Below, piece by piece: positions 1-64,000 of a DNA stretch of 64,000 nucleotides; position 1 is the first letter of the stretch, and the number at the start of each line of letters is the position of its first letter. The stretch is from Tamarix chinensis (Eukaryota > Streptophyta > Magnoliopsida > Caryophyllales > Tamaricaceae): positions 124,113,122 to 124,177,121 of the forward strand of contig CM060172.1 in NCBI GenBank assembly GCA_030549775.1, written 5' to 3'. The position numbers and the translations under genes are program-made. A model generated the notes under the pieces. The model made no database searches. It saw only the letters and a list, made by a program, of their open reading frames with translations, and was not told the DNA's origin.

Positions 1-1393
1 GTAAAGTGAAATGATTGGAGTTGAATCTAAGTGAGATAATGTATTGGGTGATACAAGGACTTTGGTTGGGTGAGACAGAGAAAGGATGGGCCACATAGGT
101 CCAGTTGGGGTTTCAGGGGAAAAACCTAGGAGAAGATAGTGAGTGGACTTGGATGCCATAAGGTAATGGGCCTTAACCCACACACTTAGGAGTTGGGCTT
201 CTAGTGTGAGTAAGTGGAAGAAGGAAAGGATGTTGGGGTGTGTTGGGAGGTGCAGAAGTCTTAAGATATGGGATGGGTCCTCTTAGAAGAATAATAGTAG
301 ATGAATTGTGACATGCGTGTCAATGGTGGATATATTTATCGAATAATACACAAATAAAATACTAACTATTTAAAGAGGAAGATTGTTGAGTCGGGCCCAG
401 ACCGGTCCACCAGTGAATAATAGTGGCTAGGAGCCGGAGTACCTTAGAGATAGATCCACCGGTGAATAATAGTGGCCAGGAGTGTTTTGTCCTGCTTGTT
501 TCCTGTCCATAGGCTATAATAGTGGGGGATTCCATGCTCAACAAACCAAACATAATTATGATAATACATGGAAAAGATACTAAGTATTTAGAGCGAAACG
601 CCATGAGAGTCGGGGCTAGAACGATCCATTGGCAAATAATAGTGGCCAGGAGCACTTTGCCTTGGAGACCGATCCACCGACAATAATATTGGTCAGGAGC
701 ATTTTGCACTGTAAGTATTTGGTCCACCAGCTATAATAATGGAGTATTGATTAGAGATTTAAAGAATCAATTTATTCGGACTATAGCTTGACCTTTATTA
801 TCTGTATTATTTGTATGTTTTCTATATGATCATGCTTGTGTTATATTCCCTTGTGTGTTTGGCCTTAGATGCATGGTTACCTTACTCAGTTTCGTGGGTG
901 CTACTCATTCCCACGAGTAGAGAGCCCTTCTAAATTAGTGGAGGTAGGAGATGTCATCTTCGATGCTTATGAGGAATCGGACGAGGTAGAGAGTTGAGCT
1001 TAGACTTGGTCTGGGGACCGAGAGCGACTTGGCCGGATTATCTTTTACTATTTATTTACCTTGTGACAGTTTAATTCAATGATGTTTTATCATACTATAC
1101 CCTTTTCCCCTTTGGACTTTAATTATGCACTCTTGGGTTGTAAACTCTTTTACACGCACTCTGATTTTTGTATTGTGAAAAATTTAGTTCTTCTATGAGA
1201 TCTTGTTTTAAGTTTGACTCTTGATTAACGGTAATTTTTCTTAGCCTTGTGGTTAGTATGAGACTGGCCAAGGGCTGGGCTTTTACTGATCACAACGGTA
1301 ATATCCTCAAAATTTATAGTTTTGTTTTCTTTACTTCCATTGTATCTTTTAATGAAATAAATTTTTTCAGTAGTGAATTTTAGGGGTGTTACA
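1..1393 (+). repeat. Ty3-gypsy LTR, 3' portion, cut by the window edge
   Basis: The segment ends in GGGGTGTTACA, the usual 3' terminus of plant gypsy LTRs of the TGTAACACCC type. Much of it is an inverted copy of the long LTR at 7696-9200: the phrase TGGGCCACATAGGTCCA occurs near 89 on plus and near 9050 on minus. Between about 400 and 740 it carries several copies of a module with ATAATAGTGGCCAGGAGC next to ACCGGTCCACC-like sequence, also present in the other long LTRs of this window. No recognisable primer binding site follows the 3' end, so this is a truncated or solo LTR. The translated frame inside it is low-complexity and non-conserved. Confidence 0.65.
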
Positions 1394-2092
1394 CATAGTC
1401 CTCCCTTTTTTGCAGTTTTACCACAAAGAAACTAGAACCCAAATCAATGAGTTCGTAGGTTCCGTTAAGACACCATAGGTTCTTAAGCTTGGTGCTCAGT
1501 GTTTCAAACCGAATCACTCTTCCTAATGGCGGTAATATGGCAGTTTGAGGTCCACCAAATCTGGGTTAAGTTTCATGATAAATTGATCTCAATCGGCTAA
1601 GATTTATAAGGACTATTTATTATCAAATTAAAATTTAATATTCCTTCTTTCCTATGCATATTTTGAATCTCAAAAACAATAGGTATTGAAGATGTTATAA
1701 TAAACTTCCCAAAGTGTGCAACATTGTCAAAACATTTGTCTAACTTCTTAGCCATGGATTTAGGCTCAATTTTGATGCTATAGTTGATTTTTGTGTGATT
1801 TAATGATTGCATATTCATTGGAATTTTTAGGTACAAATTGATATAAAATATGACATAATTTGGATTATTGTATCCTATGTTACAAGTGACTAAAGTTTGA
1901 ATATGTTTAGTAAACTGTTCTTCATCAACATGTAAGGCATGTAAGATCATGCTTAGACTGAAAGATACTAGAAACATATTGATGGAAGACTCATGGTCAA
2001 ATCCACTTGAATCAATTATTCACACCATTCATGCCAAACCCTAAAACCTCCTAAAACACTTAAAGGCATCTAAATACTTTAGAATTTGGTGT

Positions 2093-2180
<88 letters not shown>

Positions 2181-2990
2181 ATGATAACTCATGCTTGCAT
2201 GCTAAAACATTAAAATGGTGTTACACTATATCAAACATGACATGAACAAGGGATACCCAACTACTATAACATAATCATATAATGTAATACTCCGTATTCC
2301 CAACTACTATAACATAATCAGATACCTCGTATTTTTGAATTTTAATTTTCTCAAGCTTAATGATTTTATTAACGTAATTTGATGTAAATGTTTAATTATT
2401 TTAATTTTTATTATTTTTATGGTTTTATCAATTGTTTGAATTCATATTAAAATTTAGCTTATCATTGTCATTGTAGATCATTATATATAAATTCATTCAA
2501 GACCGTGATTTTATTATATTCGTATTCATATGATTTTGACTTTTGTTTAAAATACATAGTTATTTTATGTCATGGTTTTGCTTTTTAATATTTTAAGTTC
2601 ATTTTTTTTATTATGATTTCATTTTGTGGTCATGAATTTGTTTAAATTATAAAATCCCCTTTAAAATAGTAAAGTTATTTTAATGATTTTTATCTGTAGC
2701 AAATATTTTCATTTTTTAATTTATCTATTTTTATGAAGTCATTAAAATCTTCATAAAGTTTTAAATTTAAAATATTTTCATAACTTATATATTACTTTTT
2801 TTGAAATTAATTTTCTTTCATTTTTCTCCTTTTAAAATATTTTAAATAGCTTTTACATTGATTTTATGATTTCAAGCCTTTACAAAATAATTTTTGTTAA
2901 ATGATTTTAACATAAAATCATCCATTAATATTTTTAGATGTCTTGTATAATCTAATGTGTTTGTGTATTAGTAAAAAAAAAAAAATTCAA
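1394..2990. other. AT-rich DNA of unknown origin
   Basis: No gene is recognised. A minus-strand open frame of about 126 codons (1597-1977) has no motif I know and lies in AT-rich DNA, so I do not call it a gene. Apart from the CA microsatellite, nothing else is seen. Confidence 0.5.
2096..2178. repeat. (CA)n microsatellite
   Basis: An uninterrupted dinucleotide CA tract of about 83 bases. Confidence 0.98.
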
Positions 2991-4787
2991 ACCCCCCACA
3001 TCTTTTCTTCTTCTTCTCTCTCTCTTTTCTTTTCTTTCTCTTTCCATTCATTTTCTAAAAACCCAACCTTAAAACCCTCAACCTTCTTTGCTCCTTTTCT
3101 CCTGCATTGATCTACAACACCACACCACCATGCCATACTCTGTCTTTATGGTCGCCATATTTGAGCAAAACTACTAGTGCGAGCAATATTAGAGATGAGC
3201 AGTAGTGACAAGAATTAGCAATGTTGAGCAGCAACTACAAGTTGTGCCACCAACCATGACCACTTTTAGGGTCACTAGCTGTTGGTGAATTTTCATGCAC
3301 CTCTAAGAGAGCTTGATCGCCCTTTATCCACTATATTTTGGCTTTTATTTTAATCAATTCTAAATGAATTAGCCTATGATAAGCTAAATTTGTTGTTGAA
3401 TTATATATACATATGTTGTATGAGTGATTTGGAGCGGTTAATTGCAATGTATGTGGTTCATTTGTAAATTCTAAAATTTTGACTCGACTATGTCTGAATT
3501 TCTTAGATTCATCTGATTAAGCCATTTTGTATAAATTAATTTAATAATATGCTTTAAAATGTGTCTAATTTTATGTTGGAACTTTCAATTTGAAAAAATT
3601 GTGCAGAATTAATAAAAATTAGATTTCTACGTCAAAACCCTTGCATATTGAAATTGAATTGCATAATTGAGTTGTTACACTCAATTAATTTTATAATATA
3701 CCTTGAAATATATTTAATTTCATGTTGGAAGTGTCAATTTAGAAGAATTGTGTGAAATCTATCAAAATTATATTTTTAGGTTAAAACTCTTTTGCATTTA
3801 GATTGGACTATGTAATTGAGTAATTTTATTACATTGATTATACAATTTGTATTATAATATGTTTAATTTCATTTTTGATACATTAATTTATATATTTTAG
3901 CAAAAAACTAACCTAATTTTCATTATGGATTTAAAAACTCTAATTTGCTTAAGTTAAAAATTTTCCTTTATTTTTTATATTATAAAATTGGCCTATTTAC
4001 CTTTCTAAACATTCAATTTAAATAATTTAATAAAATTCAACTGAATTGCAATGTTGGCCCTAAAATGTCAGTTTTCAAAAGAAATTATGAAATTGCTTAT
4101 TTGTAGAGTTGTTTCTTCTAAAATTGATTTTATATAAATATTTGAAATGACCATAATTATGTACTAACACCTTCAATTTAGATTAATTGCTTTGAATTAT
4201 CTAAATTTGCATCTTGGAATTTCAAATTCAACATTTTGAAAATTATTATATTACATTAGCTATTCATAAGATTAATTTTTGTTAAAATTGATGATCTAGA
4301 TTTATGTAGAATTGTCTTAATTATTTTTTTAAACTATTAATTTGAGGTAATCAAAGTTAATTGGTTGATTTATTGCTCGGGTCTAGAAATCCTAATTTTT
4401 GGAGATATTTTTATAAAAATAATTTGGTTATGCTTATTTTACCTAGCTAATTGCTAGTTTTGATTTAAAATCATTCGAATTGTGTTTTTTTTTATCTTAT
4501 CGATGCCGATTAGTTCTTTAAAATTGGTTATTTTATCTTTTTGTTTATAAAACTTAATTAGCAAGTCATTTTGATAAAAATTAAGCAATCCTATATAGTC
4601 CTTCCTTTGATTCTTCAAATTGATTTAAAATGCTTTAAGTGATCTTTGTTGAACTTAATTTGGTTAATACTTAATTTTAAATCTTTATGGAGCTACGCTT
4701 TTGAGTCTTAGGTTTTGAACATGTTTTCAAAGTAAGTCTATTTACACTTTTTCCTATTGTTTAAATTATAATACTTGAATAATTTTG
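2990..4787 (+). repeat. Dispersed repeat, copy 1 (pyrimidine-rich leader plus AT-rich part)
   Basis: A pyrimidine-rich leader (about 2995-3110) is followed by a short mixed-composition stretch and a long AT-rich part. The same order occurs in the same orientation at about 17820-19335. Shared phrases include GAATTAGCCTATGATAA against GAATTAGCTTATGATAA and GGTTAATTGCAATGTATG against GGTTAATTGCAATATATA. The organisation resembles the R-U5 part of the long gypsy LTRs elsewhere in the window, so it may be part of another LTR, but no terminus is seen. Confidence 0.6.
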
Positions 4788-5543
4788 TAGAGGGAGGTGT
4801 GGGAAAGGTTTTGGTGGGCCGTGTTTGTTGCGGCGGTTGTCAGCGGCGGCATAATAAGGAGTTGATAGGGTGGCGGCGAGCGGCTGGAGTTTTTGGGCTA
4901 CGAAAAGGAAGCTCAACCCATGCTGCTACTGGGGGGTATTTATAGGCTAATTGAGGGGGAAAATGATGAAGGAGAAGAGGACAAGTGGGGCAGGTGAGGC
5001 ATGACCATCGGCTGGCGGTGGCGGGCGGCGCATGCCTTGCGAATCGCAGGGGACTTTTGGATCATGGTGGGGGGAAAAGGAAAGGGTGGTAGCACGCCTG
5101 AGGAGGGAGGACGAGTAGGTTGGGTCAAAAATGGAAAGAAAATGACTGGGGCAGTAGGGAAGGACAATTGGACGGAGCAAGGGCGGCCGACGTGCGCAGA
5201 GATGTAGATCGGGCTGCAGCTGCGCGGGGGAGGAAGACGACAGGTTAGACCGGTTGGTCCAAGGGAAAAGAAAGAAAAATAAAAGAGAGGACCGACCGAC
5301 TTGGGCAATGGGCAAAAAAAAGAAGAAAGTTGGGGTGGGCCTGGTTGCGCCGGACATGGGGGAAGGGAGTTTGGGCCGCAAGCTAGCCCAAACCGGGAAG
5401 AGAAAGAAAAATAGGAAAAGGAAAAAGGAAAGGAAAGAAGAAAAAGGAAAAGGGAAAAAGGGGAGGAAGAAAATAGGTGGTTTGGGATATTTTGGGTATT
5501 TGGTATTATTATTTTTTGAATATTTAAAATTAATAATATTTGT

Positions 5544-5582
<39 letters not shown>

Positions 5583-5818
5583 TATTATTATTATTAAATT
5601 CCTTTTTAGATTAATTTGGCTATTTTGGATAAATTTTCCTTAACTTCCATTTAATTAGTAAAATGTCCAAAATTTTCCAAATAATTTATTTATTATTTTC
5701 TCTTTATTTTCCTCAATTAATTTCCTCTTTATTTAATAAAATAATTTATTTTCTTAATTTCCCTAATAAATCATTATTTTGCCATAATTCCTAAATTAGG
5801 ATTTTTTTGGGTATTTCA
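4788..5818 (-). repeat. Truncated 3' LTR of the minus-strand gypsy element
   Basis: This is a close copy, same orientation, of about 11600-12602. The LTR start, read on minus, is TGAAATACCC at 5818. A TATA-like TATAAATA lies on the minus strand near 4940. Homology with the other LTR stops near 4788, where an unrelated repeat begins, so most of the expected ~4.9 kb is missing. Long frames predicted on both strands here come from GA- or TC-rich tracts and an AAT microsatellite (about 5545-5595) and are not genes. Confidence 0.75.
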
Positions 5819-5834
5819 TCACTACCCCCTTAAA
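5819..5834 (-). other. Polypurine tract of the minus-strand gypsy element
   Basis: Read on minus, AAGGGGGTAGTGA directly precedes the LTR start. Just upstream on minus is ACTTCGAGGACGAAGT, a phrase typical of the end of pol in plant chromovirus-type gypsy elements. Confidence 0.75.
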
Positions 5835-6329
5835 GAAAGACTTCGTCCTCGAAGTCACTTGCAACTTTCCTAGGGTTAAGGCCAAGAATTTCTAAGCAGA
5901 TAAAATGGAAATTTCGCTAACACTTATACACCTACCCCTTTAAAGAAAAAGGTTTACTAAGAAGTCTTTCCCGTCTCTAACTAAGGCCACAATTGGAAGA
6001 TAACTGAGTATATTCGCTTCTTTCGCCCAATGAGAGTACCACCAATAATCCCTATACTAGCAAGTGGTGAAGGCCTAGCCTTAGCAACCAAGAAGCACCC
6101 ACAATGGACAAAGATGCATTCAAATAAGAGGAAATAAGTATTGGCAGGGGAGATATGGTGATCATACCCAGAAAGACGTCGAACTGGCAGTCGACCTCCA
6201 TCCTATTGATCATGTTCAAGCGTCCACCCGACTGACCTTCGCTCTGAGGGAAGGGTTTGGATCCTTGACGTCTTCCTCTGGCGTCTCGACTTGGAGCATC
6301 GGTTGGAATAGGTGTTCATTGATAAGCTT

Positions 6330-7241
6330 GTTGTTGGGACACTAAGGCTCCCTCATGTGGTGCTTGTCGAGGCTGGTACTGCTGAGCACGCGGTGGCCCT
6401 CGACACTCAAATGCCCTATGGCCCCGTTTGCCACAGTTCAGGCATGTGATAAGCCTGCCTCCACAATCTCAACAGGGGTGGCTGTGGCTGCAACATCTGC
6501 ATGCAAATCCTTCTGGGGGTACCTGGCCCCTACTATGGTCTCTCGGCGGTGGTCTTCTTGGTCCCTCTGTGCATGGTTGGTTTCTACTCCTTGAACTATG
6601 TTTCTCGAGCTTCCTCTTTTCGAGGATAGCAGTCTACTCCTGAACTAGGGTGGCAGCGAGACAAGCACGCTCGTAGAGTGTAGCCAGGTCAGTGAAGGGC
6701 ACTGCACCCATCATTCTACGGATGCTAAAATTCAACCCTTGCTCGAATTGGAATACCACTGTGGACTCATTGGCGGCGACCCTAGGGGTAAAACACAATA
6801 GCTATATGAAGCGAGCGTAGTACTGGCGCACAGTCATCGATCCCTGGGAGAGCTGCATAAATTCTCGAAGTTTATCCCTCTTCAAGCTCTCAGGGTAGAA
6901 TCGAGAGTGGAGTGTGGTCTTGAATGCTTCCCAAGTCACTGGGGGACCATCCCATGCACGGTATTTGACCCACCAGGAATTTTCCATGCCTCTCAGGAAA
7001 AAGGCCGCTATACTGGGCTGCCGAGATAGGGGTAGTCCAGTGCCTCGAAGATGCTATCCGTATCTCGTATCCATCCTTTGAGGATCACGGGGTCCTCCTT
7101 GCCTGAGTACGTCGGAGGATGGTGCCCGGTAACCCTCCTCAGCCAATCTTCACCGACGCCCTCGGGGTGGTGGGGGCAGCGGCGCCGGTACAATAGGTTG
7201 TCGCTGAACGAACTCCATAAAGGCTTCAAAGGCCTCCTCAA
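6330..7241 (-). pseudogene. Gypsy gag pseudogene (capsid plus zinc knuckle)
   Basis: Gag packages the element RNA in virus-like particles. On minus, one frame (7241-7008) reads ...GHHPPTYSGKEDPVILKGW. A second frame (6987-6802) carries the retrotransposon-gag core WWVKYRAWDGPPVTWEAFK, FYPESLKRDKLREFMQL and QYYARF. A third stretch (about 6780-6640) reads ANESTVVFQFEQGLN. Around 6400-6450 there is a CCHC zinc knuckle, CLNCGKRGHRAFEC. The pieces lie in different frames and a stop follows YARFI, so the gene is dead. Family assignment rests on these motifs together with the adjacent primer binding site. Confidence 0.85.
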
Positions 7242-7680
7242 GTCTCCCTATGTGCCCATTCATTGTGAGTGGATGCTACACAAGAAAAGGGACATTAGGA
7301 TGGATCCCTTTACGGTTTGAAACATTTATTTCACCCTACGACTCTTCTTAGACTATTTCTAACCTACCCCTTCATTTCCTCACGGTGGGCCGGACTCAGG
7401 AAATTCAAAAACAGAGGAGTTTTATTAGGGCATGAAAACACTTTGAAATTTGGTAAAAACATCTTAAATCAAGTATATTTTGAATGTTAGGCGTGATTAC
7501 AAGGACCAACGCACTGATGCTAATTTGTGGTATCAGCTAAACATTTGAAATGGAAAAAGGTTTTTGAAACCAATTCTGAGCGTAAATGTTTTTAAAATAA
7601 GAAAAATTTCATTAAGCCAAATGATACCAACTTGTGGTATCAACTTAAAAAGTTTAAAATCGAAAGAGCGGTCGAAACCA

Positions 7681-7693
7681 GCTCTGATACCAA
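7681..7693 (-). other. Primer binding site (initiator Met tRNA type)
   Basis: On minus it reads TTGGTATCAGAGC, the standard plant gypsy/copia primer binding site complementary to the 3' end of initiator methionine tRNA. It lies next to the LTR 3' end (GGGGGTGTTA). Confidence 0.92.
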
Positions 7694-7695
7694 CT

Positions 7696-10235
7696 TTTAA
7701 CACCCCCAAATTTACTACTAAAAAATTTCGTTTGATTAAAAGGGTTTAATGGAAGCAAAAAGATAAAATCGTAAACTTGGGGGCATTATCGCCACACTTA
7801 GTACCAGATCAGTTCACTCCTACCGTTCCAATACTAAGTGCTAAGGCTAAACAAGGTTAACATCAAATACGAGTCATTAATAAAACACTAGTCATTAGTA
7901 AAACACAAGTCATGCAGAATCAGAGTGCGGTTTAGGATTACAATCCAAAGAGTACGTGACTAGAGTTTTTCCAAAACATAAAGCACCGTACAATATAACA
8001 TAACCAAAATATAATAATACATGATCCAAAAAGAAAACAGAGTCCGGCCGAGTTGCTCTCGAATCCCAAGTCAGGTCTAGGCTTAAAGCTCAGCCCCACT
8101 TGATGCCTCGTAAGTATCGTAGGCATTGAAGACGTCATCTCCTACCTGCACAAGATCAGATGGGTCTTCTGCTCATGGGAATGAGCAACACCCATGAAAC
8201 GGGTGATCAGTACGCTACGTACTGAGTAAGGTAATAGATGCGCTAAGGCCAACATACAAAACATACAACATAGTATACATGGCATAATCACATAAGCAAC
8301 ATGTAGTAAAACAGATGATAAAGGCTAGCTACGATCTAGATAGACTTATTCTTTAAATCTCTGGTAAATATAATCGATTTAGGTCATAGTCTTTATCAAT
8401 CCAGGTGAGTGCGGAACCCCACTATTATAGCCGGTTGACCGGTCATGTAGGGCAAAATGCTCCTAGCTACTATTATTGGCCGATGGACCGATCATGTAGG
8501 GTAAAATACTCCTGGCCACTATTATTCGTCGGTGGACTGGTCTGGTCCCAACTCACATGATGTTTCACTGTAATTACTTCGTGTCTTTCCCATGTCTTAT
8601 CACAATTATGTTTGGTTTGTTGAGCATGAAAAGCCCCACTATTATAGTTGGTGGATCGGTCATGCAGAGAAAAATGTGCCTGGCCACTATTATTCGCTGG
8701 TGGACCGGTCATGTAGGGCATTCCGACTCCTGGCTACTATTATTCGTCGGTAGACTAGTCTGGGCTCGGCTCTACAATCTTTCTCTTTAAATAGATAGTA
8801 TCTTATTCGATAAGTAATTCACCCTTGACATGCATGCCTCCAACATTCTACCTCTATCCCCTCAAGGGGGGCCCGTCCCATATCTTGAGACTCTTGTGCC
8901 CCTTATCATGCCCTGACATCCATTCCCCCCTTACATTTACACACAATGAAAACCAACTCTTAAGGGTGTGGGTTAAGGCACAACACCTCATGACCTCAAA
9001 CTCCACCTACTATCACCCTTTAGGGTTTTCCCTTGAAAACCCTAATTGGACCTATGTGGCCCAACTTTCTCTCACTTACACTACCGTTACTTCATTTATC
9101 TCCCCACACCTTATCTCATTTAAATCCAATCCCAAATCATATCGCTTTCCCCCTCGATTCCACATGTGACTGAAAAATCCTAGTTAGCCACTTTAACCCT
9201 TGTACCTTTCTTCTCCCACAAATAACCTCTCTCTTTTTCACCCAACATCTCTTCTCTCTCATGGCACCCATACTCACCCCTTATAAAATAAATTTCCACT
9301 CTTAACCCGTGCTCCACTCTCTCTTAATCACTTTTACTTCCACACTTTTTAGATTACTGCTTCCTCCCAAAACCCTAATCGAGTCCTTTATACACCCTTA
9401 CACCAACCTACGTACTGTTTTTCATCCTAAGTCTCCAATCACTCCACAACTCTCCCCTTAGCTTATTTACACCCTAAAAAAACTTTTCTTACGTAAAGAT
9501 CACCCCCATGCAAGTTTTATCCATCACATGCAAACACCGAAAGTCCCCATGCAAATTTTAGGATTCCCATACATGGTTTTCATCTCTCATTCATTTTGGT
9601 TAACCTCATATCCCTCTTAGTGAACTCACTTCCCATTTTCTCTCTTTTTATCCTTTCATTCTCCTATCATTTTATCAATTGTCATAGCATGCATGTCCTA
9701 GAGGGCCATATCATATCACACCATAATCACCATATATATACATATCATACTCATGTCATAAGAACACATACAAACATACCTCACTCTAAGCTGCACTAAA
9801 CATAAGAAAAGTTAATGAAAATCATACGATACACGACATAGCATGATATGTAGCATCCAAAGCATACAAGTCTCACAACACACATGGGCCTTAGCTACAT
9901 CCTTACCTAAAATGATGCCGGGCTTGGAGCACGCTCCTATGCCTCCTTAGGGTTTTGGTTTGATTCACCTAGAAGAGGAAAAACTAAGGATTAGTTTCCC
10001 TCCTACCAAAAATACTATTAATCCTTATTTTAGTCTAAGATTAGGGTTATTAATATTAAAGGGAGTATTATACATGAAAACTAGAGTTTTTATCTTCAAG
10101 TTAGCCTACTAGATATTACTAGTCAAAATATATTTATTTTAATATTTATTGCTATACTTATATTATTAACCTAATAGCTTTATTCTTCTAATAATAGTAC
10201 TAATACTAATTGTAGCGAAATAGTGATAATAATAA

Positions 10236-10288
<53 letters not shown>

Positions 10289-10470
10289 ATGCTAATGCTT
10301 ATAGTGATATAAACCCTAGCATTTTTAAGGCTAAGGCTAATAATAGTGTTAGGGTTAAAATAATAATTACAATACCAACAAAGTACTAATATTCCTAAAA
10401 ATAATAGTTATATTTGAATAATAATAATATAAGGGTTCAATATATTTTTTGTCACAATAATAGCAACAAA

Positions 10471-10518
<48 letters not shown>

Positions 10519-10818
10519 GTAACCAAAATGGTAATAATAATATAAGGGTCCAAATATTTATGTTAATAATAAAAAGTGATAATGGACAAGGTTAGTATCA
10601 ATAATATTGGTAAGAAGCAAGTAAGCAATAATATTATTTATAGTAGTAGTAGTATTAAATAATATTAGTATTAATAATGACATTAATAATAATAATAATA
10701 GATATGGTGATAATATTAGCAATGCTTTCGTCTTAGGGTTAATACTAATGGTGGTCCTAGAAGTTGTCTTAGTGGTAGTCTTAGTGATAATGGACAAGTT
10801 AGTTTTAGTAAGAAACAC

Positions 10819-10856
<38 letters not shown>

Positions 10857-10884
10857 GTAATAGTATTAGTAGTGGTAATAGTGT

Positions 10885-10922
<38 letters not shown>

Positions 10923-10993
10923 AAGATAACTATATTAATACTAGAGTTGTTAATAATAATAATAATGATAATAGTATTAGTAGTAGTAATAGA

Positions 10994-11028
<35 letters not shown>

Positions 11029-12602
11029 TAACAATAATAAAAATAGTAATAAAAGGATAACTATTTTAATGCTAAAGTTGTAGTCTTTTAAATAGTATAC
11101 CCTAGTTATAAATATTTCTGAAATTAGGTTAGGTAATAAGAGTGATACATAATAATAATGTTAATAATGGTAATAATAATAATGATAACAATGATAACAC
11201 AACACTAATAATAATGAGGATAATAATAATAGTAATATTAAGGATAATACTATTAATATTACTAAAAAATTATTAACACTTATAGAAAATAGTTTAGGGG
11301 CTGGGGGAGTTGGAGTACCACTTAAGGTCGATGGCGGAACCGGCAGCAGCACGTGGCGCGACAACGGTGGTGGTGGAGGAGGAGGAGGAAAGGTGGAAAG
11401 ATGGATATGTAGGCTAAAGGAGAGGAAGTGGAGGGATGTTTGAGGTGGTGGAGGGTGCAACAGGTGGAGAGGGGTGGAATGGAGGTGGTGGCGTAGTTGG
11501 GAGTGGCAGCGCACGGCGGTTGGTGCTGTGGCCGAAGGTGGTGGAAGATGAAGAAAGTAGAAGGAGAGGGAGGCAGGGAGATATGGAGGTGTGGGGAGGT
11601 AGGGGGAGGTTCACTGGATGTTTTGGAGGGTGGAGGAGGTGGTGGTCGTCGGCGGCAGCATAATAAGGAGCTGATAGGGCGGCGACGAGCGACTGGAGTT
11701 TTTGGGCTGCGAAAAGGAAGCTCGACCCAGGCTGCTAGTGGGGGTATTTATAGGCTAATTAAGGGGGGAAATGACGAAGGGGAAGAGGACAATTGGGGTA
11801 GGTGTGGCAGGACCATCGGTCGGAGGTGGCAGGCGGCGCATGCCCTGCGAATTGCAGGGTATGTTTGGATCTGGGTGGGGGAAAAAGGAATGGGTGGCAG
11901 CATGCGTGAGGAGGGAGGACGAGTAGGTTGGGTCGAAAATGGAAAGAAAATGACGGGGGTGGTAGGGAAGGACAACCGGACAGAGTAGAGGCGACCGGCG
12001 TGCACAGAGATGCAGGTCAGGCTGTAGCTGCGCGGGGGAGGAAGATGACAGGTTGGACCGGTCGGTCCAGGGAAAAAGAAAGAAAAAAAAGGGAGGCCTG
12101 GGCAACGGGTAAAAAAAAAGAAGGAAGTTGGGGTGGGCCTGGTTGCGCCGGACAGGGGGAGAAGGGAGTTTGGGCCGCGGGCTTGCCCAAACCGGGAAGA
12201 GAAAGAAAAATAGGAAAAGGAAAAAGGAAAGGAAAGAAGAAAAAGGAAAAAAAGGAAAAAGGAAAAAGGGAAAAAGGGGAGGAAGAAAATAGGTAGTTTG
12301 GGATAATTTGGGTATTTGGTATTATTATTATTTTAAATATTTAAAATTAATAATATTTTTTATAATAATAATAATAATTAAATTCCTTTTTAGATTAATT
12401 TGGATATTTTGGATAAATTTTCCTTAACTTCCATTTAATTAGTAAAATGTCCAAAATTTTCCAAATAATTTATTTATTATTTTCTCTTTATTTTCCTCAA
12501 TCAATTTCCTCTTTATTTAATAAAATAATTTATTTTCTTAATTTTCCTAATAAATTATTATTTTGCCATAATTCCTAAATTAGGATTTTTTGGGGTATTT
12601 TA
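7696..12602 (-). repeat. Long (~4.9 kb) 5' LTR of the minus-strand gypsy element
   Basis: The LTR runs on minus from about 12602 (TAAAATACCCC, matching TGAAATACCC at 5818) to about 7696 (GGGGGTGTTA next to the primer binding site). In order on minus it holds: an AT-rich U3; GA/TC-rich DNA; a TATA-like box near 11750; a GC-richer leader (to about 11300); a kilobase of triplet microsatellite (11250-10200); a short conserved block near 9990-9880 (GGAGCGTGCTCCAAGCCCGG); about 1 kb without strong features; and the GGTCCACC / CCACTATTATT module array (about 8770-8390). The large translated frames inside it are artefacts of microsatellites and purine tracts. Confidence 0.75.
10200..11250. repeat. 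Triplet microsatellite zone (AAT/GTA/AAC)n inside the LTR
   Basis: Interspersed tracts of AAT and GTA repeats, for example about 10225-10290, 10468-10518, 10820-10855, 10885-10920 and 10995-11040. They create spurious poly-Asn, poly-Ser and poly-Ile frames. The related plus-strand LTR at 36010-38530 has an equivalent ATT-rich zone at the same relative place. Confidence 0.95.
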
Positions 12603-13314
12603 GTTATGCTATAATTCATGAAATCTTATGAGTGGAATGGTTTGTGTATCACATGTATACTTTAGCATAACTATCATATGTTAAAGGTTGTAATGACCTT
12701 ATTTACATCATGTGCCCTCCATGAGTTAGGTATTTTTAATTTACTTATAGCTATACATGTATTGATACTACCTTTATTAAATGGGTCCTACGATAATCCT
12801 CTGATGGTGGGGAGCATACATCCTGTGTAGGCTTTAGATCGATTACTACTATTAGGTTGAAGACTTGGACTTTGAGAATAGGACACCCATAGTTTTTACC
12901 TCTTGGAGATTCATCTTTATTTTTATGTACTTATTTTTAAAAATTTTAAAGTGTTGTATTAAAATTTTAATGGCTTTGTAACCAAATTTTAATTTTCCTT
13001 TACCTGGCTAAGCTCTTAAAATTCAAGGTTATTTTACAGGTTTTCACTAATTTTTATCAGCGATGATTTTATCTAGTGTAATCGTTTACTTTCCTTTTAC
13101 CATTGGATATTTTCTTATCGGAGTTTATTCTATCGGTATAGATGATGTTTAAGTTTTAGTTGAACAAGTTTTAGCCTTGTATCTAGTTTGATATAGATCA
13201 TGTACATTTGTTGTGTGTTAGGTGTGGTAATAGCATTTTCCATTTTCTACTTTGTCTTCCACCTATTTTTCTTTAAAATAAAATTTTTCAAGATTAAATT
13301 TTGGGGGTGTTTCA
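12603..13314 (+). repeat. 3' portion of a plus-strand gypsy LTR
   Basis: The segment ends in GGGGGTGTTTCA at about 13314. It is followed at 13318-13329 by TTGTATAAGAGC, a decayed version of the usual TTGGTATCAGAGC primer binding site. The minus-strand element to its left appears to have inserted into or beside it. Confidence 0.6.
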
Positions 13315-15537
13315 ACTTTGTATAAGAGCTTTTGGTTTTGAAAATCTGGTTTTAATTTTTTTTGTTAAATTTGATTTTTAATGATCTAAAGTTTGTTTGA
13401 AGTGTTTGATTTGGAGATCAAGTGAATTTTAAAATCCAGATTAGCTTGTGAGGAAAGTTTTATTGGGTAGTGTAAGTGGTCTTGTGATCTATTATTGTGT
13501 TTATATCTTACTATATGATCATTTTTTTGTTTTACAATATTAACCTCGTATTGTATGTGTTGTGAGTGTTATGATTTCATAATTATTTTTCTTTTAAGAG
13601 GGTAATTACCCCACTAGGTTGACTCTAATATTATAATTTTTGTGATTAATAACCTTGAAGGTGTACTTTTTCAATTGATGTATGAAGTGATATAGATTAT
13701 AATCTATTTTGTGTGAGTACTTTCACTATTTTGGAATTGGGAGAAACCTAGAATTGTGATGATGATGATGATGTGGATTGGATAGAGGTATCCTTTTCAT
13801 AGGCAATATGTAGGGTATCTCGTTTATCCTAGTGACCTTGATAAGGTAGTATGGTTTTCTTTTAGTTTTTATATTTTGGTTTCCCTTAATTAGTGTTGAA
13901 CCTTATGTTACTTTGTTATTGTATGTTGTGTTATTAATTTCAACCTTGATGTATGAACATTATTATTTGTAAAATACACATATTTTGTTGTCCACTTGCT
14001 TATGAATTGTAATGTGTTGGGTTTTTTCTTGTATGAGGAGAACTATTAGTGGGTAGTATAACAATGGTGGGACTTGAGTGCTATAGTTGACATAGTAGTG
14101 CCATTTGTGTACTGAGGTTTCTAGAGCATCATGGTTGTATTATAGATTAAGGAGCTCCGTGCTAAAGTATTTTGGGTTTAGGAATCTCTTTTGACTTAGA
14201 TGTATGTTGTTGGTATGTGTAGGAATCTTTTATGAGTCGTTGGGCCAAGCATTAACCTCATTTTTATGTATGACATTATAAAAATAACTTATTATATAAA
14301 GTATTGCATGCATATTATGTATTTGTTGTATTTTTTGAGTTGTGTAATTTTTTAAAACCTTTGTTCCCTTCCTTCTCTTTAAAGTTTAAGGTACACGTTT
14401 TTCTTGTTCTAAGATTCAGGGTTTATTTTAAGGAATAGTACATCCATAGCTCGTTTTGATTTTAAGTGTGTATTTCTTTCTTAGTTGAACTATGTAGTAT
14501 TTCATTTGCTTTCTTTGTTTTTACTTTCCCCTAATTAACTTAATTTGCCTCATTTTAATTAAAATTTGCTTCGTTTAGTTTAGTAAAACCTCATTTCTTT
14601 GTCTTTGGATTAACTTTAACATATTTAACTACATGACACAATAATAGGTAGGATACTTAACCACATAATAATAATTATGATAATCAAGATAAAAAATCCA
14701 CAATATACAAATAACCATATTAAATATTCATTATATAAATAAGACAAAACAATAGCCACTAGAAAGGAAGTAAAATATACAGAGTTAATAAATTTCATAC
14801 TCATGTATGATATATAATGAGAGAAAAAATGAATTAATGGATACCATATTAGACCCCTACAACCAACCAACACATAGGTACTAATAACTTAAGTGTTGAC
14901 AATCCTTAAAGAAATGTAAGCCTAGCTGAATAGGAAAAGTACTAGAACCAACTCGGGTTCCTACCTAGAGGCAAATACATATAGGCATATAATGCCCATT
15001 AAAAAGAGCATATACATAGCTTGTTAATCCTTAGTTTAGCTATGTCTGAGAGTTGGAGATCTTGATTCAATAAACTTATACATTATAACACAAGGTTTAA
15101 GTAATAACATAAAATGTATAATCCATATTGGAAGAGGTATAACACATCGAATACTAATATACTTAAAAAGGATTCAAGAACCCTAAATCAAACCAAGGCA
15201 TTAAGCCTATAACAAACAAGGATAGTAAGCCAACAAAACTTTGTAAAGGCAAGAAGCTTGTAATAAAAAAACCTTCGGTCTTATCAACACCATTCACCTA
15301 AGACCTTACAAAAAAAACCTTAAATTAATCTAAAAATATACAAATTTGTTAATATATATCAATTCATTTCAATTTTGATAAGTTGTCAGATACCATCATT
15401 ATTTTAGTAACTCTGATGCATAAATAATATATGTCTATTAGATATTTTTATTACTTGAGTCATATTATTACCTCAAGTATATTATTATAATGTCAATAAA
15501 TAATAAGGTTAAAAAATGAGGTAACTGAAATGAGCAC
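13315..15537. other. AT-rich DNA, no gene recognised
   Basis: By position it could be the leader of the plus-strand retroelement whose LTR ends at 13314, but no gag or pol similarity is visible in any frame. The short open frame near 14625-14873 on minus shows no domain. Confidence 0.4.
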
Positions 15538-16029
15538 CTGTTAACTAGAGGTGGCAATCAAGTTGGGTGGGTCAGGTTCGGGTATGGTTATTATCGGGTC
15601 GGGTCATTTTGGGTCATTTAACTTCTGCGGATCGGTTGTAGATTAGATCAGGTCATTATTTTGTTTGGGTCAGGTTGGTTTTGAGTAGGCTCATTTCAGT
15701 TCCCGGTCATTTCGAGTTAATTTGTTGAGTCGAGTCGGGGTCGGGTTAAGTAGACTTGGGTTTGGTTCATTTTGGGTTAACTTGACAGGTAGGATCGATC
15801 GGGTTGGTTTCGGGTTATTTTCTGGTTCACATGACTGGGTAGCTTCAGTATGTTTGGATCATTTTGTGCAATATAATGGGTTGGTCCCATTAGATCCGAG
15901 TTGTTTCGGGTTAACTTGATGAGTTGAGTCATTTTGTGCAATTTGACAGTTGGATTTAAGTAGTTATGGGATAACTTGATAGGTTGGGTTGGGTCGAGTT
16001 TTGATTGGTTGAATTAAGTTCGTACCTAG

Positions 16030-17800
16030 ATAATTATCATTCATTATATTGTAAATATTAAAGACAATTATAAGCTTACTATTGTAGATAAATGAACTAA
16101 GAATATCAGATGCGCTTTATTTTCATAAATAAATAGTAAACATATTTATAAATTTTAATAATAAAAAACATTGCATGATTGGATCTAACAAAGATATTTA
16201 TCATTTATTCAGATTTATTTGATTACTTAAAATATTTATTTACTTTAAAAAGATAATTTTATAAAATAAAGGTGATCATAACTTGATTATATAATGCACA
16301 ATTACCATTTATTATATTATAAATATTAGAGACAATCATAAGATTATTTGTAAAGACAAATGAAATAAGAATATTATATGTACCTTATTTTTACAAAGGT
16401 AAATAATAAAGATATTTATAAGTTTTAACAATGTTATATTTGATTACATAAAATATTTATAAATTTTACAAGTAAAAATATTAGATAATTATCATATATT
16501 ATATTTATTTGATTACTTGAAAAAAGATAATTTTATAAATTAAAGGTGAGCATAAGCATGACTATACAATGTATAGTTGTCATTTATTACATTGTAAATA
16601 TTAGAGATAATCATAATATTATTGGTACAGGTAAATGAAATAAGAATATTATATGTGCGTTATTTTTAAAAGTAAATAATAAAGATATTTATAAGTTTTA
16701 ACAATATTATATTGGATTGTTAAAATATTTATAATATTTACAAGTAAAAATATTAGATATTTATCATATATTATATTTATTTGATTACTTAAAACAGATA
16801 ATTTTATAAAATAAAGGTGATCATAAACATAAATATACAATGTATAATTATCATTTATTACATTATAAATATTAAATATAATCATAAGATTACTAGTAAA
16901 GATAAATAAAATAAGAATATTATATGTACTTTATTTTTACAAAGGTAAATAATAAAGATATTTATAAGTTTTAACAATATTATATTTGATTACTTAAAAT
17001 ATTTATAAATTTTACAAGTAAAAATTATATATTTATCATATATTATATTTATTTGATTACTTAAAATATTTATAAATTTTACAAGTAAAAAATTAGATAT
17101 TTATCATATATTATATTTATTTGATTACTTAAAATATTTGATTACATAAAAAAAGATAATTTTATAAAATAAAGGTGAGTATAATCATAACTATACAATG
17201 TGTAATTGTCATTTATTACATTGTAAATATTAGAGACAATCATAATATTACTAGTATAGATAAATGAAATAATAATATTATATGTGCTTTATTTTTATAA
17301 GTAAATAAGAAAGATATTTAGAAGTTTTAATAATATTATATTTTATTACTTAAAATATTTATAAATTTTATAAGTAAAAATATTAGATATTCATCATATA
17401 TTATATTTGTTTGAGTACTTAACATATTTGATTACTTAAGAAAAGATAAACTTATAAAATAAATGTGATTACAAACATGAATATACAATATATAATTATC
17501 ATTTATTATATTATAAATATTAGAGACAATCATAATATTATTAGTACAAATAAATAAAATAAGAATATTATTTGTGCTTTATTTTTACAAATAAGTAATA
17601 AAGATATTTATAAGTTTTAACAATATTATATTTGATTACTTAAAATATTTATAAATTTTGAAAGTAAAAATATTAGATATTTATCATATATTATATTTAT
17701 TTGATTACTTATAAAAAGATTATTTTATAAAATCAAAGTGATCATAAAGATAACTATATAATGTATAAATTATAATTATCATTTATTATATTTTAGATTT
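16030..17800. repeat. AT-rich tandem array, unit about 0.28-0.35 kb, six to seven copies
   Basis: The phrase ATTATCATTTATTATATTGT and its variants recurs near 16035, 16300, 16575, 16850, 17205, 17495 and 17775. Each copy is followed by the same order of motifs (GACAATCATAA, TTATTTTTACAA, AATAAAGATATTTATAAG, TTTGATTACTTAAAA). Unit length varies because a short internal segment is itself repeated near 17030-17140. Confidence 0.85.
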
Positions 17801-17819
17801 TTTTTAATTATATAAAAAA

Positions 17820-18540
17820 AACAGTCCGGTTTAATCGGAATCCCCTCCCTACGCAACCCTTTTTCTTTCTTCTTCTTTTCTCCGTTTCTTTTCCATTATT
17901 CTGACTTCTGTGGCTTGAACCTGTGCTCCCTCCTTTGTCTCAAGTCTCTCAACCTCCTCCTGAGTCTTGACCTACACTGTTGTCGTTTCTACGTCATTGC
18001 CAAGCACCACCATTGCACCACAATCATTGGTTGACTATACTACCGCGCCACGCCACCACAAGCGACACCCCTTTCCCTCTTCTCGTTATCGACAAAAGCT
18101 TATACCACCAGGAGCAACCGTACATAGCAACTGCTCCGCCATCCTACTATGTTTAGTGCATCCGACCACCGGTGAGTGATCCTTCACCATTGATATTACT
18201 CCAACAACCCTTAAACGCTAAGTCTTATTTTGATTAATTTTTTATGAATTAGCTTATGATAATCGAAATAGGTTATTGAATTATGCATATATATGTTTTA
18301 TTGCTGATATGGAGTGGTTAATTGCAATATATATGGCTGAATTTTGAAAATTAGATTTTTTACCTTGTTATGTTCAGATTTATCGGATTCATCCGACTAA
18401 GCTATTTTGGATAAATTGATTATGTAATATGCTTTGAAATGTATTTAATTTCATTTCGGTATTATTAAATTAGGAAACTTGTATGAAATATATCGGAATT
18501 GGATTGATAGGTTAAAACTCTTACAGATTTAAATTGGATT
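17820..18540 (+). repeat. Dispersed repeat, copy 2, 5' part
   Basis: Homologous in order and direction to 2990-3800: a pyrimidine-rich leader, a GC-richer stretch ending near 18172 at CACCGGTGAGTGATCC (a plausible splice donor), then AT-rich DNA with GAATTAGCTTATGATAA. The open frame 17967-18179 shows no known domain. Confidence 0.6.
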
Positions 18541-19335
18541 GTATAATTGAGTTATTTTATTAAATTAATTATACAATATGTTTTAAAATATGTTAATTTT
18601 AATTTTGAACTATCAATTTAAATATTTGAATAATATTTGACAGGATTTGTAGTTCGGGCTAAAAAACCCTAATTATGCTAAATTTGGTAATTCCTTAATA
18701 GTTTTTAATCAATTGAGTATACAATATATTTTAGAATATGTCTAATTTCAATTTTGAACCATCAATTTAAATATTTGAATAAAGTTTGATCGGATTTGTA
18801 ATTCGAGCTCAAAAACCCTAATTATATTGAATTAGGAAATTTCTTAATAGTTTTTGATCATTTGAGTATACAACATGTTTTAAAATATGTCTAATTTTAA
18901 TTTTGGACTATTAATTTAAATATTTGAATAAGATTTGACCAGATTTTTAGTTCAAGCTTAAAAACCTAATTATATTAAATTGAGTAATTCTTTAATAGTT
19001 TTTAATCAATTGAGTATATAATATGTTTTAGAATATGTCTAATTTTAATTTTGAACCATTAAATTAAATATTTGAATAAGATTTGATCATATTTGTATTT
19101 CAAGCTCAAAAATCTAATTATATTAAATTGGGTAATTCCTTAATAGTTTTCAATCAAACGAGTATACAATATGGTTTAAAATATGTCTAATTTTAATTTT
19201 GAACCATTAATTTAATTATTTAAATAAGATTTGACCAGATTTATTTTTCGGGCTCAAAAACCCTAAGTATGTTAAATTGGGTAATTCCTTAATAGTTTTT
19301 AATCAATTGAGTATACAATATGTTATAAAATAGAT
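18540..19335. repeat. Tandem array, unit about 140 bp, five to six copies
   Basis: Each unit contains GAGTATACAATATGTTTTA, a TTTGAACCATTAATTTAAAT-like stretch, a TTTGACC(A/G)GATTT-like stretch and CTCAAAAACCCTAA-like sequence. Copies begin near 18555, 18712, 18865, 19010, 19160 and 19310. They are imperfect. Confidence 0.8.
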
Positions 19336-20026
19336 CAGATTTATAGCACGATGGTGTCAAGAGTTAGTAATTTTCAGTTGGTAATAATTGTAATTACAAT
19401 TTTATTAGGTAACTAGTAACCACTGTAATTACATTTTCAGAGTTTGAGTTTGATTTTCTATTTGTTATAAACTTATAATCTTTGTAAATTAATATAATAT
19501 TTTGTTGTGTTAAAAATATGCATCAAAAGTTGGAGCTATGAGATTTTTTTTATTCTAAATGACATTGTATAGATTGTCTAGGATAAAAGTATGAAAAATA
19601 AGTATAATTTATAAAATATTATATTTTTACAAGCTTTAAATGAATAATAAAATATGTGTAATTTATTATTATTATAATAGATTTTGATGTTTGGTCGGAT
19701 CAATATCGGGTTAGATCAACGTCGGGTTAAGTCGACATAGGGTTGGGTCAAAGGCGGGTCGGGTTAATGCTGGGTGGGGTCGGGTCTATGACGGGTCATG
19801 AGTTGGGATCAGGTTGGGTCGAGTCAATGTTGTGTCGTGTTGGGTCGGGTTGCTAAATTTTTTGGATCTTATCGGGTCAGATTTCACTTGGGTCGGATTA
19901 GGTTGGATAGATCAAGTTTGGGTTGGGTCGGGTTGCTAAAATTTTTAGGTCTTATCAGGTTGAGTTTCACTCAGATTAGGTCAAGTTGGACCGGTCAGAT
20001 CAACTTTTGCCAACTCTACTATTAAC

Positions 20027-21240
20027 CATTTCCAATTAGCAACACGTGGGCTTGATCTTTATTATGCCAATTTCACTAAGAGTCTTAGCCAACTTTAAGA
20101 TCAAGTGGACTCTTGGTCGTCAAAAGCTCTATATTATGTAATTTAGATTTGAAATATATTTCAAACCAAATTAAATAATTAGTAACTAGTACTGATTAGA
20201 AATGTAAGGCTAATACATAATTAGGAACAATCACTAATCAACATTTCAAAGGCAAACTAATAAATATTAACCAATACTAACTATATATATAAATGAAACT
20301 TAAATAATGTTAATTATAATTTTTGAACAAATATATCTATGTATATAAAAATTTATTTCAACAATCCCCCACTAGATTTTCATATACCATGAGTACATTC
20401 AACATGAACACCATGCTTAAATCAATACCTCTCACATTACCCCCATCGTAACTAAATTATATCTTTTTTGAAATGTTTTAGTCTTCCATATAACCGATGA
20501 AATTAGTTTTTCTATTCCAAATCGATTGATTATAAATACCATAAGCTATATTTGGATAAGTAACAAATTTAGGATTTTTTATGTTATCCGATATCTACTT
20601 ATTCGATCCGATATCCAAGACGATTCTATCCGAAAAAACAAATAAATGATCCAATTTTTTTAAATTCAAATATCCGATCTGGTCAATGGAAAGTCAAACA
20701 AACTAAATATCCGATTCGACAAATACAAATAATATCCGATTCAAAGAAAAATATTTATACATTTTTTTATAATTTTTATTTTATATATAATTATATATAA
20801 ATAAATTTAGATGTGTGTGTGTATGTGTGTATAATTTTTACTTACTTGATTTAGTATTTGGGCCAAAATTAAATTTAGTTAAAATTAAATTTTGAATATA
20901 AGTCCTTTCTAGATCTAATAAAATCCAATTAAATATGGTAATGTAGCATCTTTAATTTTAATTTTAACATCAAATATTTGTTGAGAAAGTCCGATATTCG
21001 CTGAACGGATTGGATATTTGCTCAGTAGACCGGATAATATTAAATATATTTATGATTTGTTGGTTTTTTATATTTAAAATTTTATTCGGATAATATCAGT
21101 TATACTTGATATCCTATCCGAAAATTTGGATATCCAAAGTTTTAAATCAAATATTATTTTTAAATATCCGAAATTTTGAACATTCGACAATCAAATATCT
21201 AAAATTTTAGGTAATTGAACCGTGAACAACCTCAGTAACA
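20027..21240. repeat. AT-rich DNA with a probable small element rich in ATCCGA motifs
   Basis: Between about 20550 and 21200 the words ATCCGAT, ATATCCGA and their complements recur many times, as in subterminal arrays of small hAT-like elements. A plausible right terminus is near 21220-21236 (read inwards, CTGAGGTTGTTCACGGTTCA). No matching left terminus was found, so boundaries are uncertain. Nothing is recognised between 20027 and 20550. Confidence 0.35.
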
Positions 21241-21920
21241 ATATACCTTAAACTTTCTATAGAAAGTTTGTATTAGATTTACCGGCTAATTAGTAAGTAT
21301 GCCTACTTTGAATGGTCGGTAATTTAGACCTAAGTAGAAATTAGCTTAATTTTGGGGCATGGAGGGTGCCGCCAATAATGAGTTTTTTTTTTGGCTACAT
21401 AGCGTCTGTCCCCTACTGCTGCCTTGATTGTGACTCAATGTATATTTAAAATGTCTACTTGCAATAATGTAATACCAACACATATGCATATAAGATTAAT
21501 TGAGTTGCCATATGACCACACAATATCGCATGTGCACGAAAAGCATAAACCTGCTACTGATGCATTATGGCCCCAGTCTTTAAGTACTCGATTAAACCCC
21601 TGTTTGTGATAAGTCATGCATGCATAATCTCCCTATATAACAATTATCTTCCCCTACTGCCAAGCTAAACCCGAGCAGTAGGGGTTGCAAGCAATGGTTT
21701 GACTTTCTTCAACGTTATCTTGACTTCATCCTCCATGTCCATATGCTTGTTTACCAATGTAGCCAACAAGGACGAAATGGTTCGAAGAGCAAAGGACATA
21801 CTTAGACAGATCCTACAGCCCGCCCCGAATGGGATGAGATCAAAGTGTTGACCTTTCACATCAATGTCTGAGTTAAAGAACCTATCAGGTATAAAGGAAT
21901 GAGGGTTTGTCCAAGCACTG

Positions 21921-22289
21921 CACAACAAGAAAAGTAAGTTTGGGCGACGATTTTTATGATAATAGGGTGACATAATAGATTTTGTTGCCCTTGGTTCTAT
22001 TTTGGGCGACAAAAATATATGGTTGCCCTTGTTTTCTTTAGGGCAACAAATTTTTATAACGTTGCCCTTATTTTCTTTAGGGAAATAAACTTTTATAATT
22101 GTTGCCCTTTGTTATAGTGGAAAAATCTTTAGTGCACAAAAAGAGACTTAGGGCAACAAAATTTTCTTTTCATCGCCCTAAGTAAGGGCAACGAGCTTAT
22201 GGCGACAAAATTGTGACGAAATTGGGCGACAAATTTTTTTTCTTAGGCGACGAAATAATTTGTTGCCCAAAGTAATATTTCTTGTTGTT
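21921..22289. mobile_element. CACTA-like MITE (369 bp) inside P450 exon 2
   Basis: The left end reads CACAACAAGAAAAGTAAG and the right end, read inwards, AACAACAAGAAATATTAC, close to the CACTACAAGAAA terminus of plant CACTA elements. It is flanked by CTG at 21918-21920 and 22290-22292, a 3-bp duplication as expected for CACTA. Removing the element and one CTG restores continuous P450 reading (RDP then AWTNPHS), which confirms the boundaries. Internally it is a run of TTGCCCTTA / GGGCGACAAA-type subterminal repeats with no coding capacity. Confidence 0.9.
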
Positions 22290-23437
22290 CTGGGATCTCT
22301 ACCAATAGCCTATACATTAACTACAAGTTGTGCGCCCTTGGGTAATGTAAAGCCACAGACCTCGTGGTAGGAGCAATGGAACGGGTGGGTGAAGCTTCAA
22401 CATTTCTTTTAGGACTGCTCGAAAATATGGGAGTTTAGGAATTTCTGTTTCTTCAACTAGTTTCCCTTTGCCAATTGTTTTGTCTAATTCTTCTCGGACT
22501 TCTGATAGAATCATTGGATTGCGGAGGAGTTCTGACATTGCACATTCTATTGTTTTTGAAGTTGTGTCCATTCCTGCCCCAAACAAATCCTGTAATACAA
22601 ACATATAAATATACAAAAGTAGTAAGGTGCGGTTTCTATTAAATCATTTACGTTGAAGAGTGAACAGTCATGCAAATTTGCACCATTTAAAAATATTTAT
22701 GATCAATCCATAAGTAATTTCAGCAATTTAAATCTTTCTTTCTTTCTTTCTTCAGTCAACAAGGTTCGTAAAATCAATCGAGTATAACTTACCATTGAAA
22801 CCAATATACAAATCTCAAGAGATGAGACATTTTCTATTGGGACATGTTGCACCATATATGCCTCAACAACTACCTAAGATTTGACCTCACTGCTACAAAC
22901 CAAATCATATGGAAAAACTACTCGCAACTTTACCCTTATGTTTTTTCCTCTCTCCACAACAAAGGTTCATGAAAGAATTGGACATCTGGAATCCAAACTA
23001 TGAGCCAATTTTTTGGTTGAGAGTACGAGTCAATACCGGTTGTGCATTACGCATCATGCAACCAACTCACGTTACGCCAATGTTAATAAGTATTTTTTAG
23101 ATTAAGATAATTTTCACTAGGGTTATAATAAAAAAAATATTATAATATTTGTTGTATTATTACCTATAAATTAAATAGAAACCCATATCTTTTACCACTA
23201 TTGTCCATACCTATGACTACCCTAGTTTTGATCAATGATAAGTAAGAAATTAATATTTCACTATAAATGTATAGATTTTATCTATTACTATTATTCTACG
23301 TAAAAAATGATCGTTGACTACTAATATACTGATCTTTCAACACTAATAAACTAATTATTCACCATTGCTTTGATTTTTTACTATTATTCTACTTAAAGCT
23401 AATTTTACACTACTAATATACCGTTTTTCATCGATGA

Positions 23438-24977
23438 CACTACAATAAAAAGTGGCATAGGCCATGAAAATGGCCACGAGAGGGAAAAATTGGTAGCCAA
23501 AATTTATATACAAAGTATGAGATTGTGGTTTTGGTAAAAATAACCACAAAAAATTAAAAATTTAGTGGCTATATTTCCTTTGTTGCATAAAAAAAAATCC
23601 ATGACTAATTTGCCACAAAAAATTTATTTTTGTGATAAAGTGACCATGAATTTGCTATATAAAAATATTTTCATGATAAAATCATAAAAAAAAACTGTCA
23701 TTGAAAAACAATCATAGTATGAATTGCCACAAAAAATGTCCTTCTATGGCCAACCCACTACAAATTTGTCATGAAAGAAATACTTTTGTGGTTAAATTGC
23801 CATGAATTTGTCATGGGAAAAATAATTTCATGGCTATTTAGCACGAATTAGCTATCAAAAGATATTTTCGTGGCCAACTTGCCATGAACTATATATGGAA
23901 AGATATTTTTCATGGATGATTTGACACAAATGGGTCAGCCATGAAAAAATATTTTTGTGACTAAATTACTACAAATTTACAATATAAATATATTCTCATA
24001 GCTAATTTGCCTTGAAAGGATATTTTCGTGGCCAAATCATGAGTAAGCTATAGAAAGATATTTTTGTAAATAAATTATTATGAATTTACTATGGAAAGAT
24101 ATTTTTGTAGTTTACTCACCACAAATATGTTACAAAAAGATATTTCAATGGCTAATTTGCCACAAATGAATTTTTTTGGGCTTACTTGCCATGAATTTGA
24201 AATAAAAAATAATTTTGTGGCTAACTCATCTTAGATGTTGTACGAAAAAAATTATGTAGCAAAAGTCAATGCATTTTTACCTATAGCTCAAGAATAAAAT
24301 AAAAATATGGCCATAGTATGTATTAATTTGATCAGGTTTTTTTTAATACAAAAATGTATAATACATTACATTTTTATCCCAACATTTTGACTATTTTGAA
24401 CGAATAGTAAAATGAACTAATTATTAATTTGCATCATAGTTTAAAAGTATGTGATATATATATATATTCTATATTTTATTTTTTACTAATTTGAATAAAA
24501 AATAAAAATAAATAATTATTAGTTTGTGTCCTAGATTAAATGTGTATATAAATTATGGAGTAATAAATAATATATATACATACACAGACATCCAAACATA
24601 CATATCAACATACTATAATTATACTTACCTTAAAAAAATTAATACTATGGCTATAATAAAAAAAATATGATTTTAATTATAGGTCAAATGTGTAATTATA
24701 TAAAGAAATGTGTGACCATTTGAAAACTATATATATATATATATATATATGCAATATCTAATATAAATAATATATAATTAAGATAGATTTAAATGTTTGA
24801 TACACCTATTTATAAAACCAAAGGAAGTCAATTGTTAAAGAACTTCATAATTAAACGTGTTTGGCTTGAAATAGTTCAACAATGACTGACATTATGGGAA
24901 GTTTTGCAAAAACATGTTATAATTAATCATGATCGGTATTGGGATAAGGTCTACCCAAGGTAATAGGATGGGGTGGT

Positions 24978-25024
<47 letters not shown>

Positions 25025-25465
25025 TAATAATAATAATAATAATAATAATTATTATTATTATTATTAATTTCAATATGCACACCACGTTATTACTCGTGGT
25101 TATCATCACCACCACCATTGATATATGGGTCATGTGACTATTTATGACTATCGATACGTGCATCATGAGACTATGAGTGTCTATCATAACATGGTCACGG
25201 GACTATTTGTGGTTATTGACATGTGTGTCATGAGACTACTCACGACGATCGAGATATGAGTCAACAATTACTTGTGGTTAATTTTATCAATTGCATCAAA
25301 TCACTTTTTTAGTAGTTAACATTTTTGCCACGAGGTTATAGGACACAAGAGGTGACGCCTAAAATTTTTATGATAAAATATTTTAGCCACATAATTTTTA
25401 CTTATTAGCTACAAATGCTCTAGTTATTAGCCACGAAAAGTCTATGCGACAATTTATTATCAGTG
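23438..25465. mobile_element. Non-autonomous CACTA element (2.0 kb) in the P450 intron
   Basis: The left end is CACTACAATAAAAAGTGGC and the right end, read inwards, CACTGATAATAAATTGTCGC; both continue into a matching GCATAG. Many copies of a GCCACAAATTTG / GCCATGAATTTG-like motif fill the first 0.8 kb and recur at the right end, as in CACTA subterminal arrays. The flanking triplets TGA and AGA match at two of three bases. There is no transposase. It contains AT and AAT microsatellites (about 24730-24750 and 24978-25068). Confidence 0.8.
24978..25068. repeat. (AAT)n/(ATT)n microsatellite
   Basis: AAT repeats switch to ATT repeats and so can fold back on themselves. The poly-Ile and poly-Tyr frames predicted across them are artefacts. 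Confidence 0.95.
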
Positions 25466-26369
25466 AGATGAACTTACACCATTATTCTACTTAAAAATAT
25501 TTTTTTACCACTAATCAATTGACTTTTTGACAGCTAATTTACCGAGCTTTCACCACTAATGTATCGCTCGTTCACCAATGAGATAATTTTTTTTTACCAT
25601 TTTTCTATTTAAAATTAATCATTACTGTCTGTTGTTTTGATTTTCACCAATTTTTTTATTTAAAAAATATATTAATACAAATCTCTATTTATAAAACACA
25701 ATTTTTAAAAATTATTATGATAATTTTTGTATTTTTTTAATAAATCAAGATTAAAATAAATTAGTTAAAAGAAAAAAAAAATGAAGTCACACAACAATTT
25801 GCATGGTATGAATTGTGGTGAGGAAGTGAATACACACACACACACTCGCCTACCCGAAGAAAGTGCTGCACAGTACTTTCTTAGTTTCTAATTACACATT
25901 GACCCTCAAGATTGCCTTTTAGCAAGGAAGGTATATATATATAAACTTAATTTATTGCTAATGAATACTTTTGTAATTTGAGTGCTATATTCTTCGTAGT
26001 ATAATAGTAAATCAAAAATAAAGCGCCGTCATTTTTAGGGGATTAGTAAATATGCATATCAAATATAAAATATTATTACTTTAAACGAAGTATTTTGATC
26101 CATACAGCTTATTTTATTGCAAGTATGATTTATTAAGAAAGTTACTTCATATGTATCAAACAAGAGCCTTAACTTATAATATATCCCCCTAATTTAGGGC
26201 CGATTATAATTATTGGTTCGTTCACGTATTTGATAAGGGGAAAAAAATGAAGGGAGGGGGTGCATTCATGAGAATAAAACTGCTATTATCGATCAATGGT
26301 TAGATGAATTCAATACCAGCTAGCTAGATGAGAATTAATGATGCAAACTAATAAATCTAGTGAACTCAC
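25466..26369 (-). other. Remaining 5' part of the P450 intron
   Basis: AT-rich intronic DNA between the CACTA derivative and exon 1. Its only clear sub-feature is a short CA tract near 25833-25845. No gene is seen. Confidence 0.6.
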
Positions 26370-27341
26370 CAAAAGTAAATGCAGGATGCCGTCCCGATCA
26401 ATGCCGTCCCTTTGCTCTTCCAGTACACCAAGTAGCACGTCAAGAATATCGTTGTTGATATGGGAAGAATAATGATGAAGTACTTGGCCATCCCATAACT
26501 TTGATGATGATACTAATCTTGCGTGTATAATATCATTAAACAGCTTAAACAACTTTACGACGCGTGCGGTCAGACGATGCTTTATACGTTGTGGATCAAG
26601 AAATTTAAGGACTGGAAATAGGTCTGCCACATTAGGTTTGGTTGTTTCATCTATGATTTGATATATCAAATTTTCTATTTCCCTTGATTTCTCGTCATTA
26701 ATCCTATCGTTTTCAACAAAATCTCTAGAGAAGACGGTATTCAACATTATTTGAAAGAAAGTAGATTGAGCTGCCTGGCCGATGTCCACAGCAGCCCCAT
26801 TTTGGGAGCACTTATCGACATACGCCATAAGCTTAACGACCTTTTGACGACGAAAACCATGCATGGAATTAAGTTGTTTATCGCTTAAGAGTTGGCCACC
26901 GTAAATCTTTCTAAGGGCACGCCATTGAGGAGAAGATGAAGGAAGCGTAGCAATCGAGTATTTGTCATGCCGGTAAGCATGGGCGGTGTCTGAAACAAAT
27001 GGAGTAGAGAAGGAGAAGCCATTTTTCAAAAGGACATGTCTGGCTAGATCAGATGAGGAAATGACGATGGAGGTCATGGAACCAAGCCTGAGGGTCATTA
27101 TGGGGCCGTGAGCATTCTCAGCTAGCCTAGCTAAGCATCTGTGGGGTTGCCTCCTGTTCATGATTAATAGTAAGACATTACCCAGAACGGGCAAAGGAGA
27201 CGGTCCTGGTGGTAGGCAATATTTACCCTTTCTAGCGTATGAATTTACGAATGCAACAAGGGTCGAAAATAGTAGAACCACACATAATGATGATGACCAT
27301 GTGAGAATATTGTTAGAGATTTCCATTTTTCGGGATTGCAA
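26370..27341 (-). CDS. P450 pseudogene exon 1 (open, 324 codons)
   Basis: This exon encodes the N-terminal two thirds of a P450: hydrophobic anchor (about residues 12-35), proline hinge PPGPSPLPVLGN (about 43-54), WRALRK in the C-helix (about 140), and a C-terminal HLLL just before the donor. Two possible starts exist, Met1 at 27341 and Met6 at 27326. The second (MEISNN) is more like P450 N-termini. No disabling change is visible in this exon, unlike exon 2, so inactivation may be recent or a shortened product may be made. Confidence 0.85.
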
Positions 27342-27400
27342 TACTCTTTATTTGCATACGGTGAATTGTCGATGAGACTTTTCCGGTAGCAAGCTGTTGC

Positions 27401-27402
<2 letters not shown>

Positions 27403-27435
<33 letters not shown>
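27403..27435. repeat. (AT)n tract upstream of the P450
   Basis: An uninterrupted AT dinucleotide run about 60-100 bases upstream of the P450 start. It could overlap the promoter TATA region, but I cannot identify a specific TATA box within it. Confidence 0.9.
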
Positions 27436-27437
<2 letters not shown>

Positions 27438-29399
27438 CTTGCTTCGGTTGGTTTATCCAAAATCACAAAGCAGTAATAAGGTATGAAAATATATTCTTTT
27501 TTTTGTCTTATAATTTGCTGTTCTGTTACTTTCATGGTGGCAATCCATTCTAAATTTCTTACTGGTTGCATATCACAATCATTAAATTGCCACCATCTCA
27601 CTTAAATGCCTACCGGTTCGATCGAGGTCATCGGATGGTTGTAGAAATATATGATGCTTACAATTCTTGAACCATTTTTTCTTTCTTTCTTTTTTTAATG
27701 GCGTTTGATCAGCCTACGTATGATGAAATCCTAATTTCTACGTCTGTGAAGTGTCCACTATCGAATTTCATTAAATTATGAAAGGTGCATAGTTTAATGT
27801 TTTGGACTAATAAATATTATCTTCATGATTAATATTTTTTGCTTGCCAAATTGTGACTTTGATAGCGCCAGCCAATTAATTGCATTGCCGATAAATTAGT
27901 TTTTTGGAATATTGCATGCATGATTAATGTATTTTTTTGCATGCCAAATTGAGTTGTTGATATTATGGTTGCCGACTGTTGGACATAATCTTTTTAACTT
28001 TCATGTGGGACGGTAAATAAATATGGAATCGCTTTGATGAACATTTGATTCAATTGATCATTACTTTTAATTATATGAGCTCAAATCTAGATAGGTTTCG
28101 ATAGTTTCTTTGTGACCCAATTTGTTTATAGACTTGCTTGAAAGGTCGACTGCAATTGATCTAAAAACATACTTGATGTTTATTTAGATATTTGTTATAA
28201 GCTTATTTATAAGTATCATATTATGTATAAACAATATTTATGAACTTATTCATGATAATTAGTTTTGACCTATATTTTATGTTATATAAAAAAACTAGTT
28301 GAGTATGTTGGACATAAAAGGATGAGATTTTCTATTATGATCTTAAATACAATAAAAATTCTTTTGTATATATACATTATAGTAATTAAAATCTTAATTT
28401 GAACCCACAATTCTACCATTCTATGATCTAAGAATTACAAAATAATTTACAATTTTAGATAAAATCTTAAAGTGGTCAAATAGATATAGAATCTTATTAT
28501 CCAACAATAGTATGTAACGTACAACTTTAGGTAAATTTTTACAATTCTAGGTAATTACTCTAATTTTTATTGATTTACCTCTAAACATATTTCTCATCTT
28601 ATTTCACATATATTTCTTTCTTAATTCTCTGATTCTTAATCCTATTTTATTAGGCAACATACTTTGAAAATGAGTTAAATCAAAGAAAATATGACTGAGA
28701 TACCACTCAAATAATGAAGTTGATTGTTGCAATAAAATGTTGATAGAAAATGCAATGTCCGTCTAAATGATAAAATGAGTATATTAAATTTTACAACATT
28801 ATTAATTATTAAATTCTATTGAACTATAAATTCATATATATTTTTTTATGGTCATATCATTTTTATAATGCAAACAAGCTTTAGTTTATAATATACACAT
28901 GGTTCATAAAGTAACTTAATGTGTAAGCATTGATAAATGCATATGTTTATATATATCATTTTGACTTATGTGCTTAAAATATAATAATCTAAAAAATTTA
29001 ATTAATTTGGTGCATAATGATGATTTTCGTATAAATATTAACTGCCTGTGGTATTTTTGCAATAACGTTTGTGTACAAATTCAAATTTTGGTGATTCAAA
29101 ATTTTTTGTAAATATAAAAATGAGATCAATAGCTTCTATTTCTAGTTATTTTTACTAATTCAGACTTGATCAGGATGAAAATTGAGTTTAAAGTTGTAAC
29201 TCAAAACACTTGGTAAGATAAACATTTGTTATTTACTAACTAATTCTCGAATAGTTCATCAATCAACAATCAAAGAAAGGGAAAAGGGAAATTCTTAAAA
29301 AAAGTCAACAAAAACAAAAAATCCTAAGAAAGAAGAAATTGAGAAAGATAAAGAGAAAAAAGATATAATAAGTGTACAACCTTACCTTTTAGCTATATA
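27436..29399. other. AT-rich DNA, no feature recognised
   Basis: No open frame with similarity, no terminal repeats and no RNA gene were found. Confidence 0.5.
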
Positions 29400-30858
29400 T
29401 ATAGGTGTCAATTAGGTTGGGTGGGTTAGTTTTCGATCGAGTTATAGTGGGTTAGGTCATCCTTAGGTCGGGTTATTTATGGGTAATTTTCTTTTTGGGT
29501 CAGTTGTAGGTTGGGTCAGGTCATTTTGCGTTAGAGTCATTTCGGGTCGCCTAATTGCTTGAGTTGGATTTGGGTCGTTGTAGAAACATATTGTATCGGG
29601 TTAATTTATCGGGTCGGATCAAGTTTGGGTTGTGATAGTTTGAGTTCGAGTCAGGTCATGTTCAAATTATTTTGGGTTATCTTGTAGAGTTGGGTCGGGT
29701 CTATGGATATAAACGCGACATATTTTACTCAAAATACAATGGGTTTTATCCGTCGGATACTTAAACAACTATGGATAAATTATTATGGAGGATGGAAAAT
29801 AATACCCATCGGATACGGGTATAGGATATCTATATCTGTACCCATACCCATACTCACATCCATATCCCTACCCATTTATCTGATATATAATTACCCTTTT
29901 ACCCTCAATTTTAAAATAAATATAGTATAAATTAAGGTTAATATTATCATTTGACTTAACTCTAAATGGATTTATCCATTTAATAATATCCATTAACTGG
30001 TAAACGGATTATCGAGTACCAGATATCCAATGAATACAGATATGGATGTGTAAGCGGATACTCGTTTGGGTATAGGTACGAATTCGAGTACAAGTATAGA
30101 AACGGGTGTAGGCATATCCGCCTAGAACCTACCCTGTTTATATCCCTATTGGGTTAGGCTTTGGGCTGAGAAAGATCATATTGGAGTGATTTCATATTTG
30201 AGTTAATTCAACAGGCTATGTTTAAGTTAACTTGACTAATTAGATCTTTTTAGAGTTTCATGGGTTAGGTTAGGTTTACGCTAAGTTAATCCTAGATCGA
30301 ATCACTTTAGATTTGGGTCAAATCGGATATTGGCCATCAAAATTAATCTAAATCATGAACCTCATAAGCAAGAATTAAGTTTAACTCCATATAAACATGT
30401 GATTAATAATGTGTTATTAATTGCTATTTATTTATTATTATGGCTTTGTAATGTTGTGTTTTTATGCTAAAAAATTGATAAAATTAGAATATCATTGGTG
30501 AAAAAGTAAGTTCACAATAAAAGTAAAATAAATAAATAAATTTTAAATAATAATATATTTTAAAAAATTTTAAATAAATTATAAGATGTGTATTTTTTTA
30601 TTATCAAAATTGATTAATATCAAATTTAATTTTATTGAGTAGGGTCGGGTTGATAGCTAGTCGAGTTGAGTTGATAACTAGTTAAGTTCATGTTGGATTA
30701 TGGGTTGGCGTCGGGTTGGGTCTCTTATATTCAAGTCAGTGTTTGGTCAGGTTAGTTTCAGGTCGGGTCAGGTTGATAAATTTATCGTATTATATTGGGT
30801 CTGGTTTTGTGCTGGTCAGGTTGGATCGGGTGGATCAGGTCAGATTTTGCTAGCTCTA
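29400..30858. mobile_element. Non-autonomous hAT-like element (1.46 kb), same family as 15546-20018
   Basis: The left end TATAGGTGTCAATTAGGTTG aligns with TAGAGGTGGCAATCAAGTTG of the larger element. The right end, read inwards, is TAGAGCTAGCAAAATCTG. The flanking 8-mers GCTATATA (29392-29399) and GCTGCATA (30859-30866) agree at six of eight positions. GGGTCGGGTT-type arrays lie at both ends (29415-29700 and about 30640-30840) in the same direction. The left half is split by a nested small element. Confidence 0.75.
29702..30148. mobile_element. Small nested MITE-like element (447 bp)
   Basis: The left end TATGGATATAAACGCG and the right end read inwards, TAGGGATATAAACAGGG, form imperfect inverted repeats. 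The interior is rich in ATCCATATCC / GGATATCC words. It interrupts the GGGTCGGGTT array of the surrounding element. The flanking 8-mers match poorly, so the exact edges are uncertain. Confidence 0.55.
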
Positions 30859-30866
30859 GCTGCATA

Positions 30867-32084
30867 TATATATATAAGTTGTTGCATGAAAAAAAAAAGA
30901 AAAAAAAGTGAAGGAGTTGATGAAATAAAGGGCACAAAGAATAGAAAAAAAATATTCAGAGATAGAATATGACTAAGAGAAAGAGGCTAAAGGAAGAAAA
31001 TTTTCAATGCAACGGGCCATCTATGCAGTATAGTATTACTTTTTGGTTCTAATTTTTTATTTGAATTTAAGTAATTTAATATTCAAATATTCTCAAATTT
31101 AATGCTTTATGAATAATTTAAGTTATTTATTTAATTATATTATTATTATTTATTTATATCATGTTCTAATTTTTTTACCAAAAATATGGTGAAACCCTAT
31201 TCTTTTATGATGATAGATTAATTGATTACTTGATTAATAGATTAATCTATGTATTTTATGATATTGCTCTAAATTGTGCATGATTAATAGATCGATCCAC
31301 TTTAATTAGCATTCAATAAATCAAGAAAAGATACACATTCTCCACTTTGGGTTGAATAGTATACATAGTAATTGAGTGGGTTGTGAGAACAATTATTAAA
31401 TGATTTCTACAACAATAGAGAAGAATAAATAATTAATCGAATCTAAAGCATCATCTTTTATTTAGATCATTTGACTATAAATGATGAGACTGATAATTAG
31501 TGGTAGGATTACGTAGCTTGATAAAGTACATTAGCTAAATATTCACACCGGCATATAGCTAGTAAATGTAAAGATCGGGCAATTGATTAATTAGCCATTA
31601 TAATTGGATAGTGATAGATCCAAATTTCATACTAGTTTTTATTAATTGATTATACCTTTATTATTTTTTGTTTGATTCTATTTACCTTAATTTAGTTGAT
31701 TTAAAATAATTAGTTTTGAATTAGTTATTTTTTATTTGACTTAGATTGCCTAAGCCTAATTAGAGTGATTAGAGTCATTTTATTATTATTAAGTGTCTAT
31801 GAAAATGGTACTCCAGTAGTCTTAGTATCTTGTATTACTTGTGATTGATATAATTGCCCATAGATATATTTAGCTAGTATCATGCATATAGCTAAAAAAA
31901 AATTATTTTTATTTTTATCTTGATTCATTGAAATTTTAAACACCCATATACAATTTTTTGTGGGCCTTATTCTCTTAGTTGATAGAGAATGTTGTCCTTT
32001 CATCTTTGCTTTCATTATTATATACTTTCTTCATTGTTTATGTATTTTTCTTAAAGCTAATAATATTGTATATCAGGAACATGA
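30867..32084. other. AT-rich DNA, no feature recognised
   Basis: The open frames here are short and have no recognisable domain. No terminal repeats were found. Confidence 0.5.
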
Positions 32085-34201
32085 TGTAACACCCTAACAT
32101 TTTAAAATCTAAAATCTAATAATTAATCCCTTATTTAGAATAATTTAATATTAAATTATTAATTTAATTATTTTGTGGACTTTTGATTTATAAAAATGGA
32201 TAGGATTAGTTAATAAATTAAAATAATTTTTTTATCATATTCTTTATTTAAATAAATCTTCATACCTATAATTTTAGTAAAAGTATCCTCTTAAATTAAT
32301 ACTCTAAATTTTATTAAATGAATTTAATAAATAAATTTTCGATCAACTTAATTTATAATCTCAACTCTAAACATAATTTTATTTTTCTTTTCCCCCTTTT
32401 TCTTTTTCTTTTTCGTTTTCCTTTTTCCTTCTTTTTTTTTTCCTTTTCTTTCTTCTCTTTCTTTCTTCTTAGGCTAATTGGCCTCCTTTTTTTTTCTTCC
32501 CACTAGGCCGCCCAACCTTCTCCTCCCTTCTTTCTCCTCTTCCCCACATGTCTAACCCACTCTCTCCCCCTTCCTTTCTTTCTTTTCCTTCTTTCTCCCC
32601 TCGTTGGGCTAGCCTAACTCTCTCTCCTTTTTTTTTTCTTTTCTCCATTGCACGAGTTGACCTACCTGTCCCTTTCTCCCCTGCCTGGCCTCCTTCCTTC
32701 TCTTCCCTCTCTTCCTTCTTCCCTCTACAGAGTTGAGCCAAACACCCCCATGCCAGCCTCTTGCTCCTTGCCTACAACCACAACCCTTGCACCTGCACAT
32801 CCTCAGTTTGTCTTCTCTCTACTATCTCTTTATTTCCATTTTTTTACCATGCACAACCCCTGCAACCCATTCACATATGCCCCTTTCTTTTTCCTCTCCT
32901 TGCCACCCTACAATGCTGCCTACCCACTTCTCCTTGCACCCACTTAACCCCTACCCCTCCGCCTCCTTCTCTCTTCTCCTCTTCTTTTTCATTCCCTTCT
33001 CTTCATCTTCTCTACCCCATCTCTCCCCCTTAAGCCTTCTTTCTCCCTACCCGATTGCCTCATTGCTTCTTCCTTCCTCTTCTCCCTTATTTTTGTTTTG
33101 CTTTCCCTAGCCACAGTCTTTGCCTCCTAATTGACCACCACACCGAATCACCTATCTCCCCTACCTCCTCTCTGGACCACCCCAAGCAGCCATCATAATC
33201 CTCTGTAGCCAACTCCCCCTACCTTTCCTTTTCTTCTCCTCTCAACCCACACCCTACACCACCACCTTATACAGTTGTATCCCTTCTTCCACTGTCCTTG
33301 CTGAAGCCACCTCTTTGCCACCTAACACCACCCTTACACCCATCTGGCTCAGCCTTCCCGAACTCCCTCTTACAGCCTCCTTCCCCATCTTTCTTTTCCT
33401 TTCTTCCTCTTCTTCACCCTTCTTCTAGTGGCCGCTGCCCCCGTCTCCGCCGCCTTGAGCCACCACTCTCCGACCCCCAACCATCATCTACACCTTGCCT
33501 CACTTTTGCACCCAATGACCAGCCCTAACTCCCCTCCACAAGCCACTATCAAGAACCTTTTCCCCCTTTGTCCAAACTCCCCTTCCACCCTATTCCCCCC
33601 TTTCATCCATGCAACTTAAACTACCCATGCAACGTGAGTGTTGCTGCACATTTTAAGGTTATTTAAGAAAATTTTGAGGTATAATATAGTTGGTAATAAT
33701 ATGTATTTAATAATCATTTTTAATAAAAAAAATATTCTTTTAATTATCTACTAATAGTATATTGCTTGTGATATCATTTTTAGGTATAATTTTTACTAAT
33801 CAAAGCTTAAGCTTTTAAACTGGGGTACCAGTAAAATTTGATTGTTGCTAGAAATAAGATAACAAGTACACTACTAAAATGTATGGATTTACGTATATTA
33901 GCCCATTACGGCTTTCGTATGTGTTTTGTGTGTTGTTAGTCATCTTATGATTTTTAATGTTATGTTGGAAGAAAGAAAGAAAAGTATGCTATCTTGTATG
34001 TAAGGTGACATGTGTGGAAATGATAGTTAAGAAAGGAGATTGATGTTAATAATGATGTTATGTGCATATACATATTATGCTAAGTAAATATGGACACTTA
34101 TAGTAGAACTAGTGCTAATATGAGCCCTAGGGGCTTTTTAGTAATTTTACTTGTATATAGGTAGTGACCTAAATAAAAGTATATGGTAGGTGATAATGGG
34201 T

Positions 34202-34203
<2 letters not shown>

Positions 34204-34275
<72 letters not shown>

Positions 34276-34293
34276 CAACAACAACAACAACAA
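34204..34293. repeat. (AAT)n(AAC)n microsatellite
   Basis: About 22 AAT units followed by about seven AAC units. Confidence 0.95.
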
Positions 34294-34364
34294 TAATGGT
34301 GTTGTGGTGTCAAATGATGCATGTAGGCTACGGAGGTTAATATTTTATGTGCCAAGGGTATTTT

Positions 34365-34740
34365 AGTAACTTTGCATGAGAAAGGGGTATTTTGGAAATT
34401 TTATAAGTAAGAAGCGCACTTTGGTAATTTACATGTAAAAAGGGTATTTTCGTAATTTTATAAGTGAGAAGGGTATTTTGGTAGTTTTATAATTAAGAAG
34501 GGTATTTGGGTAATTTTACAAGTAAGAAGGGTAATTTAGTATTTTTACAAGTAAGAAAGGTAATTTAGTAATTTTACAAGCAAAAAGGGCATTTTAGTAA
34601 TTTGACAAGTAACAAGGGCATTTTAGTAATTTTACAAATAAGAAAGGCATTTTTGTAATTTGGCAAGTAAAAGGGTATTTTAGTAAATTTGCAAGCGAGA
34701 AGGGTATTTTAGTAATTTTGTAAGTAATAAGGGGTAATTT
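34365..34740 (+). repeat. Tandem array with ~30-bp unit
   Basis: About a dozen units of the form GGGTATTTTAGTAATTTTAC followed by AAGTAAGAA-like sequence. The same unit occurs on the opposite strand at 44700-45130 inside another LTR. Confidence 0.9.
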
Positions 34741-36009
34741 TTTATAAGTTTCTAAAAATTAAATATACAGATCAAGAAATTGAATTTCAAATATTTTTGG
34801 AAACATATCAATTGGTAATGAATCTTCATAATAAATGATAAGTAATGTTAAATAAGAGAGTAAGGGTTTATGGCCTTAGTATCACTTGTTTAAGTATAAT
34901 CATGTGTATTTCGGTAAATTGGAGTGTATCATAATGAGTATACATGGTATAAGGGTAAGTTGGTAAATTAGGAAGTGCCATGATATTATTTCCATAAACA
35001 TGTAAAGGTTACCTTAATTACCAATCATGCATGAAAATGCGTGCTGGTTGTTCTAGAAGTGCATGCTCGGATTTATGTGCTAAATGATCATTTGGTTTGT
35101 AAGTTACTTTAACTTCATAATCAATAGTATAATCATGATATGTAATCCGTTATGACATGTTGATAAATAAAAATGAATTATGTATTGGAAATGGATGAAA
35201 AGAGGAAGCCTTAATCTTAGGGACATTTTGATCATTTTGACATAGGTGCCTAAGTATGAGTAATGGAATATAGGATGACCTTAGTGGACTATTTAAGTTA
35301 ACATTGACAATAATACTAATAACAACTACTTAATAATAATAGAAGCAAGTAAAAATTATTAAGTATATGATTGATGTGTTTCTCGTGGTCACCTTAATTA
35401 AGACACTAATACTTAAAGTGAAAGACCTTAAGATAAAAAATGGTGGCTCTTTAGGGGTCGCTACCCTAAAGACATGGTTTAGCTCATGATTATTTTGGAT
35501 TTTTACTATTGTGCCTTAATACCCCAACTAGGCCCTACATCTTACTCTATTTAGCTCTACAGACCTACTTAGGGGGTATGCATACTCATGGATTAGGTGT
35601 CCTTGTTGGTAGGGTATTGTATATCTACGTGCACCAGTATGACCAGGTGACTTTTGCGTCATTGGGTTGATAAACGGGAGGGTATTGTGATGCTTTTATG
35701 CGCCAATATGACTAATGCACCTTTGTATCTCCGGATTCATGATCTCCCCTTCAAGTTAAATAAATGTAATTAGTGTGCTAATTAAATGGAAAGACACTAA
35801 TCACTTATAGTGGAACACCAAGTAGGTCGGAACCATGTAGATTATATCATTTGTACCGGTCCACCGGTTACAATAGTGGCCAAGAGCGTTTTGTCTTGGA
35901 AGTTATATATGTTTACCAGTCCACCAGTTATAACAGTGGCCAAATGCTTGTTGCCTTAGAGATTGTATATGTTCACTGGTCCACTAGTTATAATAATGGT
36001 CAAGTGCAT

Positions 36010-37872
36010 TGAAATACCCCAAAACCCTAATTTAGGAAATCATGGCCGAATAGGGAATTATTAGGACAATTAATTAAATAAAATACTTTTAAAAAAAAAG
36101 GGGAATCAATTAGGATAAATTAAGAAGGAATTTATAAGTGTTTTAAATAGGAGGACTTTTGGTATTTTAATGGTTTTATTTTAGAAATTAATTAAGTAAA
36201 TTATTTTATTTAAAATAAGAAGGATAAAATAGCTTCAATTAATATAAACCTTATAAATAATTTAATTGGAGAAAATTAGAGTGTTTTGTTAATTAAAATG
36301 GAATTTAAGAAATTTCTTTCAAAAATCCCTAAATTAACCTAAAAAGATAATTTAATTACTATTGTAATATTTATATTTTATTAAACATCCCAATTACCTA
36401 AATCATGCTAACTAATCCAACCACTAATTTCCCTTTTTTTTTTCCTTTTTTCCTTTTTCCCTTTTTCCTTTTTCTCCCTCCTTTTTCCTTTTTCTTTCTT
36501 TCCCCTTCTCTTCCTTATTTTTTTCCCCGACTGGGCCGACCTGCCAAGCCCAGCACCTCCCCCTCGCGGCCCGTCCTTCTCCCGCACCCCTCATTCCCCT
36601 TTTCTCCCGGTCGGTTCGGCCCGCCCCCTTTTCTTTCTTTCTTTTCTTTTCCCCTGGACCGCCGGTCCAGCCCCTTCTTCTTCTTCTTCTTCCTCGCGCC
36701 GTCGTCATTCGCCGCCTGCAACACGAAACCTCGCCGGAGGAAGAAAAGCCTGCAACGACAGCTCCAACTTTGGTAATTTCGCCCCCCTTCTCCCCATTGA
36801 CTTCCCCATGGATGTGACCAAATGGCACATCCCTTCTCCCGCACGAAAATCCCCCATTTCCCAGGCAATCATGGTATGGAAATTTTCAGACCATACGTCG
36901 GCCAACTACGCCGGACAACCTACCCTAACCCTAACCCCCTAACCTCCCCCTCGAAGCTTGTCGTTTTCCATTCAATTTGGCCTATAAATAGCCCTCATCA
37001 CCGCCTTAATCGGGTTCGACAACTGGGAACCCAGACAGAGCAAAGCCGCGTGTCGCCCTGCCTTCAGACAGCCTTTTCTTCGCAGACAGCCACCCCTACC
37101 ACCTACCCTTGCCACCACAATCCTCCCTGCACCTCCCTCTACACAACCAACCACCTTAGACTCCTTGCCTTGCGCCGCACGTGCCGCCCTGGCCGTGCGA
37201 AAATTCCTCCCCAAAAATGACCCTTCCAGCCCTGCGCCACCTTCGCGCCGCCGCCGCCAGCTGTACCGCCACTTGCAGCACCTTCACCGCCCCCCAAAAC
37301 CACCAGGACTTCCTGCTCTACCACCCTACACTTCCACTCTCCTCTAGCCTCTCCTCCTTTAGCCTCCATAGCCACCTTTCCCAAATTCTTCCTCCTTCGC
37401 CGCCGCCGCGCCGCCGCCGGTGCCACCACCCCAGCCAGGTGGTCCAACTCCCTAAAACCCTAGACCTGGAATAAAATAAGTGGTTAATAAAATTTAATAT
37501 TATTATCTATTAATGTTAATGTTATTATAATCATTATTAATCTATTTATTATTAACACTATTACTATAATTACTATTATATTATTACCATTATTATTATT
37601 ATTATTATTATTGACAGGCCCTAACATTACCCCTAAGAACTTCTAATTAATGGTATTAAACAATACAAGACCCTATTAAGTTATTATTATTGTTAATATT
37701 GCTAGTATTACTATTATTATCCTTATTATTATTATCACTACTATTATCATCACTATTATTATTATTCTTGTTATTATTATTATTATTATTCTTATTATTA
37801 TTGTTATTAATATTATTATTATTATTCTTATGATTATTATTATTATTATTATTATTATTAATATTAATATTA

Positions 37873-37909
<37 letters not shown>

Positions 37910-37994
37910 CATTATTATTGTTATCTTTATGTTCGCCATATCCAAAACCCTAACCGTATTTACCATCGTATTATCCTTATTGTTATTATTATTA

Positions 37995-38037
<43 letters not shown>

Positions 38038-38530
38038 CACTACTGTGTTGTTATTACTATTACTATTATTATTATTATTATTATTATTGTCCTTAATATT
38101 ATCGTTTTAGTATCCTTATCATGATTTGTTTGGTCACTAATGTCATCATTACGATTACTATTACTATTCCTACCATTATTATTAGCATTCTTATTATTAT
38201 TAATACTTTTAATAACATTATTGGAACCCTTAGCATAATACGGCAAAAATGATAAGGCCTACTCCGAGTAGTGGAAAAATTTAACTAATTATCTTAGGGA
38301 TAATAATAACCCCACCTTTTTATTTATAAACTACTAGTTATTAATATTAGCCTTAGTTTTAGGCCATGATAAGAGTAAGATAGGGGTTTTGGTATTTCCG
38401 ATAGAGGGAGATTAACTCATAGTATTTCTTCCTTATAGGTGAACCTGGTCAAACCCCAGGAGGTGTAGGAGCGTGCTCCAAGCCCGGCGTCGATTTAGGT
38501 AAGGACGTAACTAAGGCCACCTGTGTGTAT
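36010..38530 (+). repeat. Long gypsy LTR of the TGAAATACCCC family, 3'-truncated
   Basis: It begins TGAAATACCCCAAAACCCTA, equivalent to the minus-strand LTR starts at 5818 and 12602. A pyrimidine-rich segment (36425-36710) is followed by TATAAATAGCC near 36983, a GC-rich leader (to about 37470), an ATT microsatellite zone (37560-38100) and the conserved block GGAGCGTGCTCCAAGCCCGG near 38470, which is also found on minus near 9930. Homology fades near 38530. Predicted proteins here (Pro-rich, Ile-rich) are artefacts. Confidence 0.75.
37560..38100. repeat. (ATT)n-rich microsatellite zone in the LTR
   Basis: Nearly continuous ATT repeats with scattered substitutions, the counterpart of the zone at 10200-11250. 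Confidence 0.95.
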
Positions 38531-39299
38531 TGCATGTTTTAATCGTCTTGTATGCTCCCACTTCGACAGTTCCCTCCTTGGACTAATACAAGGGTAACCC
38601 CTACTTTTTAAAACTTTTGGCATAACCATAATTTTTATAGTGGGTTTGAAGATCTCGTCCATGATATTTGAATATTGCTCTAGACTACCAGAACAATTGA
38701 AATGATCCAACATCCTTTATACATGAGGTTGTGATGTTAGAATTGAAGATATAGTAATTTGTTGCATTAAAATAGTTATATTATATTTGTACATTTGATA
38801 TAATATTAGAGGAAAAAATACGTGTGGTTGGAGGAACGGTTGGATTATTGAATTGAAATATTTCTTTAGTTTGTCTGAAGAAGGTAAAAGTCTTCCAAAA
38901 TTTATGAACTGCTGATTCTAGGATAAGCTGATTATCTTGTTTGTACGGAAATATCTTGTGTGTTCATGGTAGAATATGTGTTCACTTGAAGTAACACCCA
39001 CACCCTAAAGGATCAGAATCAACCAAATCACATCTCTTACTCTCCTCTTCAATTAGGTCTAGTGCTCTATAGCATGCAATAGATGTGATCTCCTTGAATA
39101 ATACTTTACTCGTAGATTAATGTAGAATAATGACCCTAGACTGCTCCAAATCTTTTTTCAACTCATTCACTTAGAGTTGAATCAACGTATTGATCTTTGG
39201 TAATAACATATCAAAACTTATCTAAGATAATGCTATATATTTATTCAACCTAAAATGCTCACTTTCCACCCTAAATTTAGTACTTAAAAATACAATATT
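38531..39299. other. Unassigned DNA between an LTR and a MULE remnant
   Basis: No gene, terminal repeat or RNA gene was recognised. Confidence 0.5.
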
Positions 39300-40555
39300 G
39301 GTTACATAATTACAGTTCAAATAAAAAAATATCTACACAAATAAAACTATACATGTGGGTCATATGGTTACCAAAATGAAGCTCCTAGTCAACCCAAACA
39401 AATAAAAATCTCTCCTTATAAGGATTCAACCAAGAGTCATAGATATATTGTATGAGATAAGGAAATTGGGTCCATATGTTGTGTATCAATAAAATCTCAT
39501 TCTCACATGTCCACAATGTGTTTGCATTCACAATATTCCTCCATTGATTCATGAAATGTTCTCTGAATGCTGCAGATCCATTTTTTTTGTTGCATGTGAG
39601 AGAACATTCTTACCAATATGCCATGTGCATAATAAGGTACTTGCATTAGGAAATACCTTAGGCACTACTTCTATCACACCCAGTTCTCTGTTGGTGATGG
39701 AAACATTTGGTTCATGGGTTCCATCATCTTCTTTACCTTATCAAGAACCCATTGATAGTTATCTTTCTTTTTCCTTTCTATGAATGCCAAAGCAATGGTA
39801 AAATTCCTACCACTAGACATAACACCAACAACTTCCAAGAAAGGAAGGTTGTACCTATTAGTTTTGTATGTGCAATCCAGGCAAATGACATGTGGGAATG
39901 CATGTAAAAGAGAAATGGAATCAGGATGTGAAAATATAATATCACTGACCATATTAGAGTCTGGATACCTACAATACCAATATCAATAGTCGTTGGTTTC
40001 CATCAAATATAATAACTGCTGCATAACTATACGCCTGGCCAACTTCTGCATTCTAAACTTGTGTCTTGCATTTTAGATTATTCGAAGTATTGTAGTAATA
40101 TCACCATTACCTTGTTGTAATTTTTCGATGATCTCCATAGGTTTCACATGTATCGCGGTCAATTCCTCCACCCACTTTCATTCTTATATCGATAACCATT
40201 GCCTAAAATAATGCCCTTGTCTGAACTTGCCCAAACTGTGGTTGTGTATGCCACAATCAACCTTTAATTCCCAACCACTGTAAGGAAATTTCCTCCCACG
40301 TGTTTTAAATTTACAGTCACATTTTTTGAACCAGGAAGATCTTACACTTTCTGAATTCACTAACAAATTCCTACTGTATGTGCCACCTTTTTCATAATGA
40401 AGCCAAAGCTTTCTCGATTTTGATTGTTCTATAGCAAAAATCATATTGTGTGGCCTTCTAGTGTCATTAACATGGTTAACTAAGGACTCATAATCACTTA
40501 AAATATAATCCATTGAAAATAAACTCGTCCAATAAGTATCAATTGGGTCATCCAT
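39300..40555 (-). pseudogene. MULE/FAR1-type transposase pseudogene
   Basis: Mutator-like transposases and their FAR1/FHY3 relatives combine a FAR1/WRKY-GCM1-like zinc domain with a DDE transposase. On minus, 40555-40184 begins MDDPIDTYW and contains CDCKFKTRG and WELKVDCGIHNHSLG, the C-C-H-H pattern of the DNA-binding domain. About 40180-39990 continues VKPMEIIEKLQQGNGDI. 39952-39674 has the DDE core ICLDCTYKTNRYNLPFLEV. About 39690-39610 reads LLCTWHIGKNVLSH in another frame. At least two frameshifts and internal stops break it, and the C-terminal part fades near 39300-39480. Terminal inverted repeats were not found. A decayed domesticated FAR1 gene cannot be excluded. Confidence 0.85.
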
Positions 40556-42315
40556 CTGTAATAAATAAAAAAAATAAATATTTTATTATTAAACAGATAA
40601 TGGAAATGGGTGAAAACAGACCAGTTGGTCTATGGGTGGACCATTTGCTACAAAACGCAAGCTACAGGTGGACCATCCATCGGCTTATTGGAGTTGTATG
40701 GGTGAGTGGCCCATTCATCAATGTCTAAGGACAGGTGGTTCGTCGATCGACTGACATAGTTTTTAGCTGAATCGCAGGTCATACAATGCTCGCGATGGGT
40801 AGTTCACCCATATCATTGCCATATTCTATGGGTGGTTCACCTGTAAGCTTTAAATTCATTAAAAAAAATTAATTACCATAATTTCTTTTACAAGTGCCAC
40901 ATGTGGCTTATTCTAAGGATTTCGATCAGATAACCTAGATGATGATGAATCATTTTTTTTTGTGTGTAATCTATTGATGTAATGGTAATCCTTGAAATTT
41001 TTGGATAAATTTTGATGTTTGACATGCCTTCATTCAATCATCTTTGGTGGTTTAATTTAAACATGAAATATTAGTAAGTTTATAAGTTCTTGATGTTCTT
41101 GAGTGCTCTTAAGCATCTTCTAGTATTCTTGACTATTTTGTGGATTTTTATTAATTAGACAATACTATGATATTCTTTGTAATTTCTATCTAACCTTTAA
41201 TATATAATATGTTAGATAAAAAGCTTTTTTTAAGGGCCTCTAAGTTTGGTTGAAATTTTTTATGGTTTAGGAATGATCTTTATGTTCTTAAAACATTCAA
41301 AAGTGTTATTAGCCTAATTGCCTTATGATTACTCTAAGTTGGGTTAGAGAAAGACTAATTTTGTTAATGATAAACCCTAAAAGACCTTTTTTGGGAAATT
41401 AGGATCAATGGTCAACCTTTAACCATTGACTAGTCACCTTGAAATAAGAAAAGTAATCGAGCATTAATACTAATTCTTATTTGTTAATAGAATATTCTGC
41501 CAATAATTTTTTAACAGCTATTGGATTTAAGCTTGAATAGCTATCTTCATAATGTTTTTGGGAAAACTCCCATTTATCTTATTTTGGAATTCTAGGTTGT
41601 TTCTTACCATTAATTTGATTTTTTTGTGGCCTCAAATGTGATTTTTTTTTGTTTTTTAAAGTGTTTTTGTAATTTTGAACCAAATTAATTTCTTTCAATT
41701 TGACTTGTTAGGATTCTATACCTTTGGTTTTAAAGTTTTGGGCTTAGCCCTTGAGATTCTTACCTTAGCTTGTACGCCTTGCTAGTGATTTGTTATGTTT
41801 TGGCCTTTAAGCCTCGTAAAGTTTTGATGTAGTTTCTAATAGGGTTTTAAATGTACAGATCTATCTTGCGAGCTTTTTGAACTCGGTTATTTAAGGTATA
41901 ATATCAACTCGTTTATTTAACTAAATGAGAGGAGAACCTTATTTTTAGGCTTTTTGATAAACAAGTGAAGATTAAATATGAAAATTTTGGGCTCAAGCTC
42001 TTTTATAGTGTAGAAGCTCACAAGCTCAACTCGTTTACCACCAAAGCTCACGAGCTGAGCTTAAGCAACCTTAATATAATTAAATCATGCTAACAACTAA
42101 ATTTATAATTTTTAGTATGCATTATGTTTACCTTTAATCCTATAATCTCCAATAATAAGAAAAGGATAAGATAAACCTAAAAAGACCATATGGAAAAATT
42201 AGGAAAACTAATCATCGAAAACTAAATCAAATGATCTAGAATCAAAGAAGAAAAAAGATAAATTATTATCTTAAAGCTAAAAGAGGAACCAAGCTTCATC
42301 CATGCTGGGAATAAC
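40556..42315. other. AT-rich DNA with minor repeats
   Basis: About 40610-40860 holds several variants of GGGTGGACCAT / GGTGGTTCACC just upstream of the MULE remnant, possibly part of the same element. About 41870-42060 has recurring GAGCTT / CAAGCTCAACTCG words, possibly a small hAT-like element. No gene is recognised. Confidence 0.4.
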
Positions 42316-42657
42316 TATAACACCCTGAGTTGATATGACCACACTGAGGGAGGCTACTTAGTAGTCACTTAATAGCATCCCAGACCTATAATGGTTTTAG
42401 GAGCTACCTTGGAGTGATTATGAATTGATTAGCTATTCTCACAGATCAATGCGGGTTCTTTCGATGTGATTTTTGATAAATTTTTGATTTTTGTGGAAGT
42501 TTTCTAGGAGGGTTACCCATCCTAAAAATTACTATATGGAAATCATGCTTAATTATAGAGTTCTTAGGACCGAATTACCAAAAGGATGATGTACCATGTT
42601 GATATAAGTAGTTATATCAATCATTATAAAAATCCACTCAATTTGTGGGGTATTACA
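42316..42657 (-). mobile_element. Cassandra-type (5S-bearing) solo LTR
   Basis: Read on minus it begins TGTAATACCCC and ends near GGGTGTTATA. Its interior resembles 5S rRNA: GAACTCTATAATTAAGC matches the 5S GAACTCCGCAGTTAAGC, and AGGATGGGTAACCCTCCTAG matches AGGATGGGTGACCTCCTGG. Cassandra elements are small non-coding retrotransposons whose LTRs carry a 5S-derived RNA polymerase III promoter. No internal domain or second LTR is present, so this looks like a solo LTR. The flanking pentamers ATAAC and ATGAT match only partly. Confidence 0.82.
42498..42580 (-). promoter_or_regulatory. 5S rRNA-like internal promoter region of the Cassandra LTR
   Basis: This segment matches roughly the 3' two thirds of plant 5S rRNA, including the box C neighbourhood (TTAAGC, GGATGGGT). 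Several promoter bases have diverged, so promoter activity is doubtful. Confidence 0.7.
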
Positions 42658-43580
42658 ATGATTATGTAATGCCAAAAAAATTTAAAGGATAAATGAAGGG
42701 ATAAGGTGGCAGAAAAGAAGTAGGAAGAAAAAGAAAGGAAGTAGCTAAGGTTAGGTTAGATTAGAAGACTTAGTTGTTAAGTTTAGGGTATAAGGGTAAA
42801 TGAGTCATTTTACTTGTAAAAATATCAAAACATGAAACCATAATGGAGGGGGAGGTGGAGTGCACAAAACCACACAAAAACAAATGGTTTGAATGTTTTG
42901 TTGAAAAGAAAAAGCTAGAGAAGAAAGAAGATAAATTAACCACGGCTTGGTAGAATCATGGCTTAAGGAGGCAAATTCCAATTTTGCTACAACAAATAAG
43001 GGAACCAACAAATTTAGAGCATAAATTAGTGTTTTCCCATAAATATTAAAAAGTAATGAAATAATTGCATCAATCCTTGTAATATTAGATAAAGTTTAGA
43101 AGAATAAAAGTTGAATTTGATAACTTTTACAATCCAAAAGTATTTAAATTAATCTAAAAATTATATGATTAATAATATAATTTTTTAATAATATTTATAT
43201 CAATAATACCAAAATGATATGATTCCCAAAGTTTCATAAAATTCATATAATTAGAAAGGGCTTAACATGTATTAAAACACACGATTAAGGTATAATAAAA
43301 TTATAAATAGTATACTTTTACCAACAATTTGATTTGATATTTAAAAAAAATATTTGAAGACTTAAAAAATGTGATTATATCAAATATACACATAAAATAG
43401 GAGTCTTAAAATATGTTAGAGACCAAAAGATAAATTAGAAGTCTCGCGAAACATAGAACCATAAAAAATAACATCGAGTACAGAATGGAACATTTCAAAA
43501 ATGCCACTAGAGTTTCAAAATAATAAAGTTTAATATGCATCAATGCCAATCCTAAATGACTCAAGTTTCGGAGAAAATAG
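42658..43580. other. Unassigned DNA between two LTRs
   Basis: It begins TGTAATGCCAAAAAAA near 42665, which resembles an LTR start on plus, and contains a purine-rich stretch at 42700-42770. No partner terminus or gene was found. Confidence 0.35.
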
Positions 43581-46500
43581 TGTAATACCCCCAAAATTCA
43601 CTATTGAAAAAAATTTATTTTATTAAATAATTAGTGGAAGTGAAAATAAAAAAATTATGAATTCGAGGGATATTATTTCTAAACTTAGTACTAGATCGGT
43701 TCACTCCTACCATTCCAGTACTAAGTGTTAAGGGTAAAAGTGTAAAATACAATTTATGAGAACTCAAACCATAAATAAATTAAAGTAGCATAGTAAACCA
43801 TTTATAAGAATAAAATCTACCAGTAGTGGTTACGAGAACAGATATTACATTTAAACTAAGAATTTAAAAGAGAAAGAAGGAAACCCTAAAGCTTCAGATA
43901 ATTCCTTACACTCTTTCTCGTTGCCCACTTAAATAGTACTTGAAAAGGACACTACCCATTGAATAGGTAGGGGGCTCACGAAAGGAACCCTTCAGTACTA
44001 TGGTACTGAGTAACCTTTTAAAACATACTTGAAAGCAGGCCCGCAATGCAACACATGAAACAAAGCTATATACATATATAATAAGAAATGCATACACCAC
44101 AATCACATACTTAACAAGTCCATCAAATATTAATAAGTCATAATGTACAATCAATACTTCTGAGCCTTAAGCCATTAGTCCATCATTAATCAAACATCTC
44201 TAAGATTATATATCCATGTGAGTGCGGGAACCCAACTATTATAGTCGGTAGACCGGAATACATACAGGGCAAAATGCTCCTGACCACTATTATTACCGGT
44301 GGATTGGTCTCCAGGATAGAATGCTCCTGGCTACTATTATTCGCTGGTGGATCGGTCTGGCCCCACATGGTGTTCCACTATAAATGATTAGTGTTTTCCA
44401 TAATTTATTCACAACCAAATTAGATTTATTGAGCTCAGGACCCTCACTAGTATAGTAGGTGGACCGGAATATATATAAACATCATCCAGGGCAATACGCT
44501 CCTAGGCCACTATTATATCCGGTGGATTGGTACTCATAATCATCTTTTAGAACAAAATGCTCTTGAGCCACTATTATATCCACGCTTCTGGACCACTATT
44601 ATAACCGGTGGACTGATACTCATAATATAATTCAACTAGGTTCGGCTCATTAATTTTTCACTTTCTTGATTAGTATTTTTCCCTTCTCCATTATCATAGT
44701 TATCATTTTCCTCATCTACTTGCAAATTACCATTTTATCCTTTTACTTACAAAATTACCATTTTGCCCATTTACTTCCAAAATTACTATAATACCCTTTT
44801 ACTTACAATTTACCATTATGCCCTTAACTTCAAAAATTACCATAATACCCTTAACTTCAAAATTATCATTTTACCCCCTTTACTTCCAAGATTATCATTT
44901 TACCCTTTACTTCCAAGATTACCATTTTACCATTTACTTCAAAAATTACCATTTTACCATTTACTCCCAAAATTACAATTTTACCCTTTACTCCCAAAAT
45001 TGCCATTTTACCCTTTACTTACAAAATTACCATTTTATCCTTTTACTTATAAAGTCACCATTTTTCCCTTTACTTCCATAATTACCATTTTACTCTTTAT
45101 TTCCAAAATTATCATTTTGCCCTTTATTACACTACTTTTATTAAATTACCATCACTACATAAAATATTAATATCAATACTTCATTCTCATTATCCAACTC
45201 CACCAACTATTATATTTCTACATAATACTCATTAGCACCCATACATATTATGCCACACTCTTGCACAAGACATATTATTAAAATACTCCTAAGGCTCATG
45301 ATAATATTATTCATGGATCAATATATGGTCACAATAACATAATATAACATGGATAAACACTCAACATTTTCACTAATAACCAAACTCTTTCCTTAAGCAA
45401 TATTTCCACATATAGCATATAAACTAACATGCTTTTCTTTTTATCAATTAATATAAGCACCTACATATAATATATTAAAAAAATATATATCATACAAAAT
45501 AATATATTAAACTCTAATGTGCTAGCATACGTCTATCCATGCATTTAAGTAGGGTTGAACTATTACCTTAATTCCTACAAAATTAAACCTTACCGGTATC
45601 CCCCTTAAAGATTCAAGCCTTAATTAGTAAAACCAATACCTAAAAATAATACCCATAATTATCATATTAGAATCAGGAAAACTAAAAAGGATAAAACTTT
45701 ATAAAACTTAATTAATAACACACTTTACTCAGCCATTAATATACCTCAATAATTAAAAAAATAACTCCCAAAATAATTTGAAACTCATGTTACATAAGCA
45801 GCGTGAGCCACATGTAGGTTATAAGGGGGGAAAGGTTGAAGGTAGGGAGGTAGAAGGGAGGGGTGATGGTTCGGATTGGGGTCTTGGGGGCCAAGAGGAG
45901 GGCAGGTGGAGGAGGATTTAGGGCAAAGGAAGGGTGCAGAGATGAAGAGGGGTGCAGGTGGTGGTTGGGGATATGTTGTTGGCGACTAAGGGAGGCAGAG
46001 GCATCAGCGCCGAGGCTGCGAAGGGCACTGTTGAAGTGGGGGTGGCTAAGAAGGAAGGAAAAGGGAGGGGAAAAGTGAGGGGTTGCAAGGGTTGGTTTCA
46101 GCTAAAGGAGGTGTGGGGGTGGTAAGGGAGGTTGCCGAAAAGGGAGGAAAAGAAGAGGGGAGAAAGAAGGTGGGTTATAGGGGGCTCGAGGGGTGGTGTG
46201 GTGGTTTAGGGATGAAGTAGAAGGTGGTAGGAGGCAGCGCAAGTAGTTGGTGCAGTGGTGGAATCAGCGGATTTGGGCGACGGTGCAAGAATAGGGATAG
46301 AAATGGAAGGAGAAGAAAAGGAGAGAAAGAAGTCGGGAAGGGGAAGAAAGGCTAAAAAATATGGGGTAGAAAGGGCTGGTGATGAGATGAAAAAGGAGAG
46401 GGAGAGAGATGAGGGGATAGGTGGCTTAATAGGGTGGAAATAGGGTGGTAGGGTGGCAAGTAGGTGGCAGGAAGAGGAGAAGAAGAAGGGGAAAATCAGG

Positions 46501-47260
46501 GCATGCGGGGAGGGTTTGTAGGGGTTGGTTTAGTTCAAAAAGGGGAAGAAAAGGATGAAAGAGAGGGGGAGACAAGGAGGGTTGCAGTGGTGGCAGGCTG
46601 CGGTTGCAGGGCAGTGGTCGGGCATGCTCGAGCATGGTGGAGGGGCACGTTGGTTGGGGTGTAGAAGAAGAAAGAAAGGAAGGGGGAGCAGTAGGCCGGT
46701 CGGGAGAAAAAAGAGGAACTGGGTTGGCCTAGGTAGGGGGGAAAGGAAGGTAAGAAAATATGGGAGGCTGGGTTGGGCTCGTGCGCGACGGAGGGAGAAT
46801 GGGCCTGTGGCCCAAGCGCGTAGGGGGAAGGGAGGCCGGGTGCGGACGACCCGAAGGAGGAAAAAGGAAAAAGAAAGAAAGGAGGGAAAAAGGAGAAAGA
46901 AAGGAAAAGGGAAAAAAGAAAAGGAAAAATAGGAGAAAAATAGATAAAATAATTTATAGAAAAATAGAATGTAATGTTTTTGGAAAATAATTTATTTAAT
47001 AATTTAATTTAATATATTGGTTTAAAAATGATAATTTTAGTAAAATATTAGTTTGAAAATTTATTTAAATAAAAATAGTATGATAAAATAACAAAATATT
47101 TATTTTAATTCATTAAATATTTCTATATAATTTTATATACTCAAAAACCCACAAAAATAATTAAATTAAATAATTTTAAAAGATAATTTATCCTAAATAA
47201 AAGCTATTTATTAAATGATAGGTTTTTAAAATTTTGGAGGATTACAAATAGGGTATTACA
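43581..47260 (-). repeat. Solo gypsy LTR, 3.7 kb, minus strand
   Basis: Both ends are intact: on plus it starts TGTAATACCCCC and ends GGGTATTACA. On minus the order is U3, purine/pyrimidine tract (46930-45840), AT-rich part, ~30-bp tandem array (45130-44700), the GGTCCACC/CCACTATTATT module array (44620-44215), and a 3' block sharing CTAAACTTAGTACTAGATCG-type sequence with 7790. This is the same organisation as the plus-strand LTR at 32085. There is no primer binding site or polypurine tract beside it. Flanking pentamers do not match, so ordinary solo-LTR formation is not proven. Lys/Arg/Gly-rich frames at 45863-46990 are artefacts of the purine tract. Confidence 0.75.
44700..45130 (-). repeat. 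Tandem array with ~30-bp unit (inverted relative to 34365-34740)
   Basis: About 14 units of the form TTACTTACAAAATTACCATT followed by TTACCCTT-like sequence. The repeated frames predicted through it merely reflect the repeat. Confidence 0.92.
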
Positions 47261-47927
47261 TTTTTATGGTCTATGCTCAATTTAAATGAGTAAGGAACAA
47301 CTTGCAAGGGTATTAGTGAAGGTATGCTTGATATGGTGTGATTTAGATTAGCATTAAACTAATTGGTTTCTCTCAATTTATATTTTTTCGAGTTTAATGT
47401 TGTTGTACGTTCTAATACTTTAGTAGTATTGTAATATTTCCAACTCTCTATGGGGTTGTAATATTTTCCACTCTCTTTAGGAGAGGATTATTTTTGGTTA
47501 TATGACCATTTTTTACTTTTTTTTCCTTGCACCCTGATTTCTTATCGTAAGTTTTATATCATTACTTAGTTATGTATCAAAAACACTTGATCATTGAAGT
47601 ATAATAATACTTTTAGCCTTTCACCCGATAATATTTATGTGTTGGTTGTATATTCTCTCTGTTGGATATGGTAGTAAAGCCCTACATTTTCTATTTTACT
47701 TTCACAAATGGGGTGTTACTTCTTATAACCTGAGATCAAGTGTTTTTTACATCTGATCTTTATTCGTGAGTTACTCTTTTCAGCTTTACACCCGACATGG
47801 AATGAATATGGAAAATATAATTTTTATGTTAACTGTGGCAATAACATCCATTATTTTATTATCATACTTCCACAAAATGAAAATTTTTAGTAAGGCTTGT
47901 ATCATTTGGAGGGGGGGGGGTGTTACA
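47261..47927 (+). repeat. 3' portion of a plus-strand gypsy LTR
   Basis: It ends in a run of G and TGTTACA at 47927, the usual LTR 3' terminus. Its start coincides with the end of the minus-strand LTR at 47260. No primer binding site follows. Confidence 0.5.
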
Positions 47928-49572
47928 CCCTATTACTCATTATGGTCCATAGAACAAATTTATAACACTTAACTCATTTTCTTATCACAATACACTTATA
48001 ATTATGAAAGTCTTAAATTTGATGTGATAGGACTATAATATCCTTAAACACCTAAAAACTCACAAATTTCATAATAAGCCCTAAATATGTTCAAACCCTA
48101 ACATATTATATATCAAAATTTTAATTAATAGTCATTAAAATATTTATTTTATTATAGAATTCTAGCAACATATAAAAAGAAAAAAGTGCTATATTAAGGC
48201 CATACATGCATAGATATTTAATATCATATAACTCTAATAAAGTTTTCTAGGCCATTAACCACCACATGTACACATTGTTCTCTAACTTTATACAAACTTA
48301 GTAAGATGAGTATACATACAACGTAAATAACATGAGCATACAACATGGCCCCATAAAGTTCTCAGGAATTACATGCTTAAACATTTCATAGTTTTGACAC
48401 TTAGCAAGGTCTTGATCATAACTTTTTATATACTTAATAGAATCAAATTTTAAAGGGTAGTAAACTATATATTCTGAGATTTCATATGTATCTTATATAT
48501 GCTAAGACTTTAACCACACGTGTAGTTTTGTAGAACAACTGATAGATAACATAATCGTCTTAATTTAGCATATTATTTCATGGCATAAGTTGCACATATC
48601 TTTTCTCATCCAATTTCCACCATATATAAATATATGCATAAATACACTAAAATACATATATTTTCATTCTTAGCATAAATTAAAACCAAGCATTGACATA
48701 AGATCAAAAAGGTTAAAAAAATGAATTTGACATAATGATAACTATTTTCACACATAACAAAACATACATGATTGGAAATACATAAAATCATATCAGATAT
48801 GCTCTTAATGGAATTATAAGGATACTTAATTATCATGCTTTTGAAAGATACTAAAATTATGATCCAAATAACACACAAAGTTCTATATCTAAAGGGTTTG
48901 ACTATATTACTGAAATTTCAAGCTCTTAAGAAAAAGAAGAATAAACTCTAAGTTTAGACACTTCCACCTATGGTATCTTGATTACCTTTAGAGAAAGAGA
49001 ATTATACAATTAGAAAATATCATTTCAACATAGGGAAAAAACATGAGGAGAGAAAGAAAAATAAGCCCGTAGCTTGGCATGGATAAGCTTTAACCAAGGA
49101 TGATAAGGTGTCCTTCATCCATCTATAAATTCTAATCCACCTTTGCATAGAGAAAATCATAAGTGAAATAAATTCAAGATTTAGAAGTGAAAAATGAAAG
49201 AACAATAAGCTAAATGAAGGAGAGAATCCCCGACAAGGAGAGGAATAAGTTCTTTCACACTTAGAATTTTTAGAAGGAAGGATAGGCTTGTAGTACTCCT
49301 TCATACACACCAAGGCTCACATAAAATAGAAGGGGAGGAGAGAAAAAAAAGCCATCCATCAAGTAACAAGTGATGGAAAAAAAGGTGGAATATGGGCAAA
49401 GTTGTAAGGGAGTGCTTAAATTAAAATAAAAGATATGATTGTAATTTAAAAGGAAAGAATATCAAGCCAAAACTCTGATGATGAAAGTGGAGCATAGGCT
49501 CCCATGGTCAAAGGTTGATCACAAAGAAGTTTTAGATAATTTAATTAGGTAGAAAATCAATTTGGAAGGTAT
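47928..49572. other. AT-rich host or LTR-derived DNA flanking the CACTA element
   Basis: The part beginning TGTTACACCC near 47921 could be the 3' end of another minus-strand LTR, with purine-rich DNA near 49030-49350 as its leader. Support is weak and no gene is recognised. Confidence 0.35.
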
Positions 49573-49575
49573 TTA
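49573..49575. other. Target-site duplication, left copy (TTA)
   Basis: TTA directly before the left terminus, identical to 63800-63802. Confidence 0.9.
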
Positions 49576-49599
49576 CACAACAACAAAAGTTATTTTAGA

Positions 49600-50000
49600 C
49601 AACACATAAAAGACAACGGATTATAACTAACGTTGTTATAAAGTATAATTAACAACGGTTAATATTACACTACCGTTGTTAAATATCTAAAACTAGAAGC
49701 GCGGATTAATTTATTTTACTATTATAACGGTAAACTAGAGAAACAACAACGGGTCCGTGTGCCGTGGTGTATAAATAAAACGACAACGGTTATTTAGCAT
49801 AACCACAACGGCGTTTAAGCCGTCCTAAAATTATTAAACGACAACGGGTAATCTATATAACAACAACGGTTTAAAACCCGCTGTTGAAGATATAAATCAA
49901 CAACGGGTAAGGAATTTTCCACAACGGTTTTAAACCCGTTGTTGAAAGATAACTTACATCGGCTAACAACAACGGTGATTTATCCGTTCTGAGTTTCGTA
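49600..50000. repeat. Left subterminal repeat array
   Basis: More than a dozen copies in both orientations of a 9-10 bp motif around ACAACGGGT and AACGGTTT. In En/Spm-like elements such motifs bind the element-encoded TNPA-like protein. Here the array ends just before a GC-rich leader. Confidence 0.9.
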
Positions 50001-50039
50001 TATACTTCTCAGATTAATTTGTAACCGATCAATGATGGG

Positions 50040-50241
50040 TTTCTTTCCTACCTTGCGCGCGCAGTGAAAATCATCAAGTTTTAATTTCCTCCATCGCGCG
50101 CAACCTTCAACTGATCAGGACGTCGGTTCCAGAACGTCTGGCTTCGTCTTCCTTTCTCCATCATCTTGAAGCGCCCGTCGTCTTCCTCAAGCTATTGCGT
50201 TTCGTGGTTCTAGCTAGTCGAGATTCATTGTGCACACTGAG
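50040..50241 (+). promoter_or_regulatory. Probable promoter/leader exon of the transposase
   Basis: A GC-richer block with GCGCGC words (about 50055-50100) lies between the subterminal array and the transposase. It ends CACACTGAG followed by GTAATT, a plausible splice donor at 50242. A matching acceptor could be the TAG near 51270 just upstream of the first ATG. This is inferred from composition and splice-site likeness only. Confidence 0.45.
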
Positions 50242-51283
50242 GTAATTATCAGCTGTTACTACATTATATTCTTAATTTATTTTCCAGGCTTAATTAGTTA
50301 GGGTTTAATGAATCCGATTTGATATTGGTGTTTTGATTGGCCAAATTAGATTCGTTTACCTGCAATATGTGTTTGTTGTATAGATAATTCTAAGTTTATG
50401 TTTGTGCTGCTCGAATAACAGGGGCTTGGTCAGTGGTGGTTATTTGTTGGTAGCTGGTGCTTACATGAGACTTATTAATTGAAAAGTTCTAGTCACAAAT
50501 CCTAACCGATTGTGGTTGAGTCTTTTGTGTTACTTGAGTTATCTGCATTGAGCTTCTTAGAATTAGGTATGGGTTGAGGCTACCATTGGTTGGTTTAAGT
50601 TATGAAGGTACTAATAATAATTTCTTGGAAATGACATGAATTATTGCGTGTGATAGGAGTTGGTGGAGTTTATTCAATAAAGGATATTTGTGTAATAAAG
50701 ATAATTATTACAATGATTTTTACTCATAATATAATTGTAGTGGCATCTATTTGAGAACAACTATTTATTTTATTTGTATAAAAAATTCATTCTACTAATT
50801 TGTGTACTTTGTAGGAAAGTAGGAAAAATATTATTGTAATTACACTTTTACCATTACTGAAAAATAATAAAGAATTCAATGTATATAGAATTTAAAAAAA
50901 TGAAGGTAAAAAGTATGTTTTGATTTTTTTGGAATACAAAAGTATAATGGTCAAATGATGCCTGGTTCACAGCCCCTGTTACAGTGCTACCTTCAGCTTC
51001 ACCACTCTGGGCTTGGGAAGGATGTGCCCTATTCTGTTCATATAATTAGTTAGGTTTTAACCAAAATATTAATATGCACAGAACTATTAATTTCATACAA
51101 TTTATATAAACATAATACAAAGGGTTGTGCATTACAGGTTTGCAATGTAGGAAGATGATAATTCTCAGGTCTTTGAAAAATTTATATACGAGTGTTGAAG
51201 TTTAGCTTATTATATATTTTTATTAATGTTTAAGTGTATCATCTAACATCGTAATTATTATCCATATAGATTTTATTGCCAAT
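50242..51283 (+). other. Probable intron in the transposase leader
   Basis: AT-rich DNA with no coding features, bounded by a GT at 50242 and an AG near 51270. Confidence 0.4.
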
Positions 51284-54200
51284 ATGGATCGTTCTTGGAT
51301 GTCTGCTAATCGTTTATCTCGAGAATATGAAAATGGAGTTGAGGAATTTATTAGGTGTGCAGTTGCTCATGTTGGAAACTATAGTAGATTTGTCTGTCCC
51401 TGCCTAAGGTGTCGTTTTGTAAAGCGAGTTAATGAATCTGAAGCTAGAGATCATTTATTCTTATATGGGATTGATAAAAATTACACTAGATGGATATGGC
51501 ATGGTGAAACGGAACATGTGGGAGCTAATGTGGAAAGTCAGGAAAATATTTTTGGGATCAATGATGGGGATCGTTTAGAAGAAATGACTCATGCTGTTGA
51601 GCAAAGAGTTCGGGATTGTCCTCAAATGTTTGATAAGTTGGTGGGTGACTCTGAAACACCCCTATATAGTGGATGTACAAAGTTCACCAGATTATCTGCT
51701 ATTTTAAAGTTGTATAATTTGAAAGCATGTAATGGTTGGACCGATAAGAGTTTCATAGCCTTATTAGAACTTGTAAAAGATATGCTTCCAAATGATAATG
51801 TGCTCCCTAGTCGCACTTACGAGGCTAAAAAGGTCCTTTCCACTATAGGTATGGATTATGAGAAGATACATGCTTGCCCTCAAGATTGTGTCTTATATCG
51901 AAATGAATATACATCTCTTGAGAGTTGCCCCGAATGCCACACATCACGATATAAAAAGCCAGGGGTTCCAGCAAAGGTTATATGGTATTTTCCAATAATA
52001 CCAAGATTTAGGCGCATCTTCAATAATCCTAAAGATGCTAAAAACTTAACATGGCACGCTGATGGAAGATTAACTGATGGCTTACTAAGACATCCCGCAG
52101 ACTTTGCACAATGGAGAATGATTAATTATCGATTCCCCGACTTTGGAGAGGAACCAAGAAACCTATGATTAGCTCTTTCTGCGGATGGAATGAATCCACA
52201 TAATTCCGGAACCCATAGTACATGGCCTGTGATTTTGGTAATTTATAACCTGCCACCATGGCTATGCATGAAACGAAAATATATGCTATTATCTCTATTA
52301 ATATCGGGACCGAAACAACCGGGAAATGACATTGATGTATATTTGGCACCTCTTGTTGAGGATTTGAGGTTGTTGTGGGATGAGGGTGTTGAATTATTTG
52401 ATTCACATCGTGAAGAGAGTTTCAACTTAAGGGCAATGTTGTTTTGTACTATCAATGATTTTCCTGCATATGGAAATTTATCTAGATATGGTGTGAAAGG
52501 ACATTATGCATGTCCTATATGTGGAGAATATACATCCTTTTGTCAATTGAAGCATGGGAAGAAGACCGTTTATCTCGGACACAGAAGATTTTTGCCAATG
52601 AACCATCCTTATCGTAGGCAAAGAAAAGCTTTTAATGGAAAACCTGAATTCCTAGGAGCTCCAGAACCATTGAGTGGCCGACAAATACTTGATAGAATAA
52701 ATGGTTTGAATGTTAAGTTTGGGAAGAAGAATAAAGCCTCAATTCCTACTAGTAGATGGAAGAAACGATCAATATTCTTTGATCTTCCATATTGGGAACA
52801 TTTATATATAAGACATTGTCTTGATGTAATGCATATTGAAAAGAATATATGTGATAATATGATTGGTACGTTACTTAATGTGCCATGGAAGACAAAAGAT
52901 GGCATCAATGCAAGACGAGACATGGTTGAGATGGGTATTCGAAGGGAATTAGCACCACAAAGGAATGGGAATCGTACTTATTTGCCACCAGCGTGTTATA
53001 CCCTTTCAAGAAAGGAGAAAATTGATTTTTGTGAGTGCTTAAAAGGAGTTAAAGTTCCAGAAGGGTTTTCCTCAAATATTAGTAACCTTGTTTCAATGAC
53101 AGATTTGAAATTGGTGGGTACGAAATCGCATGACTGTCATGTTTTGATGCAGCAACTGTTGCCGATCGCTATTCGTTCCGTACTTCCGAAACGTGTTAGA
53201 AATGCAATTACTAAGATTTGTTTTTTCTTCAAGGCATTGTGCTCTAAGGCTATTGAACCTGAAAAGTTAGATGTACTACAGAGAGATATTGTCATCATCA
53301 TGTGTCAACTTGAGATGTATTTTCCGCCTTCTTTCTTTGATTGCATGGTTCATTTGACCGTGCACTTGGTTAGGGAGGTGAAATTGTGCGGTCCCATCTA
53401 TATGCATTGGATGTACCCATTTGAGCGATTTATGAAAATATTAAAAGGGTATGTACGGAATCCATATCGACCAGAGGGGTGTATTGCGGAGAGCTACATA
53501 GTTGAGGAAGCTATTGAATTTTGCACCAATTATTTATCCAATGCTCATGCAATAGGAATTCCTAAATCTCGACATGATGGAAAAAGTGAAGGTGTGGGTA
53601 TGATGGGTAATAAGTTGATACGCATAGAGCGTGATATGTGGCAAAAAGTACACTTGTATGTTCTTCATAATACCGAAGAAGTTCAACCATATATAGAAGA
53701 ACATATGAGAATGTTACGTACTAAAAACCCATCTAGGAATGAAAAGTGGATACTAGAGCAGCATAATATATCTTTCATTGAATGGTTTTGTGATCACATT
53801 CCTCGTCAAATGACACACTCATCAAGTACTATTTCTGATACATTGAAATGGTTATCCCAAGGGCCTCGTATGGAAGTATCATCTTTCACAAGCTACTTGA
53901 TCAATGGGTATACTTTCTACACTAAGTCCCAAGATGAAAAGAGTACCATGCAGAATAGTGGGGTGACTTTGGTTGCTGAAGCATTACATATTGCTAGTGC
54001 GAAAGATAAAAATCCTATGTATGGGAATATGTCATATTATGGTGTAATCCAACAAATATGGGAGTTGAATTATACTTTCTTCACAGTTCCTGTTTTTAGT
54101 TGCATTTGGGTTGACAACAATAATGGGATTGAAGTTGATGAGTTAGGGTTCACTCTTGTTTATCTTAATAAGTTGGGCCATAAACATGATCCTTTTATAT

Positions 54201-54628
54201 TGGCATCACAAGCAAGACAAGTATTTTATATCACCGATCCTCTTGATAAGAGGAGATCTGTGGTTTTAACCACAAAGAGTAGAAATGTGCATGAAGATGA
54301 TGATTTCAATGATTCTATTTTTCAACAAGAGGCAACCTTCTCTATTATAAGAACGTCATTTTCTCGGGGTGATGACATTGATCCCAATAAAGAGGATACA
54401 TATTTGCGGCATGATCACTCTGAAGGATCATGGATTGCAGAAGAAGATACAAGTGAAAAATCACAAAAGAGAAAATCTCGTAATTCTAAGTACGAACCTT
54501 TATTTTTTTTAAGTATAACGGTGCCATATAATATTTTTTCCTCGTATAATTTGATTTACCTAAACACATTATATGATGACAAAATATTTCTCTTTTCAGA
54601 GCAAGGAGGAGATAGAAGCACAAGTTGA
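51284..54628 (+). pseudogene. TNP2-type CACTA transposase, one in-frame nonsense codon
   Basis: TNP2 (TNPD-like) is the enzyme that cuts and moves CACTA elements. The first part (51284-52168, 294 aa) starts MDRSWMSANRLSREYENGV, the Transpos_assoc N-terminal domain with a C-P-C-x-x-C motif near residue 46, and runs into the Transposase_21/TNP2 domain. After a TGA at 52166-52168 the same frame continues to 54628. That part contains YACPICGEYT, the TNP2 hallmark LDVMHIEKNICDNMIGTLL, a DUF4218-like region (HLTVHLVREVKLCGPIYMHW) and a DUF4216-like region (FSCIWVDNNNGIEVDELGFT). The context PRNL-stop-LALSADGMN suggests an Arg CGA turned into TGA. The last ~45 codons are probably intronic (donor near 54496, acceptor near 54600). 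No other disabling change is seen. Confidence 0.93.
52166..52168 (+). other. Premature TGA in the transposase
   Basis: The reading frame before and after is the same and both sides match TNP2 without a gap, so a single substitution is the simplest cause. CGA to TGA is a typical result of cytosine methylation and deamination. Confidence 0.88.
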
Positions 54629-55525
54629 GATATTACCCAATAGAGGCGTTGATGCTTGTTCTAGTATTTGGTATGTCTTTTTACCTTATTTTAATTGCTA
54701 ACTTCTTGAAATAAAAAGCTACTTAATCCTTTTATTGAATCCTTTATCATTTTCATCATTTTTCTTATACTATGTGTTTTAGAGACATGGCTTGTGATGA
54801 TGGAGATGCTTCAACTAGTGGAGGTGCTTTGACCCATGGCTCTCGTAAAAAAAGGGGGCCTACTGCATTGCAACAGGTGGCGATGAAACGATTACGAAAT
54901 GAAAAATTTAGTTTGGAATGGAACATGAGGGGGCAGACTATTTGTGCAAATGGTAAGCTATTATCTACATACATAGGAGAGTGTGCACGTAATCATGTGC
55001 CTATTAGCTATGAAACGTGGGATGAAGTACCAGTAGAAAAAAAAAAGAAATTGCATGGGAAGAAATATCGGTAAGTTGATTTACCTTAAAAAAATAAATT
55101 TAATGTTTTGTATGATTATTATACTATGACTATGATTTTGTGTAATCTGGTAGGCTGTTTTCGACATCCCTATTTATCGAAAGAAGGCAATTATTGTTCG
55201 AGTTACAAAAGCATGGAGGCAATTTAAGTCCACTTTGGGAAGAAATTTCATTTATAAGGATGATGGCACTATCCGAAAAGAGCCACCAGAAAACTATCGA
55301 ATTTTACAATCAGATTGGGATATTTTTCTAAGGAAAAAGCAGACTAATGAATATAAGGTATAATTGTATAAAACATGTATTCTTCATATCTATTTTGTTT
55401 ATATATCACTATAATTTGGATTATTATCACAAGAAAAAAGTGGAGCAATGCGAGAGCTAGCTTTGAAGAATATATACCATCACAACTTGTCTCGTAAGGG
55501 ATATGTTGGTCTCGAGCAAGAAATT

Positions 55526-56433
55526 GTAAGTGAAATTAAGAAACTTTTCTGATACATTTTATTATATCTATACTTTAAATTCTAATATTTTTTTACCTTT
55601 TCAATAAATTCACCAGTCCTCTTAATCATGACCATTAAAACCTAAATGTAAAGAATGGAGACCTTCCATGGTACAGAACTAGGATTTCAAAAACTAGAGT
55701 TGCCATTATATTCTTCAGTAGGTTGGCTTATTCCTTACATATTGATTGATTCCTAGTCACTTTCTTTGTTAACTTTCTGAGGCTGCAAACAGCTTGTACA
55801 TCCAAATCAAAGTTCTATGAACTTTGAACCTGGAGAAATTTTTTCTACCTAACTTAATTTTTTGATGGCCCTGAGTTCTTACACACATAATGAAAGCACA
55901 GCATTATATCACAGAACTAGGATACAGACCTTTCTTTTTCTTTTATTTTTTAATAGAGGAGAAGAAAAGCAAAAACTACCATATGGAAGATAAGGTATCC
56001 TTTAACAATAACAAGAAATTGAAAATGGAAACAGAAACCATTATCAGAATTATATTCTTGGGTTGTTGAGATGGGTTGTTGAGATGGCCCTTCCAAAATC
56101 CTTTTCCTTGCTGTTTGTGAGACCTATACTAGTATGTGTTTTATTGTATTCTTTTTCCAAGTAATTTAACACCATCCTAATGAGCTTAAGCATAGTGATT
56201 GTGCAGTTGTTACTGATTAAATATGCTCCCATGCCTTCCTGAAATGATTCTTCATTGGTTTTTGAATGTTAAAGCTCACCCTAAATGCTCTCATAAATAA
56301 CAAATCTTACATTAGGCATTGAAGTTTTTTGCTTATAACTGGTGCTGAAATTCTAAGTGCTGAAATGGACAAGTTTGCAAATTGCTAATTCTCTGGCTTC
56401 CCTTTTACTATTTTACCTTTTCAATAAATGTAG
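55526..56433 (+). other. Large (~0.9 kb) intron of the ULP1-type gene
   Basis: A GTAAG donor at 55526 and a TAG acceptor at 56431-56433. It is the longest intron of the gene by far. The phrase TTTTTACCTTTTCAATAAAT occurs near its 5' end and again, nearly identical, at its 3' end, so it may hold an inserted or duplicated segment of about 0.8 kb. Confidence 0.6.
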
Positions 56434-58026
56434 ATTGCAAAGAGAGGTTTGGATCCTAAAACCACTATAATAGATAGACATGTCTTATGGAAGGATGCAA
56501 GGGTCCCTAAAGATGGTACTATCACGAATGAAGCTATTAAGGAAGTAGTTGAGAAAATTGTAAGTTCTTGTTATTATATTCATTTATAAGTTTCAATTAG
56601 CCTTATCACATGTTTTGAAATATAACTCTTAGGTTTTGGTATTTGATAGAATGCATTGGAAACTTCCGAGACCAGTGAAACATTTGCATCACCTGCTAAT
56701 GATTTGCTAACTAAGGCATTGGGAACGGCCGAACATCCGGGTCGTGTTAGGACTGGTGGAGCGGGAGTTACATTGAGAGATTATTTACGCTCACAAGATG
56801 CATCTCAAACAACTTCTATGTATGAGAATATGATAGCTCGGATAAAGGAGGGGATGAAGGAAGAAATAATGAAAGAGACACAAGAGAAGATGGAAAATAA
56901 GTTGCAGGAGTGGTGGCTTAAGATTGATGTTCTCTTATCCAACAAGGGTAAGGAAGTAATTCACACGCCAGAGATGACCTCTACACCTAGTGTCAAGGGT
57001 AGTTGTTCAGATGCACGTTTTGTTGATCTACCAGAGGTATATGTCTACCTTTTATATTGAAATTTCTATAATATTATTTTATTAGATACCATACAAATAA
57101 ACTCATAGCTTTTTATATGGCATGATTCATATTCTTATTCTTTTGACTAGCATAATAGATAAGCCAAAATAATCTCTCATTATCATTATATAGATAAGAT
57201 AAATGATTTGTGTCTAATTTTATAGGGGGAGATACCGTGTTTGTTATTGGTAAGTAACCCAAATCGACTAGTGGCAATAGGAAGAGTATGTATACGCCAT
57301 GGAATTGAAACTGTCATGCTACACAATAAACCTTTGGATGACAAGTATATGAAAGTTGTTGTTGAGGTTTCTTTGGATGATGATGCTCCATTGCCTGTGC
57401 CAAATGATGAAGCTGGTATGTATAAAGTCCAGCATGCACTCTCCTCTTACGTTGCATGGCCTAAAGCTCTAGTAGATCTCAATGTTGAGGTAAGTATTAA
57501 TTAATATTTCAAATAAATTATTTTTAGATCATGCTAATATGGCTTCTCATGTATTATTTTTTGTGATGGTTGTACTATAAAGCGTACACCACACCTTAAT
57601 CAGGATACACTACACCCTAATCAGATTGAACCACAACCTTCACAACATAAAAAACCTTTACCAACTAAGAAGAAAAGGGTAAATGCTATGAAACCTGTTT
57701 CTAAGTCAGCAAAGGGTCAGCCTAAGCCACAATTCTCAAGTTCTATCACTTTGGGGAAAAAGTGCATCAACTTGAGGATGTTGAAAGGTTATGTCGATGG
57801 AATGGAATTTTCAGATTCGATCATAATTCCATGTCCTAAAGCAGTTATGTTCCATGAATATGATATTCTGATCGATCGTGAATGTATCAATATAGTTCAT
57901 AATAGAGGCAAAGTTGATAACTCAATTATGGAAGCATATAACAAGTGAGTATCATGAATTAATTGTATATAATTTAATATGTTTAATTATGTATGTATTG
58001 TCACATGTTAATATATTTCTATACAG

Positions 58027-58936
58027 GATAATATTTGAAAAGTGTGAGCGTGATGGGATATCTATTGTTGGGCTATTGTGTCCAAATATGATTTCGAGTT
58101 ATAATGACAAACTACAGGATCGAGCACGATATCTAGCAGATGTTTTTTGTGCACATCCTCAAAAGAAATTATTTTTTGCTCCATACGTTCAAAAGTAAGA
58201 ATTTAAATTTATGTAATATATTAATGAAATTTTTTTTTATTACTAAACATGTAATCTCTTGAATTGCAGGGATCATTGGATACTTTTTATAGTTTATCCT
58301 TCATGCCAAATGTGTTATTGGCTCGACTCTATGCATGGTCCTGTATATGATGAAGTCATACAAATTGTGAATATGTAAGATGTTTGAAATTCCAAGTATC
58401 TATTTATGTATACATATAGTTTCAGTTATGTTTTATATAACCTACATTTCATATGATATACTATTCTTTTATGTTGGAGCAGGGCTATGAGAATGTATCA
58501 GGCTAATAAAGGGTTTAGGACAACAAGTGTAATAAAGTGGGAGATAGTTGATGAGGTATTAACTAATTGGAGTCTAAAGTAATATATTATTTCTATTATG
58601 AAAATGATATCATATTATGCAAGTTTCTTATACTCTAATGTATTTTATTTTGACTCATAGTGTCCTAACCAGCCAAATGGGATAGATTGTGGATATTATG
58701 TCATGAGGTTCATGAAAGAGATTGTATCTGAGATGAAAACCCAACCTCAAATTCCAAAGAAAGTAAGTTTATTCTTTGAAGCTGTAAAGAATTCTTACTC
58801 ATGGATATTAACTAAAAAAATGTGAATTAATTTTGCAGTATTATCCGTTATATGGTGGTCGATGTTACACAATGAAGAAATTGATGAAGTTCGAGAGGAA
58901 TGGGCCTCCATGGTTATTACTCATTTGAATACGTAG
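58027..58936 (+). CDS. Ulp1/C48 cysteine protease domain exons
   Basis: Ulp1-family enzymes cut SUMO from its targets. The His-Asp-Gln-Cys set is in the expected order across three exons: DHWILF (about 58271), WLDSMH (about 58320), CPNQPNGIDCGYY (58661-58699). Intron phases agree through exons 7 to 12. The closing motif of the family (EEIDEVREEWA-like) is present, but one base out of frame after a deletion near 58870. The loss lies beyond the catalytic cysteine, so catalytic function might survive. Confidence 0.85.
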
Positions 58937-59512
58937 CAGGTAAAGATATGATAGAAAAATGCAAAAGCAGATGATGGCATCCTTTTTGTGCCACTTTCTT
59001 GATATATTTTTTGTCTACTATCATGAAGAAAAATGAGCTGATTTGTTTAGTTTCTTATGATTGTCCTTGTTCCTTGATATAAATATTAAGAATAATAATA
59101 ATAGTATTAGGAGGGCATTTTGGTGTTCTAATTAGAAACACTGAATTAATTGACGAGGAAACTGATAGATATCATCCACTTATTAGAACAGTTGCTGGAA
59201 TAGAATGTGGCTTATGTTTTATTTTATGTGAGGTGAAGTTAGCTAATTTTATTTGATTCCGTTGTTTGGTTTTGAATGTGTCATGAAGCCAATTGTTAAC
59301 TATTAATAGGGATGAAAAGCCATACAATTTAGGCATGAGTCAGAATTGCTGGGGCACAATTGCTCAATACTCGCTTTGTAGGATGCATTTGTTGAAAGTA
59401 TTGACCCCTTGATTTGATGCATTTTAGCTGCTTACATGTGTGTGCTTTTTTGAGTGTTGAGATTTGAGTTTTTGGCCTGATTTTTCATTGCCTGTTCTGA
59501 TTGATATATCAG

Positions 59513-60735
59513 CACAATGTATATTGTGGAGAGGTTTTCTGGGGATGCTGAGAAAATAGCTCCTTTTGCTGCCAAGTTTGAGCATCGACTATTTATGGAG
59601 GCCATGTCCAAGGTAGCTCCCTTTCATATGCATTTAAAACTTGAGATCTTTACCAAGCTTTCAGTGGGTGATCACTATCTCTTCCTTGGGATGTAGGACC
59701 TTAAGATGACTGTAATTTGTTGAGGTCCCCTTTATCCTCCATAGTTTTTTTCTTTCTTTTTATGTAAAATTGGCACCCTACATGTGGCATATTTTCATCT
59801 TGTAAATATAAATTATTTATTGAGCTTTATTGTTAATTGAGTATGCTGCTTCCTTGATAATTTCAGGAGGAGTACATGAACCAGCATACGTTTTCTTCTA
59901 GGATGCAGAATATGATCAGCTATGAGTATCATACTAAATATGCTTTGCCAGTGAATCCTGGTTCTGACTATTTCAGAGCTACAAGTGCTGCCTGTAGTCC
60001 ATTGACCACCAATGGTCAACAATGTTGCTTGCCATGTTCCTCATTGAACTCCATGACTGGTAAATTTAATTATTACATTTTGGTTTTCTACTTTAATGAT
60101 TCTCTTGTTTACTCTATTGCTGTATCTCATTATTTGCCAATCATTTGATGACAGGTTCACAGAAGAGTGCATGCAGTCAAGGAGCTGGTGTTTTTCCGGA
60201 GGGGAGGAATCAAAGACTTGAAAATATTTCACCATCCAAATCTAACGAACTTTCCATATGTCAAATCGGTTCTGCAAGGGAGGGTTTCTCTGATCAGCCT
60301 TTGAATACTGGTTCTGATTGTTCCAGAGCTACCAGTGTTGCCTGTAATCTGGTGAACACTGATAGTCTGCAATGTTGCTTGCCAGGTTCCTCTTTGAAGT
60401 CCATGGCTGGTAAATCGAATTATTGTATTTTGCTTTTCCATGACATACTTGATTACTTTATTCTAGTGTCCCCTTATTTGACAATTATTTGATCACAGGA
60501 GCAAAAAACAGTGAGTATAGACTAGAAGTTGGCAAGTCATGGACTGGGAGGAAGCGAAAACATGACATTATTTCACCATCTAATGAGCAGTTCATAACTG
60601 GTAAATGCTCTAAGTGGCAAGATATTTCTGATATTCAACCTGTTGATAGTGGGCCTACATTTTCTGGAAGCATTTTACGTTATGAGTCTGAGCCATCAGA
60701 TGGTGGTCCTATAGAATCACAATATGTGGTTGAAG
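59513..60735 (+). pseudogene. Captured host gene fragment with KIX-like (MED15-like) domain
   Basis: Four exons with GT-AG borders and matching phases: 59513-59612, 59867-60059, 60155-60409 and 60499-60735. The start reads KIAPFAAKFEHRLFMEAMSK then EEYMN, which fits the second half of a KIX domain (pattern IAxxFExxIxxxA...Y). KIX domains of MED15-like coactivators bind transcription activators. Later exons are Ser/Gly-rich without a known domain. Exons 2 and 3 share GSDxxRATSxAC and QCCLP-SSL-SM with similar introns, indicating a tandem duplication. The N-terminal part of any host protein is missing. The KIX call is by pattern only. Confidence 0.6.
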
Positions 60736-61077
60736 GTATGATTTCTTGTTGATGATAACACACTGAAGTACTAGATCTTGATTGCACATGACACATGCTT
60801 GATTCATTATATGGATGCATACTTAATTCTCAAAGATAAATAGAATTTGTTTGCTGTAAAAAAATATAAATAGTATTCATTTTGTGAACGAATGGCAAAG
60901 ATGAATTTGATCCATAGTTTGTAACAGAATCCAGAGTTCTTACAAATACATAAATGATATTTTACTGCATATTATTAACAAAATCAAACAACCATCTATA
61001 ATGGCCACAATTGTAATGCCTTTGAAAAAATAGACACAATTATACTAGAGCTGGTAAAAGTTGCCCCGACCTATTTT

Positions 61078-61191
61078 GAGTGAAACCAACCCTCCAAAAC
61101 CAGTGTTTGCTCTTGCTGCTCAGTGTTTGGCTCCTTCTAGTTCTGAGGTGACTGAAAGGATAGAGAGTATACAAAAGCATATGGCTGCAGG
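61078..61191 (+). pseudogene. Possible further exon of a captured gene
   Basis: A stretch ending EVTERIESIQKHMAAG before a GTATAT donor reads like a coding exon. The source gene is not recognised. It may continue the KIX-like fragment, since the donor is followed by AT-rich DNA resembling the introns there. Confidence 0.3.
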
Positions 61192-61743
61192 TATATCACC
61201 TTCCTATATGATGTTTCTTCTCCTTGAATTGTATGATCTCTGGATTATCTGTTTGATTACTGTGTCACCTTATCTTATTATGTGTGTGACTATCAGATAT
61301 GTATTTTGACATTTCTTTTGTTTTTAACTATTGAAGACTGTAGTGCAATTCTTGATAGGGGCATTGCAAAACGATGACCCTGGCAAAATAGACAACCATA
61401 TCAAATCAACCAGCTTCGTCCATCACGAAGGAATATGTCTGGTGACACAGATGTGGACCACAAATAGCACGTACTAGAAGGCAGTGAACACCGAAAACAA
61501 ACTGTCACAACGGAAATTTTCAAAAGAAGCCCTCTAAACAACCAAGAATGGTGCAAGGGCTTTAACCAGGAATTGATTGCTATCTACAACAACAGAACAC
61601 CAAATGAAGGTCAGACATCCTAGCTCACCGCATTTAAGCACATGTTGCTTGCTAGCTTATATTCTATGGTGCTGTGTTGGCCCTTTTATAAATTGGCCTT
61701 GAGTACCAATACACCAAAGCAAAAAATAAAAGGAATGCATTAC

Positions 61744-62079
61744 CTTCTCTCCCGCTGCAAGAAGAAATCCAGCCAGATTATAGGCATAGCCAACGCAGTG
61801 TGTGCCAATGGGGCTTTGTAAGCTTCCCATGGTATCATAGATTGCCATGCTTGGAGTCAGCTACAAAATGAGCGGATCCTTAGGATAAATAGCCAATAAG
61901 GCAGAAAAACAAAAAGTACCAGTGTCCCACAGAAATCTCACATCTCCACCAGGACCGTTGATATACATATACAACCTCTTGGACGAATCAATACTGTCTA
62001 AATACAACATTGTGGCTAGTATCTGATTGCTGAATTCTTCATCTATGTGTTGTCCAATGAAGATGACACGTTCACGATA
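61744..62079 (-). pseudogene. CLPR2: Captured CLPR2 fragment (plastid Clp protease subunit), antisense
   Basis: CLPR2 is a non-proteolytic subunit of the chloroplast Clp core. Two exons lie on minus: 62079-61942 (46 codons) with [19 protein letters not shown] and [10 protein letters not shown], and 61860-61744 (39 codons) with LTPSMAIYDTM and THCVGYAYNLAGFLLAAGEK. The intron between them (61941-61861) has intact GT and AG. An acceptor CAG precedes exon 1 and a GTAATG donor follows exon 2. Introns are retained, so capture was from genomic DNA, not from mRNA. No stops interrupt these exons. The chloroplast transit peptide and the C-terminal half are missing. Confidence 0.9.
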
Positions 62080-62719
62080 CTGCACAGACATAGAAACAAC
62101 TTCAGAATGATACCAGAAAAGGGAGAATGCAAAGCCTCCCAGGGAAGGCAAGCATTTGAACATGCAGACCCATCGAAAGATCTTAGTAGAGTCAGGGGCA
62201 TGAAATTGCAATATAAGCTACTAGCCATGTCCTTGATCAAACAGATCCATGTTTACTCTCCCCCCCCCTCTTCAAAATGACCTGAGGAGGGTGTCCTTGA
62301 CTGTTGATCCAGCTGAGCTTCTGGGGTTCATTTTCAAGGAAAATAGCTCAAGTCTAAAGAATTTTAATACATTATGCTAGTAATATATGCATACCAGCAC
62401 CACAAAGTCAGAAATGTCATCCTTTAGTATAGTGATAACTATGAAGTGCAGGATAATTGAACTAAGAGAAAAGTACAGATTAACAAATTTCAGAAGTATT
62501 AGGAAAGAAAACATAAAATAGACAACTTAAACAAAAATAATGACTGAAAATAGGCCACAAAGTGGTTGCTGCTGTGTTGATTAAATGCCTCAGGACCCTT
62601 GTTGATTCAAGATATTGAATGCTTGAATAAATTTTACCTTGGATAAGGGCTCTTGATGTGTGCTTAGAACAATAGCCAATTCATCACAATTTTCCTCACT
62701 TGGGTTTTATTTCCTTGCA

Positions 62720-62886
62720 GATAATTTTGAGCAGGTTGGGATTTGGGGCATGGACTTGACATTCTTCCCCATCATAGAACACTGTTATATGCTGAGAAAC
62801 ATAGGTGGTGAAACTATTGCTGGATTCAGGTTCAAAAGATGGAACAACTTTGTGTGGTTAAGGATCTACCAGCACATGAAATTGTG
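62720..62886 (+). pseudogene. Unrecognised exon-like frame near the right end
   Basis: After a CAG acceptor (near 62719) an open frame reads NFEQVGIWGMDLTFFPIIEH and ends QHMKL-stop. Codon use and the acceptor suggest a captured or element exon, but no family is recognised. Confidence 0.35.
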
Positions 62887-63129
62887 ATTTATGTGTAGTC
62901 TTATTTTATATATCTATATATCAAGTTTAGGTTGTATATAATTGATTGTGAATATAACATGTTTTGGATATCGTATGGATTGTATATAGATGGTTTTGGA
63001 TATAATGAAGCAGGTTCATGTTATATATAACCGATTGCGTATAAAGTAGGTTCAGGTTGAATGAAACCGATTGCGTACAAAGCATGTTCAGGTTGAAAAT
63101 ACAAACGTATATATAGCGGGTTTTGAATA

Positions 63130-63785
63130 TAACATCAACAACGGTTAAGCACTCGTTGTTGATGTTATAAAACAGCGTGTAATGTCTAAAACCACAACGG
63201 TTATATACCCGATATTTAACTTCTTATTAACAACGGGTTATTACCCGTTCTGGAAATATAAAGGCAGCGGGTAACTATACTATTCGACAACGGCTATATA
63301 GAAAATTAACAACGGGTGTTTACCGTTGTCGTTATTATTAAACAACGGATCTATATAAAATTAACAACGGGTTTTTAACCGTTGTTGTTCTTATTAGACA
63401 ACGGATATGGATAATATTAACAACAGATGTTTAACCGTTGTTGTTATTATTAGACAACGGGTATCTGTAATATTAACAACGGGTATTTACCCGTTGTCTT
63501 TAGAATTCAACAACGGATATCTTGAATATTAACAACGGGTGTTTAACCGTTGTGTTTAATATTCAACAACGGATATATGGAATATTTACAACGGGTGCCT
63601 AACCGGCGTGGTTGTAATTCAACAACGGATATGTTGAAGATCAACAACGGGTATTTAACTGTTGTCTGAGAAATTCAACAACGGTGACTGGAACCGTTGT
63701 CTTTGAATTCTATTAAAGACATCGCATACATTTATAACGGACGTTACGCGTTGTAGGTTATATAAGTAACCGTTGTCTTTGATAG
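63130..63785. repeat. Right subterminal repeat array
   Basis: Several dozen copies of ACAACGGGT, ACCGTTGT and ACAACGGAT-type motifs. Often a plus copy is followed within ~20 bp by its inverse (ACAACGGGTxxTTAACCGTTGT), giving many potential small hairpins. It is denser than the left array. Confidence 0.92.
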
Positions 63786-63799
63786 TTTATGTTGTTGTG

Positions 63800-63802
63800 T
63801 TA
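63800..63802. other. Target-site duplication, right copy (TTA)
   Basis: TTA directly after the right terminus TGTTGTTGTG. Confidence 0.9.
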
Positions 63803-64000
63803 TTGAAAAACATATTAAATAAATTTAAAAAATTGTGAAAAATAATAGGAAGGTTCAAAATAATATTAGGAACCTATATTTATAACTATTTGATAAAGGA
63901 ATTAATTTAGAACAAAAAAATGGGGGACAATTTATGCAAAAAAAAAAAGAAAAAAAAAAGAAATGGAAGATCACTTGTCCGTCTATATACTATGCTACCA

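What the first reader, a model, noticed from the sequence alone, without database searches (positions are those of the whole stretch)
49576..63799. Complete 14.2 kb CACTA element ending in CACAACAACA with a perfect TTA duplication
The termini are inverted copies (CACAACAACA at both ends) flanked by identical TTA. Subterminal arrays, TNP2 and a second gene all lie inside. Plant CACTA elements classically start CACTA or CACTG; here position 4 is A at both ends, so the variant is shared by the two ends and is probably a family trait rather than one mutation.
Basis: partly seen in the sequence, partly recalled or inferred. Interest (0 to 1): 0.75.

Follow-up and report, generated by a model that had tools for sequence, protein, structure and literature searches.

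The report
CACAA-ended gene-carrying plant jumping gene
This is a 14 kb plant DNA transposon of the CACTA type whose ends read CACAA instead of CACTA, a change shared by nearly all sister copies found, and it carries a copied piece of a chloroplast-protease gene in an internal slot that holds other gene pieces in other copies.

Summary
Confirmed and extended. The 14,224-bp element at 49576-63799 has imperfect 28-bp inverted ends (22 of 28), TTA on both sides, and ACAACGG arrays (36 of 40 window copies). In the host genome (1.32 Gb) CACAACAACAAAAGTTA occurs 31 times, its reversed control 0. Freeing base 4 gives 31 A and 5 T left ends, only one T being a family member; right ends are A in 42 of 42. 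27 of 32 left ends pair with a right end; 24 of 27 have matching 3-bp flanks. So CACAA is a family trait. The element encodes TNP2, with one in-frame TGA, and a TNP1/Ulp1-type gene. New: window 61332-62538 is a 1.2-kb copy of host CLPR2, introns kept, 97.9% identical to the gene on contig C1, joined with 6- and 3-bp overlaps. At least 5 of 27 copies carry it; others hold xanthine-dehydrogenase-like (8) or tRNA-synthetase-like (1 seen) pieces in the same region. Filed as a CACTA-superfamily family with variant ends and a gene-capture bay. The empty site could not be tested.

The parts
49573..49575 (.). target-site duplication TTA, left copy
49576..49603 (+). left 28-bp terminal inverted repeat, begins CACAACAACA
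   Evidence: 22 of 28 positions match the right end; shared by 20 fetched copies picked by their first 17 bases
49613..49975 (.). left subterminal array of ACAACGG motifs, mostly direct
   Evidence: 12 of the 40 window copies
51284..54490 (+). TNP2 transposase gene, one in-frame TGA at 52166-52168
   Evidence: PF13963, PF02992, PF13960, PF13952; 60-62% identity over the whole length of two relatives, P0001 and P0003; stop seen
56650..58900 (+). second gene, TNP1-like (weak PF03017) with Ulp1-type C48 peptidase domain; exon limits not determined, end approximate
   Evidence: PF03017 at 19.2 bits, below its 21-bit cut-off; PF02902 E 8.9e-11 on joined predicted exons; frames
59030..62535 (.). variable cargo bay; other copies leave the window sequence after 59029, 59076 or 59132 and rejoin at 62536
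61105..61340 (.). 236-bp cargo segment shared with L053 and L060, in which no CLPR2 was found
   Evidence: 98.7-99.6% identity; CLPR2 hits
61332..62538 (-). captured genomic fragment of host CLPR2: exons 62079-61942, 61860-61744, 61379-61335 with introns
   Evidence: one 1213-column block, 97.9% to G000:C1:148709756-148710968; splice contexts; best protein hit Heliosperma pusillum, 97%
61335..61340 (.). 6-bp overlap (AGACTG) of donor and pre-existing cargo at capture junction
62536..62538 (.). 3-bp overlap (AAT) of donor and right module at capture junction
63138..63776 (.). right subterminal array, ACAACGG on both strands, 56-bp period in 63281-63666
   Evidence: 24 of the 40 window copies; period
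63772..63799 (-). right 28-bp terminal inverted repeat, begins CACAACAACA
   Evidence: 42 right ends found by exact pattern
63800..63802 (.). target-site duplication TTA, right copy

Best explanation
A member of a multi-copy family of CACTA (En/Spm) superfamily DNA transposons whose terminal motif reads CACAA in place of CACTA. TNP2 is expected to cut at CACAA ends and a TNP1-like protein to bind the ACAACGG arrays; insertion makes a 3-bp duplication (the duplications are shown by the copies; the protein steps are inferred from homology). This copy's own TNP2 is interrupted by a stop, so it would need TNP2 from a sister copy (inferred). Just inside the right end lies a bay that holds different host DNA in different copies. 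In this lineage 1.2 kb of nuclear CLPR2, matching a gene on C1, was copied in with its introns through short overlaps at both ends, as expected of template-switching repair of a gap left by excision (inferred), and the loaded element now sits at five or more places.
For: 31 exact left ends, 0 in control; A at base 4 in 31 of 32 family left ends and 42 of 42 right ends; 27 paired copies of 3.1-23.9 kb; matching 3-bp flanks in 24 of 27; unrelated left flanks in 21 copies; TNP2 domains and Ulp1 domain; CLPR2 in at least 5 of 27 paired copies and a host gene with six matches covering residues 58-285 in order and without stops at C1:148709512-148711425; donor identity 97.9% in one block; junction overlaps of 6 and 3 bp; XDH-like segment in 8 of 27 copies (4 read in full, 4 by 300-bp probes) and a threonyl/alanyl-tRNA-synthetase SAD piece in L046.
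Against: No transposition was observed and no empty site examined. 3 of 27 paired copies lack matching 3-bp flanks. The end counts need exact matches in the other 16 or 18 letters, so diverged ends with another base 4 would be missed. The PF03017 match is below its cut-off. The 15 unpaired right ends were not read. The control of the left pattern with base 4 free gave 14 matches, so pattern hits alone do not prove membership.
Confidence: 0.9

Rival explanations
1. A is not a working family trait but a hitchhiker: one mutated master copy spread, mobilised in trans by CACTA-ended relatives whose transposase tolerates A.
For: The single T copy (L075) shows both end types in one element with GGG/GGG flanks. 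17 near-full TNP2 sequences (window and 16 copies) differ by at most 6.0%, so a recent single ancestor is possible.
Against: The same A is at both ends, which differ at 6 of 28 positions elsewhere, and 19 of 20 fetched CACAA-ended copies carry at least part of the family's own TNP2.
Confidence: 0.3
2. Cargo was taken up by the hybrid-element route described for Pack-CACTA: two neighbouring insertions with complementary deletions enclose chromosomal DNA and move as one.
For: This mechanism is described in passages of a review and a survey (PMC13317346; PMC8903248).
Against: The CLPR2 fragment joins to a cargo segment present in copies in which no CLPR2 was found (61105-61340), both joins have short overlaps, and the 2.3 kb read at the donor gene match the window in the captured block only.
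Confidence: 0.2
3. Bay differences are mainly losses from one large ancestral element that once held all the gene pieces.
For: Copies share patches in various combinations and carry internal deletions.
Against: The window bay, shared by the two other CLPR2 copies read, has no match to the XDH-like segment, and CLPR2 stands where five other copies share a different sequence at the right join. Two of the five CLPR2 copies were not read in full.
Confidence: 0.15

Closest known systems
CACTA (En/Spm) superfamily elements with TNP2 and a C48 peptidase domain, e.g. Jozin of Chenopodium (PMC8978399; outline, passages, sections 7 and 9 seen)
   Same: TNP2 with matching domains, 28-bp ends, subterminal arrays, 3-bp duplications, C48 domain in the second ORF region of some elements, captured gene fragments
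   Different: Jozin ends are CACTAGTAGAAAA type (13-17 of 28 positions shared with ours); fragments there lie 5' of the transposase, here in a bay near the right end
Tpn1 family of Ipomoea nil (PMC5105172, passages seen)
   Same: 28-bp ends, mostly 3-bp duplications, internal sequence replaced by captured host sequences
   Different: Nearly all Tpn1 copies lack transposase genes; here 19 of 20 fetched copies keep at least part of TNP2
Pack-CACTA (PMC8903248, passages seen; Arabidopsis TIR query CACTACAA)
   Same: CACTA-type ends carrying captured gene pieces; CACAACAA differs from CACTACAA only at base 4
   Different: Pack elements are non-autonomous and lack transposase; this element retains a TNP2 gene and the second gene
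Tgmt* of soybean (PMC2613891, passages seen)
   Same: Large element with tnp2 and TNP1 functions, 3-bp duplication, asymmetric subterminal repeats
   Different: 13-bp CACTA ends, one large gene, no host-gene bay described in the passages seen

Membership tests
CACTA (En/Spm) superfamily | TNP2 transposase (Transposase_21) with TAD, DUF4218, DUF4216 | tested here: met
CACTA (En/Spm) superfamily | 3-bp target-site duplication | tested here: met
   24 of 27 paired copies
CACTA (En/Spm) superfamily | Short terminal inverted repeats (10-28 bp) | tested here: met
   22 of 28 positions; range from PMC7139988 passage
CACTA (En/Spm) superfamily | Subterminal arrays of short direct and inverted repeats | tested here: met
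   CACAA at both ends here, in 31 of 32 family left ends and 42 of 42 right ends. Filing rests on the transposase and the other features; the ends make it a variant
CACTA (En/Spm) superfamily | Second ORF for a subterminal-binding protein (TNP1/TNPA) | tested here: inconclusive
   PF03017 19.2 bits against a cut-off of 21; C48 domain clear
CACTA (En/Spm) superfamily | Cut-and-paste movement catalysed by TNP2 | not testable with these tools
   no expression or excision data
Pack-CACTA | Carries captured host gene sequence | tested here: met
   CLPR2
Pack-CACTA | Non-autonomous, without a transposase gene | tested here: not met
   TNP2 gene present though interrupted
Tpn1 family | Tpn1 terminal and subterminal sequences | not tested
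   the Tpn1 letters were not in the passages seen

The most novel reading that the evidence does not exclude
The family's transposase has shifted its end preference from CACTA to CACAA, and the element works as a gene-shuffling vehicle: a bay near its right end is repeatedly overwritten with host exons by microhomology-led copying while the transposition genes are kept, so each loaded copy spreads a new exon set.
Probability: 0.35. Interest if true: 0.65.

Novelty: new variant of a known kind. Interest (0 to 1): 0.45.

Why it matters
[quoted passage not shown] A near-fixed base change at both ends makes end recognition by TNP2 testable. A series of loaded and unloaded copies, with the donor gene still in the genome and junctions read to the base, bears on how cut-and-paste elements acquire host genes.

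Tried and rejected
Chance similarity of ends: rejected by genome copies. Ends alone as proof: weak, 4 of 300 shuffles reach it. Five CACTACAACAAAAGTTA hits as relatives: 4 of 5 rejected, no ACAACGG motif in about 380 bp. The 36 viral contigs stretches with the 17-mer were not studied; I take them as chance. A captured KIX domain at 59505-59696: not accepted, E 0.02 and below cut-off. ORFs 59861-60148, 60100-60492, 60453-60752, 61058-61309 and 62657-62887: no Pfam family. Donor of window 59133-61104 not found, because the search did not complete. Paper searches aimed at CACAA-ended or otherwise unusual CACTA ends: held nothing, held two papers (the Silene one opened in passages, where CACAA is part of probe sequences; the other a cloning method by its title), of 99 papers and 55 only 20 and 15 were listed, and I saw no described CACAA-ended family in what I read; none of the papers was opened. 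Subscription journals are not held. Catoni 2019 was not held.

Full report
Observation. CACAACAACA stands at 49576-49585 on + and 63790-63799 on -, the only two exact copies in the window (0.07 expected), with TTA on both outer sides. The first 28 positions of the two ends match at 22. Of 40 ACAACGG motifs in the window 36 lie in two blocks just inside the ends, 12 left and 24 right; part of the right block has a 56-bp period. A shuffle test of the end pair with a 3-bp duplication alone is only moderate: 4 of 300 shuffles reach 10 bp or more.

Genes. TNP2 runs from 51284 to 54490 with all four usual domains and 60-62% identity to two full-length relatives. One in-frame TGA at 52166-52168 splits it. 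Of 20 fetched copies 19 hold at least part of TNP2; 18 of them cover the stop site, where 17 have a residue and one (L052) has a stop; one of the 19 has a single unbroken match over all 1069 codons. The second gene, about 56650-58900, matches PF03017 below its cut-off and the Ulp1-type peptidase PF02902 at E 8.9e-11 on joined predicted exons. C48 domains in ORF2 are described for some CACTA elements of Chenopodium and other plants (PMC8978399 section 7).

Host. The window lies in a 1.32-Gb genome of 28 contigs. The captured CLPR2 piece is nearest to Heliosperma pusillum, 97%, of Caryophyllaceae, Sileneae; a P450 at 26310-27347 is nearest to spinach, beet and quinoa proteins, 44-45%. A caryophyllaceous plant is likely; this is inference.

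Family. CACAACAACAAAAGTTA occurs 31 times, its backward control 0. With base 4 free there are 36 sites, 31 A and 5 T, control 14. Of the five T sites one (L075) has 10 subterminal motifs and four have none. So 31 of 32 family left ends have A. This counts all 31 A sites as family: 21 were read with their arrays (the window and 20 fetched copies), 7 more were read only as 31-bp end pieces with a partner end, and 3 were not read (C8:90479742, C10:30670544, C10:73229221; no partner end). For right ends, CACNACAACATAAACTATC gives 42 sites, all A, control 1; 27 of them pair with a left end and 15 were neither paired nor read. Together 73 of 74. L075 has CACTA left, CACAA right and GGG on both sides. 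These counts require exact matches elsewhere in the pattern.

Insertions. 27 of 32 left ends have a right end in the proper orientation within 30 kb; lengths run from 3,117 to 23,936 bp. Ten copies were read at both ends first (window; L055 and L064; L050, L052, L053, L054, L060, L063; L075) and all ten have matching 3-bp flanks; of the other 17, 14 match. The three misses are L046, L059 and L061. The 200-bp left flanks of the window copy and 20 fetched copies show no similarity to one another. Blocks shared with the window copy are mostly 91-99% identical (lower, 87-88%, in part of the right array of L052); 17 near-full TNP2 sequences differ by a median of 3.1% and at most 6.0%.

Bay. Six copies (L046, L050, L053, L057, L058, L061) follow the window copy up to 59029, L051 to 59076, and L060 and L062 to 59132; six (L046, L050, L052, L053, L060, L064) rejoin it at 62536. 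In between they differ. The window copy, L054 and L063 share the whole bay at 99%. L050, L053, L060 and L064 share a 1.3-1.6-kb segment with an exon that, taken from L050, matches the [2Fe-2S] family PF01799 (E 9.2e-28) and is closest to xanthine dehydrogenase/oxidase in the PDB; in L064 the DNA is shared but the frame is disturbed. Four more copies match the segment into this exon's ORF in 300-bp probes (L051, L058, L062, C8:65907608), 8 of 27; L056 and L046 share only its first 220-260 bp as far as seen. L046 holds a threonyl/alanyl-tRNA synthetase SAD piece (PF07973). L060 holds gypsy integrase and zf-RVT pieces. Sixteen copies were probed; two probes (L103, L107) matched no bay read, three (L109, L112, L116) only 39-43 bp.

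CLPR2. Six matches in order, covering residues 58-285 of 285 without stops, mark a host CLPR2 gene at C1:148709512-148711425; five element copies (window, C4:38778, C7:85655, C9:34076, C12:20984) carry its middle exons, all among the 27; the search says its counts are lower bounds. Donor and window align as one 1213-column block, 97.9%, 20 mismatches, window 61332-62538, antisense to TNP2; the three exons match in 299 of 300 bases, so most differences lie outside them. Introns are kept, so the copy came from DNA, not mRNA. At 61335-61340 donor and the older cargo seen in L053 and L060 share AGACTG; at 62536-62538 donor and right module share AAT. Overlaps of this kind fit repair by template switching; that step is inferred.

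Against known systems. Passages seen describe CACTA ends as CACTA/TAGTG with 10-28-bp TIRs (PMC7139988), Chenopodium ends as CACTAGTAGAAAA type and the Arabidopsis search motif as CACTACAA (PMC8903248), from which this family's CACAACAA differs at base 4 only. Capture of host genes with preserved ends is described for Tpn1 (PMC5105172) and in Chenopodium. Thus mechanism and superfamily are known; the near-fixed CACAA ends and the recurrent bay beside retained transposition genes are what seems new. I saw no CACAA-ended family in the searches, in an open-licence library only and with partly listed results.

Not settled. No empty site was examined. The origin of 59133-61104 is unknown (searches unanswered). 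Whether A at base 4 reflects changed transposase preference or spread of one tolerated variant cannot be told from sequence.

Noticed in passing
L075, G000:C5:110587636-110602709: Only family copy found with CACTA at the left end; its right end is CACAA and flanks are GGG/GGG. Ancestral state, reversion or tolerance cannot be told.
   Followed up: partly
window 59947-60088 and 60297-60438: A 142-bp sequence repeated at 350-bp spacing (81%) inside the bay, with a second pair at 60202 and 60546; perhaps duplicated exons of an unidentified gene.
   Followed up: partly
window 59505-59696: Short ORF with a sub-threshold KIX_2 match (E 0.02); may be a second captured gene piece.
   Followed up: partly
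L046 with its extension L067, G000:C1 near 130938-130944 kb: tRNA-synthetase SAD piece carried in the same bay of a copy without matching 3-bp flanks.
   Followed up: partly
G000, 15 right ends listed: Right ends without a left partner matching the left pattern; could be truncated copies or copies with diverged left ends.
   Followed up: no
element positions 6268-6780 in L056 and L060: About 500 bp downstream of TNP2 is repeated in tandem in these copies (overlapping BLAST blocks).
   Followed up: no
window 21665-27347 (-): Cytochrome P450-like pieces: N-terminal part at 26310-27347 and, by eye only, a heme-binding part at 21665-22111, about 4 kb apart; a long-intron gene or a remnant.
   Followed up: partly
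window 44698-45153: Tandem array of a 27-bp unit.
   Followed up: no
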